Assembly (NCBI RefSeq): GCF_006965485.1
Contig: NZ_CP041360.1
Span: forward strand, 4,196,501-4,260,500
Source: Spirosoma sp. KCTC 42546
Lineage (GTDB): Bacteria; Bacteroidota; Bacteroidia; Cytophagales; Spirosomataceae
Length of the DNA stretch: 64,000 bases
Reading direction: 5' to 3'
Shown here: in pieces, positions 1 to 64,000 of the stretch
How the letters are laid out: each line of letters begins with the position of its first letter
How positions within the stretch are numbered: the first letter of the stretch is position 1
Notes under the pieces: model-generated
What the model saw: only the letters and a program-made list of their open reading frames with translations
What the model was told of the DNA's origin: nothing
Databases searched by the model: none
Program-made: the position numbers and the translations under genes

Positions 1-697
1 TCTCCTCCTTCTCATCATAAAACAGATAATTCAGTAAATCACAGTAGGGTTTGATGATGCGGCTGCCGCGTACGATTTCGTCGGCGAAGTTGGGTTTGAG
101 AACTTCCTTGTCGGTATAACGGTGCAGGAAGAATAACTCTTTGCGCCGAAGCAACTCGATTTCGGGGTGGTCGGCGGGATAGCCTTTGGGTGTTGTTTTC
201 ATCACCTCACCCGCTGCTTCAGGAAAGTAGGTCTTGAACTCATCGGCCTCAATGATGTCCTTCAGTTGCTGAGCGTTATAGTCCACTTCCTGCCGAAATT
301 TAGCGAGGTTAGCGGGTGTCGGCTGCCACATGCCCGCACCCAGAAACGATTGGTTACCCGGTTGGATATGTACGTAATAATCAACCCGGCCCGAATGACG
401 TCCGCCGGGGCCGACTGCAAAGGCCAGATTTGATTTGTAGGGCGCTTTATCTTTAGAAAATCGGATGTCGCGGTTGATGCGAAAAATACAGTCTTTTACC
501 GCGGTATTGGCTAACGGTTCAAACGGGCTAAGCCCTGCCAATACCCGCTCCACTACCGCGCAAAGCTCGGCTTTGGCAGCATCGTACCGAGGCCGGTTGG
601 CATGAAACCACTCCCGATTGTTGTTTTGAACGAGTTCGCGCATGAACTCCAGCGTAGGCGCCGTAAAGGCCGCTTTTGAGGCAGTTTTTGTTGTCAT
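1..697 (-). CDS. DUF2461 (TIGR02453) family protein, 3' end cut by window
   Basis: The minus strand reads open from an ATG at 695-697 to the window edge for 232 codons. The translation has the family's hallmarks: an N-terminal FMRELVQNNNREWFHANRPR segment (about residues 18-37), then IFRINRDIRFSKDKAPYKSN (71-90) and a later RRKELFFLHRY stretch (184-193). DUF2461 proteins are about 220-240 residues, so only a few residues should be missing. Molecular function is not established for the family. No signal peptide is seen, so it is probably cytoplasmic. It follows the AraC gene in the same direction with a 97-bp gap that holds an inverted repeat. Confidence 0.9.
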   Translation of the reverse strand, partial: MTTKTASKAAFTAPTLEFMRELVQNNNREWFHANRPRYDAAKAELCAVVERVLAGLSPFEPLANTAVKDCIFRINRDIRFSKDKAPYKSNLAFAVGPGGRHSGRVDYYVHIQPGNQSFLGAGMWQPTPANLAKFRQEVDYNAQQLKDIIEADEFKTYFPEAAGEVMKTTPKGYPADHPEIELLRRKELFFLHRYTDKEVLKPNFADEIVRGSRIIKPYCDLLNYLFYDEKEE

Positions 698-716
698 AAC
701 TACCCCAAAGATAAGT

Positions 717-801
717 AAATTGATGTATGATATAGGATGTATAATGTATCGTTTTCTGGACATACACCATATATCGTACATCATACATCCTATATCAATT
801 T
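717..801. repeat. Intergenic inverted repeat, ATAGGATGTAT words
   Basis: The left arm lies around 717-750 and the right arm around 771-801. Both carry AAATTGAT and ATAGGATGTAT (right arm as reverse complement), with small gaps between the matched blocks. The right arm overlaps the stop codon of the araC-type gene. It lies between two co-directional minus-strand genes. Confidence 0.75.
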
Positions 802-1730
802 AGCCCTAAGAGTTGCCGCTTGAACTGGCGGGGGCAGATGTTTTCGACCGAACGAAAGGCGCTACTAAAATGGGTGATACTGTTAAAGCCTGATTCATAA
901 CAGGCATCCGTAATGGTCTTGGCTGGGTTGCTCAAAATTGCCTTTGCCCGACGGATACGTTCGGTCAGGATAAACTGGGCCGGAGAAACGCCGAGCTCAC
1001 TTTTAAAGAGTCGGAAAAAATGGGATTTAGACAGGCAGGCTTTATCACAAAGTTCCTCAACCGACAAACTACGGGTTATATTCTCACGAATATAGGTCAC
1101 CACATACGCCAGCCGGTTCGTATTTATATGCTGGCTCGTTTGCAAAAGTAAACCCGTGCGCACCTGCGTTTGTGAAAGTCGGACAATCAGCTCACGCAGG
1201 GTGTTTTTGATAAAGAAGGGCCGAAACGAGTTGTTTTCACGAAACAACCGCATCAGTTTATCCGTCAGTGAACTGATTTCAGGGTCATTCTGTACCAGAT
1301 AATTATCTGTATCCAATTGCCACTGATCTATGGTTTCGACACGCGGAATCTCTTCATTCAGCTGATCAATCGTTTCACGGATAAACTCATCTGAAATGGT
1401 GAGTGCCAGGCAGCGCGTAGGAGAATCGGTGGTGGCGTCGGGAAAATCAATCTGCATCAGCCGATCCGAGGGTAACAATAATGATTCGCCCGGTTGATAG
1501 TCGAAAGGGTCCATTTCACGCAGGTGCATCACCTTGCGGCCACTTAGCATACTGGTCATTACGGGTGCGTTGAAACGCAACTGAATCAGGTTCGCCTGCT
1601 GAAATGTCTCATACAGATGTAGTTCGGCTTCATCGTGGCTGAGTGTCAGCTTATTCTCCACCAACGTGTCCAAGCGGGCTCCCCAGGCACTTACCGCTTC
1701 CTTAGGAACCACTTTCCTTAATTTTTCCAT
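795..1730 (-). CDS. AraC family transcriptional regulator
   Basis: This is a one-component regulator of about 311 residues. The C-terminal part (about 215-310) is a double helix-turn-helix of AraC type, with SVEELCDKACLSKSHFFRLF followed by a GVSPAQFILTERIRRAKAIL stretch and a second helix pair ending in the family-typical FRxxxxxxPRQFK. The N-terminal 200 residues are an effector or dimerisation domain not recognised further. The reading frame is open 24 codons further upstream, but the ATG at 1730 is preferred because a -7-like element lies just upstream and the extra residues do not look like this family. It is divergent from the aldehyde dehydrogenase gene, its most likely target. Confidence 0.9.
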   Translation of the reverse strand: MEKLRKVVPKEAVSAWGARLDTLVENKLTLSHDEAELHLYETFQQANLIQLRFNAPVMTSMLSGRKVMHLREMDPFDYQPGESLLLPSDRLMQIDFPDATTDSPTRCLALTISDEFIRETIDQLNEEIPRVETIDQWQLDTDNYLVQNDPEISSLTDKLMRLFRENNSFRPFFIKNTLRELIVRLSQTQVRTGLLLQTSQHINTNRLAYVVTYIRENITRSLSVEELCDKACLSKSHFFRLFKSELGVSPAQFILTERIRRAKAILSNPAKTITDACYESGFNSITHFSSAFRSVENICPRQFKRQLLGLN

Positions 1731-1776
1731 ACGACCACAGAATGGGAGGATTTCGTAAGTATTTGAGACGATACCG

Positions 1777-1784
1777 CAAAAATA
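1777..1784 (-). promoter_or_regulatory. -7-like element (TATTTTTG) for the AraC gene
   Basis: Read on the minus strand the bases are TATTTTTG, matching the Bacteroidota -7 consensus TAnnTTTG. They lie about 47 bp upstream of the chosen start. A TTTG lies 15 bp further upstream, closer than the usual ~20 bp, so only the -7 part is supported. Confidence 0.4.
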
Positions 1785-1847
1785 CTTGTACAATTTCGGC
1801 AAAATTTGTGAAGAAGCTAATTAAATCACATAAAACCTTTTTTAAAC

Positions 1848-3362
1848 ATGCAAACTGCAGAAGCACCGAGCAAGACTATGCCCCGGCCAATGTTTAAGAC
1901 TCAATATGAAAACTACATCGGCGGCAAATGGGTACCACCCGTTGGAGGAGAGTACTTCGACAATGAGTCGCCGGTTGATGGGAGCCTGATTGCCAAAATG
2001 CCCCGCTCGAAAGCTGCCGATGTCGATTTAGCCGTTGCCGCAGCCCAAAAAGCGTTTGAAACCTGGGGTAAAACATCGGCTACCGAACGGAGCAAAGTGT
2101 TGCTTCAGATTGCCGACGTAATTGAACAGAATCTGGAGTTTCTGGCTCGTGTTGAAACTGTAGAGAATGGCAAAGCCCTCCGCGAAACGATGGCGGCCGA
2201 TCTACCCCTTTGCGTAGATCACTTCCGTTATTTTGCGGGCGTTATCAGGGCTGAAGAAGGTACTGCCACCGAACTGAATGCCGATACGTTGTCGCTCATT
2301 ATTAAGGAGCCAGTGGGTGTTGTCGGACAAATTATCCCCTGGAACTTCCCCCTGCTGATGGCAACCTGGAAACTGGCACCGGCCCTGGCTGCTGGCTGCT
2401 GCGTGGTGATTAAACCAGCCGAACAAACCCCTACCTCACTGGCCATTATGTTCGAATTGCTGGAAGGCATCGTACCTGCCGGTGTGGTCAACATTATTCA
2501 GGGATTTGGCCCGGAAGCGGGCAAACCGTTAGCCCAGCACAAAGGCATCAACAAAGTTGCCTTTACGGGCGAAACCACCACAGGACGGCTTATCATGCAG
2601 TATGCATCGGAAAACCTCATTCCGGTTACCATGGAGCTAGGCGGTAAATCGCCGAACATTTTCATGAAATCCATTGCCGATCATGACGATGAGTTCTTCG
2701 ATAAGTGCGTGGAAGGAGCGGTAATGTTTGCGCTCAACCAGGGTGAAATCTGTACCTGTCCATCGCGTTTGCTGGTTCACGAAGATATTTACGACAAGTT
2801 TATGGAACGGGTAATTGCCCGTACCAAAGCGATCAAACTTGGCCACCCGCTCGATCCTGAAACCATGATGGGTGCGCAGGCCAGCAACGACCAGTACGAG
2901 AAAATTCTGTCGTACATCAACATCGGCAAACAGGAAGGAGCCGAAGTGCTGACCGGAGGTGGTCCCGCCGACACCATTGAAGGTGGTTTCTATATTCAGC
3001 CGACGATTTTCAAGGGAAACAACAAGATGCGGATTTTCCAGGAAGAAATTTTCGGGCCCGTTCTGTCGGTAACAACCTTTAAAGATGCCGACGAAGCCGT
3101 TGCGATTGCCAATGATACGCTTTATGGGCTGGGTGCCGGTTTCTGGTCTCGCGATGCGCATGAGCTGTACACCATTCCCCGGCAGATTCAGGCGGGTCGC
3201 GTGTGGGTAAACTGCTACCACGATTACCCGGCCCACGCACCGTTTGGCGGCTACAAGAAGTCGGGTTTTGGCCGTGAAAACCACCTGATGATGTTAAACC
3301 ACTATCGCCAGGTTAAAAACCTGCTGATCTCGTACAGCAAAAACAAATTAGGGTTCTTTTGA
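1848..3362 (+). CDS. NAD(P)-dependent aldehyde dehydrogenase (AcoD/ExaC-like)
   Basis: This 504-residue protein should oxidise an aldehyde, most likely acetaldehyde or another short-chain aldehyde, to the acid in the cytoplasm. Family motifs are complete: PWNFP at 164-168, the general base Glu263 in MELGGKSPN, the nucleophile Cys302 in GEICTCPSR, and the EEIFGPV motif in the C-terminal third. Opening residues [12 protein letters not shown] and length fit the AcoD/ExaC branch. The next gene downstream encodes DUF779, a frequent partner of this branch, and an AraC regulator is divergent upstream. Substrate is inferred from family only. Confidence 0.95.
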
Positions 3363-3366
3363 CAAA

Positions 3367-3481
3367 GGGGAGAAAAGGGAGGAAGGAGAGAGGGACGTAA
3401 GGGAGAACGTAAATCTATCTCTTGTTTGGTCCCTTCCCCCTCCTCCCTTTCGTCCCTCTCCTCCTTCCTCCCTTTTCTCCC
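3367..3481. repeat. Intergenic inverted repeat, purine/pyrimidine arms
   Basis: A left arm of about 31 bp (3367-3397, containing GGGAGGAAGGAGAGAGGGAC) is matched by a right arm at 3451-3481 with one inserted base. The spacer is about 53 bp. One strand is nearly all purine in each arm. It sits between two co-directional genes that are probably cotranscribed. The same word family recurs at 7176-7265 and 23047-23157. Confidence 0.9.
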
Positions 3482-3489
3482 TCTTCGTT

Positions 3490-3870
3490 ATGGAAAGAAT
3501 AGACCTCACTCCGGCGGCAGCCGAGATTATTGATAAACTCCGCGCTGATCACGGACCACTTATGTTTCACCAGAGTGGGGGTTGTTGCGATGGCTCCTCG
3601 CCTATGTGCTATGCTGTCGGTGATTTTATCATTGGCTCATCGGATGTGCTGCTGGGCCAGATTTACGGCTGTGATTTCTGGATGTCGAGCGATCAATTTG
3701 AATACTGGAAACACACGCACTTAACCGTTGACGTAACCCGTGGGCGTGGGGCCAGTTTCTCGCTTGAAATCCCGCTGGGTGTTCGATTTCTGATTCGGTC
3801 CCGGCTCTTTGACGATGATGAATTTGCTCAATTAGCCCCCGTTCATGTTGGGCCACTGGAGGAAGTATAA
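3490..3870 (+). CDS. DUF779 family protein, aldehyde dehydrogenase partner
   Basis: This 126-residue cytoplasmic protein has the DUF779 signature: a FHQSGGCCDGSSPMC segment (about 26-40) rich in cysteine, then QIYGCDFWMS (about 57-66) and a basic GRGASFSLE. The conserved cysteines suggest metal binding or redox chemistry, but no activity is established from sequence. DUF779 genes are commonly found directly beside aldehyde dehydrogenases of the AcoD/ExaC type, as here, so a maturation or accessory role for the upstream enzyme is the simplest inference. Confidence 0.85.
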   Translation: MERIDLTPAAAEIIDKLRADHGPLMFHQSGGCCDGSSPMCYAVGDFIIGSSDVLLGQIYGCDFWMSSDQFEYWKHTHLTVDVTRGRGASFSLEIPLGVRFLIRSRLFDDDEFAQLAPVHVGPLEEV

Positions 3871-4000
3871 CGGTTTAAGGTAGTCAGTATTCGGTTTACC
3901 GTGGTTACTGCAAAATCCGATCACTCTGCCTAAATTAGGCACCTAAAAATTGCAAAGTGAATCCTGTAAATCGTTAACAATCAGCTTGCTTTGTAATGTT

Positions 4001-4046
4001 CATACCTGTATATTCGATTAGTATTCTCTAAACACTTACAGGTATG
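4001..4046. promoter_or_regulatory. 10-bp inverted repeat over the doxX-like start codon
   Basis: CATACCTGTA at 4001-4010 is exactly repeated in inverted form as TACAGGTATG at 4037-4046, and the last three bases of the right arm are the ATG of the downstream gene. It could be an operator or an RNA hairpin that hides the start codon. Confidence 0.55.
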
Positions 4047-4478
4047 AACGTTTTAAACCGAATTGAAAACTGGGGGGATACGCATCACCCCGCCTGGACC
4101 GACGCCCTACGTATTGTACTCGGAATTATCCTGGTGCTGAAGGGGGTTAGCTTTATCAGTGATACAGCCTACCTCACACGCTTAGTGGGTGGTCTGCATT
4201 TCAGCCTTTGGCCCGTCATGCTGGTACATTACGTTGCTTTTGCTCATCTGATGGGCGGCTTTCTAATTGCGCTTGGCTGCCTGACCCGGTTGATGGTCGT
4301 TCTGCAACTGCCTATTCTTGTTGGTGCGCTGTTCTTCGTAAATATCCGTCAGGGCTTTTCGCCCCTGAATTCTGAACTCTGGTTATCGGTTATCGTCCTG
4401 TTATTGCTCCTATGGTTCCTCGTCATCGGATCCGGAAAATTCTCGATGGATGAGTATGTGAAGCAGCATAGTCATTGA
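4044..4478 (+). CDS. DoxX-like four-helix membrane protein
   Basis: This is a 144-residue inner-membrane protein with four predicted membrane helices (roughly residues 20-40, 55-78, 82-102 and 112-132). The pattern of ALRIVLGIILVLKGVSF at the start and a GGFLIALGCLTRL loop between helices two and three fits the DoxX/DoxD-like superfamily. Family members are linked to redox or thiosulfate metabolism in some organisms, but nothing here assigns a substrate. A strong terminator follows directly. Confidence 0.75.
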   Translation: MNVLNRIENWGDTHHPAWTDALRIVLGIILVLKGVSFISDTAYLTRLVGGLHFSLWPVMLVHYVAFAHLMGGFLIALGCLTRLMVVLQLPILVGALFFVNIRQGFSPLNSELWLSVIVLLLLLWFLVIGSGKFSMDEYVKQHSH

Positions 4479-4480
4479 TT

Positions 4481-4517
4481 TTTTAACCGTGCGGGCGGAA
4501 CGCCCGCACGGTTAAAA
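4481..4517. terminator. Bidirectional intrinsic terminator
   Basis: There are 17-bp perfect arms (TTTTAACCGTGCGGGCG and its complement) around a 3-base loop, with T-runs on both strands. It lies between the convergent DoxX and photolyase-like genes and overlaps the stop codon of the latter. Confidence 0.92.
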
Positions 4518-5564
4518 AATATACCGAATCTCACACCAGGGAATCTCCTCCTTCACCAACTGCTCGAATACATCAATCATCTTACGCTTCAACTGGTGCT
4601 GATACCGAATGTTCCAGCCACCAAACTGGCTTACTTTACTCTCCTGTAATTCGGGTACCCACAATAGTTCTTCTGCCTTTGGATTGATGGCTAAGTTAGC
4701 CTGATGCTGCCATTGGTTGTGGGTCAGAAAAATTACTTCACATTTGAGTTGAGCCCGGACTTCGGGGCGCAACGCTGCATCGAGTTGACGAAACAACTCA
4801 CGATAGTCATTTCGCCACGCTTTTCTGTCTCCATCAGGGCCGCTGTAGACAATGACGGGTGAGAAATTTACGTGCACCTCATAGCCCGCATCGTAAAAGT
4901 CATTGATAGCAGCAATTCGCTTTTCAATACTATCGGTACGCACATCGACTAGCTTACTGACATGACTGGGCATCAGACTGAAACGAATCCGTATTTTACG
5001 TTTTGGATCGAAGTTGAGCAGTGCTGGATTAACAAACTTGGTCGCAAAAGTGGCTTTTGCACGCGTATGATCCCGGTAAAAGGCGAACACCTGCTGCATC
5101 CCCTCCGTTAGATCATAGTCGATTGAAATATCTGAGTTGCAACCAATATCATACGTCCAGTAAGTGGGGTCAGTCTGGTTTGCTGGCTTGGGCCAGGCCA
5201 GCAACTGAACGTGTTTATCAACGCTCGTCAGGTTTTCGTCGATGTTGGTAAACAAGGTAATCGGGTTTACGTTTTTATGCCGATCGACGTAGCAATAGGT
5301 GCATGCCCCGAAACAGCCATTTGCCAGACTCGGCGCAATGTAATCGGCACTACGTCCACTCCATTTGATAGCCTGAGATTTCAGTTTTCCAAGTACCAAC
5401 ACGTCGGACTTGACCTTGAAATGATTCATTCCCAACTCTGGCAACCGGTTGTGCTGTTTCAGTTCAAGCGTCTCTGCCTGTGGGAACTGAGCCAGTACAG
5501 CTTCACCCTGTTCGTTCAGGGAATCGGCGGTATATAAAATAATTGATGGATTGAAATCGGGCAT
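4512..5564 (-). CDS. Spore photoproduct lyase-like radical SAM protein
   Basis: This 350-residue cytoplasmic protein carries the radical SAM cluster CxxxCxxC as Cys84, Cys88 and Cys91 in NGCFGACTYCYVDRH, directly matching the spore photoproduct lyase layout. A further cysteine at residue 142, in GCNSDISID, sits where spore photoproduct lyases have the hydrogen-donor cysteine (Cys141 in Bacillus subtilis). Length is also the same as that enzyme. By family it would use S-adenosylmethionine radical chemistry to reverse a thymine-dimer-type lesion. Bacteroidota do not make spores, so the physiological lesion is open. It is a single gene flanked by the mod operon and a terminator. Confidence 0.85.
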   Translation of the reverse strand: MPDFNPSIILYTADSLNEQGEAVLAQFPQAETLELKQHNRLPELGMNHFKVKSDVLVLGKLKSQAIKWSGRSADYIAPSLANGCFGACTYCYVDRHKNVNPITLFTNIDENLTSVDKHVQLLAWPKPANQTDPTYWTYDIGCNSDISIDYDLTEGMQQVFAFYRDHTRAKATFATKFVNPALLNFDPKRKIRIRFSLMPSHVSKLVDVRTDSIEKRIAAINDFYDAGYEVHVNFSPVIVYSGPDGDRKAWRNDYRELFRQLDAALRPEVRAQLKCEVIFLTHNQWQHQANLAINPKAEELLWVPELQESKVSQFGGWNIRYQHQLKRKMIDVFEQLVKEEIPWCEIRYIF

Positions 5565-5674
5565 GAAGAAACGCTGAGGTTGGTAAAAAGAAAACGTTCA
5601 CAACCCAGTAATGGTTCAGAAATCCCCCAAAGCAAGTACCTGTAAAACAGACGATTAATACTAGAAAAAACAAT

Positions 5675-6499
5675 TTACTTCAACGATGAGTCGATCCGTA
5701 TCGAATCACCTACCCGCCAGTTTGCCCAGACCGGATTTGACGAGTAAACTTGCGTGGTAGTTGTCTCGATAACCCATTGTTGGCGGGCTTCATCATAGTC
5801 TATACGTGTGATAAGTTCCCGTATTGAGCTATCTGAACCACGGTCGACAATACGCTCATCGGATTGAATGCGTCCCTGCACCAACCGAACAACCCGATCC
5901 GCTAACGCCTGTACATCAACCTCGTGGTGACTCACCAAAATCGTAGTTGTGCCCCAGTTCTGATGAAGTTGTCGCAACATCTGTCTGAGCATCTGACTAG
6001 CTACTTCATCAAGAGCGGCAAACGGTTCATCCAGTAACAACAGTTGTGGCCGACGAACCAGCGCACGAGCCAGGGCTACCCGCTGACGCTGGCCGCCCGA
6101 CAAACGAACAGGCTTCTGATTCACGAATGGTTCCAGGCCCGTGGCCTCAATCAGTTCATCTACTAAAGCTTCCCGACCAGCGGGAGCCGCATATTGAATA
6201 TTTTCCCGAACCGTCATATTCGGAAACAGGCCTGTGTCCTGAAATACATAGCCAATGGACCGTTGCTGGGGAGTGCGGTTAATACCCTGGCTTTTATCCA
6301 GCCATATCGTTTCATTAACCTCAATATGGCCCGTGCCAGGAGTTTCCAGCCCAGCCAGTAACCGAAGAAGGGTTGTTTTTCCAGAGCCAGAAGGCCCAAC
6401 CAGTGCGGTTAAACTACCCGTTTCCAAGTCTAGTTGCACTTGAAGTTCACTGGCTCCTTCGGCAAACAGACGCGGCATGGTTATGTCCAGTTTGATCAT
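5675..6499 (-). CDS. modC: Molybdate ABC transporter ATP-binding protein
   Basis: This 274-residue ATPase powers molybdate (or tungstate) import. Walker A is GPSGSGKT at 35-42, the Q-loop glutamine is near 87, the ABC signature LSGGQ is at 133-137 and Walker B LLLLDEP at 153-159. The C-terminal 60 residues resemble a shortened TOBE-like metal-sensing module, so the protein is smaller than the ~350-residue enterobacterial ModC. Its start overlaps the modB stop by 4 bases (ATGA), which indicates translational coupling. Confidence 0.9.
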   Translation of the reverse strand: MIKLDITMPRLFAEGASELQVQLDLETGSLTALVGPSGSGKTTLLRLLAGLETPGTGHIEVNETIWLDKSQGINRTPQQRSIGYVFQDTGLFPNMTVRENIQYAAPAGREALVDELIEATGLEPFVNQKPVRLSGGQRQRVALARALVRRPQLLLLDEPFAALDEVASQMLRQMLRQLHQNWGTTTILVSHHEVDVQALADRVVRLVQGRIQSDERIVDRGSDSSIRELITRIDYDEARQQWVIETTTTQVYSSNPVWANWRVGDSIRIDSSLK

Positions 6500-7161
6500 A
6501 CCGTTACGCGTTTATTGATGCCATAAACCAGTAAGAGAATAGCAAATGAAAGGCCCAGCAACAGAGCCGCATAGGTATGAGCCGTATCGAAATGAAGTAG
6601 CTCGACTTCATCGTAAATAGCGATAGACGCCACCCGTGTTTGGCCTGGCAGGTTACCTCCAATCATTAATACCAGACCAAATTCGCCGATGGTGTGCGCA
6701 AATGTCAACACGATTCCGGTGAGCAAGGCGGGTTTACAGTTGGGCAATAATACCCGCCACAGGGTTCTGCTTCGCGATTGTCCCAATGTATAGGATGCCT
6801 CACGCCAGGAAATGGGCAGGTTTTCTAATCCAGCCTGAATGGGATGAACCATAAACGGTAAACTATACAGCAGTGAAGCTACGACTAAGCCTTCGAACGA
6901 GAAGACGAGTTGTAGATTAATCGTTTTCAACAACCAGCCCCCTAACCCACTGGTTGGGCTAAAGGCTAACAGCAGGTAAAAACCAACCACTGAAGGGGGT
7001 AGAACCAACGGCAGGCTGATTAGTGCTTCAATGACGGGTTTAAGTCGGAATCGGCTAAGGGCTAGCCAACCCGCCAGTGGTACGCCAATCAGGAGCAGAA
7101 TAAACGTAGTGATACCGGCTAAGCGTAAGGTTAGCCAGATGGGTTCCCAGTCGATGGGCAT
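6496..7161 (-). CDS. modB: Molybdate ABC transporter permease
   Basis: This is a 221-residue inner-membrane permease with about five or six helices. It has the ModB-typical LPLVLPPSVVGFYLL segment and the EAA loop (REASYTLGQSRSRTLWRVLLP) that contacts ModC. The frame stays open another 39 codons upstream to 7278, but those codons only read through the purine-rich inverted repeat and give a Glu/Arg- and Ser/Phe-rich string. The start is therefore placed at MPIDWEP. It lies between modA and modC, all on the minus strand. Confidence 0.92.
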   Translation of the reverse strand: MPIDWEPIWLTLRLAGITTFILLLIGVPLAGWLALSRFRLKPVIEALISLPLVLPPSVVGFYLLLAFSPTSGLGGWLLKTINLQLVFSFEGLVVASLLYSLPFMVHPIQAGLENLPISWREASYTLGQSRSRTLWRVLLPNCKPALLTGIVLTFAHTIGEFGLVLMIGGNLPGQTRVASIAIYDEVELLHFDTAHTYAALLLGLSFAILLLVYGINKRVTV

Positions 7162-7175
7162 AGAAAAAAAGGATA

Positions 7176-7265
7176 AAGGGAGAAAAGGGAGGAAGGAAGA
7201 GAGGGACGAGAGGGTAAACCGAGAATTTACATCCTCCCTTTCTTCCCTCTCCTCCTTCCTCCCTT
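7176..7265. repeat. Intergenic inverted repeat inside the mod operon
   Basis: The left arm lies at about 7176-7206 and the right arm at about 7232-7265. Both are built from GGGAGGAAGG-type words; about 22-25 bp pair with small indels. It lies between modA and modB, and the right arm reaches the modA stop codon. Confidence 0.85.
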
Positions 7266-8002
7266 CAATGATACCCAAACTGCTGCAAAATACGGCGGGC
7301 TGCCGGACTACGCAAAAATGCCATGAATTGCCGGGCTTCTTTAGGTAAGCTGGTTCGTTTCAAAACAACTACGCCCTGCGCAATAGGAGAATAACCCGTT
7401 GTTGGCAAATCGAGCCAATGTCCGCGCTTTGTCAGGCTGGGATCGAGCACGACCGATTTAGCCGTAAACCCTACCTCTGCTGCGCCCGTCAGTATGTATT
7501 GATTGACCTGGGCAATGCTTTCGCCGTACACAATTTTAGGCTGTACCACTTCCAGCAACTTTTTGGATTTCAGGAACGAAACTGCTGCTTCGCCATACGG
7601 AGCCGTTGCCGGGTTAGCAATGGCTATATGGCGAACAGCCGGGTCTGACAATATCGTTAAATCAGCCGTTAAGGGTAGATCGCTTCGTGTCCAGAGAACC
7701 AGTGAGCCATAGGCATACACTAGCGGTGCATCCACCGTAAGTCCAGCTTTGTGCAAGGTTTGCGGATAGTCGACATCGGCTGATAGAAATACATCATAGG
7801 GGGCCCCCTGTTGAATTTGCGTCGTTAGCTTTCCCGAAGAGTTCACAATTGACTCAACTTCAATACCCGTCTTTTTCTGGAATGCGACCTTCAATTGCTC
7901 CATCACAAATTGCGCGTTAGCCGCCACCGCTACGCGCAGAGGCTGACAATGAGCAAACCCTGTTATGGAGTATACGAGAAGAAATATGAGTAGTTTTTTC
8001 AT
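7265..8002 (-). CDS. modA: Molybdate-binding periplasmic protein
   Basis: This is a 245-residue solute-binding protein with a signal peptide (MKKLLIFLLVYSITGFAHCQ) and the ModA fold. Family segments are VAVAANAQFVMEQLKVAFQK at the mature start, SSGKLTTQIQQGAPYDVFLSAD in the ligand loop, and the hinge residues ATAPYGEAA. It captures oxyanion in the periplasm and hands it to ModB. The start at 8002 is chosen over an in-frame codon eight residues upstream because it begins the signal peptide. One base separates it from the stop of the preceding gene. Confidence 0.93.
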   Translation of the reverse strand: MKKLLIFLLVYSITGFAHCQPLRVAVAANAQFVMEQLKVAFQKKTGIEVESIVNSSGKLTTQIQQGAPYDVFLSADVDYPQTLHKAGLTVDAPLVYAYGSLVLWTRSDLPLTADLTILSDPAVRHIAIANPATAPYGEAAVSFLKSKKLLEVVQPKIVYGESIAQVNQYILTGAAEVGFTAKSVVLDPSLTKRGHWLDLPTTGYSPIAQGVVVLKRTSLPKEARQFMAFLRSPAARRILQQFGYH

Positions 8003-8003
8003 A

Positions 8004-8525
8004 TCAGTTAGCAAATCGCACCTCAATTGATTTCACTTCCCGAATCCAGCGGGCAGGCTTTTTCTCTCCAGGAACTACCACCCGGTATGGCCCTACACCC
8101 TGAGCCAGTGATACTCCGTCTACAGAGTCGGCCAGTAAGATTACCCGTGTTGTAAAGTCCGGGTCAATCTCAGCGAGTGCGAATATGACTTCATAATTAT
8201 CTATCGCTTTCACCACGACATACTTTGTCAGGTTTTCGCCCCGTAGTGCACTGCCTAAGGTTGCTCCTGCCTGTTTGAGTAGTTCCGAGAGTGGTACGCC
8301 CGAGTACTTGTGTTCCTTTCCATCCCGATCATTACCGATTACCTCGGTATGAGTCATGGCTTTCAAATCAGCCGCTTGTAAGGTGAGTGGTTTAGTTACC
8401 TCTCCCGAAATAGTCAGCACTATCTGGGCCTCTGCCCTATTCGTCCCAAGGAAACCCGTTAGTATGAACAACAGGCCTAGGACCGCGTGCTTACCGGTTC
8501 GTGTTCTCGCACTCTTTCGGCTCAT
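8004..8525 (-). CDS. Exported molybdopterin-fold protein without the Mo-ligand cysteine
   Basis: This protein of about 173 residues has an N-terminal hydrophobic segment ending in AEA (export signal), then a compact domain matching the oxidoreductase molybdopterin-binding fold: LTISGEVTKPLTLQAADL, HKYSGVPLSELLKQAG, and a closing GPYRVVVPGEKKPARWIREV. Enzymes of this fold bind molybdenum through a cysteine, yet this protein has no cysteine at all. It is the first gene of the molybdate operon, so a non-catalytic binding role for molybdate or cofactor is plausible. The chosen start (MSRKSART) is seven codons inside the longest frame. Confidence 0.75.
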   Translation of the reverse strand: MSRKSARTRTGKHAVLGLLFILTGFLGTNRAEAQIVLTISGEVTKPLTLQAADLKAMTHTEVIGNDRDGKEHKYSGVPLSELLKQAGATLGSALRGENLTKYVVVKAIDNYEVIFALAEIDPDFTTRVILLADSVDGVSLAQGVGPYRVVVPGEKKPARWIREVKSIEVRFAN

Positions 8526-8550
8526 ATGGTTTACCAGTCTTAGCATCAGT

Positions 8551-8580
8551 TATCGTTATATACACACAAACATAACGATA
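8551..8580. promoter_or_regulatory. ModE-like operator overlapping the mod promoter
   Basis: TATCGTTAT at 8551-8559 is repeated inverted as ATAACGATA at 8572-8580, with 12 bp between. This closely resembles the ModE operator half-site. A minus-strand -7 element TATGTTTG occupies 8567-8574, inside the palindrome, so binding here would block the promoter of the molybdate operon. No ModE gene is in this window. Confidence 0.75.
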
Positions 8581-8695
8581 GTTTTGTTTCAAACTCACCA
8601 GAACAAACCAGTAATTGATAAAAGTGGTACAGATTTTGGGGCACAAGTTGTGCCAGCAGCTAGCACCAACCGACCATAACCAGACAATTTGAACC

Positions 8696-9301
8696 ATGCG
8701 TAGGTCTTCAGCTACTTTCCAGCTTAGGTCGCTGTTTTCAACAGATGGTAAGCGCTTCTGGACAATGCAGCTTATCTATCTGATTGTAAGCTGCTTATTT
8801 TTACTACTCTTTCTCAATTTACCCAACAACCGCGATTGGTTAATCACAACTATTCAACGATTTTATGATCAGCGACGGGATTTGGGGATACGGACTGACA
8901 TCCAAACCCGCAAACAGGAAGGTTATGGTGCAGCTTTCACGTACACGAACCTTATTCGGAAATACTGTAAACCATCCGATTATTTCCTGATTCCACCGCA
9001 ACGCTACCTCATTCGGAAGGCTTATCGGCAGGGGGCAGCCACCGGATACGCCTGGGTGTATCCAAGTGTATTGTATTACCATCTTGGCAAGTCAGTTCAT
9101 TTAGTTGACATGGTCAGTCCTGATTCAATGATAGGCCGCGCTACATTTACGTTTTGGGTACAGAAAAATCAAGTAGCCTTACTGAGACTTACCGACAACA
9201 ATCGCGCTCAGATTCTTGCCGAATTCAGGAAGTATGACCCGCACTTTTTTGCTTATACGCCACAGCAAGCCAAGGCCTACGTTAAGACGACCAAGCCATG
9301 A
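8696..9301 (+). CDS. Single-pass membrane protein of unknown function
   Basis: This 201-residue protein has one hydrophobic helix near the N-terminus (about residues 25-42, LIYLIVSCLFLLLFLNL), so most of the chain probably faces the periplasm. It is basic and tyrosine-rich (YTNLIRKYCKPSDYFLIPPQ, YAWVYPSVLYYHL) and matches no family I recognise. A start at 8765 (MQLIYL) is possible. Its stop overlaps the next start by 4 bases, so the two membrane proteins are probably made together. It diverges from the molybdate operon. Confidence 0.6.
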   Translation: MRRSSATFQLRSLFSTDGKRFWTMQLIYLIVSCLFLLLFLNLPNNRDWLITTIQRFYDQRRDLGIRTDIQTRKQEGYGAAFTYTNLIRKYCKPSDYFLIPPQRYLIRKAYRQGAATGYAWVYPSVLYYHLGKSVHLVDMVSPDSMIGRATFTFWVQKNQVALLRLTDNNRAQILAEFRKYDPHFFAYTPQQAKAYVKTTKP

Positions 9302-10740
9302 CGATATCCCTTATTTTGGTCATCAGCGCCCAATTTCTGCTAGGTTTCGGCCTGATTACCCGGCTTCGAACGGTATCGACTGGATTTAGTTTGCTGGGAC
9401 TCTCTATGTTGACCGGGCTTGGTCTGAGTACAGTAATCCCCATAGGCATACAGCTTAGCCATCTGCCAATTTCGCCAACGCCGATGTTTATTGGGCTAGG
9501 TATACTGGCTGGTTCATCGCTACTCCTGTTACGCGGGCAAGGGAACTACCTGCGCCTGTTGTTTAGCTGGAAACGAATATCATTCCGTCTGTTTGAACTT
9601 CCCTTTCTGGCCTTCTGGGCGTATTTACTAGTTATCAGTGCCTGGAAATGCGCCTGGTTTCCGAACCTCCCATTCGATACGATCGTGGGTCCTGATCTGG
9701 TAGCAACGTTTGCCGTTCGAGAGCAAACGCTGGTTTCGTCGGTGTTTACAGAGCATCTGCCTACTGCATCGGTTTTCAGTAACCAACCGTTCTATGCACC
9801 TTTTAGTACAATGCAGCAGGTTATCTATCTGCTAGCGGCCGATGATTCAGGACCTTTTCCGTTTGGGAAAGTGTGGCTAACAGTAGTGGTCATCGCCTTT
9901 GGTGTATTTTTATATGCCGAGTTACGCGAACGCATCCATCCACTTCTGGCCGGACTTCTCGTCACGATCCTCGCCTGCTCACCCGAACTGTTTGCCTATA
10001 CGTTCCTGGTGCAGACCGACTGGGCCAATGCGGCCTTCTTTGCAACGGGGGTGATACTGGTACAACGCTATCTGGCATCAGGTCAGCCAATAACCCTGGT
10101 CGCGAGTGCACTCATGCTGGCCTTTGCCTGCTGGACACGTACCGAAACCATTTTCTTCGTGCCAATTGGCTCGTTACTGGTCTGGCTACATTCTCCAGGT
10201 ATTCCGAAAAAAAGTGGTTTTCTACGGGCCACCGCTGTATCGATAGCCTGCCTGGTACCAGTTGTCTTCTGGAATTATGGTTTCTTACGAGGGTATATCC
10301 CCCTCCCACCAAATGCCAGTCTGGGGAAAGTTCATGGTTTTACAGACAGCTACGTTGGTCAACTCGCGAGTGTATACGCCACTATGAATGAGCAAGTGGT
10401 GTTCGATGAGATTTACTGGGGCTATGCTGTACCGATCTTCTTAGTACTAACGGCTATTAACGTTTTTGTTTTTCGAGACAAACGAGGTCTTTCCATTCTC
10501 CTCTGGATAGCAGGCATATACATCATCTTTGGGCTTCTCATTCAGCATATTGACGGCGCCAATATTCCGTTTACCTTCCGGCGGGGCTTTTTCAAACTGC
10601 TTTTCCTGATGTATTACTACCTGGGCATCACAAGCCTGTTCCGCTGGCTGTCGGATTGGCTATATCGGTGGGAAGGGAAGCACCCAGCCAGCAATAACTT
10701 ACTGAAGTTACGCAGTGATTGTGCCTTTGTCACAATCTGA
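9298..10740 (+). CDS. Polytopic membrane protein, GT-C glycosyltransferase-like, 3' end replaced by IS
   Basis: This 480-residue protein has about ten to twelve hydrophobic helices. A periplasmic-loop region around FAVREQTLVSSVFTEHLPTA and a TDWANAAFFATG motif are reminiscent of GT-C membrane glycosyltransferases, but no diagnostic motif is certain. The last ~16 codons (from about NNLLKLRSD) are not native: they are read from the left inverted repeat and 5' end of the IS that begins at 10693. The native C-terminus is therefore lost, and the gene may be inactive or slightly shortened. It overlaps the upstream gene by 4 bases. Confidence 0.6.
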   Translation: MTISLILVISAQFLLGFGLITRLRTVSTGFSLLGLSMLTGLGLSTVIPIGIQLSHLPISPTPMFIGLGILAGSSLLLLRGQGNYLRLLFSWKRISFRLFELPFLAFWAYLLVISAWKCAWFPNLPFDTIVGPDLVATFAVREQTLVSSVFTEHLPTASVFSNQPFYAPFSTMQQVIYLLAADDSGPFPFGKVWLTVVVIAFGVFLYAELRERIHPLLAGLLVTILACSPELFAYTFLVQTDWANAAFFATGVILVQRYLASGQPITLVASALMLAFACWTRTETIFFVPIGSLLVWLHSPGIPKKSGFLRATAVSIACLVPVVFWNYGFLRGYIPLPPNASLGKVHGFTDSYVGQLASVYATMNEQVVFDEIYWGYAVPIFLVLTAINVFVFRDKRGLSILLWIAGIYIIFGLLIQHIDGANIPFTFRRGFFKLLFLMYYYLGITSLFRWLSDWLYRWEGKHPASNNLLKLRSDCAFVTI

Positions 10741-11875
10741 GCAGAATATACCATTTTTGCCACTATGAAAGGGCTGACGCTGGAACAAGATTTATACTCG
10801 GACTATCTGGTGGTCAATCAGGGACAGGCCACTGCCACCCGATTAGCCGCTCTTTTAGAACAGCAGCTCAGCCATGACCGGTTAACTCGTAGCCTAAGCG
10901 GGGCTGATTATGGGTCGGCTCAACTCTGGCAAGTTGTTAAGCCCTTTGTACAACAAATGGCCCACCCGGATGGACTCTTACTACTGGATGATACCGTCGA
11001 AGAAAAACCCTACAGCCAAACCAATCAGTTGATCAGCTACCACTTTGACCATACTCAAGGCCGTTCGGTCAAAGGCATTAATCAACTCACGGCGCTCTAT
11101 CACAGTCAGGATACAAGCTTGCCTGTTGGCTTTCATTTAGTGAGAAAGACTAAAACCATTCAAGCCAAGAAAGGGCCTAAACGGGTCAGTGAGCAGACCA
11201 AGCAACAACTTTTTCGGGACTTAATTCGGCAGGCAATCGCCAATCAATTCCCGTTTAAGTACGTCTTGGCCGACAGTTGGTATGGTTCCGTGGAAAACAT
11301 CAACTATCTGATTGACAAACAAAAGCAGTTTATTTTTGCGCTAAAAACCAATCGACAAGTAGCCCTTTGTGAAGCCGATAATCAGCAGGGGCGGCATCGG
11401 TCGATGAGTGAGTTAGGCTGGGAGGAGACAACACAACACCGTGTCTGGCTGGCAGGCGTAGAAACCGCCTTGTTGCTGACCAGACTCGTTTTTGATAACA
11501 AAGACGGCTCACGGGGGACACTCTATCTGCTGACCAATGACCTCACGACCGATGCTGCTCAGATACAAAGCACGTATGGACTGCGGTGGCGGATCGAACC
11601 GGGCCGCCGGAGCGGAGTTCTACAAGTCGATTAAGTCAAACACGGGCTATGCCAACTCCCCGGCTCATCGGGTACGCACTCAGAGCAATCACCTGTTCCT
11701 ATCAATGGTCGCTTTTGTCAAGTTGGAAGCACTCAAAGTCTTGAGTCGGCTGAATCATTTTGCCTTGAAAGCAAAGTTGACTCAGAATGCCTTAAAACAG
11801 TCATGGCAGCAGTGGCAGGACTACAAACAAGCCTCTACACTACTTGCTCTATATGCGTAACATCAGTAACTTATT
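10693..11875 (+). mobile_element. IS4-family insertion sequence, transposase broken
   Basis: About 1183 bp bounded by 21-bp terminal inverted repeats at 10693-10713 and 11855-11875 (19 of 21 pairs match; outer bases AATAA, inner GTTACGC). It contains one transposase reading frame with a frameshift. No target-site duplication could be found: flanks CCCAGCCAGC and TTCGACAGGA differ. The flank may have been rearranged after insertion. Confidence 0.8.
10765..11860 (+). pseudogene. IS4-family DDE transposase, frameshifted at the YREK motif
   Basis: The first part (10765 to about 11598) encodes the DDE domain: the first catalytic Asp region LLLLDDTVEEKPYS, the second at KYVLADSWYGS, then a YGLRWRIE stretch, the start of the IS4-family YREK signature. 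The remainder, EFYKSIKSNTG onward to the C-terminal LLALYA at 11860, is in the +1 frame. Removing 16 bases at 11599-11614 would join RIE to EFYKSIK exactly as the Y-2-R-3-E-6-K motif requires. The copy therefore looks inactivated by a small GC-rich insertion just after the catalytic Glu codon. It should not be autonomous unless complemented. Confidence 0.85.
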
Positions 11876-12260
11876 TTCGACAGGATTCACAGGATAAGGC
11901 AGTATCTGTGTTTGATCGTGTGATTAGGTTAATCATTGAACTTACTTTCCCCTAAATCCCCTGAAAGGGCAGGGCCGTTAAGTTCTGAATTTTCTTTACT
12001 TAACCAGCCTCTTTTGTTAGCTCATTTTTACCCCCAACCCCCTGAAGGGGGAGAAAATCCACTTCGGAGTACTCCCCCTTCAGGGGGCTGGGGGGTAAAA
12101 ACGCTAGAACTTAACGGCCCTGCCCTAAAGGGGGACTTTGCTCGCACTTGAATAAAGTCCCCTTTAGGGGATTTAGGGGTAAAACAAGTTGGGAAAGGAT
12201 AACCCTAAACAGGTCCTTCTTCATAATCCTGACCTATCCTGTAAATCCTGCCGAAAAAGA
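11876..12260. repeat. Nested palindrome block between the IS and tag
   Basis: This stretch has no gene. The outermost arms are CGACAGGATTCACAGGATA near 11878 and TATCCTGTAAATCCTGCCGA near 12236. Inside, AGGGCAGGGCCGTTAAGTTC (from ~11967) pairs with GAACTTAACGGCCCTGCCCT (to ~12126). The innermost pair is ACCCCCAACCCCCTGAAGGG (from ~12030) with CCTTCAGGGGGCTGGGGGGT (to ~12097). A CCCCTAAATCCCCT word near 11951 is answered by AGGGGATTTAGGGG near 12167. Confidence 0.85.
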
Positions 12261-12275
12261 TTTACCCTTGTTACC

Positions 12276-12818
12276 TTATAACCAGAGCGGCCTGGCTTCC
12301 AAAACGTTAGCATATACGCTACAATCGGCGGAATGGGCGCCGGGCAGAAATCCAATACTCATCAAAAACTCATTCACGATCTCTCCGCCTGTGAAGCGAA
12401 ACGTTTTCTTGAACAGCTTCACCCACTCTAGTTTTGTTTTTGGATGATGAAGTTCCAGCCATGCGTCAAACGAGCCATGTTCCGCCTGGAGTTGTAGGAT
12501 GGTTTTCGCATTTTCGATGGCTGCATTAATTTTTAGCCGATTGCGAATGATACCGGGATCGGCCATCAGCCTCTCGCGATCTGTATCCGTATAGGCCGCC
12601 ACTGTTTTTAAGTCGAAATTGTCATACGCCTTTCGGAAAGTAGCTTCTTTTCTCAGAATGGTTTCCCAGCTCAGGCCAGCCTGATTTATTTCCAAGACTA
12701 ATCGGCAAAACAACTCATTATCATCGTGGATGGGAAAGCCATACAGATAATCGTGATAGGCTTTGTGTAAGGCTTTCCGTTCTTCGGGCATGGAATCGAT
12801 GGCGCGGCAGTAGGACAT
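12276..12818 (-). CDS. tag: DNA-3-methyladenine glycosylase I
   Basis: This protein of about 180 residues removes 3-methyladenine from DNA as the first step of base excision repair. It keeps the Tag signature: an N-terminal Cys in SYCR, the His of AYHDYLYG, EINQAGLSWETILRK around the base-binding pocket, and DPGIIRNRLKINAAIENA. The C-terminal GAHSADC supplies the His and Cys that complete the Tag zinc site. The frame is open 14 codons further upstream, but MSYCRAID matches the usual Tag start. Its stop lies at the edge of the palindrome block; the next gene upstream is the M19 dipeptidase in the same direction. Confidence 0.92.
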   Translation of the reverse strand: MSYCRAIDSMPEERKALHKAYHDYLYGFPIHDDNELFCRLVLEINQAGLSWETILRKEATFRKAYDNFDLKTVAAYTDTDRERLMADPGIIRNRLKINAAIENAKTILQLQAEHGSFDAWLELHHPKTKLEWVKLFKKTFRFTGGEIVNEFLMSIGFLPGAHSADCSVYANVLEARPLWL

Positions 12819-12911
12819 TGAGGTTGTGTTTAAACCCCAAAAATACGGCATTAGTCGCATCTTATCTCACAACAGGGAGATATAACCATACGTACAAGCG
12901 CTAACCCACTA

Positions 12912-13985
12912 TCACTTCTTTGTGCTGGATTTAGCGATCTTGCCCAGAACAACTCTGGCGTTTTCGCCCATAATTTTATCTACCTCCTGGCTGGTAAGTC
13001 CTTTTGCTTTCAAGGCTTCCGCTACCTGCGGATATTGAGTATAGTTCGTTAACACCGGTTGAAAGTTAGCGCTCATATCGGTGCCAATCCCGACGTGATC
13101 AATGCCCACCACATCGATCAGTCGTTTAATGTTATCGACATATTCATCGAAGCTTTTATTGAATCCCGAAGGCCATGCTCCAATAACGCCACCCGTGTCA
13201 GCGACAAATTTTGCATGCTCTTTTGAAATAGCCCGGAGGGCAATTGGGCGATCGGCCTCCATTTGCAGGATGCTGTGCGATAAGATGATCGGGGATTTCG
13301 TCAGGTTGGCCACATCTTTAGCCGTTTGAAACGACGCGTGGGCCACATCGATCACCATACCCAGTTCATTCATCTTTTTGACGACATCTTTACCAAACGA
13401 TGACAATCCATTGAACGTCGTTTCGGCCGTTTGAAGATCCCCAAGGCCATTTTGTGCGTAGTGTACCAATTGAATGGAGCGAACCCCGTCCTGATAGGCT
13501 TCTTCGATCCGGCTTAGCTGATCATCTAAAAAATCACCCCCTTCCACAGCCAAGTACCCAATGGGGCCGCGGCTTTTGGTACTCAGGTCATTCAGATCGG
13601 TTGAAAACGGCATGCCCACTTGCGCAAACACCTCTTTTATCCGCTGAAGCTGGCGTTTATACTCTGTCCAGCCATCGCCGGGCGAGAATTTACGAGTAAT
13701 GATGATTCCTTTTGGGCCTGGTTTTATCAGGGGCGCATCGGCTACCAGCGCAAGAAACCCACTGGTTAGATGGCCTTCCTTCATGTCGCTGATCGTTTGC
13801 ACGGTCTCCCCGTTATTGGCAAAGTTACGCTCGGTCATCGACCAGCCGGGATGGCAATGAAAATCAAAATAGATGGACTTTTTGGGGGCGGGCCTCGCGT
13901 AGGCTGCCAGCTCATCTACCGGCAGCAAAGATGCGCCCGCGGCTATTGTGCATATATTTTTCAAAAACTGCTTTCGTGTTTGCAT
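12912..13985 (-). CDS. Exported membrane-dipeptidase-type peptidase (M19)
   Basis: This 357-residue zinc dipeptidase begins with a Tat-like or Sec signal (MQTRKQFLKNICTIAAGASL). The metal-site HxH is present as His43 and His45 in FDFHCHPG. Later M19 landmarks are AVEGGDF with the bridging Glu, LVHYAQNGLGD, VIDVAHAS and ILSHS for the remaining histidines, and HVGIGTDM near the C-terminus. It probably hydrolyses dipeptides, possibly with D-residues, in the periplasm or cell envelope. It precedes tag on the same strand but with a 94-bp gap, so cotranscription is uncertain. Confidence 0.88.
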   Translation of the reverse strand: MQTRKQFLKNICTIAAGASLLPVDELAAYARPAPKKSIYFDFHCHPGWSMTERNFANNGETVQTISDMKEGHLTSGFLALVADAPLIKPGPKGIIITRKFSPGDGWTEYKRQLQRIKEVFAQVGMPFSTDLNDLSTKSRGPIGYLAVEGGDFLDDQLSRIEEAYQDGVRSIQLVHYAQNGLGDLQTAETTFNGLSSFGKDVVKKMNELGMVIDVAHASFQTAKDVANLTKSPIILSHSILQMEADRPIALRAISKEHAKFVADTGGVIGAWPSGFNKSFDEYVDNIKRLIDVVGIDHVGIGTDMSANFQPVLTNYTQYPQVAEALKAKGLTSQEVDKIMGENARVVLGKIAKSSTKK

Positions 13986-14068
13986 AGGAAGGTTTTCTAT
14001 AAAGAGGTTGTATTCGCAATTGTAAGATAGGATTTCTTTGGTTAACCCGTAACCGTTAATTTGCAGGT

Positions 14069-15583
14069 ATGAATTATCCTAACTATTTGCTTGCGCTGGT
14101 GGCCTGCTGCGGTTTAGCGATGCCGACGAGCGTACAGGCACAGGACCGCAATCTAACGTACCGAGAGAGTCAGGACGATTTTTTAAATCCAGAACGAGGT
14201 TTTTACATTCCGATTTCTACGTCGTCGGCCCGGTTTGTACCGCTTGATGCCGCTGCGCTAACGACCTACCGAACCCAGCCGCAACGTGTCTCCAAGGCTA
14301 CTTATTCAATCTACTGCTCGCTGGTGTATCGGAGTTACCGGCTGGAAACGTTTAAAGACAGTCCGCTCAGTGCGGATTTTCTGGAAAACGTGCGGGCCGA
14401 TTTTGCCATTGCCCGTACTTCCGGCGTCAAACTCATTCTTCGATTCGCCTATACCGATAAAGCCACCAACGGCGATTGTCCCGATCAATACAAAATATGT
14501 CCGCCCTATGGCGATGCCCCCAAAGCTATTGTGTTGAACCACATTCGGCAGCTAAGCCCTTTACTCCATGAAAATGCCGATGTGATTGCTGTTTTCCAGA
14601 TGGGTTTCATTGGCATTTGGGGCGAAAATTACTTTACCGATTATTTCGGCGATGCATCTACCAATGGGCTGAGCGTTGTGCCTGATAGTAGCTGGCAGGA
14701 TCGCAACCAGGTACTGGCGGCTCTCCTACAGGCACTTCCCACCGACCGCATGGTGCAGGTGCGTACCCCCCAGATTAAGCAACGATTTGTTTATGGCCCC
14801 AAAGCACCCATTACGTCGGCAGCTATGCCTGCTACTGCTGGCTTTGGCGCTTCTCCCACCGCCCGGATTGGCTTTCACAACGATTGCTTTCTGGCCAGCC
14901 CCGACGATTATGGGACATTTTATGACGTGGGCAATTCGTCGACCAAGCGCGGGCCCGCTACGGAGGTGCTCCGCCGGTATATGGCCCAGGATAGCCACTA
15001 TACCGCCGTTGGGGGCGAAACCTGCGATGATGCCTTCAGCCCCCAAAACGACTGCGCGCCCCTCGGCCGTGCTGAGCAGGAAATGGCCCTGATGCACTAT
15101 AGTTACCTGAACGCCAGCTATAATAACGACGTGAACAACGACTGGCAGGCCAATGGCTGCATGGACAACATTCGTCGCCGACTGGGCTACCGGTTTGTGC
15201 TTCGGAAGGCCACACTCGCTGAATCCGGAAAGGCGGGGCAGTCTATAACCGTTGCGTTCACTGTTGATAATGTGGGGTATGCTTCTCCCTACAACCCAAG
15301 GCCGCTTCAACTCATTCTGCGACATACGAAAACGGGGGTAGTCCATACGCTTCCCTTAAAAACGGATGTTCGACGGTTGCTGCCCGGCTCGCATCAGCTC
15401 CGTCAGTCGGTCAAACTTCCTGAAGATCTAAAAGCGGGGCAATATGAGTTGCTTTTAAATTTGCCCGATAGCTATGCCTCTCTGGCGACTAACCCGGCTT
15501 ACAGCATTCGCTTGGCCAATGACGGGCTCTGGGAAGCCCAAACGGGATTTAACAAACTGAACCATGTGCTTACGGTCCGCTGA
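14069..15583 (+). CDS. Secreted DUF4874/DUF4832 protein
   Basis: This 504-residue protein has a signal peptide (MNYPNYLLALVACCGLAMPTSVQAQ). An N-terminal DUF4874 domain follows (about 30-210, with FLNPERGFYIP and VKLILRFAYTDK) and then a DUF4832 domain (about 220-500, with GFHNDCFLASPDDYGTF and GGETC). The pair has a TIM-barrel-like look with conserved Asp/Glu, and many members are found in polysaccharide-degrading Bacteroidota, but no substrate is proven. It stands alone, divergent from the dipeptidase. No typical C-terminal type IX sorting domain is seen. Confidence 0.85.
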   Translation: MNYPNYLLALVACCGLAMPTSVQAQDRNLTYRESQDDFLNPERGFYIPISTSSARFVPLDAAALTTYRTQPQRVSKATYSIYCSLVYRSYRLETFKDSPLSADFLENVRADFAIARTSGVKLILRFAYTDKATNGDCPDQYKICPPYGDAPKAIVLNHIRQLSPLLHENADVIAVFQMGFIGIWGENYFTDYFGDASTNGLSVVPDSSWQDRNQVLAALLQALPTDRMVQVRTPQIKQRFVYGPKAPITSAAMPATAGFGASPTARIGFHNDCFLASPDDYGTFYDVGNSSTKRGPATEVLRRYMAQDSHYTAVGGETCDDAFSPQNDCAPLGRAEQEMALMHYSYLNASYNNDVNNDWQANGCMDNIRRRLGYRFVLRKATLAESGKAGQSITVAFTVDNVGYASPYNPRPLQLILRHTKTGVVHTLPLKTDVRRLLPGSHQLRQSVKLPEDLKAGQYELLLNLPDSYASLATNPAYSIRLANDGLWEAQTGFNKLNHVLTVR

Positions 15584-15788
15584 TTGTAGGGCTTGTTGAG
15601 CAATGGGCTTTTTGAAAAGCCAACGTACAGGGCTTTCTTATTAATTCAATTTTCAATTCATGGTCAAAAGCATCACGTCGTTATGTTTCTGCTTTGCCGA
15701 TATGCCTATCGATCATTGTGTTAAGCGACACGGTTTTCAATTGATTGACTTTATCTTTCATTGCATGACATGGTAGGCCTAATATCAC

Positions 15789-15828
15789 AAAAAAACCGCT
15801 ACACCTACCTCGAAGGTAAGCATAGCGG
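15789..15828 (-). terminator. Intrinsic terminator of the DUF3050 gene
   Basis: Read on the minus strand, CCGCTATGCTTACCTTCGAG continues into GTAGGTGTAGCGG and a run of seven T. The stem is CCGCTA/TAGCGG with an inner TACCT/AGGTA helix. The rest of the 280-bp gap (15584-15862) shows no gene. Confidence 0.85.
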
Positions 15829-15862
15829 CAATCTACTCTTTGGGTTCCGCTCTTCTCTGGGG

Positions 15863-16678
15863 CTAAACCAAACGAGCCATCTCTGTCTCTTGATGATCCT
15901 TTCGCTTTTCCATTAACTCCTCATACACACAGTCCCAGAGGTCAATGCGTTTTTGCAAAGCCTGACGAACAGACTGTTCGGCTTCCAGCCAGTATTGTTC
16001 ATTCTCTCCGCATAGATTGGCCGTCATTTGTAGCGCTAGTTGGCTATGGTGATCACCGTCGACTTCAATGTGGCGTTCGAGGTAGTATTTGAAGATGGAC
16101 AGGCTATCCGGGAATTTCCTGTGCAGGTCGTTGATGATCGAAATAAACATGCCGGGAATCAGGTCTTCGCGCCCGAACGTAAACACCGCCGATTGCTGGT
16201 GCTCCCGATTACCCGAAATAATAGCAAAGGTAAAATTTACAAAATCGTTGGCGGCCTGCGGGGTTGCTGAGGCTGTAAACGCCTGATCGAAATCACCCGT
16301 TTCTTTCAGGATCGCGACAAATGTTTCTATTGGTACTGTATCAGCACCGCACTGTTGCATAGCATCCAGATACAGTTCAAAGTGGCTTTTACGGGTGCCG
16401 TCCATATCGACATCCGATTCTTCGCCGGCAACGATTTCATTGATTAAATAGCGAGTTTCCGCCGAGCCCTTCGGAAACCAGGGAACCGATGTACAAGTGA
16501 GATTAAGTTGCAGGGCCTTGAGTAGCGACATAAAATCCCAGACGGCAAATACGTGATACTGCATGAACACTCGGACATCGTCCACACTTTGAATGGCGTC
16601 ATACACCTTGTGGTTTATAATCTCCTGCCGCAACGGCTCAATTGATTGTTGAATTTGTTCAATTCGTGCATTCATCAT
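15863..16678 (-). CDS. DUF3050 (heme-oxygenase-like fold) protein
   Basis: This cytoplasmic protein of about 271 residues matches DUF3050, with MQYHVFAVWDFMSLLKALQ, SVPWFPKGSAETRYLINEIV and GEESDVDMDGTRKSHFELYL near the N-terminus and repeated His/Glu positions typical of the heme-oxygenase-like diiron or heme fold. The reaction is unknown. The frame stays open 75 codons further upstream, but those read through the long inverted repeat at 16740-16891, so the start is placed at the MMNARIEQ codons. It follows the histidine kinase on the same strand and may be the last gene of the efflux/two-component cluster. Confidence 0.85.
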   Translation of the reverse strand: MMNARIEQIQQSIEPLRQEIINHKVYDAIQSVDDVRVFMQYHVFAVWDFMSLLKALQLNLTCTSVPWFPKGSAETRYLINEIVAGEESDVDMDGTRKSHFELYLDAMQQCGADTVPIETFVAILKETGDFDQAFTASATPQAANDFVNFTFAIISGNREHQQSAVFTFGREDLIPGMFISIINDLHRKFPDSLSIFKYYLERHIEVDGDHHSQLALQMTANLCGENEQYWLEAEQSVRQALQKRIDLWDCVYEELMEKRKDHQETEMARLV

Positions 16679-16739
16679 TGGAAATAATTCACTGTTTTGG
16701 GTTGTATATACGACTGAAACCTGATAAAAGATGGCATAC

Positions 16740-16891
16740 GATGGCGCAAGGCCGGGCCACGCTGGCTCCAGCCTTGTGTCTATTATTTTCCGGCCTCTGG
16801 CCGGATTATCAAACGTATCTTTGTTACCGGCCAGAGGCCGGGGAATAGTAGACACAAGGCTGGAGCCAACGTGGCCCGGCCTTGCGCCATC
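16740..16891. repeat. Long inverted repeat with GGCCTCTGGCC core
   Basis: The left arm 16740-16804 and right arm 16827-16891 are 65 bp each with only a few mismatches, all transitions. Outer words are GATGGCGCAAGGCCGGGCC; the inner word is CCGGCCTCTGGCCGG. It separates the kinase stop from the DUF3050 start. Confidence 0.92.
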
Positions 16892-18170
16892 ACGAAAACC
16901 CAATTAAAAATTCGGTCCAGCCGTCTTCGTTGGTTTTAAGGGAGAACGAAAACTGGTGATTCAGGAGAATTTCGCGGGTGAGTGTCAGGCCGATACCCTG
17001 GCCTTCGGGCTTGGTGCTGTAGAATGGATTGAACAGATTGGCTTCAATATCATTGAGGATAGGCTCCCCATTATCACGAATAACCAGCTGGCGTGCCGTG
17101 CTGATCACCTCGACACGGTGGCCCGTTTCGCAGGCTTCGAGGGCATTTTTTACAATATTGACCAGCACCTGCTCCAGTTGCTCCACATCAACCACCTGAA
17201 CGTTAGCTTCTTTTCCGATGAATTGAAGACTAACACCCCGCAACTCGGCCTGTGGCTGCATTAACCGGACAACGCTTCGGGCAATTTCACCGATATCCAT
17301 AGCCCGCTTCTGGGGTTGCGGTAAACGCACGACATCAGCAAACCGGCGCATGAAGCGGTTCAGTCGGTCGTTGCGTTCGATGGCTACCCGAACGGCGTGT
17401 TGCACATCGGGATCAGCTACGTAGGACTGCGTCACATCGAGAATTGAATTAACAGCTCCGATGGAATTGTTCACTTCGTGCGCCATCATCCGGATTACTT
17501 TGCTGTAGGCTTTCTTCTCACTCGCCAGAATCTCGGAGGTGAGTTCCTCAATGATCAGAAACGAGCGTCGGAAACCGCGATCCATGAAATTCGACCGCAG
17601 GACTTTGTAGGTTTCAAGCCCATTGGGTTTCATAATCCGCGATTCACCATCGGCCAGATCAGCAATTTGGGCCAATAGCGAAAACCCAAGTTCCGCTAGT
17701 TGTTTCCCAACTACGTCGTCGGGGCGCACCGATAGCAGTTGACTGGCTCGTGGATTAACGGACGCGACATTCCCGTCGAAATCAAAAATCAGAATCGCAA
17801 TGGGGGCGGCTTCGATGAGTTTTTCCAGAAAAAACTGCTGTTCTACCTGCCGGGTCCGCTCCTGCCGAAGTTGGTCGATCATCAGATTATAGACGGTGAT
17901 CAATTCATCGACCTCCTGATTACCCGTCGGCACGAACTTGACCGTAAAGTCCTTATCCCGAATGGCTTCAATCCCCGAGGCAATGAATTCTGACGGCTGC
18001 TGGAACCGCCTGTAAATACTGATAGCCGCATACACAGACAGCAAAAGTCCGATTTCACTGGCAATGAACAGCAGCTTATTTTCCTGTAACACCAAAAACA
18101 GCAGCCCCGTCATTGCCAGATGAATAGCAATAATGTACAGCAAATAGCGGGTGCGAAAACTAACGTGCAT
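16890..18170 (-). CDS. NtrY-like sensor histidine kinase
   Basis: This 426-residue inner-membrane kinase has two membrane helices near the N-terminus (about 8-28 and 32-50), a short linker with HAMP-like spacing, a PAS domain (about 115-210, with AAPIAILIFDFDGNVASVNPRA), the phospho-acceptor His in MMAHEVNNSIGAVNS, and an ATPase domain with NALEAC, GEPILND and GQGIGLTL. It should phosphorylate the NtrC-type regulator encoded just upstream. The start at MHVSFRTRY avoids 12 codons that read through an inverted repeat. The very short periplasmic loop suggests it senses membrane or cytoplasmic signals. Confidence 0.9.
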   Translation of the reverse strand: MHVSFRTRYLLYIIAIHLAMTGLLFLVLQENKLLFIASEIGLLLSVYAAISIYRRFQQPSEFIASGIEAIRDKDFTVKFVPTGNQEVDELITVYNLMIDQLRQERTRQVEQQFFLEKLIEAAPIAILIFDFDGNVASVNPRASQLLSVRPDDVVGKQLAELGFSLLAQIADLADGESRIMKPNGLETYKVLRSNFMDRGFRRSFLIIEELTSEILASEKKAYSKVIRMMAHEVNNSIGAVNSILDVTQSYVADPDVQHAVRVAIERNDRLNRFMRRFADVVRLPQPQKRAMDIGEIARSVVRLMQPQAELRGVSLQFIGKEANVQVVDVEQLEQVLVNIVKNALEACETGHRVEVISTARQLVIRDNGEPILNDIEANLFNPFYSTKPEGQGIGLTLTREILLNHQFSFSLKTNEDGWTEFLIGFS

Positions 18171-18176
18171 ATAACT

Positions 18177-18263
18177 TAAACGCAAAGGGCGCAAAGGTAA
18201 GCGCAAAGAACGCGATGTAAATCTTAGCGCTCTTTGCGCTTACCTTTGCGCCCTTTGCGTTAA
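18177..18263. repeat. Intergenic inverted repeat, GCAAAGG words
   Basis: Arms of about 35 bp lie at 18177-18212 and 18228-18263 and pair with few mismatches; both contain GCAAAGGGCGCAAAGGTAAG. The spacer is about 15 bp. It lies between the response-regulator stop and the kinase start within one likely operon. Confidence 0.92.
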
Positions 18264-18269
18264 AAAAAA

Positions 18270-19643
18270 CTACTCCTCAGTATACGGGATGCCAAATTTC
18301 TCTAATCGGCGGTAGAGTGCAAAACGGGTGATGCCTAACGCTCGCGCTACTTTCGCTACCCGATTATGATGGAACGCCATAGCACGCTGAATCATTTGGT
18401 ATTCCATCTCCTCCAGGGTCATGGTGCCTACATCTGGCAGGGAGCTCGGGGCATGGAGCGGGGTGGTTACGTTTGATGTGAGGTTTCGCTCGAAGTCTTC
18501 GGTTTGCAATTCATCGTTCGAGGACAGGAGAACGGTTCGCTCAACCACGTTTTTCAACTGTCGGATATTGCCCGGCAACGCGAGGTTTTTCAGCCACTTC
18601 TGCGCCACCGGGCCTACGCGCAAGTCCGGGCGATTATAAATGGTTTTCAGGTTGGTTACGAAGTAGTTGACCAGCAATGGAATATCTCCAGGGCGCTCCC
18701 GCAAGGCAGGCAATCGAACGGTAATGAGGTTGATCCGGTAAAATAAATCTTCCCGAAACTGCCCTCTGCTGACCATCTCTTCGAGATTACGGTTAGTCGC
18801 ACAAATTACCCGCACATCAACCGTTTTAGATTTGCTACTGCCTAACGGTTCGAACGTCCGATCCTGCAACACGCGTAGTAATTTAACCTGACTGGCGGGA
18901 TCAAGATCCCCAATTTCGTCCAGGAAAATAGACCCTTTATTGGCCAGTTCGAAACGACCTACGCGATCGGTTTTGGCATCGGTAAAGGCACCCCGCACAT
19001 GCCCGAACAGTTCACTTTCGAAGAGTGTCGATGAAATACCACCCAGATTCACTTTCACAAACGGCTGGCGTTTCCGGCGACTGTTCTGGTGAATGGCTTC
19101 GGCAATGAGTTCCTTGCCCGTACCACTTTCGCCCGTTATCAATACGGGCGCATCGGTTGGCGATACGCGCCCGATGGTTGTCAGGATATCCAGCAAATTG
19201 GGGTCTTCGCCCACAATGTTATCGAACCGAAACTGCTGATCGAGTTTCCGACGATTGGGCGATGTCGATGCGGGTTGCGCCAGATTCAGCGCTGTTTGAA
19301 CCGCCTGAACGAGGTGATCATTTTGCCAGGGTTTCGTAATAAAATCCTTTGCTCCGGCTTTCATGCCTTCCACCGCCAGATCGATACTCCCCCATCCGGT
19401 AATCAGAATGACTGGTATGTTAGGCAGTCGTTCCCGAATTCGACGTAATAAACGCAGCCCATCATCGCCGGAAGTATCGACCGAGAAATTCATATCGAGC
19501 AAAATCAACTCAGGCACTTCCTCGTCCAGAACCTCAAAAGCCTCAAACGGCCCATCGGCAACGCGCACAGTAAATCCTTCTTTCCTGAACAACAGGGAAA
19601 GTGACGTTTGAATAGCAATATCGTCGTCGATGATGAGGAGCAT
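18270..19643 (-). CDS. NtrC-type sigma-54-dependent response regulator
   Basis: This 457-residue regulator has three modules. The receiver domain (about 1-120) has LLIIDDDIAIQ, the phospho-acceptor in LILLDMNFSVD, and the conserved Lys in FITKPW. The AAA+ domain (about 143-375) has Walker A GESGTGKE and the sigma-54-contact loop GAFTDA. A Fis-type helix-turn-helix closes the protein (VAKVARALGITRFALYRRLEKFG). It should activate RpoN promoters. Two candidate promoters with paired 16-bp palindromes are in the window, one ahead of its own efflux operon and one ahead of the PadR/permease operon. Confidence 0.94.
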   Translation of the reverse strand: MLLIIDDDIAIQTSLSLLFRKEGFTVRVADGPFEAFEVLDEEVPELILLDMNFSVDTSGDDGLRLLRRIRERLPNIPVILITGWGSIDLAVEGMKAGAKDFITKPWQNDHLVQAVQTALNLAQPASTSPNRRKLDQQFRFDNIVGEDPNLLDILTTIGRVSPTDAPVLITGESGTGKELIAEAIHQNSRRKRQPFVKVNLGGISSTLFESELFGHVRGAFTDAKTDRVGRFELANKGSIFLDEIGDLDPASQVKLLRVLQDRTFEPLGSSKSKTVDVRVICATNRNLEEMVSRGQFREDLFYRINLITVRLPALRERPGDIPLLVNYFVTNLKTIYNRPDLRVGPVAQKWLKNLALPGNIRQLKNVVERTVLLSSNDELQTEDFERNLTSNVTTPLHAPSSLPDVGTMTLEEMEYQMIQRAMAFHHNRVAKVARALGITRFALYRRLEKFGIPYTEE

Positions 19644-19649
19644 GTTTTT

Positions 19650-19757
19650 TTAATGAATAATGGATAATGAACAATGAATATTGGCGGGCTACAGTCTATT
19701 ATTCATTTTCGTCATTCATTTTACATTATCCATTTTACATTATTCATTATCCATTAA
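19650..19757. repeat. Intergenic inverted repeat, AATGGATAATG words
   Basis: The left arm is 19650-19684 and the right arm about 19698-19757. AATGAATAATGGATAATGAA is answered by an inverted, partly duplicated copy. Related words occur at 44118-44196 and 49518-49612. Confidence 0.8.
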
Positions 19758-19759
19758 TC

Positions 19760-20914
19760 TTATTCCTCATGCAACGCCACGGCGGGTTGAATCATGGCGG
19801 CTTGTCGGCTGGGGAAAAGGGCGCAGAGCGTGACAATGCCGTAAATGATAGCGACCGCAATCAGAATGGCGATTACATAAATGCTTGCCTGTAAGTCAAA
19901 TACGTTCAGCAAGGGAAATTGGGCGGCAAACAGCAAGCCAATTAGCATGGCAAAGGTAGCCAGTACCCAGATTTCGCCGATGAATTGGGTCGAAATTCCG
20001 TTTCCCGTGGCACCCAATGCCCGACGAAGGCCAATTTCACCCCGGCGTTTGGCAATACTTAGGTTCAGGACGCCAAATAAACCAAGGGCTACATTGATCA
20101 ATAAAAATCCGCTTACAATGAGCGCGATGATAATAGGTACCAAAACCAGATTATGCTGATTTTTACGCGAATCGGTCAGGTAATCCACTTCGACACTCCA
20201 GCCAGTCACCATCGACGCGATGTCTTTCACAACTTTGGCTTCAAACGTGGCATCCGTTCCGGGTTTCACTTTGATCAGCATCGTATCGATCCAGGTTGCA
20301 TTGGCCTTTGCTAGCTCAAACACAGCCGGTTTATTCGTCATAAATTCGCCCTTGGCTTTGAAATTATCGATCACACCAACAACCCGGAATCGCTCACCAA
20401 TAATTTTACCCAGCGGGTTTTCATCCCCAAATAAGCCTTCTCTGGCCTTCTGATTGATGATTACGGGCGTGTATTTACCTACACTGTCGGCATTTCGGTA
20501 CCAATGTCCTTCTGAAACGGGAATATCAAGCGTTTTTGCAAAGTTCTCATCGGTTGTGTAAAAGTCCGCGAGCACTTTTCGCTTTTTGTACTCAATACCA
20601 TTGTTCGTTTGATTCGCCGAAAATGGAAAGTTGCTACCCATCCGGGAAACAGATTCGACTTCCGGATACGCCTTCAATCGTTGCTGTACCCGCTGTAATT
20701 TGTCCGCGATTTCGGTCGTATCCTGGTTAGCCTTCAGGCCAATGGCCCAGACGTTTTCGTAGCGGAAGCCCAACGGCTCTGTGTAATTTCCAACGTTCAC
20801 AACAACCAGTGTTGCCAGTCCAAAAAGCACCATAAACGACGCCCAGATCTCGACGATCAGGAGAGCGTGTGCTTTCTTCTTATTCCAGATTAATTTAAAC
20901 AGATGAGGGATCAT
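19760..20914 (-). CDS. FtsX/MacB-type ABC transporter permease (second of pair)
   Basis: This 384-residue inner-membrane permease has an N-terminal helix (about 16-40), a large periplasmic MacB-core-like domain (about 45-245), and three C-terminal helices (about 260-375) with the FtsX cytoplasmic loop KRRGEIGLRRALGAT that contacts the ATPase. A start 21 codons further upstream would read through the inverted repeat at 20917-21004, so MIPHLFKLIW is used. With its neighbour it should form the heterodimeric membrane part of a tripartite pump. Confidence 0.9.
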   Translation of the reverse strand: MIPHLFKLIWNKKKAHALLIVEIWASFMVLFGLATLVVVNVGNYTEPLGFRYENVWAIGLKANQDTTEIADKLQRVQQRLKAYPEVESVSRMGSNFPFSANQTNNGIEYKKRKVLADFYTTDENFAKTLDIPVSEGHWYRNADSVGKYTPVIINQKAREGLFGDENPLGKIIGERFRVVGVIDNFKAKGEFMTNKPAVFELAKANATWIDTMLIKVKPGTDATFEAKVVKDIASMVTGWSVEVDYLTDSRKNQHNLVLVPIIIALIVSGFLLINVALGLFGVLNLSIAKRRGEIGLRRALGATGNGISTQFIGEIWVLATFAMLIGLLFAAQFPLLNVFDLQASIYVIAILIAVAIIYGIVTLCALFPSRQAAMIQPAVALHEE

Positions 20915-20916
20915 GA

Positions 20917-21004
20917 TTAAAGAGCGAAAGAGTGAATGAGCGAAAGAGTGCCTAAGTGATCCAGCCTTTTCGCTCATTCACTCATTCACTCTTTCGCTCT
21001 TTAA
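20917..21004. repeat. Intergenic inverted repeat, GAGCGAAAGAGTG words
   Basis: Arms at 20917-20950 and 20969-21004 share TTAAAGAGCGAAAGAGTGAA, with the word GAATGAGCGAA repeated inside. It lies between the two permease genes, against the stop codon of the upstream one. Confidence 0.88.
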
Positions 21005-22248
21005 GATTTGAGCGCTTCGGCAATGGTTAGTTTCGACATACGCAGGGCGGGCAACACGCCTGATAGGAGTCCGAAAATCAGGCACACGATCAGGCTGATT
21101 AAGAATACATTCAGATTGATGGTCAGATCGGCGTAGGCAATCATGCCGCTGGTATTGATCAAGTGAATGACAATCATTGTTAGGCCCAGTGCAATGGTAC
21201 CACCGATAAGAGTAATGAAAATATTCTCAACAATGAACTGCCAGACCAGCGTTTTTACGGGTGCACCAAAGGCTTTCCGAATACCAATTTCAGAGGCTCG
21301 TTCCATAATTCGGCTGACATTTATATTGACTAAGTTGATTGCCGGTAAGCCCATCAACATGAATAGAACAAACGTGATCACTCCGAAAAAAATAGTCTTG
21401 ATTCCAGAGTTCCCCTCCAGGATAGGCCCTATAAAATTATCCAGATAGGACTCGCCCTTCACCTCCAGTACCGAATAGTTAAATCCATCCTGGATACCGG
21501 GCAATGGGATACGGTCGATATGACTCTTGAACTCCTCCTGAATAGCCGGTAGGTCGGTTTTATCTTTCGCCAATATCATCGCCACATACCCGCCCCGCAT
21601 TCCGGTGGCCTGGTAATTACTTTTGGGAGTCGTGTACGGGAAGTAAACATCAGCATAGGTAAACGGTCGGGTAGCCGGACTGGCCTTCACTACGCCAATT
21701 ACCTTATAATGAATGTTTTCGATTTCAACATCCTTACCAACAACGGGTTCGTCAGCATTGTCAAAATAGTGCTTCTTGAAATCATCGGTAATGACCGCCA
21801 CGTTTTCGCCATTGGCCATATTCTGTTCATTGTACGGCTTGCCTTCCAGAAAGTCAAAGTCGGTTACCTGCCAGAAATCGGCATCGGTGAATTTGGTATT
21901 GAGTTTAATTTTCTGTGACCCCACATAGGCATTGGAGCTATTGATAAAGGTGGTGATCGTTACTCGTTCAGGCGTTTTCAGCGACTTGGCGTAGTCTGTC
22001 AAAAACTTAAAACTCATGGGCCCCGAGCTATTCGACGTCCGACTCGAATCCTGCAGCCGCATTTGCATGATATAAAGCATCCGATCCCGCTTATTTTCAG
22101 GGTAATGGCTCCCAATCAGGTGATCGAGAAAGGAGGTCAGCACCATCATCACGGTCAGTGTCAGGCTGATGCCGAAAAGGGTAATGAAGGTGTAAAAGGG
22201 ATGCCGCAGCAACACCTTCCAGGCGATTTTTATGTAGTTCAGTAGCAT
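21001..22248 (-). CDS. FtsX/MacB-type ABC transporter permease (first of pair)
   Basis: This 415-residue inner-membrane protein begins MLLNYIKIAWKVLLRHPFYT with a first helix at about 18-42, a MacB-core periplasmic domain (about 45-280), and three C-terminal helices. The ATPase-contact loop is ERASEIGIRKAFGAPVKT. It starts immediately after a GTCATT-type repeat downstream of the ATPase gene. The dimer with the following permease would transmit ATP-driven motion through the adaptor to the TolC channel, either expelling a periplasmic substrate or acting as a mechanotransmission pump. Confidence 0.9.
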   Translation of the reverse strand: MLLNYIKIAWKVLLRHPFYTFITLFGISLTLTVMMVLTSFLDHLIGSHYPENKRDRMLYIMQMRLQDSSRTSNSSGPMSFKFLTDYAKSLKTPERVTITTFINSSNAYVGSQKIKLNTKFTDADFWQVTDFDFLEGKPYNEQNMANGENVAVITDDFKKHYFDNADEPVVGKDVEIENIHYKVIGVVKASPATRPFTYADVYFPYTTPKSNYQATGMRGGYVAMILAKDKTDLPAIQEEFKSHIDRIPLPGIQDGFNYSVLEVKGESYLDNFIGPILEGNSGIKTIFFGVITFVLFMLMGLPAINLVNINVSRIMERASEIGIRKAFGAPVKTLVWQFIVENIFITLIGGTIALGLTMIVIHLINTSGMIAYADLTINLNVFLISLIVCLIFGLLSGVLPALRMSKLTIAEALKS

Positions 22249-22380
22249 AATTTGTAGTCATTAGTTGTCATTTGATGGCCATTAATAGTCATTTGATGGT
22301 CAGTTGAAAGTCATTATTTGCTGGTAGAACATGACAACGAATGACAACTAAATGACTACAATGACCATAAATGACAATTT
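22249..22380. repeat. Intergenic inverted repeat, GTCATT words
   Basis: The left half (22249-~22305) contains several TGTAGTCATTAGTTGTCATT-like words. The right half (22332-22380) carries inverted versions such as AATGACAACTAAATGACTAC. Pairing is interrupted but extensive. A related repeat is at 28636-28740. Confidence 0.8.
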
Positions 22381-23041
22381 ATAAAACCTGCGTTCCGTCG
22401 AACAGTCGAATGAGTCTATGCGTGCGTTTGGCCATTTGCTCGTCGTGGGTAACCATCACGATGGTGGCGCCGTCGTCGTTGAGTTGCTGGAGAATGTTCA
22501 TGATTTCGTTGCCCATCGCACTGTCGAGGTTGCCAGTTGGTTCATCGGCAAGTATGATATGGGGGTTCCCAACGATGGCACGGGCAATGGCAACCCGCTG
22601 TTTCTGTCCACCCGATAACTGCTTCGGAAAGTGCTTCATGCGGTTACTCAAGCCTACTTTAGAAAGGGCCTCTTTGGCGTACTCCTGACGTGGCTTACCG
22701 TTGGTCGAACGATACAGCAACGGAATCTCGACATTATCGAGCACTGACAGGTCGTTGATGAGGTGGAAGCTCTGAAAAATGAAGCCGATCTTCTGGTTAC
22801 GCAGTCGGGCCAGTTCCTTGTCGGTGTACTTCGTGACCGGCTGCCCATCCAGTTGAACCGTGCCCTTCGAGGGTTCATCGAGCAGGCCCATGACGTTGAG
22901 CAGGGTACTCTTGCCGCAACCCGACGGCCCCATAATCGAGACGAACTCGCCTTTCCTGATGTCCAGGTTGATGTTGTTCAGCGCCAGCGTTTCGATGGTG
23001 CTGGTCCGGTAGACTTTTTCGATGTTTTGGAGAGAGATCAT
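22379..23041 (-). CDS. MacB/LolD-type ABC transporter ATPase
   Basis: This 220-residue ATPase belongs to the MacB/LolD/FtsE group. It has Walker A GPSGCGKS (about 39-46), the Q-loop IFQSFHLI, signature LSGGQKQR, and Walker B HIILADEPTGNLDS. It should drive the two FtsX-type permeases encoded next to it. It has no membrane segment, so nucleotide-binding and permease functions are on separate chains. It is co-directional with the TolC gene upstream, from which a purine-rich inverted repeat separates it. Confidence 0.93.
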   Translation of the reverse strand: MISLQNIEKVYRTSTIETLALNNINLDIRKGEFVSIMGPSGCGKSTLLNVMGLLDEPSKGTVQLDGQPVTKYTDKELARLRNQKIGFIFQSFHLINDLSVLDNVEIPLLYRSTNGKPRQEYAKEALSKVGLSNRMKHFPKQLSGGQKQRVAIARAIVGNPHIILADEPTGNLDSAMGNEIMNILQQLNDDGATIVMVTHDEQMAKRTHRLIRLFDGTQVL

Positions 23042-23046
23042 AGTTT

Positions 23047-23157
23047 TAAAGGAGGAAGGAGAAAAGGGAAGAGAGGGAGGAAGGGTTAAGCGGATAAGTG
23101 AATGAATAATTTTTTTATTCCTTCTCCCTTTCCACCCCCTCCTCCCTTTTCTCCTTC
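23047..23157. repeat. Intergenic inverted repeat, purine/pyrimidine arms
   Basis: The left arm (23047-23085) and right arm (23119-23157) share AAGGAGAAAAGGGA-type words with imperfect pairing. It lies between the TolC and ATPase genes. Confidence 0.75.
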
Positions 23158-24625
23158 ATTTTAGTTTCTGGTTTGTGTCAAAATCGTATAAGGTTAATAA
23201 GCGAAGGGTGTAGTAGGCTTGCCAGTAATCGCGCAGGGCCAGGATGGCATCGCGACGGGCGCGGTCTTTTTCCTGCGTGGCAATGCCTAAGTCGGTCACA
23301 CTGAGGTCGCTTAATTTAAAGCGATCCTGCGCAATCTGGTAGCGGCTCTGGCCAATCTGGTCGGCTTTGGCAGTGAGCGTCACTTGCTGGCGAAGCATTT
23401 GTAATAGCGTCACCTGCGTAAAAATCTCCTGTTCGAAAGTGAGTTTATCCTGCTCGACGGTTTGCTGCGCCAGTTCCCGGTTTGCCTTTGCCGTTTCGAC
23501 AATGGCCTGCGCGCGGCCCCAGGTCATAATGGGTAGCGTAAATTGAAGCGAGACATATTCCCGGTTCTGCGGACGAACGTACACGTCAATGAGACTGGGG
23601 CCTTGATTCGACAAACCGTATCCTGCCGTTAATGTCGCGTTCAGACCATTGTTTTTGCGCGCTTTTTCCAGATCCCGTTCAGCCTCCAGCAGCCGACGTT
23701 TGAACGCAATGGCTGCCGCCCGATTGGCCGTGGCCTCGTTGATCGCCCGATTCACATCGACCGTCAGATCAGGAATCTGGTTGGGAATGGCCAATTCAAG
23801 CGGGCGCGTTTGGCTAATCACCGAACGATCGTTTGCTTCCGTTCGATAGCCAATAAACGTCTTCAGTTTGAGCGACGCCACAGCTGCCGTTTGCCGCGCC
23901 GATGCCAGGTCTTTCTCGGCATTGAGTACGCTCAGTTGCAATTGTAACAAATCGTTCTGCGAAATTTTGCCAAGGTCTAGTTTGTGGAGCGCAATGTGAT
24001 AAAGGGTATCATTATTGACACGGTTGGTTTCGGCAATTTGCAGATTCACTTGCGACACCAGCAGATCAAAATACAGGTTGGTGGCCGTTAGTGAAACCTG
24101 TTCGAGCGATTCGATCAGTTGCTGATTTCCCTCGGCAAATAACAGTGGCTGGATTTTCTTATCCCAGCGCATCTGGTTGAACTGGAACAGCGGCTGCGAC
24201 AGGCCAATGCCAAACGGAATGCCATTATAAAGCGTGCTATTCTGAATGAAATTATCGAACCGCTGGAGCTGTTTCTGAACAAAAATCGTCCCGCCCGTTG
24301 GGGCAATCGTTTGACTCAGCGACAAATTCAGGATCGAGTTATTATACGATACGGGCTCAAACCGAATGTTCCCATCGGGCTGCGTCACCTGCACATACGA
24401 GCGGGTGAAATTAGGCAAGGACCCATCCAAACTGAGCTGCGGTTTAAACTGAGCCAGAAACGAGCGATAAGCCCAGATGTTCGTACGCTGTTGCGTGTTA
24501 GCCCGTTTCGCCGACACCGACTGTGCCTGCGCCAGTTGCAAAACCTCGTTCAGGGTCGTGACTTGTGCCGATGTTTGCCCAACGATCCCAAGTAAACCCA
24601 GTATGACTAAGTAAAAGCGGTTCAT
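23156..24625 (-). CDS. TolC-family outer-membrane efflux protein
   Basis: This 489-residue exported protein has a signal peptide (MNRFYLVILGLLGIVGQTSAQ) and two homologous halves rich in long coiled-coil helices, as in TolC. There is a SLSQTIAPTGG beta segment in the first half and ISQNDLLQLQLSVLNAEKDLA with LTFEQEIFTQVTLLQMLRQQ in the helical parts. It should trimerise to form the outer-membrane duct for the pump built from the neighbouring HlyD adaptor and ABC proteins. It lies 11 bp after the adaptor gene, so the two are almost surely cotranscribed. Confidence 0.92.
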   Translation of the reverse strand: MNRFYLVILGLLGIVGQTSAQVTTLNEVLQLAQAQSVSAKRANTQQRTNIWAYRSFLAQFKPQLSLDGSLPNFTRSYVQVTQPDGNIRFEPVSYNNSILNLSLSQTIAPTGGTIFVQKQLQRFDNFIQNSTLYNGIPFGIGLSQPLFQFNQMRWDKKIQPLLFAEGNQQLIESLEQVSLTATNLYFDLLVSQVNLQIAETNRVNNDTLYHIALHKLDLGKISQNDLLQLQLSVLNAEKDLASARQTAAVASLKLKTFIGYRTEANDRSVISQTRPLELAIPNQIPDLTVDVNRAINEATANRAAAIAFKRRLLEAERDLEKARKNNGLNATLTAGYGLSNQGPSLIDVYVRPQNREYVSLQFTLPIMTWGRAQAIVETAKANRELAQQTVEQDKLTFEQEIFTQVTLLQMLRQQVTLTAKADQIGQSRYQIAQDRFKLSDLSVTDLGIATQEKDRARRDAILALRDYWQAYYTLRLLTLYDFDTNQKLK

Positions 24626-24636
24626 AGCGGTCTGGG

Positions 24637-25896
24637 TTAGTGTTTCGGCTCAATGGTGATTTCTTCCAGATGCTCGTACTGGCTCAGATCGGTCAGGATG
24701 ATTTGTTCTCCCGGCTGAATCCCCGACTTTATTTCTACGAAATCAAAGTTGGATAGACCTAACGCGATCTCCCTACGGTGCGCTACCTGACTCCCTTTCG
24801 GTAACACATATACGTACTGGGTTCGCTTGCCTTTGAAGGCGGGACCGTTAGCTACCCGTACGGCCTTTGCCACTCGATCAGTGATGACGAACACTTCCAC
24901 TTTCATATTCGGACGAAGGGACGCGTGGTGGCTGTTATCCAGTTGAATCACAAACTGCACAATCCCATTTTTCACGGCGGGTTTCACCTGCGTAATGAGC
25001 CCCCGCAGATTGGTTTCATTTACTTTAACCGTAACCATTAGCCCTACTTTAACCTGATCGGCATACACATCAGAACACGACCCTTCAACCCGAAAACTCG
25101 CCAGATCGGCCAGTTTGGCCAGCATTTCGCCTTCGTTGACGGCTGAGCCGATGTTCTCATTTACCCAGGTCAGCACACCCGGCCGGTCGGCAATAATATT
25201 GGCCTGTTTTAGTTTGTGAGTCAGTTCTTTCAGGTTCTTTTCTTCAATCTGCGCCTGTAAGGTCGTTTCGCGCAGGCTGGCGCTCATCGACTGTCGATTG
25301 TAAGTGAGGTCGTTCTCTAACTGCTTTTTTTCCAGTTCGGCCACACGAAGGGCATTTTCGGCGCGGGTCACATCTTCGCCTGTGCTCCCGCCTACTTTCT
25401 GCAATCGTTTGGTCCCTTCCAGATCAGCCCGTAGCCGATTGATGTTGAGCAGCTTTATCTGATCATTCACTTCGGCATCGTACAGGCTTTTATTCAACTT
25501 CATGCGCAACTGATCGATGCCGTTCCGTTTCAGCGCCAGCTGGTCATTGAGTTTTTCCAATTCAATTTCGGTGAGCGACTTATCGAGATCCATAATAGGC
25601 TGACCCGCTTTTACCGACGTACCCGGTGTCAGTAATATCCGACGGATACTGGCCCGAATGGGACTGGTATAGATCTGCTCGTAAGCGGGAATGACTTCAC
25701 CCGTGGCATTCAGGGAGTTTTCGACCGGCCCAATTTCGGCAGTGGCCAGACGAATTCGATCGGCCTCGACAGACGTTTTGAGCGCATTCCGTGTCCAGAG
25801 AATGACCAGTGCCAACACAACAACAGCCGTCACCCCAATAAGCAGGTTCCGATTGCGGCCACGGTTGGCGATCTCTGGGGCAAGTTCTTTATCCAT
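24637..25896 (-). CDS. HlyD/MacA-type periplasmic adaptor
   Basis: This 419-residue protein has one N-terminal membrane helix (about 22-42, LLIGVTAVVVLALVILW). After it come a barrel-sandwich lipoyl half (IYTSPIRASIRRILLTPGTSVKAGQPIM), a long coiled coil (about 120-230), the second lipoyl half (DRPGVLTWVNENIGSAVNEGEMLAKL), and beta-barrel domains. It bridges the FtsX permeases and TolC across the periplasm. The start at MDKELAPEIANRG is chosen because the upstream 11 codons overlap the expected leader of the sigma-54-type promoter. It is the first gene of the efflux operon. Confidence 0.92.
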   Translation of the reverse strand: MDKELAPEIANRGRNRNLLIGVTAVVVLALVILWTRNALKTSVEADRIRLATAEIGPVENSLNATGEVIPAYEQIYTSPIRASIRRILLTPGTSVKAGQPIMDLDKSLTEIELEKLNDQLALKRNGIDQLRMKLNKSLYDAEVNDQIKLLNINRLRADLEGTKRLQKVGGSTGEDVTRAENALRVAELEKKQLENDLTYNRQSMSASLRETTLQAQIEEKNLKELTHKLKQANIIADRPGVLTWVNENIGSAVNEGEMLAKLADLASFRVEGSCSDVYADQVKVGLMVTVKVNETNLRGLITQVKPAVKNGIVQFVIQLDNSHHASLRPNMKVEVFVITDRVAKAVRVANGPAFKGKRTQYVYVLPKGSQVAHRREIALGLSNFDFVEIKSGIQPGEQIILTDLSQYEHLEEITIEPKH

Positions 25897-25923
25897 TTTC
25901 TGTGTTGTATGACACAGATAGAG

Positions 25924-25941
25924 AGCCAAACAACGTGCCAG
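25924..25941 (-). promoter_or_regulatory. Sigma-54-type promoter of the efflux operon
   Basis: Read on the minus strand, CTGGCACG is an exact match to the -24 box, followed after correct spacing by TTGG where TTGC is expected (GG-N10-GG rather than GG-N10-GC). Predicted transcript start is near 25914, about 18 bases before the adaptor ATG. The imperfect -12 is the only weakness. Confidence 0.65.
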
Positions 25942-25992
25942 GAGGCAATCTACTAGAAGTCAATTAGTTGGCAGAGATTAGCTTAAATAAAA

Positions 25993-26028
25993 TGTGCGAT
26001 TTCGCACATTTTATTGCGATTTCGCACG
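25993..26028. promoter_or_regulatory. Two phased 16-bp palindromes, likely NtrC-type enhancer sites
   Basis: TGTGCGATTTCGCACA at 25993-26008 is a perfect palindrome (extended to 24 bp, 25989-26012). ATTGCGATTTCGCACG at 26013-26028 is a second copy, 20 bp further on, two helical turns away. Their centres lie about 87 and 107 bp upstream of the predicted sigma-54 start site, typical for a bacterial enhancer-binding protein. Confidence 0.7.
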
Positions 26029-26048
26029 CGTGTTTTTGTCATCCCGAA

Positions 26049-26092
26049 GAATGAGGGATCTCAAGTTTCCTGACGCTTGAGATCCCTCATTC
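26049..26092. repeat. 17-bp perfect hairpin
   Basis: GAATGAGGGATCTCAAG at 26049-26065 pairs perfectly with its complement at 26076-26092 around a 10-base loop. It lies between the enhancer sites and the larger palindrome. Confidence 0.85.
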
Positions 26093-26097
26093 CCGAC

Positions 26098-26220
26098 GTT
26101 CTCGCTTGGCTTCGCCGAGTGAGGATTATTTTTTGACGGCCTCTGGCCGGTGAATTATGTCAAAAACGGGCCAGAGGCCCTTGAAACGATAGTCCTCACT
26201 CGGCGAAGCCAAGCGAGAAC
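26098..26220. repeat. Long inverted repeat, CTCGCTTGGCTTCGCCGAG arms with GGCCTCTGGCC core
   Basis: The left arm 26098-26150 and right arm 26167-26220 pair over most of their length. The outer word is GTTCTCGCTTGGCTTCGCCG; the inner word is GGCCTCTGGCC. A second copy of the same family is at 61423-61569. Confidence 0.9.
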
Positions 26221-26346
26221 GGTGTGTCAGGTGTAAGCACCTGGCATCACAATCACCATAAATCTTCTCCCCTACAAAAGGCAGTTCCAAAAGCTTTTCG
26301 TACCTTTTTACCCCATTACCATAGCCAATGGATTTCCCGTCAAAAA

Positions 26347-28635
26347 ATGATGAAAATTACTTTTACAATCCTCTTCCAATTCCTCGTTTTCCTCTCTTAC
26401 GCTCAACAGAATCTGGTTCCCTACGTACAACCGCTGATTGGCACCGAAAAAATGGGACATACCTTTCCTGGCGCTACGGTGCCGTTTGGGTCGGTTCAGT
26501 TAAGCCCAGATTCGGACACGTTATCGTACGAATTTAATGGCAAATACAATGGCGATGTTTATCGATACTGTGCGGGTTATAAATACGAAGACAAAACGAT
26601 TGTCGGGTTTAGTCATACCCATTTCAGCGGTACGGGGCACTCGGACCTTGGTGACTTTCTGATTATGCCCACGCAGGGGGCTTTACAACTCAATCCGGGC
26701 GTGGCGTCGAATCCCAAGGGTGGCTATCGGTCGGCGTTTTCGCACGCGAATGAGGTGGCCGAAGCGGGGTATTATAAAGTCAAACTTGACGATGATGCCA
26801 TTACCGCCGAGCTGACTGCTTCCAGTCGGGTTGGTTTTCATCAGTACACATTTCCAAAGTCGGATCAGTCGCACATTATTCTGGATTTGACGCACGGTAT
26901 TTACAATTACGAGGATAAAGTGGTCTGGACGTACGTGCGGGTGGTCAACGACACACTGATAACGGGTTATCGGCAAACCAACGGCTGGGCACGCACCCGA
27001 ACGGTGTATTTTGCCCTATCGTTTTCGAAACCCTTTAAATCATACGGACAGCAAAACCTGGATAAACCGCAGGTGTATAAGGGCTTCTGGCGGAAGTTCG
27101 ATCAGACCAAAAACTTCCCGGAACTAGCGGGCAAGAAGATTCGGATGTATTTCGACTTCGATACGAACGAGGGCGAGAAAGTTAAACTAAAAATGGCCTT
27201 ATCGCCGGTTAGTCAGGAAAATGCGCTGGCCAACATGCAAACCGAAATCCCGCACTGGAACTTCGAGCAGACAAAAGCACGAGCCCAGGCCGACTGGAAT
27301 AAGGAGTTGAACAAAATCCAGATCGACGCATCGGAAACCGACAAAGTAAACTTCTATACATCGCTCTATCACTCGTTTATCAACCCAACCACCTATATGG
27401 ATGCGAATGGGCAATATAAAGGGTTGGATCAGGGTGTGCATCAGGCGGGTGGGTTTACGAATTATACGACGTTTTCACTGTGGGATACCTATCGGGCGCT
27501 GCATCCATTCTTGAATCTTACACAACCCGCTCGCTCTAACGATATGGTGCAGTCTATGATGGCCCATTACGACCAAAGCGCACTCAAAATGCTGCCCATC
27601 TGGTCGCATTACGCCAATGACAACTGGTGTATGAGTGGGTATCACAGCGTATCGGTGCTGGCCGATGCTATTATCAAGGGTGTCTATAAAGGCGATGCCC
27701 AGAAAGCGCTGGATGCCTGCATAGCCACCTCCAACCACCGTGATTACGAAGGCATTGGGGAGTACATAGACAAAGGGTTTATTCCTGAGAATACAAATAG
27801 AACCTCCGTCTCGAACACGCTTGAGTATGCGTATGACGATTGGTGCATTGCCCAGTTGGCGAAGAAACTGAATCGGCCCGATGTGTATGCCACCTATCTC
27901 AAACGCTCCGAAAACTGGAAGAACGTCTACGATACGTCCATTGGGTTTATGCGTCCCCGCCTGGCCGATGGCTCGTTCAAAAAAGAGTTTGATGTATTGA
28001 AAACGGATGGGCAAGGCTTTATTGAGGGCAATTCCTGGAACTTCAGTTTTTTTGTACCACAAAATCCAGCAGCCCTGATGCAAGTAATGGGTGGGCCCAA
28101 AAAGTTTGCCACCCGGCTCGACTCGCTCTTTTCGATGCATTTGCCGGATGAGTTTTTTGCCGAAACGGAAGATATTACCCGCGAAGGAATCATTGGTGGG
28201 TACATTCACGGCAACGAACCAGCGCACCACATTGCCTACCTGTACAACTGGGCGGGGCAGTCCTGGAAAACGCAGGAACGCGTCCGGATGATCCTCAACA
28301 TGCAATACAAATCCACTCCCGACGGCTTGGGCGGCAATGATGATTGTGGCCAGATGAGCGCCTGGTACATGTTCTCTTCGATGGGTTTTTACCCGGTAGC
28401 ACCCGGTTCCGAAGAATACTCGCTGGGAAGTCCTTCGGTCAAAAACGCCCGCTTGAACCTGGAAAATGGCCAGACGTTTACCATCGAAGCCATCAATCAG
28501 GGCGATAAAAATGTGTATGTGCAGAAGGTGCTGTTGAATGGCAGGGAATTGACGCGGCCCATAATTACGCATTCGGATATTTTGAAAGGCGGGAAACTAA
28601 CGTTTTACATGAGCGCGAAACCAACGAAAAAATAG
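26347..28635 (+). CDS. GH92 family alpha-mannosidase
   Basis: This is a calcium-dependent exo-alpha-mannosidase (often alpha-1,2) of about 762 residues, exported by the signal MMKITFTILFQFLVFLSYAQ. GH92 landmarks are PLIGTEKMGHTFPGATVPFG and VQLSPDSD at the mature N-terminus, IVGFSHTHFSGTGHSDLGD, HGNEPAHHIAYLYNWAG, and the catalytic block GGNDDCGQMSAWYMFSSMGF near the C-terminus. It would trim mannose from host or environmental glycans in the periplasm or at the cell surface. An upstream in-frame start at 26224 would read from the repeat region, so the first Met of the signal peptide is used. No SusCD pair is adjacent. Confidence 0.93.
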   Translation: MMKITFTILFQFLVFLSYAQQNLVPYVQPLIGTEKMGHTFPGATVPFGSVQLSPDSDTLSYEFNGKYNGDVYRYCAGYKYEDKTIVGFSHTHFSGTGHSDLGDFLIMPTQGALQLNPGVASNPKGGYRSAFSHANEVAEAGYYKVKLDDDAITAELTASSRVGFHQYTFPKSDQSHIILDLTHGIYNYEDKVVWTYVRVVNDTLITGYRQTNGWARTRTVYFALSFSKPFKSYGQQNLDKPQVYKGFWRKFDQTKNFPELAGKKIRMYFDFDTNEGEKVKLKMALSPVSQENALANMQTEIPHWNFEQTKARAQADWNKELNKIQIDASETDKVNFYTSLYHSFINPTTYMDANGQYKGLDQGVHQAGGFTNYTTFSLWDTYRALHPFLNLTQPARSNDMVQSMMAHYDQSALKMLPIWSHYANDNWCMSGYHSVSVLADAIIKGVYKGDAQKALDACIATSNHRDYEGIGEYIDKGFIPENTNRTSVSNTLEYAYDDWCIAQLAKKLNRPDVYATYLKRSENWKNVYDTSIGFMRPRLADGSFKKEFDVLKTDGQGFIEGNSWNFSFFVPQNPAALMQVMGGPKKFATRLDSLFSMHLPDEFFAETEDITREGIIGGYIHGNEPAHHIAYLYNWAGQSWKTQERVRMILNMQYKSTPDGLGGNDDCGQMSAWYMFSSMGFYPVAPGSEEYSLGSPSVKNARLNLENGQTFTIEAINQGDKNVYVQKVLLNGRELTRPIITHSDILKGGKLTFYMSAKPTKK

Positions 28636-28750
28636 ATGGTCATTGATGGTCATTAGGTTGTCATTAATAGTCATTCATTGTGGATAATCTATCAATGACA
28701 ACGAATGACCATCAATGACAACCTAATGACCATCAATGACAATGAATGAT
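28636..28750. repeat. Intergenic inverted repeat, GTCATT words, between convergent genes
   Basis: TTGATGGTCATTAGGTTGTC at about 28643 pairs perfectly (23 bp in all) with its complement at 28714-28736. Further GTCATT/AATGAC words flank both arms. It lies between the convergent GH92 and DUF4421 genes and could act as a bidirectional terminator. Confidence 0.9.
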
Positions 28751-28753
28751 AAC

Positions 28754-29848
28754 TTACAAACCAGGAACCTGTTTGATGATCCCTTTCGGTCGATAGCGGA
28801 TTCGCTTACCGAACACCAGTCGAAGATAACTCGTGTTCGTGTTGATCAAACCATTCGAAAAGGTCCGGTTCATCAGCGTGGTTGATCCATATAATCCGCC
28901 ATAAAAGATACTCGAACTATAACCAATCGTTGCCGATGCAATTCCCTCCCAGCCCGGCTGTATGTGCGTTTCGGAACCCGATGTTTCGCCACTGCTTTGT
29001 TGTAGCATAATCGTTAGTCCCGGCCGTACGGTGAAACTGACAAAATAGTGTTTGCGATAAACAAACGTCTGGCTGTACCCCAGATCGATGCCCACGGCCA
29101 CCGATTTAAGATTTAGCAGATTCGACTCGGGCCGAAAATCAGCCTGCAACGCAGTGGGTACCAGGGACGAATCGGCCCGTATGAGCTGATAGGTTATCGA
29201 AGCCCCAACATTCCAGGAACTTGCGCCTTTGCGTTGTTCTTCCCGCTGAAGCAATGTGGCTGGTGTCGAGAGCTGGAGCGGATTGAACTGGTACAGCAAC
29301 CGGCTCGACACCGTCTGGCTCCGAAGATCATTGCGATACGGATACGCCGAATTATGGTCAAACCAATTCGCCTGAAGGATGTCGGGATTGCTCAAATAAA
29401 AACCGCGATAAAACTGGTATTGCGTTGATAACCAGAACCGGCGGTTGTTTAAATTGATAGTCACTCCAAACGGTTTGGTCTTTCCCCGGAGGTCGTTATT
29501 GTAGCCAAAGAATGGCAGTTTAACCGTTATTTCCGTTCCGAACCATTTGTAGTTGACCCCCAGACCCAGCGACCAGGCCAGATTGGGCCTGTAAACCAAC
29601 GTATTCGGCGAACCAACCACCCGCAGGGTATAATCCTGACGGTCGCTGACGGCATATAAATGTAACTGTCGATAATAAGTCGTTATGTAGGCTTTGTCGA
29701 CCCGTGGTATCTTGGTTTTCAGCAACGTATCCAGCGGAATACCCAACAAACTAAGGCCCTGTCCAAAACTGCCAATGTGGCTACCCATCAGCAGGATAAG
29801 CAGTAACCATCGCCCCAAAATAACCTTACCCATGCGTAAACAGGACAT
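28754..29848 (-). CDS. DUF4421 outer-membrane-like protein
   Basis: This 364-residue protein has a signal segment (about 9-30, ILGRWLLLILLMGSHIGSFGQ) followed by DUF4421. The domain has alternating polar and hydrophobic stretches ending in aromatic residues that look like a beta-barrel: YITTYYRQLHLYAVS, LAWSLGLGVNYKWFGTEITVKLPFFG, NRRFWLSTQYQFYRGFYL. An outer-membrane barrel location is inferred; function is unknown. An alternative start is the Met at 29833. The gene is isolated, between two inverted repeats. Confidence 0.8.
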   Translation of the reverse strand: MSCLRMGKVILGRWLLLILLMGSHIGSFGQGLSLLGIPLDTLLKTKIPRVDKAYITTYYRQLHLYAVSDRQDYTLRVVGSPNTLVYRPNLAWSLGLGVNYKWFGTEITVKLPFFGYNNDLRGKTKPFGVTINLNNRRFWLSTQYQFYRGFYLSNPDILQANWFDHNSAYPYRNDLRSQTVSSRLLYQFNPLQLSTPATLLQREEQRKGASSWNVGASITYQLIRADSSLVPTALQADFRPESNLLNLKSVAVGIDLGYSQTFVYRKHYFVSFTVRPGLTIMLQQSSGETSGSETHIQPGWEGIASATIGYSSSIFYGGLYGSTTLMNRTFSNGLINTNTSYLRLVFGKRIRYRPKGIIKQVPGL

Positions 29849-29860
29849 CTAATCTCCTCT

Positions 29861-29990
29861 ATAGAACGCAGATTCTTATGATTATTAAGATTAGTTATGA
29901 TTTTTCCGGATAAATGGCCAAATGAATATTCCGTTATTCAGGGATTAAATCATAAATAAATCATAAGGATCATAAAGATCTGCGTTCTAT
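29861..29990. repeat. Intergenic inverted repeat, AT-rich arms with GAACGCAGAT ends
   Basis: The left arm 29861-29909 begins ATAGAACGCAGATTCTTATG. The right arm 29947-29990 ends with AAGATCTGCGTTCTAT. Inner TTATGATT words pair with interruptions. Confidence 0.85.
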
Positions 29991-30016
29991 TGAACAGGTG
30001 AAGGCAGAGAATGTTT

Positions 30017-30991
30017 CTACAACACCACAACCGCTTTACCAATGACTTTACGTTCCATCATATCGGTAAGCGCTTGTGGCGCTTCGGCCAACGTATAGTG
30101 TTTAGATATATGCGGTGAAATTTTACCTTCCATGGCCCAACCCGCAATTTCCTGCATGTTTTTCATGCTCAGGGCCGCTTCTTTTTGAGTGAACATGCCC
30201 CAGAAAACGCCCACCAGCGAACTACCTTTTAACAACGCGAGATTCAGCGGAATCTTCGGAATTTCGCCCCCCGCAAACCCGACAACCAGATACCGACCTT
30301 TCCAGGCCAGCGACCGGATGGCTGGCTCCGCCCATTTGTCGCCCACCGGATCATAAATAACATCGACGCCTTTCCCCTGCGTGATGTCTTTGATCCGTTC
30401 GCGCAGGTCTTCGGTGGTGTAATTGATCATGTAGGACGCTCCTTTCTCATTGCAGACCGCTAGTTTTTCATCGGACGATGCGGCTGCGATGACCGTGGCC
30501 CCCATCAGATCACCTAATTCTACGGCCGCTAAACCGACACCGCCAGCCGCTCCCAACACCAGCAATGTTTCGCCGGGTTGCAGTTGCGCGCGATCTTTCA
30601 GGGCATGATAGGAGGTGCCATACGCATACATGGTCGACGCACCTGTTACAAAATCCATCCCAGCGGGCAGGGGAATCGTGGTTCGGGCATCCGAAATACG
30701 TTCTTCGGCCAGTCCGCCATGCGAACCGAACGTAAATACGTGATCGCCCGGTTTGACGTGCTTTACACCCTCGCCCACCGATTTAACGATACCCGACGAT
30801 TCACTCCCCGGCGAAAACGGCAGCGGGGGTTTAAACTGATACATATTCCGGATCGTGAGCGTATCCGGAAAATTCAGGCTACAGGCTTTCGTCTGGATCA
30901 ACACCTCACCGGGGCCGGGCGTTGGTGCAGGAACATCTTCAAGCGTAAGCGTGTCGGGTAGCCCGTAGGCGCGGCAAAGGATGGCTTTCAT
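30017..30991 (-). CDS. Zinc-free MDR-type NADPH:quinone reductase
   Basis: This 324-residue cytoplasmic oxidoreductase of the medium-chain dehydrogenase/reductase superfamily has a GroES-like N-terminal half (LEDVPAPTPGPGEVLIQTKACSLNFPD). It then has a Rossmann half with the dinucleotide motif VLGAAGGVGLAAVELG (about 144-159) and a VDVIYDPVGDKW segment. The cysteine ligands of zinc-dependent alcohol dehydrogenases are absent, and the sequence fits the quinone reductase branch (qor/YhdH-like). It should use NADPH to reduce quinones or enones. An inverted repeat separates it from the upstream HTH gene on the same strand. Confidence 0.88.
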   Translation of the reverse strand: MKAILCRAYGLPDTLTLEDVPAPTPGPGEVLIQTKACSLNFPDTLTIRNMYQFKPPLPFSPGSESSGIVKSVGEGVKHVKPGDHVFTFGSHGGLAEERISDARTTIPLPAGMDFVTGASTMYAYGTSYHALKDRAQLQPGETLLVLGAAGGVGLAAVELGDLMGATVIAAASSDEKLAVCNEKGASYMINYTTEDLRERIKDITQGKGVDVIYDPVGDKWAEPAIRSLAWKGRYLVVGFAGGEIPKIPLNLALLKGSSLVGVFWGMFTQKEAALSMKNMQEIAGWAMEGKISPHISKHYTLAEAPQALTDMMERKVIGKAVVVL

Positions 30992-31001
30992 GTAGTTTAT
31001 A

Positions 31002-31121
31002 GATGGCGCGAACGTCTACGTTCGTGCTGATTATTCCCCGGCCTCTGGCCGGAAGTTAAGTAATAGCCAACCGGCCAGAGGCCGGGGAATAGTCGGCACG
31101 AACGTAGACGTTCGCGCCATC
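31002..31121. repeat. Long inverted repeat, GCGAACGTCTACG arms with GGCCTCTGGCC core
   Basis: The 51-bp arms 31002-31052 and 31071-31121 match at 49 positions. The outer word is GATGGCGCGAACGTCTACG and the inner word CCCCGGCCTCTGGCCGG. Both mismatches would be G-U pairs in a plus-strand RNA. Confidence 0.93.
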
Positions 31122-31132
31122 TCATCGCGCTA

Positions 31133-32473
31133 TTAATGCGCATCAAAATTATCCTCAAACGCAATCGTTCCATCTGGCCGTTTAAAGCGAACGAAATCGA
31201 CTGAACCGGTGCCTTCAAATTCGTAGCTGACACCCACAATATCCGTAAATGCATTGGGCGCGATGGCTTCATACGCTTTTTTACCAGCCACAAAGAGTAG
31301 CACCCGCTTGTTCCGAACCTCACAACGAACGTCTACCCACTTTGACAAATCAGCCCCGAAATTGGATAAATCTTTCGTCTTTGCTTCTGCTTGGTGGCCA
31401 GCCAGGTACAAATCCAGATTGCCAATACAGCCTTTTGCCGACAGTGGAATGGAGAAGTATTGGTTCTTACAGAGAACCATTATTCGAATATACTGGCAAG
31501 CCGAGGAGCCTTTTTCAAAGTCATTTCTCACCCGCGTCTCGAATATAAAATTTTTGGCATTAAGCCGGTCAAACTCCCGCACATACCGATAAAGTACCGT
31601 TGGAGGCTGAGGTTGTACTGGAATATTACGTTTCTTAATATCCTCAACCGACAACCCCAGGACTCCTTTTCGAGTTATGTCATCGGATTTGAAATAGATC
31701 GGAACAGGTGTCCACAAAACGGCCACGTGCCAGCCATCCGATGGAATCAGCAGGTTATGTTGCTTCACAATCTGCTTACCAATCACCAGCTTAGCCCGAT
31801 AGTAGCCGGGCGAATAATAAATTGACGTGTATTCGTGGCCGTTTTTAGGTACCAGGTCGCGTCGACGGGGGTCCCAGGATTGCTGAATAAACACCGAATC
31901 GGTAGGCGAAGCGGTGGCATCGTACGAAAAGACGACCGAGTTGGGAAGGCCCTTTGCAACAGGTTGGCTACTGAATGAGAAATCAGTTGGGGAGAGTGGT
32001 TTAGGCGTAGCATTGCTCAGAAAAAACGCGAGAACGCCAACGACGCTGGCTAGCAATCCAAGTCCTACCCATAAGCGATTTCTACCAGCGATAAGACGCT
32101 CTTGAACTGGTTTTAAGGTAGTCGCTGGCAGCTCTCCAACAGGTTCAGGTACGGCTATAGAATCAGGTTCGCTCTGTTTTTTTGGTGAGAAATCCTGCTC
32201 CGTAACCGCTTTAAAATGCGACCAGTTTTCATAACCCGCAAACTGTACCAGCGCATTGAGCGTGGTGGCTGTGGGTGCCGATTCGTAACGCACCCGCCCC
32301 CACACCCGCTTAAGCGTTGTTACGCTCAACGAAATGCCCGTCTGTCCGGCAATCTGTTCACTAAGCCGTTCGAAATCCTGGGTAGACCACCCGTCGCTTC
32401 TGCCCCACCCCATTTTCTCCTCGATCAACCGACGGCAGCGGGCGAGTTCTCTGTCTTCCTGTTGAGTAATCAT
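31133..32473 (-). CDS. Membrane-anchored HTH protein with extracytoplasmic sensory domain
   Basis: This 446-residue protein has a cytoplasmic N-terminal helix-turn-helix-like module (about 28-90: ERLSEQIAGQTGISLSVTTL, then WGRVRYESAPTATTLNALVQFAG), a linker, a single membrane helix (about 134-152), and an exported C-terminal region (about 155-446). That region contains a PKD-like beta domain and a laminin-G/DUF1080-like part (NFIFETRVRNDF, VDVRCEVRNKRVLLFVAGKKAYE). The layout is that of a one-component transmembrane regulator such as ToxR. Three 10-bp repeats lie in its divergent promoter with the alpha/beta hydrolase gene. The DNA-binding role is inferred. Confidence 0.7.
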   Translation of the reverse strand: MITQQEDRELARCRRLIEEKMGWGRSDGWSTQDFERLSEQIAGQTGISLSVTTLKRVWGRVRYESAPTATTLNALVQFAGYENWSHFKAVTEQDFSPKKQSEPDSIAVPEPVGELPATTLKPVQERLIAGRNRLWVGLGLLASVVGVLAFFLSNATPKPLSPTDFSFSSQPVAKGLPNSVVFSYDATASPTDSVFIQQSWDPRRRDLVPKNGHEYTSIYYSPGYYRAKLVIGKQIVKQHNLLIPSDGWHVAVLWTPVPIYFKSDDITRKGVLGLSVEDIKKRNIPVQPQPPTVLYRYVREFDRLNAKNFIFETRVRNDFEKGSSACQYIRIMVLCKNQYFSIPLSAKGCIGNLDLYLAGHQAEAKTKDLSNFGADLSKWVDVRCEVRNKRVLLFVAGKKAYEAIAPNAFTDIVGVSYEFEGTGSVDFVRFKRPDGTIAFEDNFDAH

Positions 32474-32509
32474 AAACCTAGCTGTCAGTCAGTTAGCTAC
32501 TTGTCTAAA

Positions 32510-32540
32510 CTTGAATAGAAGTTGAACAGGGTTGAATAGG
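32510..32540. promoter_or_regulatory. Three phased direct repeats of TTGAAyAG
   Basis: TTGAATAG (from 32511), TTGAACAG (from 32522) and TTGAATAG (from 32532) follow one another every 10-11 bp in the divergent promoter region between the membrane-anchored HTH gene and the hydrolase gene. One helical turn of spacing suits cooperative binding. Confidence 0.5.
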
Positions 32541-32609
32541 CCTTGTACGCTGGGGTTCGCAAGTTTGTTTTCGTTCGCGATTGATCAACCAAATGTACTG
32601 AAACAAACG

Positions 32610-33449
32610 ATGAAAAACCGGCCGACAGCCTTTGCATTTCTACTGCTTCTACTTGCCCATCTGGTCAATGCCCAGACCACTATTCCCTACGGCAACAATC
32701 CGCAGGCTGGCCACTACTACAACGTGGGTGATGCCAAAATCTACTATGAACTTTATGGAAAAGGCAAACCTATTGTGCTCCTGCACGGGGGGTTGTTCGG
32801 GTATATCGACGAGTACGAATTTCTGATTCCTAAACTGGCTCAAACCCATCAGGTTATTGCCATTGGCACCCGAGGGCATGGCAAATCGGAGATTGGCACC
32901 AAACCATTTACGTACCAGCAACTCGCCAATGATGCCTATGCCGTTATCAGAAGCGTAACGAAAGATAGCGTGCTGGTCATCGGCTTTAGTGATGGTGGCA
33001 TCACCGGCTATAACCTTACCGCCACACACCCCGAACTGGTTCGAAAACTCGTGGCAATCGGTTCCCCCCGGCGACCAGCGGATCGGGTTTTGAGCAACGA
33101 AGAAGAAGGCAAAATGACCGCCGAACGGTTGGATAAACTAGCGCCCGATTTCGTAAAATCCAGAAAGGCGATCATGCCCGAACCGAATCGATGGAATGAA
33201 TTGCTGGATAAACTCGACCCGCTCTGGAATCAGCCAACCTTCATTTCCGACGAAGCCCTGCACCAGGTCAACTGCCCCGTTCTGGTCATGGCCGGGGACA
33301 AAGATCCGTATTTCAAGACTGAAAAAGTCGTAGAAACAGCCCGTTTGTTTCAGCACGGCACCCTGGCTATTATTCCCGGTTGCGGCCATGTGGTACTCTA
33401 TTGCAACTTCCATGCGGTTTGGGAAGCTATCGTTCCTTTTATCAAGTAA
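32610..33449 (+). CDS. Exported alpha/beta hydrolase
   Basis: This protein of about 279 residues has a signal peptide (MKNRPTAFAFLLLLLAHLVNAQ). The alpha/beta-hydrolase fold is complete: oxyanion region LLHGGLFG, nucleophile elbow GFSDGG, acid Asp in GDKDPYF, and catalytic His in GCGHVVLY. Substrate cannot be read from sequence. The frame extends 26 codons upstream from a TTG, but the signal peptide marks 32610 as the start. The next gene, a laminin-G-like protein, begins 15 bp after its stop, so they are cotranscribed. Confidence 0.88.
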   Translation: MKNRPTAFAFLLLLLAHLVNAQTTIPYGNNPQAGHYYNVGDAKIYYELYGKGKPIVLLHGGLFGYIDEYEFLIPKLAQTHQVIAIGTRGHGKSEIGTKPFTYQQLANDAYAVIRSVTKDSVLVIGFSDGGITGYNLTATHPELVRKLVAIGSPRRPADRVLSNEEEGKMTAERLDKLAPDFVKSRKAIMPEPNRWNELLDKLDPLWNQPTFISDEALHQVNCPVLVMAGDKDPYFKTEKVVETARLFQHGTLAIIPGCGHVVLYCNFHAVWEAIVPFIK

Positions 33450-33463
33450 ACCCTATTTTATTC

Positions 33464-34111
33464 ATGAAAACCCTCCTATTGACCTCGCTTGTTGGGTTAA
33501 TTGCCCTGAAGGCAACAGCCCAGAATCAACCCGAGAATTACGGCGATTTCTCAACCAAACAATGGACGTTCAGCAGCAAGTACACCAGGGCTACTTACTT
33601 AGGCAAGCCCGCACTCAAACTTATCCGCGAGAAAGAAACGGCTACGGGAGCCAGCATTGCTTACCTCAACGACTATTCCTTTTCGGATGGGAGCATTGAA
33701 CTAGATATTGCGACCCCCTTTCCCAAATCGACGATCTCGTTTCTGGGTGTGCTTTTCCACTTTAACAAGGTCGGCAGTGAACCGCGTTACGAGTGCTTTT
33801 ACTTCCGTCCGTTCATGTCGGGAAAATCGGGGGCGATGCAATACATGCCAATCAACAACGGCCTCGTCAACTGGCCCGACTACCAGGCCGCTGTTTATCA
33901 GGGGTCTCCGGTTTGTAAGACGCAGCAATGGTTCCACGTCAAAGTCGATGTAAAAGGGCCAATGGCAACCGTTTTCGTAGATGGCAAACAAGTGTACCAG
34001 ATCAAAAATCTGGCCCGTGGCAGTTCAAAAGGATCGGTGGGACTTTGGCTGGGCAACACGCCCGAAGGCTATTTTGCCAATTTCAGGGTGACCCGAGCTT
34101 TACCAAAATAG
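33464..34111 (+). CDS. Secreted laminin-G/DUF1080-like protein
   Basis: This 215-residue protein has a signal peptide (MKTLLLTSLVGLIALKATAQ) and one jelly-roll domain. The pattern DGSIELDIATPFP, FLGVLFHFNK, CFYFRPFMSG, MQYMPINNG, WFHVKVDVKGPMATVFVDGK, GSVGLWLGN is typical of concanavalin-like DUF1080 (3-keto-disaccharide hydrolase-like) domains. No catalytic residue can be named. It follows the hydrolase by 15 bp and is paralogous to the first half of the next gene. Binding or cleavage of a carbohydrate is a family-level guess. Confidence 0.75.
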   Translation: MKTLLLTSLVGLIALKATAQNQPENYGDFSTKQWTFSSKYTRATYLGKPALKLIREKETATGASIAYLNDYSFSDGSIELDIATPFPKSTISFLGVLFHFNKVGSEPRYECFYFRPFMSGKSGAMQYMPINNGLVNWPDYQAAVYQGSPVCKTQQWFHVKVDVKGPMATVFVDGKQVYQIKNLARGSSKGSVGLWLGNTPEGYFANFRVTRALPK

Positions 34112-34279
34112 ATTCTAGTGCTCCTATTGATTCTGATTGATCCTATTGCTGCTAGTAGGATAATAACCAGACAAGGATTTACCAGAATCAAAATTGGACG
34201 AGTTCTAGTCCAGCGATGGCAGGGAGTACATCAATGAACTACTAAACGCCAACCCAACCAGCATCAATTAATATTTATC

Positions 34280-35377
34280 ATGAAAGCCTTGTTATTTTTT
34301 TTGCTGATAGTTACTAATAGTCAACTAGTTGCTCAAACCATCGTCCCATTCGATTCGTCAGCCTGGACGTATGCCGGTAAGGTTACGAAAGAGACATTTC
34401 AGGGCAAAGACGGCATTTTGCTAACCAACGGGCGGATTACATTGAAAGACAATACCTTTAAAAATGGCATCATCGAATTTGACATGACTCTGTCACCGGA
34501 TCGCGACTTTCCTGGATTTGGGTTTCGCCTTCAGGACAACGACAATTTTGAGCACATTTATCTGCGGCCCCATCGGGTAGGCAATCCTGATGCCATTCAA
34601 TATATGCCCGTTTACAATGGGCAGGATTCCTGGCAGTTCTACTATGGCGATGGTTATTCGACAACCGTGAATTACCCCATGAATGAGTGGGTGCACATTA
34701 AACTGGTTGTTCGGGATACGCAAGCCGAAGTGTATATCGGCAATTCCATTGAACCCGCTCTGTTGATCCATCAGCTAAAACGCGAACCCAAACCTGGCCG
34801 AATCAGCCTGGAAAACGGGGCACCAATAACCACGCGTTTCGCTAATTTTCAGTATACCAAAACGGACAATCCACCCATGGCGGGTAAGTTCAAGCCCGAA
34901 GCAGCTCCTCAACCAGGTACGCTATTGACCTGGCAAGTTTCCAGCACCTTCGACGAAAAGCTACTGCAAACCGATTATACGATCCCACAGTCAGTAGCTA
35001 ACCAATTAACATGGAGCAGCTTAACGGCCGAAAACTCGGGCCAACTCAATGTTTCCAAAATTCGCAAACGCAGTGACGACGCCAATACGGTCTTTACAAA
35101 ATTGACGATCATGTCCGATAAACCGCAGATCAAGAAGCTAGATCTCGGCTTCAGCGACCGCGCCAAAGTCTATCTTAATGGCCGTTTGCTGTATTCCGGT
35201 CACGATGAATTTCTATCGCGGGATTATCGCTTTCTGGGCACCGTTGGCTATTACGATGCGATTTATCTTGATCTAAAAAAAGGCAAAAACGCACTCTGGA
35301 TTGCAGTTTCTGAAAACTTTGGCGGGTGGGGAATCCAGAGCAGGATTGTTGATCAACGGGGTCTTATTGTCAAGTGA
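34280..35377 (+). CDS. Secreted two-domain laminin-G-like protein
   Basis: This 365-residue protein has a signal peptide (MKALLFFLLIVTNSQLVAQ). Residues 25-200 are a jelly-roll domain paralogous to the upstream protein: shared features are IIEFDMTLSPD, HIYLRPHRVG, IQYMPVYNG and WVHIKLVVRDTQAEVYIGN. The C-terminal 160 residues form a second beta-rich region (LDLGFSDRAKVYLNGRLLYSG, KKGKNALWIAVSENFGGWG) resembling a galactose-binding-like lobe. A 168-bp gap separates it from the previous gene, so it may have its own promoter. Function is unknown. Confidence 0.7.
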   Translation: MKALLFFLLIVTNSQLVAQTIVPFDSSAWTYAGKVTKETFQGKDGILLTNGRITLKDNTFKNGIIEFDMTLSPDRDFPGFGFRLQDNDNFEHIYLRPHRVGNPDAIQYMPVYNGQDSWQFYYGDGYSTTVNYPMNEWVHIKLVVRDTQAEVYIGNSIEPALLIHQLKREPKPGRISLENGAPITTRFANFQYTKTDNPPMAGKFKPEAAPQPGTLLTWQVSSTFDEKLLQTDYTIPQSVANQLTWSSLTAENSGQLNVSKIRKRSDDANTVFTKLTIMSDKPQIKKLDLGFSDRAKVYLNGRLLYSGHDEFLSRDYRFLGTVGYYDAIYLDLKKGKNALWIAVSENFGGWGIQSRIVDQRGLIVK

Positions 35378-35400
35378 CAACTTGTGAACAGTATAATTAA

Positions 35401-35447
35401 TTCAATTTAAATATGCCACATTGCATATTTAGGATATTTAAATTGAA
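35401..35447. repeat. 14-bp perfect inverted repeat, AT-rich
   Basis: TTCAATTTAAATAT at 35401-35414 pairs with ATATTTAAATTGAA at 35434-35447. It is the first structure in the 544-bp gap after the laminin-G-like gene. Confidence 0.75.
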
Positions 35448-35524
35448 ACATTATGCCTATAATCATATATATTTACACCAGGTAACTTTGTTTCCCTACT
35501 CTACTTATGGTGTAGATAAATTTT

Positions 35525-35557
35525 AAAGCGGATTGGCAATGCCAATCCGCTTTTTCA
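35525..35557 (+). terminator. Intrinsic terminator without an adjacent gene
   Basis: AAAGCGGATTGGC and its perfect complement enclose a 3-base loop and are followed by five T. It stands about 150 bp after the last stop codon. A TAACTTTG (35482-35489) resembling a -7 element and a TACACCA/TGGTGTA pair (about 35472-35512) lie just before it, so a short RNA is possible. The rest of the gap to 35920 shows no gene. Confidence 0.75.
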
Positions 35558-35888
35558 GTTAAGGCCCAACTTGGCTGATAAAGCTATTTACGTTCACGAT
35601 TACTTGTGAACATCCACTGAATTGCTCGAACATGATTAGCCAATCCGGACGTATTGCTAATTGCTCAATTTCCATTAATAGGTAAAAGCACTAACTCTAT
35701 TCTAGTAATCACTATCGGTAGCAAGTATACTACCCTATGGTATTGTCTATAATAAGACACCTCCTTTATTCCCCAATGGTTTGCCCTCTCACCCGTAGCG
35801 GTCGAATCAGCTCTTAATGTGTATTTTTTTTCAAAACACACAAAGCCAATCTACTGGCATTATAATTGTACACGTAAATAAAGAATGT

Positions 35889-35906
35889 GTTTATTTTAAA
35901 ATAAAC
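35889..35906. promoter_or_regulatory. 18-bp perfect AT palindrome before the SdrD-B-type gene
   Basis: GTTTATTTTAAAATAAAC lies 15-32 bp upstream of the start codon. It may be an operator or leader hairpin. Confidence 0.4.
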
Positions 35907-35920
35907 CAAATGTTAATCAA

Positions 35921-38662
35921 ATGAAACAAATTTGTACGTTTATAGTCTTTATTGCCATTTTCGTGTGTATTAATGTAACACATGCACAAATAAAGGGGGC
36001 AGTTTTTCGAGACTTTGATCTTAATGGTGTTCGTTCAGATACATTACCCGTTGAAGTAGGAATGGCTGGAGTACCTGTATGGGCCTTTGTTGGCATGAAT
36101 AAAACTCCTGTTCAGACGATCACTGATGCTAAAGGGAATTATTCATTTACGAGTACCGATGTGCCTGCTGGTCAGTCGGTGCGAATCGAATTTGACCAGT
36201 TCCCCCCTGGCTATTATAGTAGCCCTTACAGTTCCAGGAGTGGCACCAGCGTGCAATTTGTTAAAAGCCCCGCAGAACAGGTAAACTTGGGCATTAACTA
36301 CCCTGCCGATTACTGCCAGCCAAGCGGAGTTCGGCTGGTAATACCTTGCTATGTCAATGGGAATACCCAGCTGACAACCGATGCAACTGGTAATCCGGTA
36401 CCTGATGAAAAGCAGACTGCTGAGAGTGATGCCCTGGTCAGTATTGCTTACGAAGCTACTGGTCAGCCAGACAACTTTCCGCCCAATCATCTGGCAACGG
36501 CAGGCCAGGTAGGTGCTATCTGGGCAATTGCTTATCAACGACGAACCAAAAAAGTATTCAGTGCAGCTGTAATCAAGCGTCATATGAGTTTTGGGCCGCT
36601 AGGCTCTGGAGGTATCTATATGACTGATATGCCAAGCCAAACAACAACTAATTTTCTTGATGTCAAAACACTCGGAATTGATACCGGGGACGACCCCCAC
36701 AGCGGATTGTTTGGCGATAAAACCCAGGCAAGTACCGATCCGGGTTCAATGACAGCTATGGGGCGGGTTAGTATTGGCGGTATGGATATATCGGAAGATG
36801 ATAAGACCTTGTATTTCGTCAATCTGAACGATCGAAAAATTTACAGTTTGTTCATTGATACACCCGCGGTAGCACCCACCTCCTTAACCTCTGTCCATTC
36901 GTGGTCAATTCCTGATCCAGGTTGTTCCAATGGTGATTTTCGTCCCTGGGCACTTAAAGTCTATCATGGCAAGATTTATGTTGGGGTGGTTTGTTCAGCC
37001 GAAACCTCACAACAGCAAAGCGATTTAAAAGCAACCATATACCGCTTCGATCCAACAACTACTACGCCCGTATTTGACGAAGTTCTCTCCTTCCCACTCA
37101 ATTTTAAGCGAGGCCCTGTTGATATAACAACGGATGATACTCATCCAGAAACTAGTTGCGCCAAGTATGACCACTGGTTACCCTGGAGCGATAGCTGGCC
37201 AACTCCTTGTGGGCAAGGCAATAACCCCACCTTTGTGATGTACCCCCAGCCCATTGTTTCAGACCTTGAATTTGACGATGATGGATCGATGCTGATCGGC
37301 TTCCTTGATCGTTTCGGCCATTTATCGGGTGTAGCTAATCATTCTCCACAGGGTAACGGAGCGTTCGATGGCTTTACTGGTGGCGATCTATTGCGTGCCG
37401 CCAACAATAATGGTGTTTTTGAGCTGGAGAAAAACGGGAAATCGGGTAATTTAACCGGTAGTGGTGTAGGAAATGGCGAAGGCCCGATTGATGCGACGAA
37501 CACCGGGGGTGAGTTTTTTGGAAAGGATAACTGGTTTTTTATTAATCATTATGCTCATTCAGAAGTAACCAACGGCGCATTGTCCCTGATCCCAGGTTAT
37601 AATGAGGTCGTTACATCGGCTTTTGACCCAGTTACTGATATCTACCAGTCAGGTGGGGTAAAAGTGTTTAACACAAAAAATGGGTCTTCAAATCGAAATT
37701 ATGTCTTGTATACACTGACACCTGGTTCATTCGGAAAAGCGTCCGGTTTGGGAGATGTCAAAGCTTTATGTGACCCGGCTGGCATTGAAATTGGAAACCG
37801 GCTTTGGTTTGACGATAACCGCAACGGGATTCAGGACGCTTATGAAACTGGTATTGACGGTATTGTACTAACGCTTCATGATATGGAAGATGGAGGTGCA
37901 GTGGTTGCCACTCAGACTACCCATGATGGAGGGCAATATTATTTTAATAATACTACCGTTCCGAGTGGTTTGAAATATGGACATAAGTACGAGATTCGAA
38001 TGGCGACAACCCAATTATCAACGCTGGATATTTCCCTGACTGGAACTAAACCGTTAACCCCATCCGGAGGCCGGAAAGCGGCTAATGCAGCCGGAGCCAG
38101 AAAGGGCGCAACTGATCGTCAACCTTACTATGCTCTTTCACCGAATAATCAGACAGGTTTTACCAATCCAGACCAGCGCGACTCAGATGCTCAGCTAGTT
38201 AACGGATACGCTGTAATTAGCCTAACGACCAAGGATGCTGGACAAAACGATTTCTCGAACGACCTGTCTATTTATTCCTGCCCATCCATAAGCAGTGAAA
38301 AAGATACTATTTCGCTTTGCCGAACAGTGGCGCCAGACTCAATCGCAGCATTTGGTACTCATTTCAGCCAGATCGATTCAGTTAGGTTTGTGCAGTTTAG
38401 TAGTCCTCAGTCAGGTACAGCCATGTACGGCAGTGGTGGGATTGTGTTAGGCACTGTAAAGCCTGATAGCACTACAAATCGGGCGGTACTCTATCATCCA
38501 GTACTTACAACTGGTGCGACTTCGTCTGGCGTTTCCTATCAATATATTTATGCAACTATCTATCCCATGCCAGAGAATCCCGATTGCCGTCAGTCGGCGG
38601 TAACAACCCTTAAAATTGCGCCAACTGATTGCTTTCCTATAAGCATTAAACAACTAAAGTAG
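35921..38662 (+). CDS. Secreted SdrD-B-like surface protein
   Basis: This 913-residue exported protein has a signal peptide (MKQICTFIVFIAIFVCINVTHAQ) and an SdrD B-type repeat at the N-terminus (GAVFRDFDLNGVRSDTLP, about 25-120). A large central region (about 140-610) follows with repeated beta-strand patterns that look like a propeller or lectin-like fold. A second SdrD B-type repeat (about 622-740) has IGNRLWFDDNRNGIQDAYET and two Asp-rich calcium-type loops. The C-terminal part is cysteine-containing and beta-rich, ending without a recognisable type IX sorting domain. Adhesion or matrix formation is likely. Base composition is more AT-rich than its neighbours, suggesting a different history. 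Confidence 0.75.
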   Translation: MKQICTFIVFIAIFVCINVTHAQIKGAVFRDFDLNGVRSDTLPVEVGMAGVPVWAFVGMNKTPVQTITDAKGNYSFTSTDVPAGQSVRIEFDQFPPGYYSSPYSSRSGTSVQFVKSPAEQVNLGINYPADYCQPSGVRLVIPCYVNGNTQLTTDATGNPVPDEKQTAESDALVSIAYEATGQPDNFPPNHLATAGQVGAIWAIAYQRRTKKVFSAAVIKRHMSFGPLGSGGIYMTDMPSQTTTNFLDVKTLGIDTGDDPHSGLFGDKTQASTDPGSMTAMGRVSIGGMDISEDDKTLYFVNLNDRKIYSLFIDTPAVAPTSLTSVHSWSIPDPGCSNGDFRPWALKVYHGKIYVGVVCSAETSQQQSDLKATIYRFDPTTTTPVFDEVLSFPLNFKRGPVDITTDDTHPETSCAKYDHWLPWSDSWPTPCGQGNNPTFVMYPQPIVSDLEFDDDGSMLIGFLDRFGHLSGVANHSPQGNGAFDGFTGGDLLRAANNNGVFELEKNGKSGNLTGSGVGNGEGPIDATNTGGEFFGKDNWFFINHYAHSEVTNGALSLIPGYNEVVTSAFDPVTDIYQSGGVKVFNTKNGSSNRNYVLYTLTPGSFGKASGLGDVKALCDPAGIEIGNRLWFDDNRNGIQDAYETGIDGIVLTLHDMEDGGAVVATQTTHDGGQYYFNNTTVPSGLKYGHKYEIRMATTQLSTLDISLTGTKPLTPSGGRKAANAAGARKGATDRQPYYALSPNNQTGFTNPDQRDSDAQLVNGYAVISLTTKDAGQNDFSNDLSIYSCPSISSEKDTISLCRTVAPDSIAAFGTHFSQIDSVRFVQFSSPQSGTAMYGSGGIVLGTVKPDSTTNRAVLYHPVLTTGATSSGVSYQYIYATIYPMPENPDCRQSAVTTLKIAPTDCFPISIKQLK

Positions 38663-38684
38663 ATCAACTAAACTTCTTATTCAT

Positions 38685-38725
38685 CAAAAGTTCCCCGAGC
38701 ATAGCCATAGCTCTGGGGACTTTTT
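38685..38725. terminator. Bidirectional terminator after the surface protein gene
   Basis: AAAAGTTCCCCGAGC pairs with GCTCTGGGGACTTTT around a 9-base loop, with A/T runs on both sides. Confidence 0.85.
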
Positions 38726-38824
38726 CAAGTAATACAATCGTCGTAACCCTACGTAAATTAGCCCCCTCTACATCTTCGTGTTTATAATTCTTGACTTCCC
38801 CGTTTAGTTGTTTTTGCCTAAACC

Positions 38825-39520
38825 CTATTTGTCAATCAATCGAGCTCGTATGGTAATCAACGCATCTTCGTACGAAGCACCAATCGGTATCGGTTGGCCC
38901 GCCACCGTTAGTTCCTGACGGGCCATTTTCTCAATTTTATCGAGCGCAATACAGAATGAACGGTGTATCCGAATAAACTGATCGGAGGGTAAGAGTTGCG
39001 TCAAATCGGCCATTGTCTGACGACTCAGTAATTTTCGGTTTTTGAGTACATAGATCAGGTAATTCCCTTCCGCTTCGATATACAGAATATCATCCAGCAA
39101 TACTTTTTCCGTTTCGTAGCCCGTCTTGACAAAGAGATAGGCCTGTTCCTTATCCGAACGCAGCGTATGCATGTCGAGCGCTTTCGTACAGGCTTTCAGA
39201 AAACGGACTAACGAAAATGGTTTCAGCAAATAATCGACCGCATCCAGCTCAAATCCCTGTACGGCAAAATCCGAATAGGCAGTGGTAAAAACAACCATCG
39301 GAACTTTAGGCAGACATTTCACAACCTCCATACCAGAAATATCGGGCATTTTGATATCCAGAAAGAGTAAATCCACCCGATTGGTTTGCAGCCAGGCAAT
39401 GGCCTCAAAGGCGTCGGTAAAACACGCTTTAAGGTCCAGAAACGCGACTTTTGCCGCATGAAGTTTTATTACTTCCAACGCCTGGGGTTCATCATCAATG
39501 GCAACAGCGGTAAGAGTCAT
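38825..39520 (-). CDS. LytTR response regulator
   Basis: This 231-residue regulator has an N-terminal receiver domain with DDEPQAL, phospho-acceptor Asp in LLFLDIKMPDISG, and TTAYSDFAVQGFELDAVDYLLKPF. The C-terminal LytTR DNA-binding domain (about 130-231) has ILYIEAEGNYLIYVL and FIRIHRSFCIALDKIEKM. It should be phosphorylated by the LytS-type kinase 140 bp upstream on the same strand and bind promoter repeats to change expression. Its target is unknown; the adjacent permease array is a candidate. Confidence 0.93.
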   Translation of the reverse strand: MTLTAVAIDDEPQALEVIKLHAAKVAFLDLKACFTDAFEAIAWLQTNRVDLLFLDIKMPDISGMEVVKCLPKVPMVVFTTAYSDFAVQGFELDAVDYLLKPFSLVRFLKACTKALDMHTLRSDKEQAYLFVKTGYETEKVLLDDILYIEAEGNYLIYVLKNRKLLSRQTMADLTQLLPSDQFIRIHRSFCIALDKIEKMARQELTVAGQPIPIGASYEDALITIRARLIDK

Positions 39521-39660
39521 GGCTGCAGAGAGTGGCGTTAATTTTTAGAATAAACTCAGGAATTATTTGTCGGCTTATTGCAATTGGCACTAGCCAAAGT
39601 AGCAGAAGAGGTAGGATAAAATATCTCATATAGAACGATTTTTTATATAAATCAGGGTAT

Positions 39661-41289
39661 TCACCAATACACCAGCGTTAATGCGACAAAGTAATCCTGA
39701 TCCGATTGCTGAATAGCCAGTTGATGTCGGTTGGGGTAAATCAGGTCCAAACGCTTGCGCACATTATCCAACCCTACACCTGATTGAGCTTCTTCAGGAT
39801 CAGCCCCGGTTTTAGGATGCCGGGAGTTGTGTACTTTAAAATACAAATGCGTGTCATCTAAAGTTAGCGTGATGTAAATCCAGGATGGGTGCCGGAGGCT
39901 GATTCCATGCTTGAACGCATTCTCGACAAAGGGCGTCAGCATCATAGGAGCGAGATAAATAGCACGGTCAGGCTCCTGAATGTTTACCCGGATTTCAATC
40001 GGATGCGTCTCGTCAATACGCATGCGCTGAATCTGGATGTAGTTATAAAGATATTCGACTTCCTTGTCGAGCGGAATACGATCGCGGTTGTTTTCCTGCA
40101 ACATAAACCGCATCATATCGCCCAGTTTCTGGATACCATCGGCTGTTTTTTCACTGTTTTCCCGTAGAGCAGTGGCATACAGACTATTCAACGCATTGAA
40201 CAGAAAGTGGGGGTTGATCTGTGCCCGTAAGCTCGACAACTCTGCCGATTTGGCCGAAACCTGCGTTTGAAGTACGGTATTCTCTTTTTGTAGTCCCTGC
40301 CGAAGAAATGCAATAGAAACTGCCCCGATCAAAACGAGGAACATCAGAAGAAGTGGATCGCGGTTGTCGTAATGAAATCCCGTACTAGCTCCCCATATAC
40401 CAAGAGTGGACACAATAATCAGTAACAAAAAGGTAGCAATTCGGCTTGCCAAGACCACTTCCGACGTTGGGGAACTTCTTAGAAAAGGCATGATCACAAG
40501 CATGTAGGTGGCAATGCGCCCAGCCCGTAGCACCTCGTATGTTGAAGAAGTCTTTAAAAGAGGCAAGATATAAGCATAAAAATACGCTTGCAGGAACAGA
40601 ATCTGAATGGCCAGGCCGGAGAAGATCAATGTAGTTCGGGTATTCCTTTGCCATAAAAACATTAACACATCTCCTCTGAATGCCATCCCAAGCGCCAGTA
40701 CACTCAAGCCGGCTAACAACAGGTAACTGACAATCTGGAAATGCGTTTCAGACTCTTGCCAAATCTTCCGTTTTAGATAGTAATAATACTGAAACCCGAT
40801 CTCATACACCCCCAATACAATACCAAACCCAATAACATCGGCCAGTACAGTCCGCTTGCGGTAAAGCGAATACACTTTAAGGCCAATAATGCGATGTGCG
40901 TCATTATACTGATAACGAACCTGTAATTTGAGATAATGATACAGAAAGGTACCCGCAAGCAGTAGAAACACAGTAATTGCTCCATATACGGCGACTTTCT
41001 GGTCGTTAGTGCGGTCGTTTAGGAGCGGATAGGTCAGATAATGAAACACATACCAGCCTCCTAGTAGTAGACAGACGCCTATAATCAGAGGAACATTATT
41101 ATTGAGGGTATGGTCGTAAGAAGCTAGATTTCGCCAGACAACAGACGAGGGCACCCGATTATGCAAGGTCATCTCTACCATGGCATCGATTCGGTCCACT
41201 TCTCTGATCAATCGCCTGATGATGTAAATAACCGCTGTGCTTAGTACGAATACCAGTTCATAGCGCCGAATAAGTTGTACGTCCCGCAT
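39661..41289 (-). CDS. LytS-type (His_kinase family) sensor kinase
   Basis: This protein of about 542 residues has eight or nine membrane helices (about 10-345), a short coiled coil (KENTVLQTQVSAKSAELSSL), the phospho-acceptor motif RAQINPHFLFNALNSL, and an ATPase domain with FVENAFKHGI and GVGLDNVRKRLDLIYP. It partners the LytTR regulator downstream. The frame is open another 90 codons, but those overlap the preceding permease gene and a repeat and read as low-complexity sequence, so the Met at 41289 is used. The unusually large membrane part suggests direct sensing in the bilayer. Confidence 0.88.
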   Translation of the reverse strand: MRDVQLIRRYELVFVLSTAVIYIIRRLIREVDRIDAMVEMTLHNRVPSSVVWRNLASYDHTLNNNVPLIIGVCLLLGGWYVFHYLTYPLLNDRTNDQKVAVYGAITVFLLLAGTFLYHYLKLQVRYQYNDAHRIIGLKVYSLYRKRTVLADVIGFGIVLGVYEIGFQYYYYLKRKIWQESETHFQIVSYLLLAGLSVLALGMAFRGDVLMFLWQRNTRTTLIFSGLAIQILFLQAYFYAYILPLLKTSSTYEVLRAGRIATYMLVIMPFLRSSPTSEVVLASRIATFLLLIIVSTLGIWGASTGFHYDNRDPLLLMFLVLIGAVSIAFLRQGLQKENTVLQTQVSAKSAELSSLRAQINPHFLFNALNSLYATALRENSEKTADGIQKLGDMMRFMLQENNRDRIPLDKEVEYLYNYIQIQRMRIDETHPIEIRVNIQEPDRAIYLAPMMLTPFVENAFKHGISLRHPSWIYITLTLDDTHLYFKVHNSRHPKTGADPEEAQSGVGLDNVRKRLDLIYPNRHQLAIQQSDQDYFVALTLVYW

Positions 41290-41441
41290 TGGTCTACTTG
41301 ATTTTTGACCAAAACTAGGCGGGACGAACAAGCTTGTGGGTAAAAAGGGTTGAACAAGCTGAAAAATGGGATGAAGGTCGGGGAGCTCGGTGCAGGGTGC
41401 AGGGTTTTCCACGCTCCGAGCCCCCCGCTCCCTGCCACACG

Positions 41442-44054
41442 CTACTCCGACCGCAGGGAGCGCACCGGATTCATTAACGCAGCTTTGATGCTCTGTAAGC
41501 TCACCGTTAGTAAAGTAATAAGCAATGCTCCGGTACCCGATACGGCAAAAATCCACCACGTAATTTCTGTACGATATTGGTACTTCTGAAGCCAGTTATG
41601 CAGAAAATAGTAAGCAATGGGCGTTGCGATGCCAAACCCAACAATGACCAGCACCACAAAATCTTTCGAGAGCAAACGCCATAGATTAAATACCGACGCA
41701 CCCAGTACTTTGCGAACACCAATCTCTTTGGTGCGTTGCTCGGCCATATACGACGCCAGGCCGAACAAGCCCAGGCAGCTAATGAAAATGGCCAGAATGG
41801 CAAAGAATGATGCTAGTTTCCCAATCCGCTCTTCCGTGCGAAACTTAGCGGCATATTCATCATCGGCAAATTTGTATTCGAAGGGGGCCGATGGAATGAG
41901 TTTTTTGAAAACCGCTTCGATTTTTGGTAATGCATCGCTGGTACTGATGGCAGGGTTGAGTCGGATATTGATCCAGTTAGGATTCCCAAACAGACAAAAG
42001 ATAGTGGGCTTGATTGGCTGGAATGGCGACTCCATGACCATGTCTTTCACAACGCCAAGCACTATAAAACTTTTTTCGACATTATCGGTCATCCACTGGC
42101 TTTTCCAGCGAATCGTTTCGCCAATGGCCGATCCAGCAGACCGATTCTGGAAGCCCATCTGTTTAGCGGCTGTTTCATTAATAATAAAGCCACTGGAATC
42201 AGAAGCAAATTCCTTCGAAAAGTTGCGTCCCGCTATAAATTGCCAGCCAACCGTTTGGGCATATTCGGGAGTGACCGATAAGGTAGCAAACTGCTCGGTC
42301 GACGCTATGGATAGGCCTTTCCACCGGAAACCATCATTTGTCGACCAAACCCCTGTAATTGGGCTTTGTGATTCTGCCACGTCGGTGACGGCACCGGTAT
42401 TTTTTAGTTCGGTACGTAATAAACCGGTTTTCCCATAGAAATCGTCAGATTGCATTTGCACCATTAACAAGCCATCCCGGGAATAACCGACCGGGCGATT
42501 TTTAGCAAATTGAACCTGACGGTAAATAACAAGCGTACAGATGATCAGTGTAATCGAAACCGTAAACTGCATAACGACCAGCACCTGACGAGGCATGGAC
42601 GAAAAACGCCCCATTTGTGCTTTTGCTAAACCGCCCCCTTTCAACACCTTGACCGGTTGGAAAGAGGTTAAATACAAAGCCGGATAGCTACCTGCCAGCA
42701 AACCAGTCAGCAGCACGAATCCAAAGTTAAACAGCCAGAAGTAGCCATTTTTCCAGGGGATACTCATCTGCTTGGCCGCCATATCGTTGAACCAGGGCAA
42801 GGCTGTCGTCACCATCAAAATGGCCAGCACAAAAGCCAGAAATACAACCAGAAAGGACTCACTAAAAAACTGGCCAATCAATTGAATTCGAAGCGAACCG
42901 ATCGCTTTTCGAATTCCTACTTCTCTGGCGCGTTCTTCGGAACGAGCGGTTGACAAATTCATGAAATTGATACAGGCCAGCAACAACACAAAGAAGCCAA
43001 TCAAGCCCACTAGCCATACGTATTGAATCGGTCCATTGCTGACCGTTCCATTTGTAAAATCGGAATACAAATGCCAGTTTCGCATGGGATTTAACCACAT
43101 CTGCGGGGTAGTTGCAGCCTCCTCCTTCATGCTCTCAAGGTGCTTGATCACATTCAACTCAGAATCTTTTATACTGGCCGTAACCTTATCGAAGTCAGTA
43201 TTCGGTTGAATCTCTACATAAATCCAGAGCGCATGGTTATCCCATTTTTTCTGCCTCATATAGGCATTAGTGGCCACGAAGTAATCCCAGGAAGCCAGAA
43301 ACTGAGCGTTATGAAGTTCCGTATTCTGGGGTAAATCTTCGTAAACACCGGTTACACGCACATCCTTATCCGTATTGATTTTCAACAATTTACCCATCGG
43401 TTCGGCATCGCCAAACAATGCACTGGCTGTGGAAGCCGACAGTAAGATTGATTGTTGGTCCTGCAAGCCTGCCCAGGTTCCTTTGAGCATATGCAGCGTG
43501 AACATTTCGGGAGCTTCGGCCCCAATATATTGTCCTTTTTTTGTGAGCTTCTTATCGGTTGTCGACAGGATATAATCACCTGTGTGCGTAGACGTTACGA
43601 TATGTTTAAAATGGCGTTTGTAGTTCGTCTTTAATTCATGAATGAATGGATAGGGTAATGTTTGCGACGTCTTGATCACGCCATGCTCAGTCTGATTTTG
43701 CATGATCTGAGCAATACGGTTGTAATTTTTATGATACGTATCAAAAGACAGTTCGTCGTATACCCACAGGCCAATGAGCATGGCTACGGCCATACCTACA
43801 GCCAGCCCTCCAATGTTGATAAACGAGTAACCCTTGTTTTTAACAAGAGTCCGAAAGGCGATTGTCAAATAATTGCGTAGCATATCAGTAGTTGTTGGGT
43901 TGGGAAATTCTCCGGAGCGCCGGGTCGTTGGCTGTCGTTTCATGATCGAGGGTCGAACATAGACTAGCACCTCCCGCCAGTATCGGCGTCGGGCTTTAGC
44001 TTCCCCTAAATTCTGCACCCATAATGCATAGCGTTCGTGCAGGTCGCCGATCAC
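41442..44054 (-). CDS. Large FtsX-type permease with prefix module, copy 1 (start codon uncertain)
   Basis: This 870-residue membrane protein from a GTG at 44054 has a prefix module (GDLHERYALW, ARRRYWREVL, RPSIMKRQ). Two MacB-core plus FtsX units follow, each with one helix, a periplasmic domain and three helices; the FtsX loops are EERAREVGIRKAIGSLRI and EQRTKEIGVRKVLGAS. It ends with LMNPVRSLRSE. Homologous coding continues upstream to 44123 (RFADRLLNWFCAPHLREEVI), but there is no ATG: ATT stands where paralogues have ATG. Either translation begins at ATT, or the protein loses about 20 residues. No ATPase gene is in the cluster. Confidence 0.85.
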   Translation of the reverse strand: MIGDLHERYALWVQNLGEAKARRRYWREVLVYVRPSIMKRQPTTRRSGEFPNPTTTDMLRNYLTIAFRTLVKNKGYSFINIGGLAVGMAVAMLIGLWVYDELSFDTYHKNYNRIAQIMQNQTEHGVIKTSQTLPYPFIHELKTNYKRHFKHIVTSTHTGDYILSTTDKKLTKKGQYIGAEAPEMFTLHMLKGTWAGLQDQQSILLSASTASALFGDAEPMGKLLKINTDKDVRVTGVYEDLPQNTELHNAQFLASWDYFVATNAYMRQKKWDNHALWIYVEIQPNTDFDKVTASIKDSELNVIKHLESMKEEAATTPQMWLNPMRNWHLYSDFTNGTVSNGPIQYVWLVGLIGFFVLLLACINFMNLSTARSEERAREVGIRKAIGSLRIQLIGQFFSESFLVVFLAFVLAILMVTTALPWFNDMAAKQMSIPWKNGYFWLFNFGFVLLTGLLAGSYPALYLTSFQPVKVLKGGGLAKAQMGRFSSMPRQVLVVMQFTVSITLIICTLVIYRQVQFAKNRPVGYSRDGLLMVQMQSDDFYGKTGLLRTELKNTGAVTDVAESQSPITGVWSTNDGFRWKGLSIASTEQFATLSVTPEYAQTVGWQFIAGRNFSKEFASDSSGFIINETAAKQMGFQNRSAGSAIGETIRWKSQWMTDNVEKSFIVLGVVKDMVMESPFQPIKPTIFCLFGNPNWINIRLNPAISTSDALPKIEAVFKKLIPSAPFEYKFADDEYAAKFRTEERIGKLASFFAILAIFISCLGLFGLASYMAEQRTKEIGVRKVLGASVFNLWRLLSKDFVVLVIVGFGIATPIAYYFLHNWLQKYQYRTEITWWIFAVSGTGALLITLLTVSLQSIKAALMNPVRSLRSE

Positions 44055-44117
44055 TTCCTCACGCAGGTGAGGAGCGCAGAACCAGTTCAGCAGGCGGTCA
44101 GCGAAGCGGGGCAGTTT

Positions 44118-44196
44118 TATAATGGATAATGAGTGTCAGTAGCTGTATTATTGGCACCAATGGCGTTATTCATTTTGCATTGTCCATTACTCATTC
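44118..44196. repeat. Inverted repeat, AATGGATAATG words, over the copy-1 permease start
   Basis: ATAATGGATAATGAG on the left is answered by TGTCCATTACTCATT-like words on the right, with interruptions. The left arm includes the missing start-codon region of the downstream permease. The right arm reaches the stop codon of the copy-2 permease. Confidence 0.55.
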
Positions 44197-46818
44197 CGAC
44201 CGTAGGGAGGTAACCGGGTTCATCAATGAGGCTTTGATCGCCTGGAAACTAACGGTTAGCAGCACAATCAACACAGCGGAAAACAAGGTTAGTATAAATA
44301 CACCAACCCCAATGGCTATGCGGTAATTATAATCCTGCAACCATTTCTCCATGGCATACCAGCCTACGGGAGCGCCAATGACAAAAGCAACCAGCATAAG
44401 CTGGATAAACTCTTTGGTTAACAAGCTCACAATACTGGTTACGCTTGCTCCCAGCACTTTCCGTACGCCAATTTCTTTCGTTCGCTGTTGGGCTGTGTAG
44501 GCCGCTAATCCAAATAATCCCAGACAGGAAATAAGAATGGTCAGCCCCGCAAACAGGCCCGTTAATGAACCCGTTCGCTGTTCGTCGGCAAATTTGGCTT
44601 TGTACGACTCGTCGGCAAATGTGTACTCGAACGGGTACCCAGGGTTATATTTCTTTGCGATCATTTCGGCGAGTTCGAGATTCTTAGCCACTGTATTCGC
44701 CGGATTTAGGCGAATGCTCATCCAGTTGAGGGGAATTGATCCACCTGGCCCATGAATGATAACCGGATTGACCGGCTCATAGGGAGAGGCAAAGATGAAA
44801 TCCCTGATAACGCCAATTACATGCCATTCCCGATTGTCGAACGTCAGGCGCGTACCCACTGGCTTTTTCAACTGCATTGTTTTTACGGCAGTTTCATTTA
44901 ACAAAACAGCCGTTGAATCCGTTGGATACTCCCGAACATTGATCTCCCGCCCTACCAATAATTTTGTGCCCGTCGTTTTCAGAAAATCCTGATCGGCCCC
45001 AAACCGGTCAAACTCAACATCCTTATCTGCTTTTGTACTACCGGGCCACGATAACCCCCATTGGCGTGAATTTATAGTAGTAATGGGGCCCAGTGATTTG
45101 CTGGCCGAAACAGCCGCTCCACCCCGTATCAAATCCTGTTGAAATGAGCCATAAAATGTTGGCAGTTCTCCCGACATATAGGTAAACAGGAGGTTATTCT
45201 GGTCGTAGCCGCTTTCCCGATTCTGCGCATAGTTTATTTGCTGGTGAATCACTAAGGTGGCTATGATCAGCACGATAGCAAAGGTGAATTGGGCGACCAC
45301 TAACCCTTTTCTGGGCGAGAATACGCTATGAATAGGTCTGAACGCGCCTTTCATCACCTTAACTGGCTGAAAATTAGCGAGAAAGAAAGCAGGGTAGCTA
45401 CCGGCCAACAAACCCGTGAACAGGACAAATGCAAGGGCACAAAGCCAGAAATCAACCGTTCCTAGTGCCAGGGTTAACTGCTTATCCGTTAAGTTGTTGA
45501 AGGCAGGAATACAAAGGGCAACCACTACCAGTGCCAGCAATCCAGCGAAAAAGGTAAGCAGTACCGATTCGCTGATGAATTGCAGGACAAGCGCCGATTT
45601 TTGAGCACCCGCCACTTTACGTATGCCTACCTCTTTCGCTCGTTTTTCACTACGGGCCGTTGTGAGATTTATAAAGTTAACAGCCGCAATGAGCAGAATT
45701 AAGGCCGCTATAAGCCCAAACAATCGCACCGTAACAATCTTTCCGTCAACCAGTTGCCCATTCTCCTGCTTTGAATACAAGTGCCATTTACTGGCCGGAT
45801 GAAGAAAAATCTGCCGGTTCGATACATCATTAATAACCCCCTTGAGCTGTTCCGCGGTCACACGCTTAATCTTTTCATTGACAGCCACTGGATTAACCTT
45901 GTCTCTGAGCAGGACAAACGTATAGTTGTTGTTCGAAGCCCAGCCATCGGAGTCCCAAACGGGTGTCACAAAATACGACCAGGGCAATAGGTACGATACG
46001 TTATTAAATTGGGTATTATTTGGCAAATCATCCAGAACGCCAGTCACGGAGAAACTATCCTTATGGTCAATCTGAACAATTTTACCCAACGCATCGATAG
46101 TCCCAAACAATTTTTCAGCCAGCGCCTTTGTGATAACAATGCCATTGCTTCCAGAAAGAGCCTTATCCGGATTACCCGCCATGAATGCGAAATCAAATAA
46201 ATTCAGGAAAGACGGATCGACAAAGGCGCCCTCTGTGTTTATTTTTTTATCTGCCGCCGTCAATAGTAAGGTGGTAGGCCGGAATCGGGAAGCGTCCTCA
46301 ATCTCTGGATAATTCTGTTTTAAGGTAGGTGCCAGTGGTTTAGGCGTTGTTCCCCAAACCTGCCGATTTCCACTAAACATATCCTGGTTATACACCTGAA
46401 AAAGCCGATCTGTTTTACTATAAAATCGGTCGTAGGTAAGCTCACTTTGAATCCACAGGAAAATAAGGGTTGAAGCCGCCATGCCAATGGCCAATCCGGC
46501 CATATTGATAAAGGCATAGCCTTTTTCCCGAACCAGATTCCTCCAGGCGATTTTCAAATAATTGCGTATCATAATAGGGCTCAAATAAGAATAAGATGGG
46601 TATTCCTTTGGTTTTCGTTTGATCATCGATGGTCGCAGGTAGGCCAGCACTTCCCGCCAGTAACGGCGTCGGGCATTGCTTTCACCCCATTGCTGAACCT
46701 GTAAGGCGTACCGTTCATGCAGGTCACCCAGGACCTCCTCCCGCCAATGGGACGCCACCAGCCAGGTTACAAGCTTATCGGGCCAACGGGGTGGGATTTT
46801 AGGCTTATTGGATTCCAT
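44191..46818 (-). CDS. Large FtsX-type permease with prefix module, copy 2
   Basis: This 875-residue membrane protein begins with MESNKPKIPPRWPDKLVTWL, has the intact prefix (HWREEVLGDLHERYALQVQQ) and the RRRYWREVLAYLRPSMIKRK linker, then MIRNYLKIAWRNLVREKGYA as the first FtsX unit. FtsX loops are EKRAKEVGIRKVAGAQKS and QQRTKEIGVRKVLGAS; the end is LMNPVTSLRSE. Each half has a periplasmic MacB-core domain. Its stop lies inside the inverted repeat that precedes copy 1. It is about 20 bp from copy 3, the tightest junction in the array, so these two are almost certainly cotranscribed. Confidence 0.92.
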   Translation of the reverse strand: MESNKPKIPPRWPDKLVTWLVASHWREEVLGDLHERYALQVQQWGESNARRRYWREVLAYLRPSMIKRKPKEYPSYSYLSPIMIRNYLKIAWRNLVREKGYAFINMAGLAIGMAASTLIFLWIQSELTYDRFYSKTDRLFQVYNQDMFSGNRQVWGTTPKPLAPTLKQNYPEIEDASRFRPTTLLLTAADKKINTEGAFVDPSFLNLFDFAFMAGNPDKALSGSNGIVITKALAEKLFGTIDALGKIVQIDHKDSFSVTGVLDDLPNNTQFNNVSYLLPWSYFVTPVWDSDGWASNNNYTFVLLRDKVNPVAVNEKIKRVTAEQLKGVINDVSNRQIFLHPASKWHLYSKQENGQLVDGKIVTVRLFGLIAALILLIAAVNFINLTTARSEKRAKEVGIRKVAGAQKSALVLQFISESVLLTFFAGLLALVVVALCIPAFNNLTDKQLTLALGTVDFWLCALAFVLFTGLLAGSYPAFFLANFQPVKVMKGAFRPIHSVFSPRKGLVVAQFTFAIVLIIATLVIHQQINYAQNRESGYDQNNLLFTYMSGELPTFYGSFQQDLIRGGAAVSASKSLGPITTINSRQWGLSWPGSTKADKDVEFDRFGADQDFLKTTGTKLLVGREINVREYPTDSTAVLLNETAVKTMQLKKPVGTRLTFDNREWHVIGVIRDFIFASPYEPVNPVIIHGPGGSIPLNWMSIRLNPANTVAKNLELAEMIAKKYNPGYPFEYTFADESYKAKFADEQRTGSLTGLFAGLTILISCLGLFGLAAYTAQQRTKEIGVRKVLGASVTSIVSLLTKEFIQLMLVAFVIGAPVGWYAMEKWLQDYNYRIAIGVGVFILTLFSAVLIVLLTVSFQAIKASLMNPVTSLRSE

Positions 46819-46838
46819 ATGGGTACAAGACTAGCTGG

Positions 46839-49517
46839 CTATTCGCTTCGCAAACTCTTAACGGGATTCACCAGGGCGGCTTTAATTGCCTGATAACTAA
46901 TGGTTGCCAGGGCAATGGTGACGGATAAAACTCCTGCAACAACAAACACCCACCAGTCAACCTGAATGTGATACGCAAATTCATTGAGCCATTGATGTGT
47001 AGCCCACCAGGCCAGTGGAAAGGCTATGCCATTAGCGATCAGGACTAGTTTCAGAAAATCTTTTGACAACAGGGCCGAAAGACTCAGCACACTGGCACCC
47101 AGCACTTTGCGCACCCCAATTTCTTTGATCCGTTGTTCAGCGGCATACGTAGCCAGCCCAAAAAGCCCCAGGCAGGCAATAAAAATAGTAGCCAGCGCAA
47201 CCCAGATAAGCATGGTTTCCCGGCGTTGATCGTCCAGGTAAAATCGGGCTAGCTGTTCGTCCAGAAAGTGATATTCGAGCAAATGGGTGGGGTCAATTTT
47301 GGTCAGAATGGTATTCATCTGGGCTAGCGTAGCCGGCATATCTTTTCCGTCGATTCGGGCTGTAAAGTAGTCGATGTTATGCACCGGGTTACGCTGAAAA
47401 CCCAGCACCATCGGTGCAATTTTTTCACGCAACGATTGAAAATGAAAATCCTTTACAATCCCAATAACCCGCGCGTTAAAGGGTTGGTTAGCCTCATTGA
47501 GGGGCCTATAGCTCCCCTCCATAGCTCGGGCGGGGATTTCGACCCGTTGCGAAGCAGCTTCGCGGATACCGAGTTGCTTAGCGGCTGTTTCATTCAGGAG
47601 GACAGCCGTAGAATCACTCATTCCCTGAAAATTCCGCCCGTTTATAAGCTTTATAGCAAAGGTCCTGATAAAGTTTTCGTCGGCCCCAATCCAGTACGCG
47701 GTCTTGTGTTCACTGGTGTTTCCTTCGGGCCTGATTTTAACCGTTGGAATTATCTTCCACTCGCCCGGTACTCTGGACGTAACCGATACACTTTTTACTG
47801 TTGGGATCCGGCTGAATTCCGTTTTGATCGTTTCTGCCCCACTTCGTATTTTCCCGCTGTTAATATCCACCACCAGCAGTAATTCTTTAGTGAACCCCAA
47901 ATCCTTGTTATTCGCAAACTGAACCTGTTGAAACAGTACAATGGTAGCGATCATCATGACCACCGAAATTGTAAATTGAAAAACAACCAGCCCTTGTCGA
48001 AACGACAGGTCCCCTTTGCTTTGCCGTTTCATCTTTGTCAGCAGCAAAAGTGGGCTAAACCGCGACAACAAAAACGCAGGATAACTGCCTGATAGTAATC
48101 CGGTAACAACAAGAGCGATCAGAGCATAAAGCCAGATTCGATAATCGCTGTGAATACCCAGTGAGAGTTCTTTGCCGGTAAACTCATTGAAGAAAGGGAG
48201 CAGTACATTAATCAGCACCACCGCCAGCAGAAACGAAAGAGATGTTACAACCAGCGATTCGGTTAGAAACTGATAGATGAGATGACTCTGAAACGCTCCA
48301 TTGGCTTTCCGAACGCCAATCTCTTTCGACCGATTGGAAGCCCGGGCGGTGGCGAGGTTCATGTAATTGATGCAGGCAATGAGCAGGACAAACAGAGCCA
48401 CAATGGCAAAGATTTTCACGTAGAGGAATACTCCCTGGCTCATTGCCTCGACGTTGGAGTTTCTGGCGCGGTCTATAATATGCTCAGAAAAGAGGTGCAT
48501 AGCTGCCAGTGGCTGTAAGGTAAAGTTGGCCGATGTTCCGGCATCCCATTTCACGTTGGCGTTGAGTAAGTCTGTTAGTTTCGACGCTGCTACCTCAGGA
48601 TCGGCCTTTTCCTTCAACAGAAAGAACGTCATGAAATTTTGTGATGCCCAGTCAGACATACTGTCCCCGAAATCCGGATCACGGCTGATGGTTGCTTCCG
48701 AAATGACCGCGTTGAAACTAAAACTCGAATTGCGGGGGTGATTTTTCAGGACAGCCGTTATCTTCAGCGGTTTACCCAACTCAAAATCCACAGTTTTACC
48801 AACAACCTGCGTGCTGTTAAACAGTCGTTGAGCTAGTTCTTCGACGATAATAATTGAGTTCGGCTCAGTCAAGCCCGACTTACCATTACCATCAATTACT
48901 TCAAAATCAAATAGTTCCAGCAAGCTTGCCGTACCAAAGGTGATTGTTTCCTGAAACGTATGCTTGTTTTCCGGGTTTGATAAATTAGCCCTTCCCGTTC
49001 GGAAAATCCGGGCTGAGTTTTCAATTTCACCAACATGTGTTTTTGCCTCTTCAGCAACCTTATAGCTAGTAGCCGCAATCAGAAGATCTTCGGAAGCTGT
49101 TTTTTTATGCTGAATAGCGCGGTAAAGCCGATTCGTTTTGCTGTGCTGCTGATCAAATGTCAGCTCATCGAAGAGATATAAGCCGATCAGCAAAAAACAC
49201 GTAATCCCGAACGTCAGACCAGCTACGTTGAGAACGGTATACAGCTTGTGTCGGCTAAGCGTTCGAAAAGCAATTTTTACATAATTCCGTAGCATATCAG
49301 TATTTGTTGGAGTTGGGTATTTTTCAGCTTGTCGTTTGATCATCGATGGTCGCAGATAGGCCAGCACTTCCCGCCAGTAACGGCGTCGGGCTTGAGCCTC
49401 ACCGAGTCGATGAGCCCGCAGATAATAGCGTTCATGTAAATCGCCCAGCACTTCCTCCCGCAGATGAGGAGCACAAAACCAGGTTAGTAGTCGATCGGCT
49501 AATTTTGGTGGGTTCAT
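46839..49517 (-). CDS. Large FtsX-type permease with prefix module, copy 3
   Basis: This protein of about 892 residues starts at MNPPKLADRLLTWFCAPHLR (the ten codons upstream belong to a repeat and are excluded). Prefix module and first helix follow the same plan as its neighbours (MLRNYVKIAFRTLSRHKLYT). FtsX loops are SNRSKEIGVRKANGAFQS and EQRIKEIGVRKVLGAS, and the C-terminus is LVNPVKSLRSE. The long periplasmic segment after the first helix (about 110-350) is the least conserved part between copies and probably defines the substrate. It carries a QVVGKTVDFE-like strand pattern typical of MacB cores. Confidence 0.92.
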   Translation of the reverse strand: MNPPKLADRLLTWFCAPHLREEVLGDLHERYYLRAHRLGEAQARRRYWREVLAYLRPSMIKRQAEKYPTPTNTDMLRNYVKIAFRTLSRHKLYTVLNVAGLTFGITCFLLIGLYLFDELTFDQQHSKTNRLYRAIQHKKTASEDLLIAATSYKVAEEAKTHVGEIENSARIFRTGRANLSNPENKHTFQETITFGTASLLELFDFEVIDGNGKSGLTEPNSIIIVEELAQRLFNSTQVVGKTVDFELGKPLKITAVLKNHPRNSSFSFNAVISEATISRDPDFGDSMSDWASQNFMTFFLLKEKADPEVAASKLTDLLNANVKWDAGTSANFTLQPLAAMHLFSEHIIDRARNSNVEAMSQGVFLYVKIFAIVALFVLLIACINYMNLATARASNRSKEIGVRKANGAFQSHLIYQFLTESLVVTSLSFLLAVVLINVLLPFFNEFTGKELSLGIHSDYRIWLYALIALVVTGLLSGSYPAFLLSRFSPLLLLTKMKRQSKGDLSFRQGLVVFQFTISVVMMIATIVLFQQVQFANNKDLGFTKELLLVVDINSGKIRSGAETIKTEFSRIPTVKSVSVTSRVPGEWKIIPTVKIRPEGNTSEHKTAYWIGADENFIRTFAIKLINGRNFQGMSDSTAVLLNETAAKQLGIREAASQRVEIPARAMEGSYRPLNEANQPFNARVIGIVKDFHFQSLREKIAPMVLGFQRNPVHNIDYFTARIDGKDMPATLAQMNTILTKIDPTHLLEYHFLDEQLARFYLDDQRRETMLIWVALATIFIACLGLFGLATYAAEQRIKEIGVRKVLGASVLSLSALLSKDFLKLVLIANGIAFPLAWWATHQWLNEFAYHIQVDWWVFVVAGVLSVTIALATISYQAIKAALVNPVKSLRSE

Positions 49518-49612
49518 GATGGATAGTGTAAAATGAAAAATGGACAATGAGGTGCATCAGCTATCAATCATTATCAATAGCGTTGCTCATTATGCATTCT
49601 ACATTATTCATT
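49518..49612. repeat. Weak inverted repeat, AATGGACAATG words
   Basis: ATGAAAAATGGACAATGAGG on the left is answered by CTCATTATGCATTCTACATT and TTCATTCC on the right, with many interruptions. It separates copy 3 from copy 4. Confidence 0.5.
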
Positions 49613-52265
49613 CCGACCGAAGGGAGCTAACCGGATTCATTAAAGCGGCTTTGATACTCTGGAAACTTACCGTTAGTAAGGCAATACCGATAGCCAACAG
49701 GCCCGCCAGGGTGAACATCCACCACTCGATGTCGATCCGGTAGGCAAATCCCTGTAGCCAACGGTTCATCGCATACCAGGCTAAGGGAGTGGCAATAACG
49801 ATTGAAATCAGAACCAGTTTTACGAAATCCTGAATGAGCAATTGGACAATACCGGGTACGGAAGCGCCCATAACCTTACGGATGCCAATTTCTTTTTTAC
49901 GCTGCTCGATGACAAAAGCAGACAGCGCAAATAAACCCAGACTGGCTATAACAACCGCTAATAGGGCAAACACGGAAAACAGTGTCTGGACACGTTGCTC
50001 ACTCGCGTAGAAAGTGGCAAATTTGTCATCAAGAAAACTGTATTCCAGTGGACCATTTGGATTAAATGAATCCCATTGTTTTTTCAAATCACCAAGAAAT
50101 CCATTCACATCGGTCGTCTTGATTTTCAATACGATACCACCGAAATTCCTTCCCAGCACCATCATAAGTGGGGCAACTTTTTGCTTTACAGACACATAAT
50201 TAAAGTCCTTAGTAACCCCTATTACCTTAAATTCCTGCTGACCTGACTTAACAACGGATCGACCAATAGGATTTAAGCCAGTCCATCCTAATTCGCGAAC
50301 GGCGGATTCATTAATTAATACACCCGAAATTGAATCGCTCGGAAAGTCTTTCGAAAAATTTCTCCCCTGTATAATCGGTATCCCTAATGTCCGTAGATAA
50401 TCGTAGTCTATATGAAAAATATTTGCATGAATTTCTACGCCATTCGATGTTTCATTTTTAGGATGAATTTGGGTTCCATCCATCATTTCACCGCCCGGAA
50501 AATACCTCGAATTACTGGCAGCAATCACGCGACTATCCTGTAAAAGCTGCTCTTTAAAGGCTAATTGATTGGTGCCCAATAATCGGGTATCAGGCAGTGC
50601 TATTACCTGATCTTTGTCATACCCCAACTTTTTATTCTGCATATAATATAGCTGTTTGTAAACAACTATTGTGGCAATAAGTAGAACGGTAGAAATCGAA
50701 AACTGAAATACAATTAAACTACTGTGCAATGGTTTGTTTTGTGGGCTTTTCGTAAATAGTGAACCCTTTAGCGTTTTAATAATACTGAAGGATGACAGGA
50801 AGAAAGCAGGGTAAATACCGGCCAAAATCCCGGATAAAAAACTCACCAGAAACACCGTAAGAATAGCCTGATAGTTCAGGAAAAACGAGAAGCCGATTTG
50901 CCTGTTTGCCAGTTGATTGAAGAATGGTAATAGAAGAAATACCAGTAAATAAGCGCATATCATAGCAAAACTGGTCAGCAACACCGATTCGGTCAGAAAC
51001 TGGATAATCAGCTGTTTTTTTACTGACCCCATTACTTTACGAACCCCAACTTCCCGGGAACGCTTTGCGGCCTGGGCAGTAGAAAGGTTTGTAAAATTAA
51101 CGCAGGCTAACAGTAGAATAAACAAGGCTAGAATTAGAAAAATTACAACATACTGTATATCGCCATTGGGCTCCAATTCATATTTAGTATCAGAATACAA
51201 ATGAATAGCGGTAAGTGGTTGTAACAAAAACCGAAACGTATCTACTGATTTCTGGGCTTCTGCCAGACTTATTCCCATATCGCGTTGCACCTCCGGAACC
51301 ACATATTTAGCAACGAGTTGTGGGAATTTTGCCTCCAGCTTTTTGGGGTCAGCTTTATCAGTTAATTTTATATACGTGTAAAAACCAACATTACTCCATG
51401 TCGGATTTATACTATGGTGGGTGGAAAGACTGAGAAAGGCATCGAAATGAAAATGAGAGTTATCAGGTACCTTCTCAAACAAACCTGTCACTTTATAAGC
51501 CGTTTTGTTGGTACCAATAGCTATGGATTTTCCGAGTGGATCTTCATTGCCAAAATATTTGATGGCAAACGCTTTCGATAATACAATACTATTAGGTGCT
51601 ACAAGCGCATCTCTGTCATATCCTTCAATCAAAGGAATTGAAAACAACTGTAGAAAATTTGAATCCGCAAATGCCAGATGAGCTTCTTTAAACTGGTTAT
51701 TTTTATATTGCACATAATCACTGGCCGGTAGTAGGCGAGTCGATTCCTTTGCTTCAGGAAATGCGTTCAGGATTCCATTACCAACAGCCGCGTCTACATT
51801 TGGATAAATGGCCACATCACCGTTGCCAATAACGGATATGTTTACACGGTATATATGGTTAGCATCCGAGGGGTATTTGTCATAACTCAATTCATTATAA
51901 ACAAACACAGCTATTAGCATAAAACTGGCAAGACCAATGGCTAATCCCAGAATGTTAATAATAGAAAAGGCTTTATTGGCGAGCAGATTTCGCCAGGCGA
52001 TTTTAACATAGTTTTGTAGCATTTCCATAGTTGCTGGAGTTGGGTATTTTTCAGCTTGTCGTTTACTAATAGATGGCCGCATATAGGCCAGCACTTCCCG
52101 CCAGTAGCGTCGTCGGGCTTTCAACTCGCCCCATTGCTCCACCCAGAGTATGTAGCGTTCGAGTAAATCACCCAGCACTTCCTCCCGTAAGTGAGGTGCA
52201 CACGCCCACTCAATGAAGCGGGTCATCCACCTGGGTGGGCCTTGAGCCGATTTTTTAGCCTTCAT
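49608..52265 (-). CDS. Large FtsX-type permease with prefix module, copy 4
   Basis: This protein of about 885 residues starts at MKAKKSAQGPPRWMTRFIEW. Prefix residues read REEVLGDLLERYILWVEQWG, with Leu in place of the His seen in the other copies. FtsX loops are AKRSREVGVRKVMGSVKK and EQRKKEIGIRKVMGAS; the C-terminus is LMNPVSSLRSE. It is the first permease after PadR. The chosen start lies just beyond the PadR stop at 52282, avoiding a 34-codon extension that would run across PadR. Its base composition in the periplasmic parts is more AT-rich than in copies 1-3. Confidence 0.9.
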   Translation of the reverse strand: MKAKKSAQGPPRWMTRFIEWACAPHLREEVLGDLLERYILWVEQWGELKARRRYWREVLAYMRPSISKRQAEKYPTPATMEMLQNYVKIAWRNLLANKAFSIINILGLAIGLASFMLIAVFVYNELSYDKYPSDANHIYRVNISVIGNGDVAIYPNVDAAVGNGILNAFPEAKESTRLLPASDYVQYKNNQFKEAHLAFADSNFLQLFSIPLIEGYDRDALVAPNSIVLSKAFAIKYFGNEDPLGKSIAIGTNKTAYKVTGLFEKVPDNSHFHFDAFLSLSTHHSINPTWSNVGFYTYIKLTDKADPKKLEAKFPQLVAKYVVPEVQRDMGISLAEAQKSVDTFRFLLQPLTAIHLYSDTKYELEPNGDIQYVVIFLILALFILLLACVNFTNLSTAQAAKRSREVGVRKVMGSVKKQLIIQFLTESVLLTSFAMICAYLLVFLLLPFFNQLANRQIGFSFFLNYQAILTVFLVSFLSGILAGIYPAFFLSSFSIIKTLKGSLFTKSPQNKPLHSSLIVFQFSISTVLLIATIVVYKQLYYMQNKKLGYDKDQVIALPDTRLLGTNQLAFKEQLLQDSRVIAASNSRYFPGGEMMDGTQIHPKNETSNGVEIHANIFHIDYDYLRTLGIPIIQGRNFSKDFPSDSISGVLINESAVRELGWTGLNPIGRSVVKSGQQEFKVIGVTKDFNYVSVKQKVAPLMMVLGRNFGGIVLKIKTTDVNGFLGDLKKQWDSFNPNGPLEYSFLDDKFATFYASEQRVQTLFSVFALLAVVIASLGLFALSAFVIEQRKKEIGIRKVMGASVPGIVQLLIQDFVKLVLISIVIATPLAWYAMNRWLQGFAYRIDIEWWMFTLAGLLAIGIALLTVSFQSIKAALMNPVSSLRSE

Positions 52266-52281
52266 GCCGAGTAAGTTGTTA

Positions 52282-52617
52282 TTACTGCCAATCCAGTAGC
52301 AAATGCGAGTCGATGCGCTCCCAAAGTCGATTACGAACAGCCCGCACCTCCTGCAGGATTTTACCACCCAAAGCAGAAACGGTAAATAGTCGTTTTCGGC
52401 GACCTCCCCGCTCGGCGGTAGCCTCTCCCAAAAAGGAACTTACATACCCTTTTTGCTCCAACCGCTGGAGGGCTGCATGTACCGCTCCTGTACTAACCGT
52501 GTTTCCCGTTTCCCGCTCCAGTTCTTCGGCAATAACCACCGAATAGGCTTTGGGGGACAGCGCAGCTACAGCCAGCAAAACCACCTCTTCAAACTCGCCT
52601 AAATCACTACGTCGCAT
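52282..52617 (-). CDS. PadR family transcriptional regulator
   Basis: This 111-residue winged-helix regulator has MRRSDLGEFEEVVLLAVAAL, VVIAEELERETGNTVSTGAV as the recognition region, HAALQRLEQKGYVSS as the wing-side helix, and RRKRLFTVSALGGKIL. PadR proteins are usually repressors responding to small molecules. It sits 17 bp before the copy-4 permease start on the same strand. PadR genes directly before prefix-type permeases are a recurrent arrangement. The promoter region has sigma-54-like boxes and two 16-bp palindromes. Confidence 0.93.
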   Translation of the reverse strand: MRRSDLGEFEEVVLLAVAALSPKAYSVVIAEELERETGNTVSTGAVHAALQRLEQKGYVSSFLGEATAERGGRRKRLFTVSALGGKILQEVRAVRNRLWERIDSHLLLDWQ

Positions 52618-52671
52618 GGGCCGAAAGTTGGGCTATTGAACACTAGAATCTGATTTCCTCTATTTCCGTAT

Positions 52672-52688
52672 ATCAAATGGTCTGCCAA
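52672..52688 (-). promoter_or_regulatory. Possible sigma-54-type promoter of the PadR/permease operon
   Basis: On the minus strand TTGGCAGA, then CCAT, then TTGAT: GG-N10-GA, where GG-N10-GC is expected. Predicted start is near 52661, about 44 bp before the PadR ATG. It is weaker than the box at 25924-25941. Confidence 0.4.
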
Positions 52689-52751
52689 AAGAGAAATAGC
52701 CGCCAATCAAGCTAGAATCGAGCTTTTTATACGGAAGGTCAATACGTCCAT

Positions 52752-52788
52752 TGTCCGTTTCTGGACAATCCGTGTACGCATCTGGACA
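52752..52788. promoter_or_regulatory. Two phased 16-bp TGTCC-type palindromes
   Basis: TGTCCGTTTCTGGACA (52752-52767) and TGTACGCATCTGGACA (52773-52788) are 21 bp apart, about 99 and 120 bp upstream of the possible sigma-54 start. Half-sites TGTCC(G/A) resemble the TGTGCG half-sites ahead of the efflux operon. Confidence 0.6.
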
Positions 52789-52820
52789 CTGATTTGAGGT
52801 AAGGCCGTTATACTTAAACG

Positions 52821-52850
52821 CAAAAAGGTCGCGTGAGAACGCGACCTTCC
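52821..52850 (-). terminator. Terminator of the M14 carboxypeptidase gene
   Basis: On the minus strand AAGGTCGCGT and its complement ACGCGACCTT enclose a 4-base loop and are followed by five T. It lies about 30 bp after the stop codon. Confidence 0.88.
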
Positions 52851-52880
52851 TGTTTTACCAACTGTATTCAACTGACCTGC

Positions 52881-55457
52881 TTAATTGCCCACCATAAACA
52901 CAGCGTTGCTAAATAGTAGCTTACCATTGTACCAGAATCCCCGGAAGAGTGGGTCATCGGCCAGATACACGATGCTACCACGGCCATAGGTTTGGACGCC
53001 CATCAGCAGGGTGTTTTTCAATTTCTCTTTGGCGTTTTTACCCGAAAAACCAGCTACGTAGTTGTCGGTTTTCAAATACCCTACATTCCACCCATCTTTC
53101 AGGAATTCAAAGTTAAAGGCATTTTGCACGAGCGAATAATACCCTCCTGTAAGCCCATAGCCCAGTGGGTGGCTTGTATCTACGTTCACCCGATAAATAC
53201 TCCCTGGAATATCGTCAGAAATGGCTGCCCGCTCCCGGTTGATATAGAGTTTAAGCGAATCAACAGCACTGCTTTTTTTAGCTTTGTCCTTGTCGGCTGA
53301 CTTATCTTCTTTCTCTTTCAGTTCGAAACCCTCTTTACCAGCCAGAAAAGCAGCGGCCCGCTCCATAGCAATGAGTTTCCCCCCTGCCCGTACCCACTCT
53401 TTGATCGCCGATAGGTTCTTCTCGTTCAGGAAACGCCCGTAATTGTAGTTCGTTGGCAGGATTAACACGTCTAGTTTACTCCATTCTATTGTTCCCAGCG
53501 AATTGCCATCGAGCAACGAGATCGGGTAATTCAGCTCCTGATCGAAAAAATGCCAGACTTCACCCGCCGACGGTGGTGGCGTACCATCGCCGAGCACAAC
53601 ACCCACGCGCGGTGCTTTCAACCCCGTTACATAATCCGAACCGAAGTCGGAACCAGTCGTTACAAAGCCCGTTTGTACGGCCACGATCTCGGCACCCGCC
53701 TGAGTGGCCGCCTGCGATACCAGCGCGCCCAGTCGATCACCAATGCGTTCGTTCCCTGTTCGGGTGATGATCAACGTGCCAGAGGGATAGGTTTTACCCT
53801 CTACTTCAAATTGTTTTTCTGCCGCTCTAACTCTGATTTTCTGCTTTAGTAAAGCTGCCAGTGTTTGTACGGCTGGCAACGACTGCCAGCGAACGAGGTA
53901 AGCATAGGCAGAGGCTGGCACAACTGCAGGAGTAGGCGCTGTTGGTGCTGTCGTGGCGGGGGTCAGGCGGGCGGGGATACCAAAGGTTTGCAATCCAAAG
54001 GCGTACGGTAGTGACCAGGCCGTAATGTCGTAGGTAGCTGAGTCTTCCAGAGCCGAATTCTGTTCAAACAGAATTTTCAGCAAGGTTGATTTGGGCTGGT
54101 ATGCACTAATCACGATATCATCGGCACCCACCGAAACGGTCTTATCCGTCTTCTGCGTGGTATAATTGAACCCAGCCGCAACCGTCTGCGCTTTACCAGC
54201 GTAGCCAAAACTAATTTTATTCCGTTCCAGCAGTTGCTGCAAGGCCTTCAACCTGCCGGCATCTCCGTTCGATTTGATCACATAACTCTTGTAGGGCCCA
54301 ATGGGTGTGTTGCGGGCTTTATCGAAAAACTGACCGAACTCTTTTACCACTTCAGCGGGTCGGTCGGCTACAGACTCCAAGGTGGCAATACTGGCAGTAT
54401 AGTGGTGATCGATCCGCTGGCGAAGGGTTAGGGTATCGCCATCGGCTTTTTCTATAGCCAAACCGGCGCGGCCACTCCCACCCTGCTCATACGTCATACC
54501 AATAGCACCGTTGTAGGTCGGATAGGTATCGCCATAACTGGGATAAAATAAGTCAAAACGTTCCCGGGTGTAGTAGAGCCATCCATTTTTATCGAAATAC
54601 CGACTGCAATACTCCCCAATCGTTTGCTGGAATTTCCGTTGGTAGGGTGTGATATCTTCGTGATAGGGCTTGGCCGACGGTGCAAAATAATAAGGGCTCT
54701 CTACACTCATTTCGTGAAAATCGCCGTGCAGTTGAGGCATCCACTGCTGATACAGCGCCATCCGTTGCTGGGTGATTTCCTGCGTTTGCCAGGCCCAGTC
54801 GCGGTTCGGATCGAAGAGGTAATGCGTGTAGCGCCCACCTGGCCAGGGTTCACTGTGCTCCCGGGCAAAAGGCGTTGGGTTCGCGTTACGCCCCAACATT
54901 TGATTGTACCAGTTCACGTAGCGATCGTGGCCATCGGGATTCAAACCGGGATCGAGAATCACGACTGTTGAGTTCATAATTTTCTGCGATACGGCATCGG
55001 AGGTATTCAGAAGCCGGTACAGTACATCCATAAATGCTTCTGAGCTTACGGCTTCGTTGCCGTGAACGTTGTAGCTGAGCCAGGCAATAGGTGGTTGGGT
55101 AGCCGACGTCGGATTCCCCTCCATTAAGCCAATCCGTTTTAGATTATTGGTCCGAATTTCTTCCAGACGTGCCATATTGGCTTCAGAACCCAGGGCCACT
55201 ACCATAAGCTGTCGGCCTTCGTAGGTTGTTCCATATGGAATCAGTTTAATCCGGTTGGGCAGTTGTTTGGCTACCTGTTCGGCGTAGGCCAGTACACGAT
55301 GGTGGGGGGTAAATCGGTCGCCAATCTTATAGCCAAGAAACTGAGCCGGTGATACTAAGGTAGTTGACGAAGCGGTAGGTGTTTGAGCCTGAGCAGACTC
55401 AGAGGAAACTGTCAGCGACGCGACCGTCAGAGCTGCCAGCAATAAAACGTGTTTCAT
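52881..55457 (-). CDS. Exported M14 zinc carboxypeptidase with C-terminal GATase-like domain
   Basis: This 858-residue protein has a signal peptide (about 1-25). The zinc site HxxE is His132 and Glu135 in YNVHGNEA, and the third ligand is in QLHGDFHEMS. LDPGLNPDGHDRYVNWYNQM and DPNRDWAWQTQ are M14 substrate-pocket motifs, and the general base Glu is probably in MTYEQGGSGRAG. The second half (about 430-858) has a flavodoxin-like or class-I amidotransferase-like look (GDGTPPPSAGEVWHFFDQEL, KLDVLILPTNYNYGRF). It should trim C-terminal residues from peptides in the periplasm. The fused domain has no assigned role. Confidence 0.9.
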   Translation of the reverse strand: MKHVLLLAALTVASLTVSSESAQAQTPTASSTTLVSPAQFLGYKIGDRFTPHHRVLAYAEQVAKQLPNRIKLIPYGTTYEGRQLMVVALGSEANMARLEEIRTNNLKRIGLMEGNPTSATQPPIAWLSYNVHGNEAVSSEAFMDVLYRLLNTSDAVSQKIMNSTVVILDPGLNPDGHDRYVNWYNQMLGRNANPTPFAREHSEPWPGGRYTHYLFDPNRDWAWQTQEITQQRMALYQQWMPQLHGDFHEMSVESPYYFAPSAKPYHEDITPYQRKFQQTIGEYCSRYFDKNGWLYYTRERFDLFYPSYGDTYPTYNGAIGMTYEQGGSGRAGLAIEKADGDTLTLRQRIDHHYTASIATLESVADRPAEVVKEFGQFFDKARNTPIGPYKSYVIKSNGDAGRLKALQQLLERNKISFGYAGKAQTVAAGFNYTTQKTDKTVSVGADDIVISAYQPKSTLLKILFEQNSALEDSATYDITAWSLPYAFGLQTFGIPARLTPATTAPTAPTPAVVPASAYAYLVRWQSLPAVQTLAALLKQKIRVRAAEKQFEVEGKTYPSGTLIITRTGNERIGDRLGALVSQAATQAGAEIVAVQTGFVTTGSDFGSDYVTGLKAPRVGVVLGDGTPPPSAGEVWHFFDQELNYPISLLDGNSLGTIEWSKLDVLILPTNYNYGRFLNEKNLSAIKEWVRAGGKLIAMERAAAFLAGKEGFELKEKEDKSADKDKAKKSSAVDSLKLYINRERAAISDDIPGSIYRVNVDTSHPLGYGLTGGYYSLVQNAFNFEFLKDGWNVGYLKTDNYVAGFSGKNAKEKLKNTLLMGVQTYGRGSIVYLADDPLFRGFWYNGKLLFSNAVFMVGN

Positions 55458-55492
55458 GTAGGTGATGAAAAAAAATGGAAAGCTAACCTCCT

Positions 55493-55500
55493 CAAAAATA
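55493..55500 (-). promoter_or_regulatory. -7-like element (TATTTTTG) for the M14 gene
   Basis: Minus-strand TATTTTTG fits TAnnTTTG and lies about 36 bp upstream of the start. A TTTG is 15 bp further up, so the -33 part is uncertain. Confidence 0.4.
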
Positions 55501-55551
55501 GCAGTAAATCGGCCACAAACCCTTTTTTTAGAAAAATTTTAGTGGAGTGTG

Positions 55552-55581
55552 TTGCATTTAAAAAACATTGCCTTACCTTTG
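55552..55581 (+). promoter_or_regulatory. Strong Bacteroidota promoter of tRNA-Glu
   Basis: TTG at 55552-55554 and TACCTTTG at 55574-55581 are separated by 19 bp, a full match to the Bacteroidota housekeeping consensus. The predicted transcript start is near 55588, about 54 bp ahead of the tRNA. Confidence 0.8.
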
Positions 55582-55641
55582 CACCACGATTCGCCACCAG
55601 GGCAGCCAGAAAGCTAAACTGATGGGTCTTTTAAACAAGAC

Positions 55642-55713
55642 GGCCGATTCGTCTAGCGGTTAGGACATCGCCCTTTCACGGCGGTAACACGGGTTCGATT
55701 CCCGTATCGGTCA
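55642..55713 (+). tRNA. tRNA-Glu (UUC)
   Basis: The acceptor arms GGCCGAT and ATCGGTC pair over 7 bp. The D-arm region TCTAGCGGTTAGGA, anticodon loop CCTTTCACG with anticodon TTC, and T-loop GGTTCGATTCC are all present. CCA is not encoded. It has its own promoter and a terminator 25 bp downstream, so it is a single-gene unit. Confidence 0.96.
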
Positions 55714-55737
55714 CTAACATTTGCAACGCGGTTGCGC

Positions 55738-55774
55738 AAAAAGCCTCAAAATCTCCGTATTTTGAGGCTTTTTT
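55738..55774 (+). terminator. Terminator of tRNA-Glu
   Basis: AAAAAGCCTCAAAAT and its complement enclose a 6-base loop (CTCCGT) and end in a T-run. Confidence 0.93.
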
Positions 55775-55799
55775 GTTTAGCTCTCCCGTCCTTAAAAAG

Positions 55800-55829
55800 G
55801 GATCAAATCGGATCAATTCGGATCAAGGT
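55800..55829. repeat. Three tandem 10-bp GGATCAAnnn repeats
   Basis: GGATCAAATC, GGATCAATTC and GGATCAAGGT follow in tandem, the third forming the outer end of the ISAon1-type element's left inverted repeat. Confidence 0.7.
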
Positions 55830-55891
55830 CAAAAGTTGTGGAGGGCGTTGTATTTTTCTAGGTTTGTGGTTTCACCCAAGTCTAGCTCGTT

Positions 55892-56263
55892 TTGGAAAGT
55901 TTCTTGCCCCTGGTCGAATACCTTTTACCTGATTTCATCCTAACCTATTACCACTTAACTCGCGTCGAATCCGCTTCCGAAGTACTTCATCTGTATCTGG
56001 AAGAGAAAACCTATGACGAGTCGGCTAAGCCAAAAGCCGAGCTGCTATCCAAGGGCTTTCTACCAGAAATCACTATTCAGGACTTCCCCATTCGAGACAA
56101 GCGCGTGTTTCTGCACATTAAACGCCGTCGGTGGCTCAATACCCAGACTCAAAAAGTGGAAACCAGGGACTGGAATCAAGTGGCAAAAGGCACGCGAATG
56201 ATGACAGACTTCGCGCTTTTTTTAAACCAGATTGACGGATTCCTCCCCCCACAGTACCAATAG
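55892..56263 (+). CDS. ISAon1-type transposase, N-terminal region (orfA)
   Basis: This 123-residue frame starts at a TTG (no ATG is available) and encodes the N-terminal, probably DNA-binding part: FILTYYHLTRVESASEVLHL, LEEKTYDESAKPKAELLSKG, KRRRWLNTQTQKVETRDWNQ and the VAKGTRMMTDFALFLNQID linker. It overlaps orfB by 32 bases in the +1 relation. A run of six C at 56245-56250 lies in the overlap and is the likely shift site. Full-length transposase would be about 440 residues. Confidence 0.8.
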   Translation: MESFLPLVEYLLPDFILTYYHLTRVESASEVLHLYLEEKTYDESAKPKAELLSKGFLPEITIQDFPIRDKRVFLHIKRRRWLNTQTQKVETRDWNQVAKGTRMMTDFALFLNQIDGFLPPQYQ

Positions 56264-57218
56264 CCTTGGCCGTCTTTATGGGGTGGATGGCCATCAGCTG
56301 ACACGGCAATACCGAATCGAGTTAAGTGAGTTTTCAACTTGGGATCAACGAACTCATGCCAAGCAGTGGCTTTTGTATCCTCAGAATCTGGGGCCGCACC
56401 TGTCGCTGGATGAAACGAGTCTATCCCAGGGCGAGCTCTATACGATTCTGACCAATAAGGCCGCCAAAGGGGGCAAGGGAAGCATCGTGGCTATTGTAGC
56501 AGGAACGAAGGCCGAAACGGTGATTGAGATCTTGCGTAAGTTGCCTGAAAACCAGCGTAAAAAGGTACAGGAGATTACCTTAGACATGGCAGGGAACATG
56601 GGGCTGATCGCTAAAAAATGTTTCCCTAAGGCTACCCAGGTAACCGACCGTTTCCATGTGCAGCAACTCGCTCTGGAGGCTGTTCAGGACATGCGCATCC
56701 ACTACCGCTGGCAAGCCCTGGATGCGGAGAATGAGGCCCTTGAGCAGGCCAAGCTCAACCAGATCGACTATCAACCAGAGTTACTTTCCAATGGTGACAC
56801 GGTGAAACAACTACTGGCACGTAGCCGCTATATACTTTATAAAAAGTCGATTGATTGGACTCAAAGCCAGCAGGAGCGGGCCAATCTGCTGTTTGATCGC
56901 TACCCAGATTTGAAGAGGGCTTATGAGTTGAGTCAATCCCTGAGCCACATCTTTGAGAATACCACCGACAAGCTCTACGGCTTAGCTCGGTTGGCTAAAT
57001 GGCATGAAAAAGTCCGACAGGCTGGTTTCAAAGCTTTTAATACGGTAGCCCGTTCCATCCAGAACCACTACACCACTATCCTCAATTATTTTGACAACCG
57101 CAGCACGAATGCTTCGGCGGAGTCCTTTAATGCCAAGATCAAAGCCTTTCGGGCGCAGTTTAGAGGGGTGCGTAATGTGGAATTCTTCCTATATCGGCTC
57201 ACTCAGTTATATGCTTAA
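56232..57218 (+). CDS. ISAon1-type transposase, catalytic region (orfB)
   Basis: This 328-residue frame, opened only by a TTG, carries the ISL3-like DDE domain: LSLDETSLSQGELY (first Asp), EITLDMAGNMGLIAKKCFPK, VTDRFHVQQLALEAVQDMR (second Asp), and NASAESFNAKIKAFRAQF with the Glu near the C-terminus. The absence of an ATG and the position of the C-run argue that it is normally made as a fusion with orfA by +1 frameshift or transcript slippage. The reading frame is intact to the end, so the element may be active. Confidence 0.85.
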   Translation: MTDSSPHSTNSLGRLYGVDGHQLTRQYRIELSEFSTWDQRTHAKQWLLYPQNLGPHLSLDETSLSQGELYTILTNKAAKGGKGSIVAIVAGTKAETVIEILRKLPENQRKKVQEITLDMAGNMGLIAKKCFPKATQVTDRFHVQQLALEAVQDMRIHYRWQALDAENEALEQAKLNQIDYQPELLSNGDTVKQLLARSRYILYKKSIDWTQSQQERANLLFDRYPDLKRAYELSQSLSHIFENTTDKLYGLARLAKWHEKVRQAGFKAFNTVARSIQNHYTTILNYFDNRSTNASAESFNAKIKAFRAQFRGVRNVEFFLYRLTQLYA

Positions 57219-57259
57219 TCTAAGACGCTCCACAAATATTGTCCTTGATCCATCAATTC

Positions 57260-57330
57260 CAAAAGTTGTGGAGGGCGTTGTATTTATCCAGGTTTGTGCG
57301 TTTAATCAAATCTGACTGTTCTGGCAAATT
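57260..57330 (+). mobile_element. Solo left-end fragment of a second ISAon1-type element
   Basis: Bases 57260-57285 repeat 55830-55855 exactly for 26 bp in direct orientation, and weaker similarity continues to about 57330. No right end or transposase follows. From here to 57616 there is no gene. Confidence 0.75.
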
Positions 57331-57478
57331 GATTACCTGTCATTCAGCTTCTCTTACCCGAGTTTATTCCTAAGAGGTTCAACTTGATCTCTATCGATCG
57401 ACAATCGGCAGGATGGTGGAGTTCGAAATTTTTCCATCTGAGACCATACAGTTTTTCTTTCAATTTAATACTCTCCCC

Positions 57479-57605
57479 TTATAATACAAACAAAATATAT
57501 CAATTCACGAAATTGTGACTAACAATAGGCCTCTCTATATCATTTAAGGACTAAACTCTGGAAACAATTAGAGCTACATACAGTTTATAATACAAATAAA
57601 ACATA
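57479..57605. repeat. Duplicated TTATAATACAAA upstream element
   Basis: A 21-bp segment at 57479-57499 recurs at 57585-57605 with 19 matches; each is preceded by a CATACAGT word. The second copy ends 12 bp before the next start codon. Confidence 0.5.
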
Positions 57606-57616
57606 AACTCAACACT

Positions 57617-57979
57617 ATGAAAATCGAAGTAGAGAAAGGTCAGGACAAAACACTATTGACAGATGGCCAGCAGCAAGTAACTGTTACGGACATTGAGGAA
57701 GGCACCAGTGAATACAAAGGCATTCCATTTTTTGCCGTTCGCTTCGAAAATGATGAGGGGTATATATCCCAGCGTTTTTACCAGTCTCAGGCAGGAATGC
57801 CCGCTATTATAGGTTTGTTTGAAATGGCTGGAGTTCCCGTTGAAGCAGGAAAAGAACTGGACACAAAACAACTAATGGGTAAGGAAATGATAATTGAAGT
57901 AGGCGAACGGTCCTATACCGATCCTGAAAGCCATAATGAACGGACGTTGAAGCAAGCCGTGAATTTTTTAGTAAGCTAA
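57617..57979 (+). CDS. Small acidic protein of unknown function
   Basis: This 120-residue protein has no membrane segment or signal peptide. It begins MKIEVEKGQDKTLLTDGQQQ and has a beta-rich first half (VTVTDIEEGTSEYKGIPFFA, RFENDEGYISQRFY), a helical middle (MPAIIGLFEMAGVPVEAGKE) and a final LMGKEMIIEVGERSYTDPES. The layout weakly recalls DUF669-type single-strand-binding phage proteins, but I would not assign that. It is flanked by the ISAon1-type region and a 52-bp palindrome, and has its own AT-rich duplicated upstream element. Confidence 0.6.
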   Translation: MKIEVEKGQDKTLLTDGQQQVTVTDIEEGTSEYKGIPFFAVRFENDEGYISQRFYQSQAGMPAIIGLFEMAGVPVEAGKELDTKQLMGKEMIIEVGERSYTDPESHNERTLKQAVNFLVS

Positions 57980-58048
57980 CTGGGATTTCGTCAGTGGTTG
58001 CTTAACAGGCATCCAAAAAATCAGCGACAAACCTTTAGTAAATAGGTT

Positions 58049-58100
58049 TATATTACAAACAGGCAGCTCGTCAATTGACGAGCTGCCTGTTTGTAATATA
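58049..58100. terminator. 52-bp perfect palindrome, bidirectional terminator
   Basis: Arms of 26 bp meet without spacer at TCAATTGA (58071-58078). The inner word is CAGGCAGCTCGTC and the outer ends are TATATTACAAA. It lies between convergent genes. A smaller CTATCGATT/AATCGATAG pair follows near 58121-58142. Confidence 0.88.
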
Positions 58101-58185
58101 ATTATTGATAGCTGGATTTCCTATCGATTATCAATCGATAGTTTATGAAAACGTGCGTCCAATCTAAATTCCAGATATATACCTG

Positions 58186-58569
58186 TTAAGATTCTTGACT
58201 CTGCTCCTGAGGTTCTTCAACTAGCTGTTCCTCAACAGGTTGCTCAACAATAGGTCGTATGCTAACCGTGTTGGTTCCGCTTATTTTTACCCGATATTCC
58301 CAGTCTCTTTGGGCTTTGTTGCCAAAGTATTCTTTAAGCGAAGGATGAGAAAAACTGGCTCCATGCTTCGACGTTTTCTTCCGTTCAATTGGGCAATGAA
58401 TTCGCTGATCATTCGGAAGGGTTACTACGACAATTTTACCGTGTTCCCCAAAATATGAATCAACACCGGCTGGCACATTTACAATACCTTGTTTGTGACT
58501 GGCTAACTGTGCGGTGATCGTAAATGCGGGTTGACTCGGTAGATTACTCGGTGGATTGCCTGTAGACAT
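58186..58569 (-). CDS. Small protein with acidic Glu/Gln-rich tail, unknown function
   Basis: This 127-residue protein starts with a Pro/Ser-rich tail (MSTGNPPSNLPSQPAF), has a beta-rich core (FTITAQLASHKQGIVNVPAG, IVVVTLPNDQRIHCPIERKK, DWEYRVKISGTNTVSIRPIV) and ends in a repetitive VEEQLVEEPQEQSQES tail. There is no export signal or membrane helix. No family is recognised. It faces the 120-residue unknown gene across the 52-bp palindrome. Confidence 0.6.
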   Translation of the reverse strand: MSTGNPPSNLPSQPAFTITAQLASHKQGIVNVPAGVDSYFGEHGKIVVVTLPNDQRIHCPIERKKTSKHGASFSHPSLKEYFGNKAQRDWEYRVKISGTNTVSIRPIVEQPVEEQLVEEPQEQSQES

Positions 58570-58726
58570 GAGACTTGCTTATTGTGAAGCACAAAGGTAT
58601 ATAATAATAAAATCAGTAATTTACTATGTTGCCTAGAATTTAGAGTATAGCTTAGCTTAATTTAAGCTGAGTGTACGCTAAATTCTATTTATTTGTTCAT
58701 AAGTTGACTTTATTGCCTCCTCAGGC

Positions 58727-59230
58727 TCATTTCTGCCACGCATCCAATAACCGACGGATCATAATAATTTCCCCCACATGATACGCCGTATGATCAGCGG
58801 TGAGCATAGCCTCGCGAAGTAAGTTTTGCCCATCCCCATGGGCAAATGGTGTGTACAGGTCGGACTGAGGGTCATTCAATAGGCCAACGAAGGCGTCGCG
58901 ATCCTCCCGAACCTGATCGATTGCCTGTTGCCAGACGGCCTCATTTTCAGGAGCCTCTGCTTTCGTCCAGTACCCTGTTGGCCAGGGAGGGGATTGATGA
59001 TCCGCATTCCGGGAAAATTCGAGAATATCCCATTGCACCGTTCGGATGTGGTCTACTAGCTGCCAAATACTATACGGAAGCTTGTCTGGCTTTATTCCCC
59101 GTAGCTCACCCGGTAACTCGTTTACGGCATTGTCGAATGACTGATGGGCATTACTACCGGTTAATAAGCTAATTAGTTGCTGGCGGACGGCTACGTCCTG
59201 ATCGGCACTAACTTGATTGGGTTGGGCCAT
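58727..59230 (-). CDS. DinB/YfiT-family protein
   Basis: This 167-residue cytoplasmic four-helix-bundle protein of the DinB superfamily probably binds a divalent metal through histidines at IWQLVDHIRTVQWDILEFSR and TADHTAYHVGEIIMIRRLL. Members include thiol transferases and damage-inducible proteins of unknown activity. The family residues and length are normal. It is divergent from the PIG3-type reductase gene, with a 120-bp gap. Confidence 0.88.
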   Translation of the reverse strand: MAQPNQVSADQDVAVRQQLISLLTGSNAHQSFDNAVNELPGELRGIKPDKLPYSIWQLVDHIRTVQWDILEFSRNADHQSPPWPTGYWTKAEAPENEAVWQQAIDQVREDRDAFVGLLNDPQSDLYTPFAHGDGQNLLREAMLTADHTAYHVGEIIMIRRLLDAWQK

Positions 59231-59352
59231 GATGATTGACGTCGGTTCTGTTAAAGACTACCTGTAATGATCGCTGATTGTTATGTTTTTTTATGATTTT
59301 ACGAACCGTAACATAAACGATACGTCTTTGTTAATGATCCCAACGAGCAATT

Positions 59353-60318
59353 ATGAAAGCAATCATTATAACCCAACCCGGTGGCAGTACTGTACTCCAA
59401 TTTCAGGAACGGCCTGTTCCACAACCCGAACATGGTCAAGTCCTGATTCGGGTACGGGCGGCTGGCGTCAATAGAAGTGATATTCTTCTGAGACAAGGTG
59501 GCTATGGCATGAATCCGGCAGGGCAGATTCCAGGTCTTGAAGTAGCGGGAACTGTTGAGGCATGCGGCCCCACTAGCAGCCGTTGGCAGATTGGCGACCA
59601 ACTTTGCGCGCTCATCAGCGGGGGTGGTTATGCTGAATATGTAGCCGTTGATGAACGCCATTGCCTGCCTATTCCACCAAGTCTATCCTTTGTTGAAGCA
59701 GCTTCACTCCCTGAAACTGTTCTGACAGTCTGGTCAACGGTTTTTCAGTGGGCGCACCTGACATCGGGAGAAAATTTTCTGGTGCATGGTGGTAGCAGTG
59801 GCATTGGTGTTACCGCCATTCAGTTAGCAAAAGCGTTCGGTGCCCATGCCTATGCAACCGCAGGCAGCGATGAAAAATGTACGGCCTGCGAGCAGCTTGG
59901 TGCAGTAAAATGTATCAACTATAAACTAGAAGATTTTGAGCAGGCGCTGCAGGAAGTACAATTAAACGTCGTTCTGGATATGGTTGGCGGTGATTACACG
60001 CCTAAAAACCTCCGCCTACTGGCTACCGACGGACGACTGATGTTTATCAATGCCATGCAGGGCGCCGATAGTCAGATCCACATTCCAACGCTGATGCAGA
60101 AGCGTATAACGATCAGCGGCAGTATGCTCAAACCACGAGATGCCAATTTCAAAGCAGCGCTAACGACCGAAGTTGAACAGCAGGTTTGGCCATTGGTAGC
60201 AGATGGGCGATTAAAACCGATTGTCTACCGTACCTTTCCCCTTTCAGAAGCCGCACAGGCTCAAGAACTCATGACTGGCAGTGACCATATCGGCAAAATC
60301 ATCCTTGAAATTCAATAA
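59353..60318 (+). CDS. PIG3-type NAD(P)H quinone oxidoreductase
   Basis: This 321-residue zinc-free MDR enzyme has an N-terminal domain with RAAGVNRSDILLRQGGYG and PGLEVAGTVEACGP, a SLPETVLTVWSTVF segment typical of the PIG3/TP53I3 group, and the Rossmann motif VHGGSSGIGVTAIQLAKAFG (about 144-163). It should reduce quinones using NADPH. It is distinct from the other MDR protein at 30017-30991. The DUF2071 gene begins 14 bp after its stop, so the two are probably cotranscribed. Confidence 0.92.
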   Translation: MKAIIITQPGGSTVLQFQERPVPQPEHGQVLIRVRAAGVNRSDILLRQGGYGMNPAGQIPGLEVAGTVEACGPTSSRWQIGDQLCALISGGGYAEYVAVDERHCLPIPPSLSFVEAASLPETVLTVWSTVFQWAHLTSGENFLVHGGSSGIGVTAIQLAKAFGAHAYATAGSDEKCTACEQLGAVKCINYKLEDFEQALQEVQLNVVLDMVGGDYTPKNLRLLATDGRLMFINAMQGADSQIHIPTLMQKRITISGSMLKPRDANFKAALTTEVEQQVWPLVADGRLKPIVYRTFPLSEAAQAQELMTGSDHIGKIILEIQ

Positions 60319-60332
60319 ACAGCTCCCCCATT

Positions 60333-61070
60333 ATGGCCACTACGTTTCTGACTGCTGAATGGCGAAACTTAATCTTTGCGAATTACGCCCTCGACCGTCA
60401 GGTGCTTGAACCTCTCCTTCCCTATGGAACCGAACTGGACGAGTTCAATGGCGTTTACTACGGAAGCCTCGTAGGCTTTTATTTTCAACATGTGAAACTG
60501 TTCGGGCGGGTTTCTGTGCCTTTTCATCGGCAATTTGAAGAATTCAATCTCCGATTTTATGTCCGACGAAAATCCCCAACGGGCTGGAAGCGAGGGGTCG
60601 TCTTTGTTAAAGAACTCGTTCCCAAACTTGCCATTACGCTAGTGGCGAACACACTGTATGGCGAACCCTACGAAACGCATCCTATGCGCCACCGCTGGGA
60701 CATTCAGGAGAAAACCCAGCAGATCGACTATGAGTGGAAAGTCGGTTCTGCGTGGAATCATATCCGGGTAAGCGCCGACCGTACCGGCCACCCCCTAACC
60801 CCTGAAAGCGAAGAAGCGTTCATCACCGAACACTACTGGGGCTATACGAGACGTGGAGACGGTCGACGTCATGGACCCGGACGTACCTCGGAATACGAAG
60901 TTGTTCACCCACCCTGGAACATTTATCCCGTAACGGATTTTAGTGTTCTGTGCGATGTAGAAAAACTTTACGGCGCTAGGTTCGCGCCTTTTTTTGAGCA
61001 CCCTCCAGCATCCGTTTTTCTGGCCGACGGATCGGCGGTGAGTATACAATCAGGCTCGGAAATTCGGTGA
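60333..61070 (+). CDS. DUF2071 (YqjF) family protein
   Basis: This 245-residue cytoplasmic protein matches DUF2071: FLTAEWRNLIFANYALDRQV, LLPYGTELDEFNGVYYGSLV, EFNLRFYVRRKS, KRGVVFVKELVPKLAITLVA, and TEHYWGYTRRGDG. Related acetoacetate-decarboxylase-like folds bind small carbonyl compounds, but no activity is known. It follows the PIG3-type reductase by 14 bp, so the two may act on the same substrate or stress. Confidence 0.88.
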   Translation: MATTFLTAEWRNLIFANYALDRQVLEPLLPYGTELDEFNGVYYGSLVGFYFQHVKLFGRVSVPFHRQFEEFNLRFYVRRKSPTGWKRGVVFVKELVPKLAITLVANTLYGEPYETHPMRHRWDIQEKTQQIDYEWKVGSAWNHIRVSADRTGHPLTPESEEAFITEHYWGYTRRGDGRRHGPGRTSEYEVVHPPWNIYPVTDFSVLCDVEKLYGARFAPFFEHPPASVFLADGSAVSIQSGSEIR

Positions 61071-61145
61071 AAAATGGAGAAAAATACTTGTTTAAACGCA
61101 GAAAAATGACTATCTTTCGTATAGATAATCAGACAGTTAATCAAC

Positions 61146-61397
61146 ATGACTACTCAACAAACACCTGCTGTAAACCCCTCATTTCCAAGCCCGGAGAATT
61201 TCCTGAATGACATTGAAAATTGCCTCAGCCTATACACTCTCAATGTGCTAAAAGACCGGTTGGTTAGTCAATATCGGATCAATCCAACGATCGACACAGA
61301 GGCCTATGATTCTATCTGGAAAGCCATGCACCGGAAGTCATGGAAACTTAAAGGCAAGTGGAATAAATCCAGCCATCGCTTCCTGTCTGTAGCCTAG
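61146..61397 (+). CDS. 83-residue protein of unknown function
   Basis: This small helical protein begins MTTQQTPAVNPSFPSPENFL. A Pro-rich start leads into IENCLSLYTLNVLKDRLVSQ and a basic tail (MHRKSWKLKGKWNKSSHRFL). It has no signal or membrane segment. The upstream sequence TATCTTTCGTATAG is AT-rich and could hold a promoter. Coding seems real because the frame is closed cleanly before a repeat and the residue composition is protein-like, but no family is recognised. Confidence 0.5.
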   Translation: MTTQQTPAVNPSFPSPENFLNDIENCLSLYTLNVLKDRLVSQYRINPTIDTEAYDSIWKAMHRKSWKLKGKWNKSSHRFLSVA

Positions 61398-61422
61398 CCA
61401 CTCGGCTAACACATGCGCTCAG

Positions 61423-61569
61423 GTTCTCGCTTGGCTACGCCGACCAGGCTGGCGTACCAGTGAATTCTATTTCTTCAAGGGCCTCTGGCCCGTTTTTGAC
61501 GTAATCTGCTTTTCTCCGGCCAGAGGCCATTAAAACAATAGCCCTTACTCGGCATAGCCAAGCGAGAAC
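61423..61569. repeat. Long inverted repeat, second copy of the CTCGCTTGGC family
   Basis: Outer arms GTTCTCGCTTGGCTACGCCG (61423) and GGCATAGCCAAGCGAGAAC (to 61569); inner words GGGCCTCTGGCCC (about 61479) and CCGGCCAGAGGCC (61516). It shares both arm and core with 26098-26220 but has a changed middle. Confidence 0.88.
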
Positions 61570-61589
61570 ATGTGAATGGCCAACTTTCC

Positions 61590-63671
61590 CTACTTGACAA
61601 GCCAGACCTGTTGCGTGAAGGCACCATTGATCGCAGCATCCCACACCTCAACCCGCATCCAGGTTCTATTTTTGAGATTAGTGGTCAACGTGAGTGTCTG
61701 CTTGCCAAACGGAAGCGTGTTCATCAGGTCAATACGTTCGCGATAGACCTGGTTGCCATCTCCCGATATGATTTCGGCAAACGTTAACGGGAATGTCCAG
61801 TTTACGGTTAACGAAATGGTCGCTTTTCCATCCGCAGAGAGCTTTAGCGTTTCTCCTGCCCCTTTTCCATTGACCGAGAACGTGGGGAGCATGACCTCAC
61901 CCGTTGTTACGAAGAATTTACCCTGTTTCATCACATCCAGAATTGGCTGCCAGCCCTGACTGTAGTCTGGCAATTTATCCAACTGGAGATAGTTGACATT
62001 CAGGTGGGCGTAGGTTTCATTCTCCGGCTCCATCGAAAAAATGTCGGATTCCGCAATCACGTGCTTTTTTAATCCCCAGTTAGCCATATCGTCCATCAGA
62101 TCCAGTACGCGCCGACTTAACCGCGGCTCCGACAGATCCGCAGGAATATTTTTCCAGGCAGCTCCAAAAAAGTGGTCGGATTTATAAAAATCTTCGTCTT
62201 TGTATTGATCCGGAAATCCAGTCGAACCCTTCGTGCGGGCATGCGCTGTCCAGGCCAAACCATTCTCGGCCTCAAGAAGCTTCAACATGTCGTTTTTATC
62301 AGCAATGCGATACACTTTTCCGTAGGTCGGATCGTCCGTAACGAACGGCATCTCGGGTTTACGGGACATGATCCAGTACACTGGCTTCGGGAAAAAGTCC
62401 AGCCAGTGCCCCCCGAAAAAGTTATTCGGCTCTTCGCCCGGAAGTAATAGAAAGTTGTTGTCTGATAGTCGTTTACATTCACTGAACAAAGTTTTTAGTT
62501 CCAGCAGGCGTTGATCATCGGGCCCTTTGGGATGGCCGGGGCCATGAAACTCTGCCAGGTGCACAATATTGACGCCCGCGTTCTTGAACACGTTCACGAA
62601 GTTTGGCACCTTCGGTACGGGCTTTCCGGCCAGCACCGTGTTCATAACGTGTTCATTATGAAAGTGGCTCGACATAGTTTTGTAGCCAGGCAGCACGGGG
62701 TATTTATCGTTATGGGTGAAGCGTTTTACCTCGTCTAGCACTTGGGCTGGTTTATTGGTGCTGAGCAGGCAAAAGAAGTTTAACCGCTGCTGGGTTTTAG
62801 GGGGTGCATTCACCCAGGGAACCCAGCGCCTGTCGCCCATCAGGTCCTGCCGAATACCGATGCCAAACGCAGGTACCAAACTCCGGTAGTTAGTACCATA
62901 CCAGGTAAAATCCAGATTATAGGCTTCATCCAGCGGGTAAAAATATTGATGGGGGGCAGGAAATACCGCCAGACTACCCTGGTTATTGGCCCCGATAATT
63001 GTCCGGTATTTCACCGCCTGAGCTTTGTTGGGTTGGTTCAGGTCGGCCGTTACGCTTTGCATCTGGTTATCAGTATCCGACCAGGCAATGTTCGTCCAAA
63101 CCGGCTGTTTAGTCACCAGACCGGCATCATAGAGAATGGCCGTAGAATCCACCTCTGTGGCCATCACCGCGGCCACATTAAACAGGGGACTTCCATTATA
63201 AACCGTAATTTCAAGCGCACCTTTGAAGGTAGCGGCTTCCACCTCCGAGAGTCTGACTACGGTTCGGGAGCCAATGGTTTTGACACTGGCAGTCCGTTTG
63301 GACAATTCAACGGCGTACGATTTGTGGGGTAGTTTGTTCGTTTTATCGAAGAAGATATTCCAGCCATTTTGGGAAATTAAATCCCGTTTACCAATCGTCA
63401 GCACGAAAGCGGGGTCGAGCGCGCTGGCTATCTCACTAAATTTTCCCTGTTGAGATAGCTGAATGCTATTGAACAGGGGCTTTTGGGCATCAAGATTAAG
63501 GATCAATTTAGCCGTCTCTTTTCCATTGGCGAGCCAGCTAACAAGCAGGTTATTTCCCTGAGTGGTTACATTGGTGCCGTTTTTTTTCTGATAACCCGAT
63601 AAATCCACGGGTACCTGCGCGTAAACGCCTGAGCAAATCAGCACCAGTAAGGCTACTAATTGATTCTTCAT
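61590..63671 (-). CDS. Large secreted protein, possible PHP-type metallohydrolase
   Basis: This 693-residue exported protein has signal peptide MKNQLVALLVLICSGVYAQ. The first half (about 20-330) is beta-rich with no known family. The second half has histidine clusters in an order like PHP phosphoesterases or amidohydrolases (MSSHFHNEHVM, HLAEFHGPGHP, LLPGEEPNNFFGGHWLDFFP, LAWTAHARTKGS), followed by a C-terminal beta domain. A metal-dependent hydrolase role is inferred from these clusters only. No neighbour hints at a substrate. It is the last gene in the window. Confidence 0.65.
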   Translation of the reverse strand: MKNQLVALLVLICSGVYAQVPVDLSGYQKKNGTNVTTQGNNLLVSWLANGKETAKLILNLDAQKPLFNSIQLSQQGKFSEIASALDPAFVLTIGKRDLISQNGWNIFFDKTNKLPHKSYAVELSKRTASVKTIGSRTVVRLSEVEAATFKGALEITVYNGSPLFNVAAVMATEVDSTAILYDAGLVTKQPVWTNIAWSDTDNQMQSVTADLNQPNKAQAVKYRTIIGANNQGSLAVFPAPHQYFYPLDEAYNLDFTWYGTNYRSLVPAFGIGIRQDLMGDRRWVPWVNAPPKTQQRLNFFCLLSTNKPAQVLDEVKRFTHNDKYPVLPGYKTMSSHFHNEHVMNTVLAGKPVPKVPNFVNVFKNAGVNIVHLAEFHGPGHPKGPDDQRLLELKTLFSECKRLSDNNFLLLPGEEPNNFFGGHWLDFFPKPVYWIMSRKPEMPFVTDDPTYGKVYRIADKNDMLKLLEAENGLAWTAHARTKGSTGFPDQYKDEDFYKSDHFFGAAWKNIPADLSEPRLSRRVLDLMDDMANWGLKKHVIAESDIFSMEPENETYAHLNVNYLQLDKLPDYSQGWQPILDVMKQGKFFVTTGEVMLPTFSVNGKGAGETLKLSADGKATISLTVNWTFPLTFAEIISGDGNQVYRERIDLMNTLPFGKQTLTLTTNLKNRTWMRVEVWDAAINGAFTQQVWLVK

Positions 63672-64000
63672 AAACCCTCTTCGTTATGAACCTCATAAGT
63701 GGGTTGCTCGGAGAATCTAATGCCGTGGAGCTGTAGAAATGGGGTATTAGGAGGTTAGTAGGTTAGTAGGCAACCTATTTATTCAATATGGCCACCTGCT
63801 TAGAGGCAAAATCTACCACAGTCAGTAAAATCAGACGGCACAGGCCGCCCTGCGCCAAAGCGGCAACTTTTACGTTTCGTTAACATTCTTTTACTAGCCC
63901 GCCAACACATCTCAGCACAAAGACTGGTAGGTTTACGGTCTGTCGTTGCGGCCGTCCGCGGCTGCGGTTGACATTCGTTGGTATCAAAAAAGGAAAAAGG
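63672..64000. other. Gap without a recognisable gene at the window edge
   Basis: This is the region upstream of the secreted protein gene. It contains a short tandem word (GGTTAGTA twice, about 63753-63768) followed by CAACCTA, a possible small hairpin. No -7 consensus (TAnnTTTG) was found on the minus strand here. No RNA gene was recognised. Confidence 0.5.

Follow-up and report, generated by a model that had tools for sequence, protein, structure and literature searches.

The window, a 64,000-nucleotide stretch of the Spirosoma sp. KCTC 42546 genome (contig NZ_CP041360.1), carries on its minus strand seven consecutive genes for an exporter, a response regulator and a sensor kinase. The genes were assigned in a profile scan that covered ten proteins of the window.

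24637-25896, minus strand: HlyD-type periplasmic adaptor (membrane fusion protein), start ATG 25896 (Pfam/NCBIfam and relatives)
23156-24625, minus strand: TolC-type outer-membrane factor (Pfam/NCBIfam)
22379-23041, minus strand: ABC ATPase, DarD/LolD/MacB-like (Pfam/NCBIfam)
21001-22248, minus strand: FtsX/MacB permease 1, matching the N-terminal half of ADOP (profiles and solved structures)
19760-20977, minus strand: FtsX/MacB permease 2, matching the C-terminal half of ADOP (Pfam/NCBIfam)
18270-19643, minus strand: NtrC-type response regulator with a receiver, a sigma-54 AAA+ domain with a GAFTDA loop and a Fis-type HTH with a LGITRFALYRRL helix (profiles)
16890-18206, minus strand: sensor kinase, likely start ATG near 18170 (profiles and reading by eye)

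The adaptor, TolC-type protein, MacB-fold permease and ATPase would together form a MacB-type tripartite exporter. The two permeases cover positions 5-400 and 416-803 of the 803 positions of ADOP and, because they match its N- and C-terminal halves, represent a split form; the nearest solved structures of permease 1 are an ABC permease (5xu1) and MacB. The sequence-only reading had proposed an HlyD-TolC-FtsX pump, and these parts were all recovered, but the term "FtsX pump" had compressed a separate ABC ATPase and two permeases into one.

That reading had also placed an NtrC-type regulator and a kinase in the same cluster, and both were identified by their Pfam/NCBIfam domains. The regulator matches PF00072, PF00158 and PF02954 above cut-off, and its GAFTDA loop is one change from GAFTGA, the loop of NtrC-type enhancer-binding regulators. 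Its best NCBIfam match is AtoC (386 bits; cut-off 714), and its nearest solved structures are NtrC-family regulators. The genome encodes RpoN (one PF04552 match, E 7.8e-55). Ten of its sigma-54 activators are clear, and five more PF00158 matches score weakly, at 22-35 bits.

The kinase has two hydrophobic helices joined by a link of ~6 residues (QENKLLF), a HAMP-like stretch, a PAS domain and a kinase ATPase domain. Nine kinase rows were compared, of which L030 was mis-extracted; a link of ~6 residues was seen by eye in seven further relatives, and a hydropathy count gave 2-6 overlapping segments, with 0 in three. Because so few residues join the helices, sensing probably takes place in the membrane or in the cytoplasm.

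A one-genome-per-species collection was scanned with the adaptor, and the best 80 of 110 relatives were kept; these include Spirosoma, Larkinella, Dyadobacter, Emticicia and Mucilaginibacter. In 76 of these best 80, the seven genes have the same order and strand; in L050, L069, L084 and L094, which lie on contigs of 3.7-15.1 kb, some later genes had no match. More widely, an adaptor relative was found at E 1e-20 or better in 30 of 295 genomes of a class-wide sample, and at E 1e-60 in 89 of 150 genomes of the family. A DUF3050 gene (15863-16903, weak haem-oxygenase-like match) was considered as a part of the system and rejected, since it lies beside the kinase in only 1 of 80 relatives, S. telluris.

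Many of the gaps between genes contain long near-perfect hairpins of repeated short words that differ between gaps and between species. The window gaps noted in this respect are 16740-16891, 18176-18264, 19651-19759, 20917-21004, 23055-23157, 28636-28743 and 31001-31122. Among operon gaps of 60-320 nt from relatives, a fold z below -3 was obtained for ATPase-permease (41/59), permease-regulator (32/47), TolC-ATPase (21/48), permease 1-2 (10/24), regulator-kinase (9/17) and adaptor-TolC gaps (5/35), and for none of 80 coding controls.

Promoter element and middle block

The region upstream of the adaptor gene contains the following features.

25892-25922, minus strand: predicted hairpin; left arm 25912-25922 straddles the predicted transcription start, right arm reaches the start codon
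25914, minus strand: predicted transcription start, placed by canonical spacing 26 nt downstream of the first T in the -24 element
25926-25940, minus strand: -24/-12 element of sigma-54 type, TGGCACGTTGTTTGG (sequence inspection and relatives)
25946-25970, minus strand: conserved middle block TAANNNNYTGATW-N3-YAR-N4-TTA, of which the window copy begins CAACTAATTGACT (73-promoter alignment)
25986-26015, no strand: proximal putative operator, a perfect inverted repeat with the core GTGCG-N4-CGCAC at 25994-26007 (sequence and relatives)
26015-26027, no strand: distal putative operator TGCGATTTCGCAC, core 26015-26026, with its centre 20 bp beyond the proximal one

The sequence-only reading had described a correctly spaced sigma-54 promoter, and the element is present on the minus strand at 25926-25940. 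It is preceded by a C, and 10 bases separate its two GG pairs, which is the canonical sigma-54 spacing. From this spacing the predicted start falls at 25914, as had been proposed, and the coordinates and distances given for the promoter region proved right. The adaptor open reading frame as called mechanically begins at TTG 25929; the start kept in relatives is ATG 25896. At -12 the element has GG; the base at -12 is G in the window where the consensus has C, and this C is not kept in relatives.

Genome-wide, the -24/-12 pattern alone gave 23 matches compared to 15 in a reversed control, i.e. little above chance, and comparison among relatives was therefore needed. We aligned 73 non-redundant promoters out of 88 (L090 was left out), in which the -24 columns are invariant by construction. 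By contrast, the -15 and -13 positions were unused in site selection, except for four anchors placed by eye (L147, L152-L154); T occupies -15 in 100% and G occupies -13 in 87% of the promoters. Besides the near-chance count of the motif alone, two observations count against a sigma-54/NtrC-type switch, the reading that we favour: the -12 base varies (G46/A20/C20 in the 73 promoters), and the -12 element is irregular in Dyadobacter.

If the -24/-12 match were a chance motif, the operon could instead be read from a house-keeping promoter. The near-chance genome count would fit this explanation; however, the -24 and -12 elements lie at a fixed distance from the operator in the 73 non-redundant promoters, and none of the 80 loci has the house-keeping-type pattern TTG-N17-23-TAnnTTTG in the 300 bp preceding the adaptor, compared to 1 of 80 in the reversed control. 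We consider a house-keeping promoter very unlikely. An Rfam scan of 14000-29000 at gathering thresholds gave no match.

Between the operator and the promoter element, the middle block has 0-1 mismatch to YAANNNNTTGATW at one fixed register in 35 of the 73 non-redundant promoters, and this register is the best one in 41 of the 73. The block resembles the E. coli IHF consensus, WATCAANNNNTTR, at a fixed place, and the window copy has one mismatch. Searched together with the -24 element, the block gave 23 genome-wide matches with one mismatch compared to 9 in the reversed control. Counting against the favoured reading, the genome contains a single PF00216 match for the HU/IHF family, which makes a classical IHF heterodimer of that family unlikely as the protein binding the block.

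Paired palindromes and the co-encoded regulator

The proximal palindrome consists of two perfect arms of 14 nt each (25986-25999 and 26002-26015), and the 13-mer TGCGATTTCGCAC is exactly common to both palindromes. Their centres lie 86.5 and 106.5 bp upstream of 25914. The two palindromes, the 20-bp spacing and the positions near -87 and -107 had been noted in the sequence-only reading; its size of 16 bp for each did not hold, the proximal one being longer and the distal one shorter than 16 bp.

Within the 8,664,091-bp genome, the exact 12-mer TGCGAAATCGCA has two copies, both at this promoter, and 38 more places match with one mismatch. GTGCGNNNNCGCAC occurs at two places, here and within a 1611-nt open frame, and the reversed control also gave two; the half-site pattern GTGCG-N4-CGCAC has its one further copy within an open frame. 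Outside open frames, no other gene sharing the exact operator pattern was found in the genome. Inside the operon gaps of relatives, exact GTGCG-N4-CGCAC was present at 0 loci across six gap classes, and TTGGYAY..TTG matched in 3 of 76 permease-regulator gaps and 1 of 49 adaptor-TolC gaps. Because the only other exact operator copy sits inside an open frame, the predicted circuit looks dedicated to the pump operon.

Across the window and 79 relatives (L084, with only 2 nt upstream, was left out of the promoter counts), the distance between the proximal palindrome and the -24 T is 59-62 bp in 77 of 80 promoters, some of this narrowing being built in by a search that allowed 56-65 bp; 74 of 80 keep at least 8 of the 10 fixed half-site bases. 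Another 20 bp out, the distal site is conserved roughly as GT-T/C-C-N6-C-R-CAC among 51 promoters with a phenylalanine-type regulator helix (see below; L090 left out), despite being a poor palindrome in many species. Just 7 of 80 loci have a divergent GH92 gene upstream, and the operator therefore follows the pump. In the window, a palindromic element of ~125 bp (26097-26224) separates this gene from the pump promoter; with 26033-26225 as the query, 85 matches were obtained on both strands together, i.e. ~42 places in the genome.

We further analysed 35 adaptor loci (37 match rows minus the window itself and G285). A regulator gene is nearby in 30 of these, two of which were found only on reading further. 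Of these 30, 24 have an operator site that passes the threshold and 17 have one that reaches a stricter score of 8. By contrast, no site was found in the five loci without a regulator within the 13-18 kb fetched, or in any of the 35 reversed sequences. Counting against the favoured reading, six of the 30 regulator-linked loci are below threshold and seven of the 24 passing sites are weak (6-7 of 9).

Moreover, the half-site differs with one residue of the regulator recognition helix. This count comprises 85 of 88 loci (L050, L069 and L094 lack regulator sequence; L090 was left out). With phenylalanine in the helix (LGITRF), the third half-site position is G/C in 58 of 63 loci, the remainder being three with T/C and two where the scorer took the distal site. 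With serine, asparagine or glycine, G/C is found there in 0 of 22 loci; an earlier, narrower scoring gave 2 of 22, both weak misplacements (L085 and L152; scores 5 and 4 of 10). This covariation points to the co-encoded NtrC-type regulator as the protein that would bind the palindromes, and may reflect a single evolutionary switch.

The same genome encodes a diverged paralogous pump (L115, G000:C1:1217000-1233000) with a 794-aa permease frame, a divergent regulator and the same promoter layout. Its regulator is 44% identical and has a glutamine helix (LSRQ); GTCCG-N4-CGGAC lies 62 bp before TGGCATGACATTGGC, and the same middle block was recognized by eye.

Two other roles for the palindromes were weighed. 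In the first, a repressor or an unrelated regulator binds them, while the NtrC-type regulator has its target at another place; a palindrome by itself does not reveal which protein binds it. Yet the operator goes both with a nearby regulator gene and with the residue in the recognition helix of that regulator, and a tandem spacing and a position near -87/-107 are those of enhancer sites; binding by another protein seems improbable to us. The two conserved sites 20 bp apart are the paired upstream sites predicted for an NtrC-type regulator.

In the second, the proximal palindrome is mainly an intrinsic terminator or an insulator and the promoter lies elsewhere. In most species this palindrome is followed by a T-rich run (76-86% T at offsets -51 to -49). 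In Dyadobacter, each of the seven loci checked has an open frame of ~1300 nt on the same strand that stops 39-56 bp short of the palindrome centre. On the other hand, a terminator scan of 25850-26300 gave five sites, none at 25986-26015, and the upstream gene in the window is divergent. Also against this role are the conservation of a distal site that is a poor palindrome in many species, the variation of the half-site with the regulator helix, and the lack of a site in the five relatives without a regulator in the stretch. While a role mainly in termination or insulation appears improbable, if marginally less so than binding by another protein, the palindrome may double as a terminator, above all in Dyadobacter.

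A predicted hairpin at the start codon

The left arm of the hairpin at 25892-25922 corresponds to positions -8 to +3 relative to the predicted sigma-54 start in the window. Consequently, a proper sigma-54 transcript would be without most of this arm.

We compared the own left arm with swapped arms in 55 non-redundant leaders (L089, L090 and L093 left out). In 16 of 55 promoters the own arm ranked within the top 5% of swaps, and in 13 of 55 a shorter arm did so, compared to 3, 5 and 4 of 55 for three controls; a fourth control, the -24/-12 block, reached 10 of 55, which may reflect the few dissimilar swaps there. The own arm was in the best 5% in 9 of 31 promoters of the short-leader group and in 0 of 24 of the long-leader group. 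In the short-leader group, the predicted unpaired value of the start region was 0.52 in RNA beginning at -11, 0.60 with swapped 5' pieces and 0.66 in RNA beginning at +1; the values were 0.64 and 0.59 in the long-leader group and 0.38 and 0.78 in the window. Over 79 leaders, the mean fold z was only -0.95, with values below -1 in 33 (L089 was left out because its leader exceeds the length limit).

Folding thus suggests, less certainly than the promoter layout, an extra feature of one species group in which a hairpin would lock the start codon in read-through RNA. Against this lock, none was seen in Dyadobacter, even though a same-strand gene ends just upstream there. Long adaptor leaders of L043-L046 and other Dyadobacter and Telluribacter contain a nearly constant TTAGCCATGAA, often in a hairpin loop, around which the stem changes sequence between species. 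A leader peptide beginning at the constant ATGAA in Dyadobacter was considered and rejected, because by eye the frames differ or stop.

A start-codon lock is described for phage T4 gene e, in which, in the portion of the account available (PMC3014915), the left arm of the hairpin is likewise positioned at the start of the proper transcript or upstream of it, so that only longer RNAs are locked. Compared to that portion (PMC3014915), the lock here differs in being predicted, in lying at a sigma-54 promoter and in occurring in one subset of species.

Proposed switch and related systems

The promoter, the palindromes, the pump and the regulator stay together in relatives, and the comparison in this way supports the original proposal of a pump under the predicted control of sigma-54 and an NtrC-type regulator. 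In total, we think it highly probable that this is the control region of a seven-gene MacB-type tripartite exporter operon that is switched by its own NtrC-type regulator via sigma-54. Upon a signal, the kinase would phosphorylate the regulator, which would assemble on the tandem pair of palindromes ~87 and ~107 bp upstream, contact the sigma-54 RNA polymerase waiting at the -24/-12 element and open the promoter; an HU/IHF-type protein on the middle block would bend the DNA in between. Transcription would depend on RpoN, and the seven genes would be read as one transcript; the direction of regulation, i.e. activation, we infer. Because the regulator and kinase genes lie in the operon, activation would reinforce itself, and gene order suggests autoregulation. 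An internal promoter for the regulator of the form TTG-N17-23-TAnnTTTG was found in 5 of 76 permease-regulator gaps compared to 1 of 76 in the reversed control; none is general, and we count this against the proposed switch.

The predicted system shares with the NtrC/AtoC/ZraR type the order of receiver, AAA+ and HTH domains, the paired upstream palindromes, the -24/-12 promoter and the adjacent regulator and kinase genes. It differs in that the regulator scores below the curated cut-offs of the 25 families listed, has GAFTDA for GAFTGA and would control a MacB-type exporter, and in that the kinase has almost no periplasmic part. As in MacAB-TolC/ADOP, there are an adaptor, a TolC-type protein, an ATPase and an FtsX/MacB permease; here, however, the ATPase is separate and the permease is split into two genes, which score 147 and 153 bits compared to the ADOP cut-off of 622.3 for a single duplicated permease. 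With the darobactin exporter DarBCD, the resemblance is of the ATPase to DarD (267.9 bits; cut-off 375) and of the adaptor to DarC (78.9 bits; cut-off 450), both below cut-off.

Bce-type modules such as BceAB-BceRS, as far as the accounts consulted describe them, similarly have an FtsX-type transporter beside an intramembrane-type kinase, and the two helices with a very short loop of ~6 residues are those of a Bce-type kinase. Bce-type modules comprise an OmpR-type regulator and a BceB-type permease. Neither was found here: the regulator is NtrC-type, and the transporter is a MacB-type tripartite pump with permeases that match MacB and ADOP. The likeness is functional only. A further, rather doubtful extension is that the operon is controlled in two one-way layers, its own sigma-54 activator opening it and the start codon being shut in RNA begun upstream, and that the intramembrane-type kinase would make it a Gram-negative counterpart of the Bce type with the state of the pump or the membrane as the signal. 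We have not met this combination of two layers in described form elsewhere.

A paper on this pump operon was not found in the open-licence literature searched. A 2025 survey, as far as its text was available, predicted sigma-54 control of COG0577 FtsX-type permeases in Bacteroidia from promoter matrices and called this first evidence (PMC12316311). Unlike the present analysis, that text does not give operators, architecture or regulator pairing (PMC12316311), and the terms palindrom-, upstream activat- and IHF are absent from its main text (PMC12316311). The operon appears to be a well-defined new variant of sigma-54/NtrC control, the target of which would be a split MacB-type exporter accompanied by a kinase of the intramembrane type.

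Regulation by sigma-54 has received little study in Bacteroidota, and the link to FtsX-type transporters could, in the available text of the survey, only be predicted (PMC12316311). The operon offers a complete testable unit with a promoter, two putative operators, a possible bend element, a regulator with a pairing residue and a kinase. Moreover, a kinase of this type confines the likely site of the signal to the membrane or the cytoplasm, and the match between helix residue and half-site allows a prediction, for other species, of which regulator would bind which pump promoter. With a control-region layout that is nearly constant in many related bacteria, a little-studied gene switch becomes directly testable.
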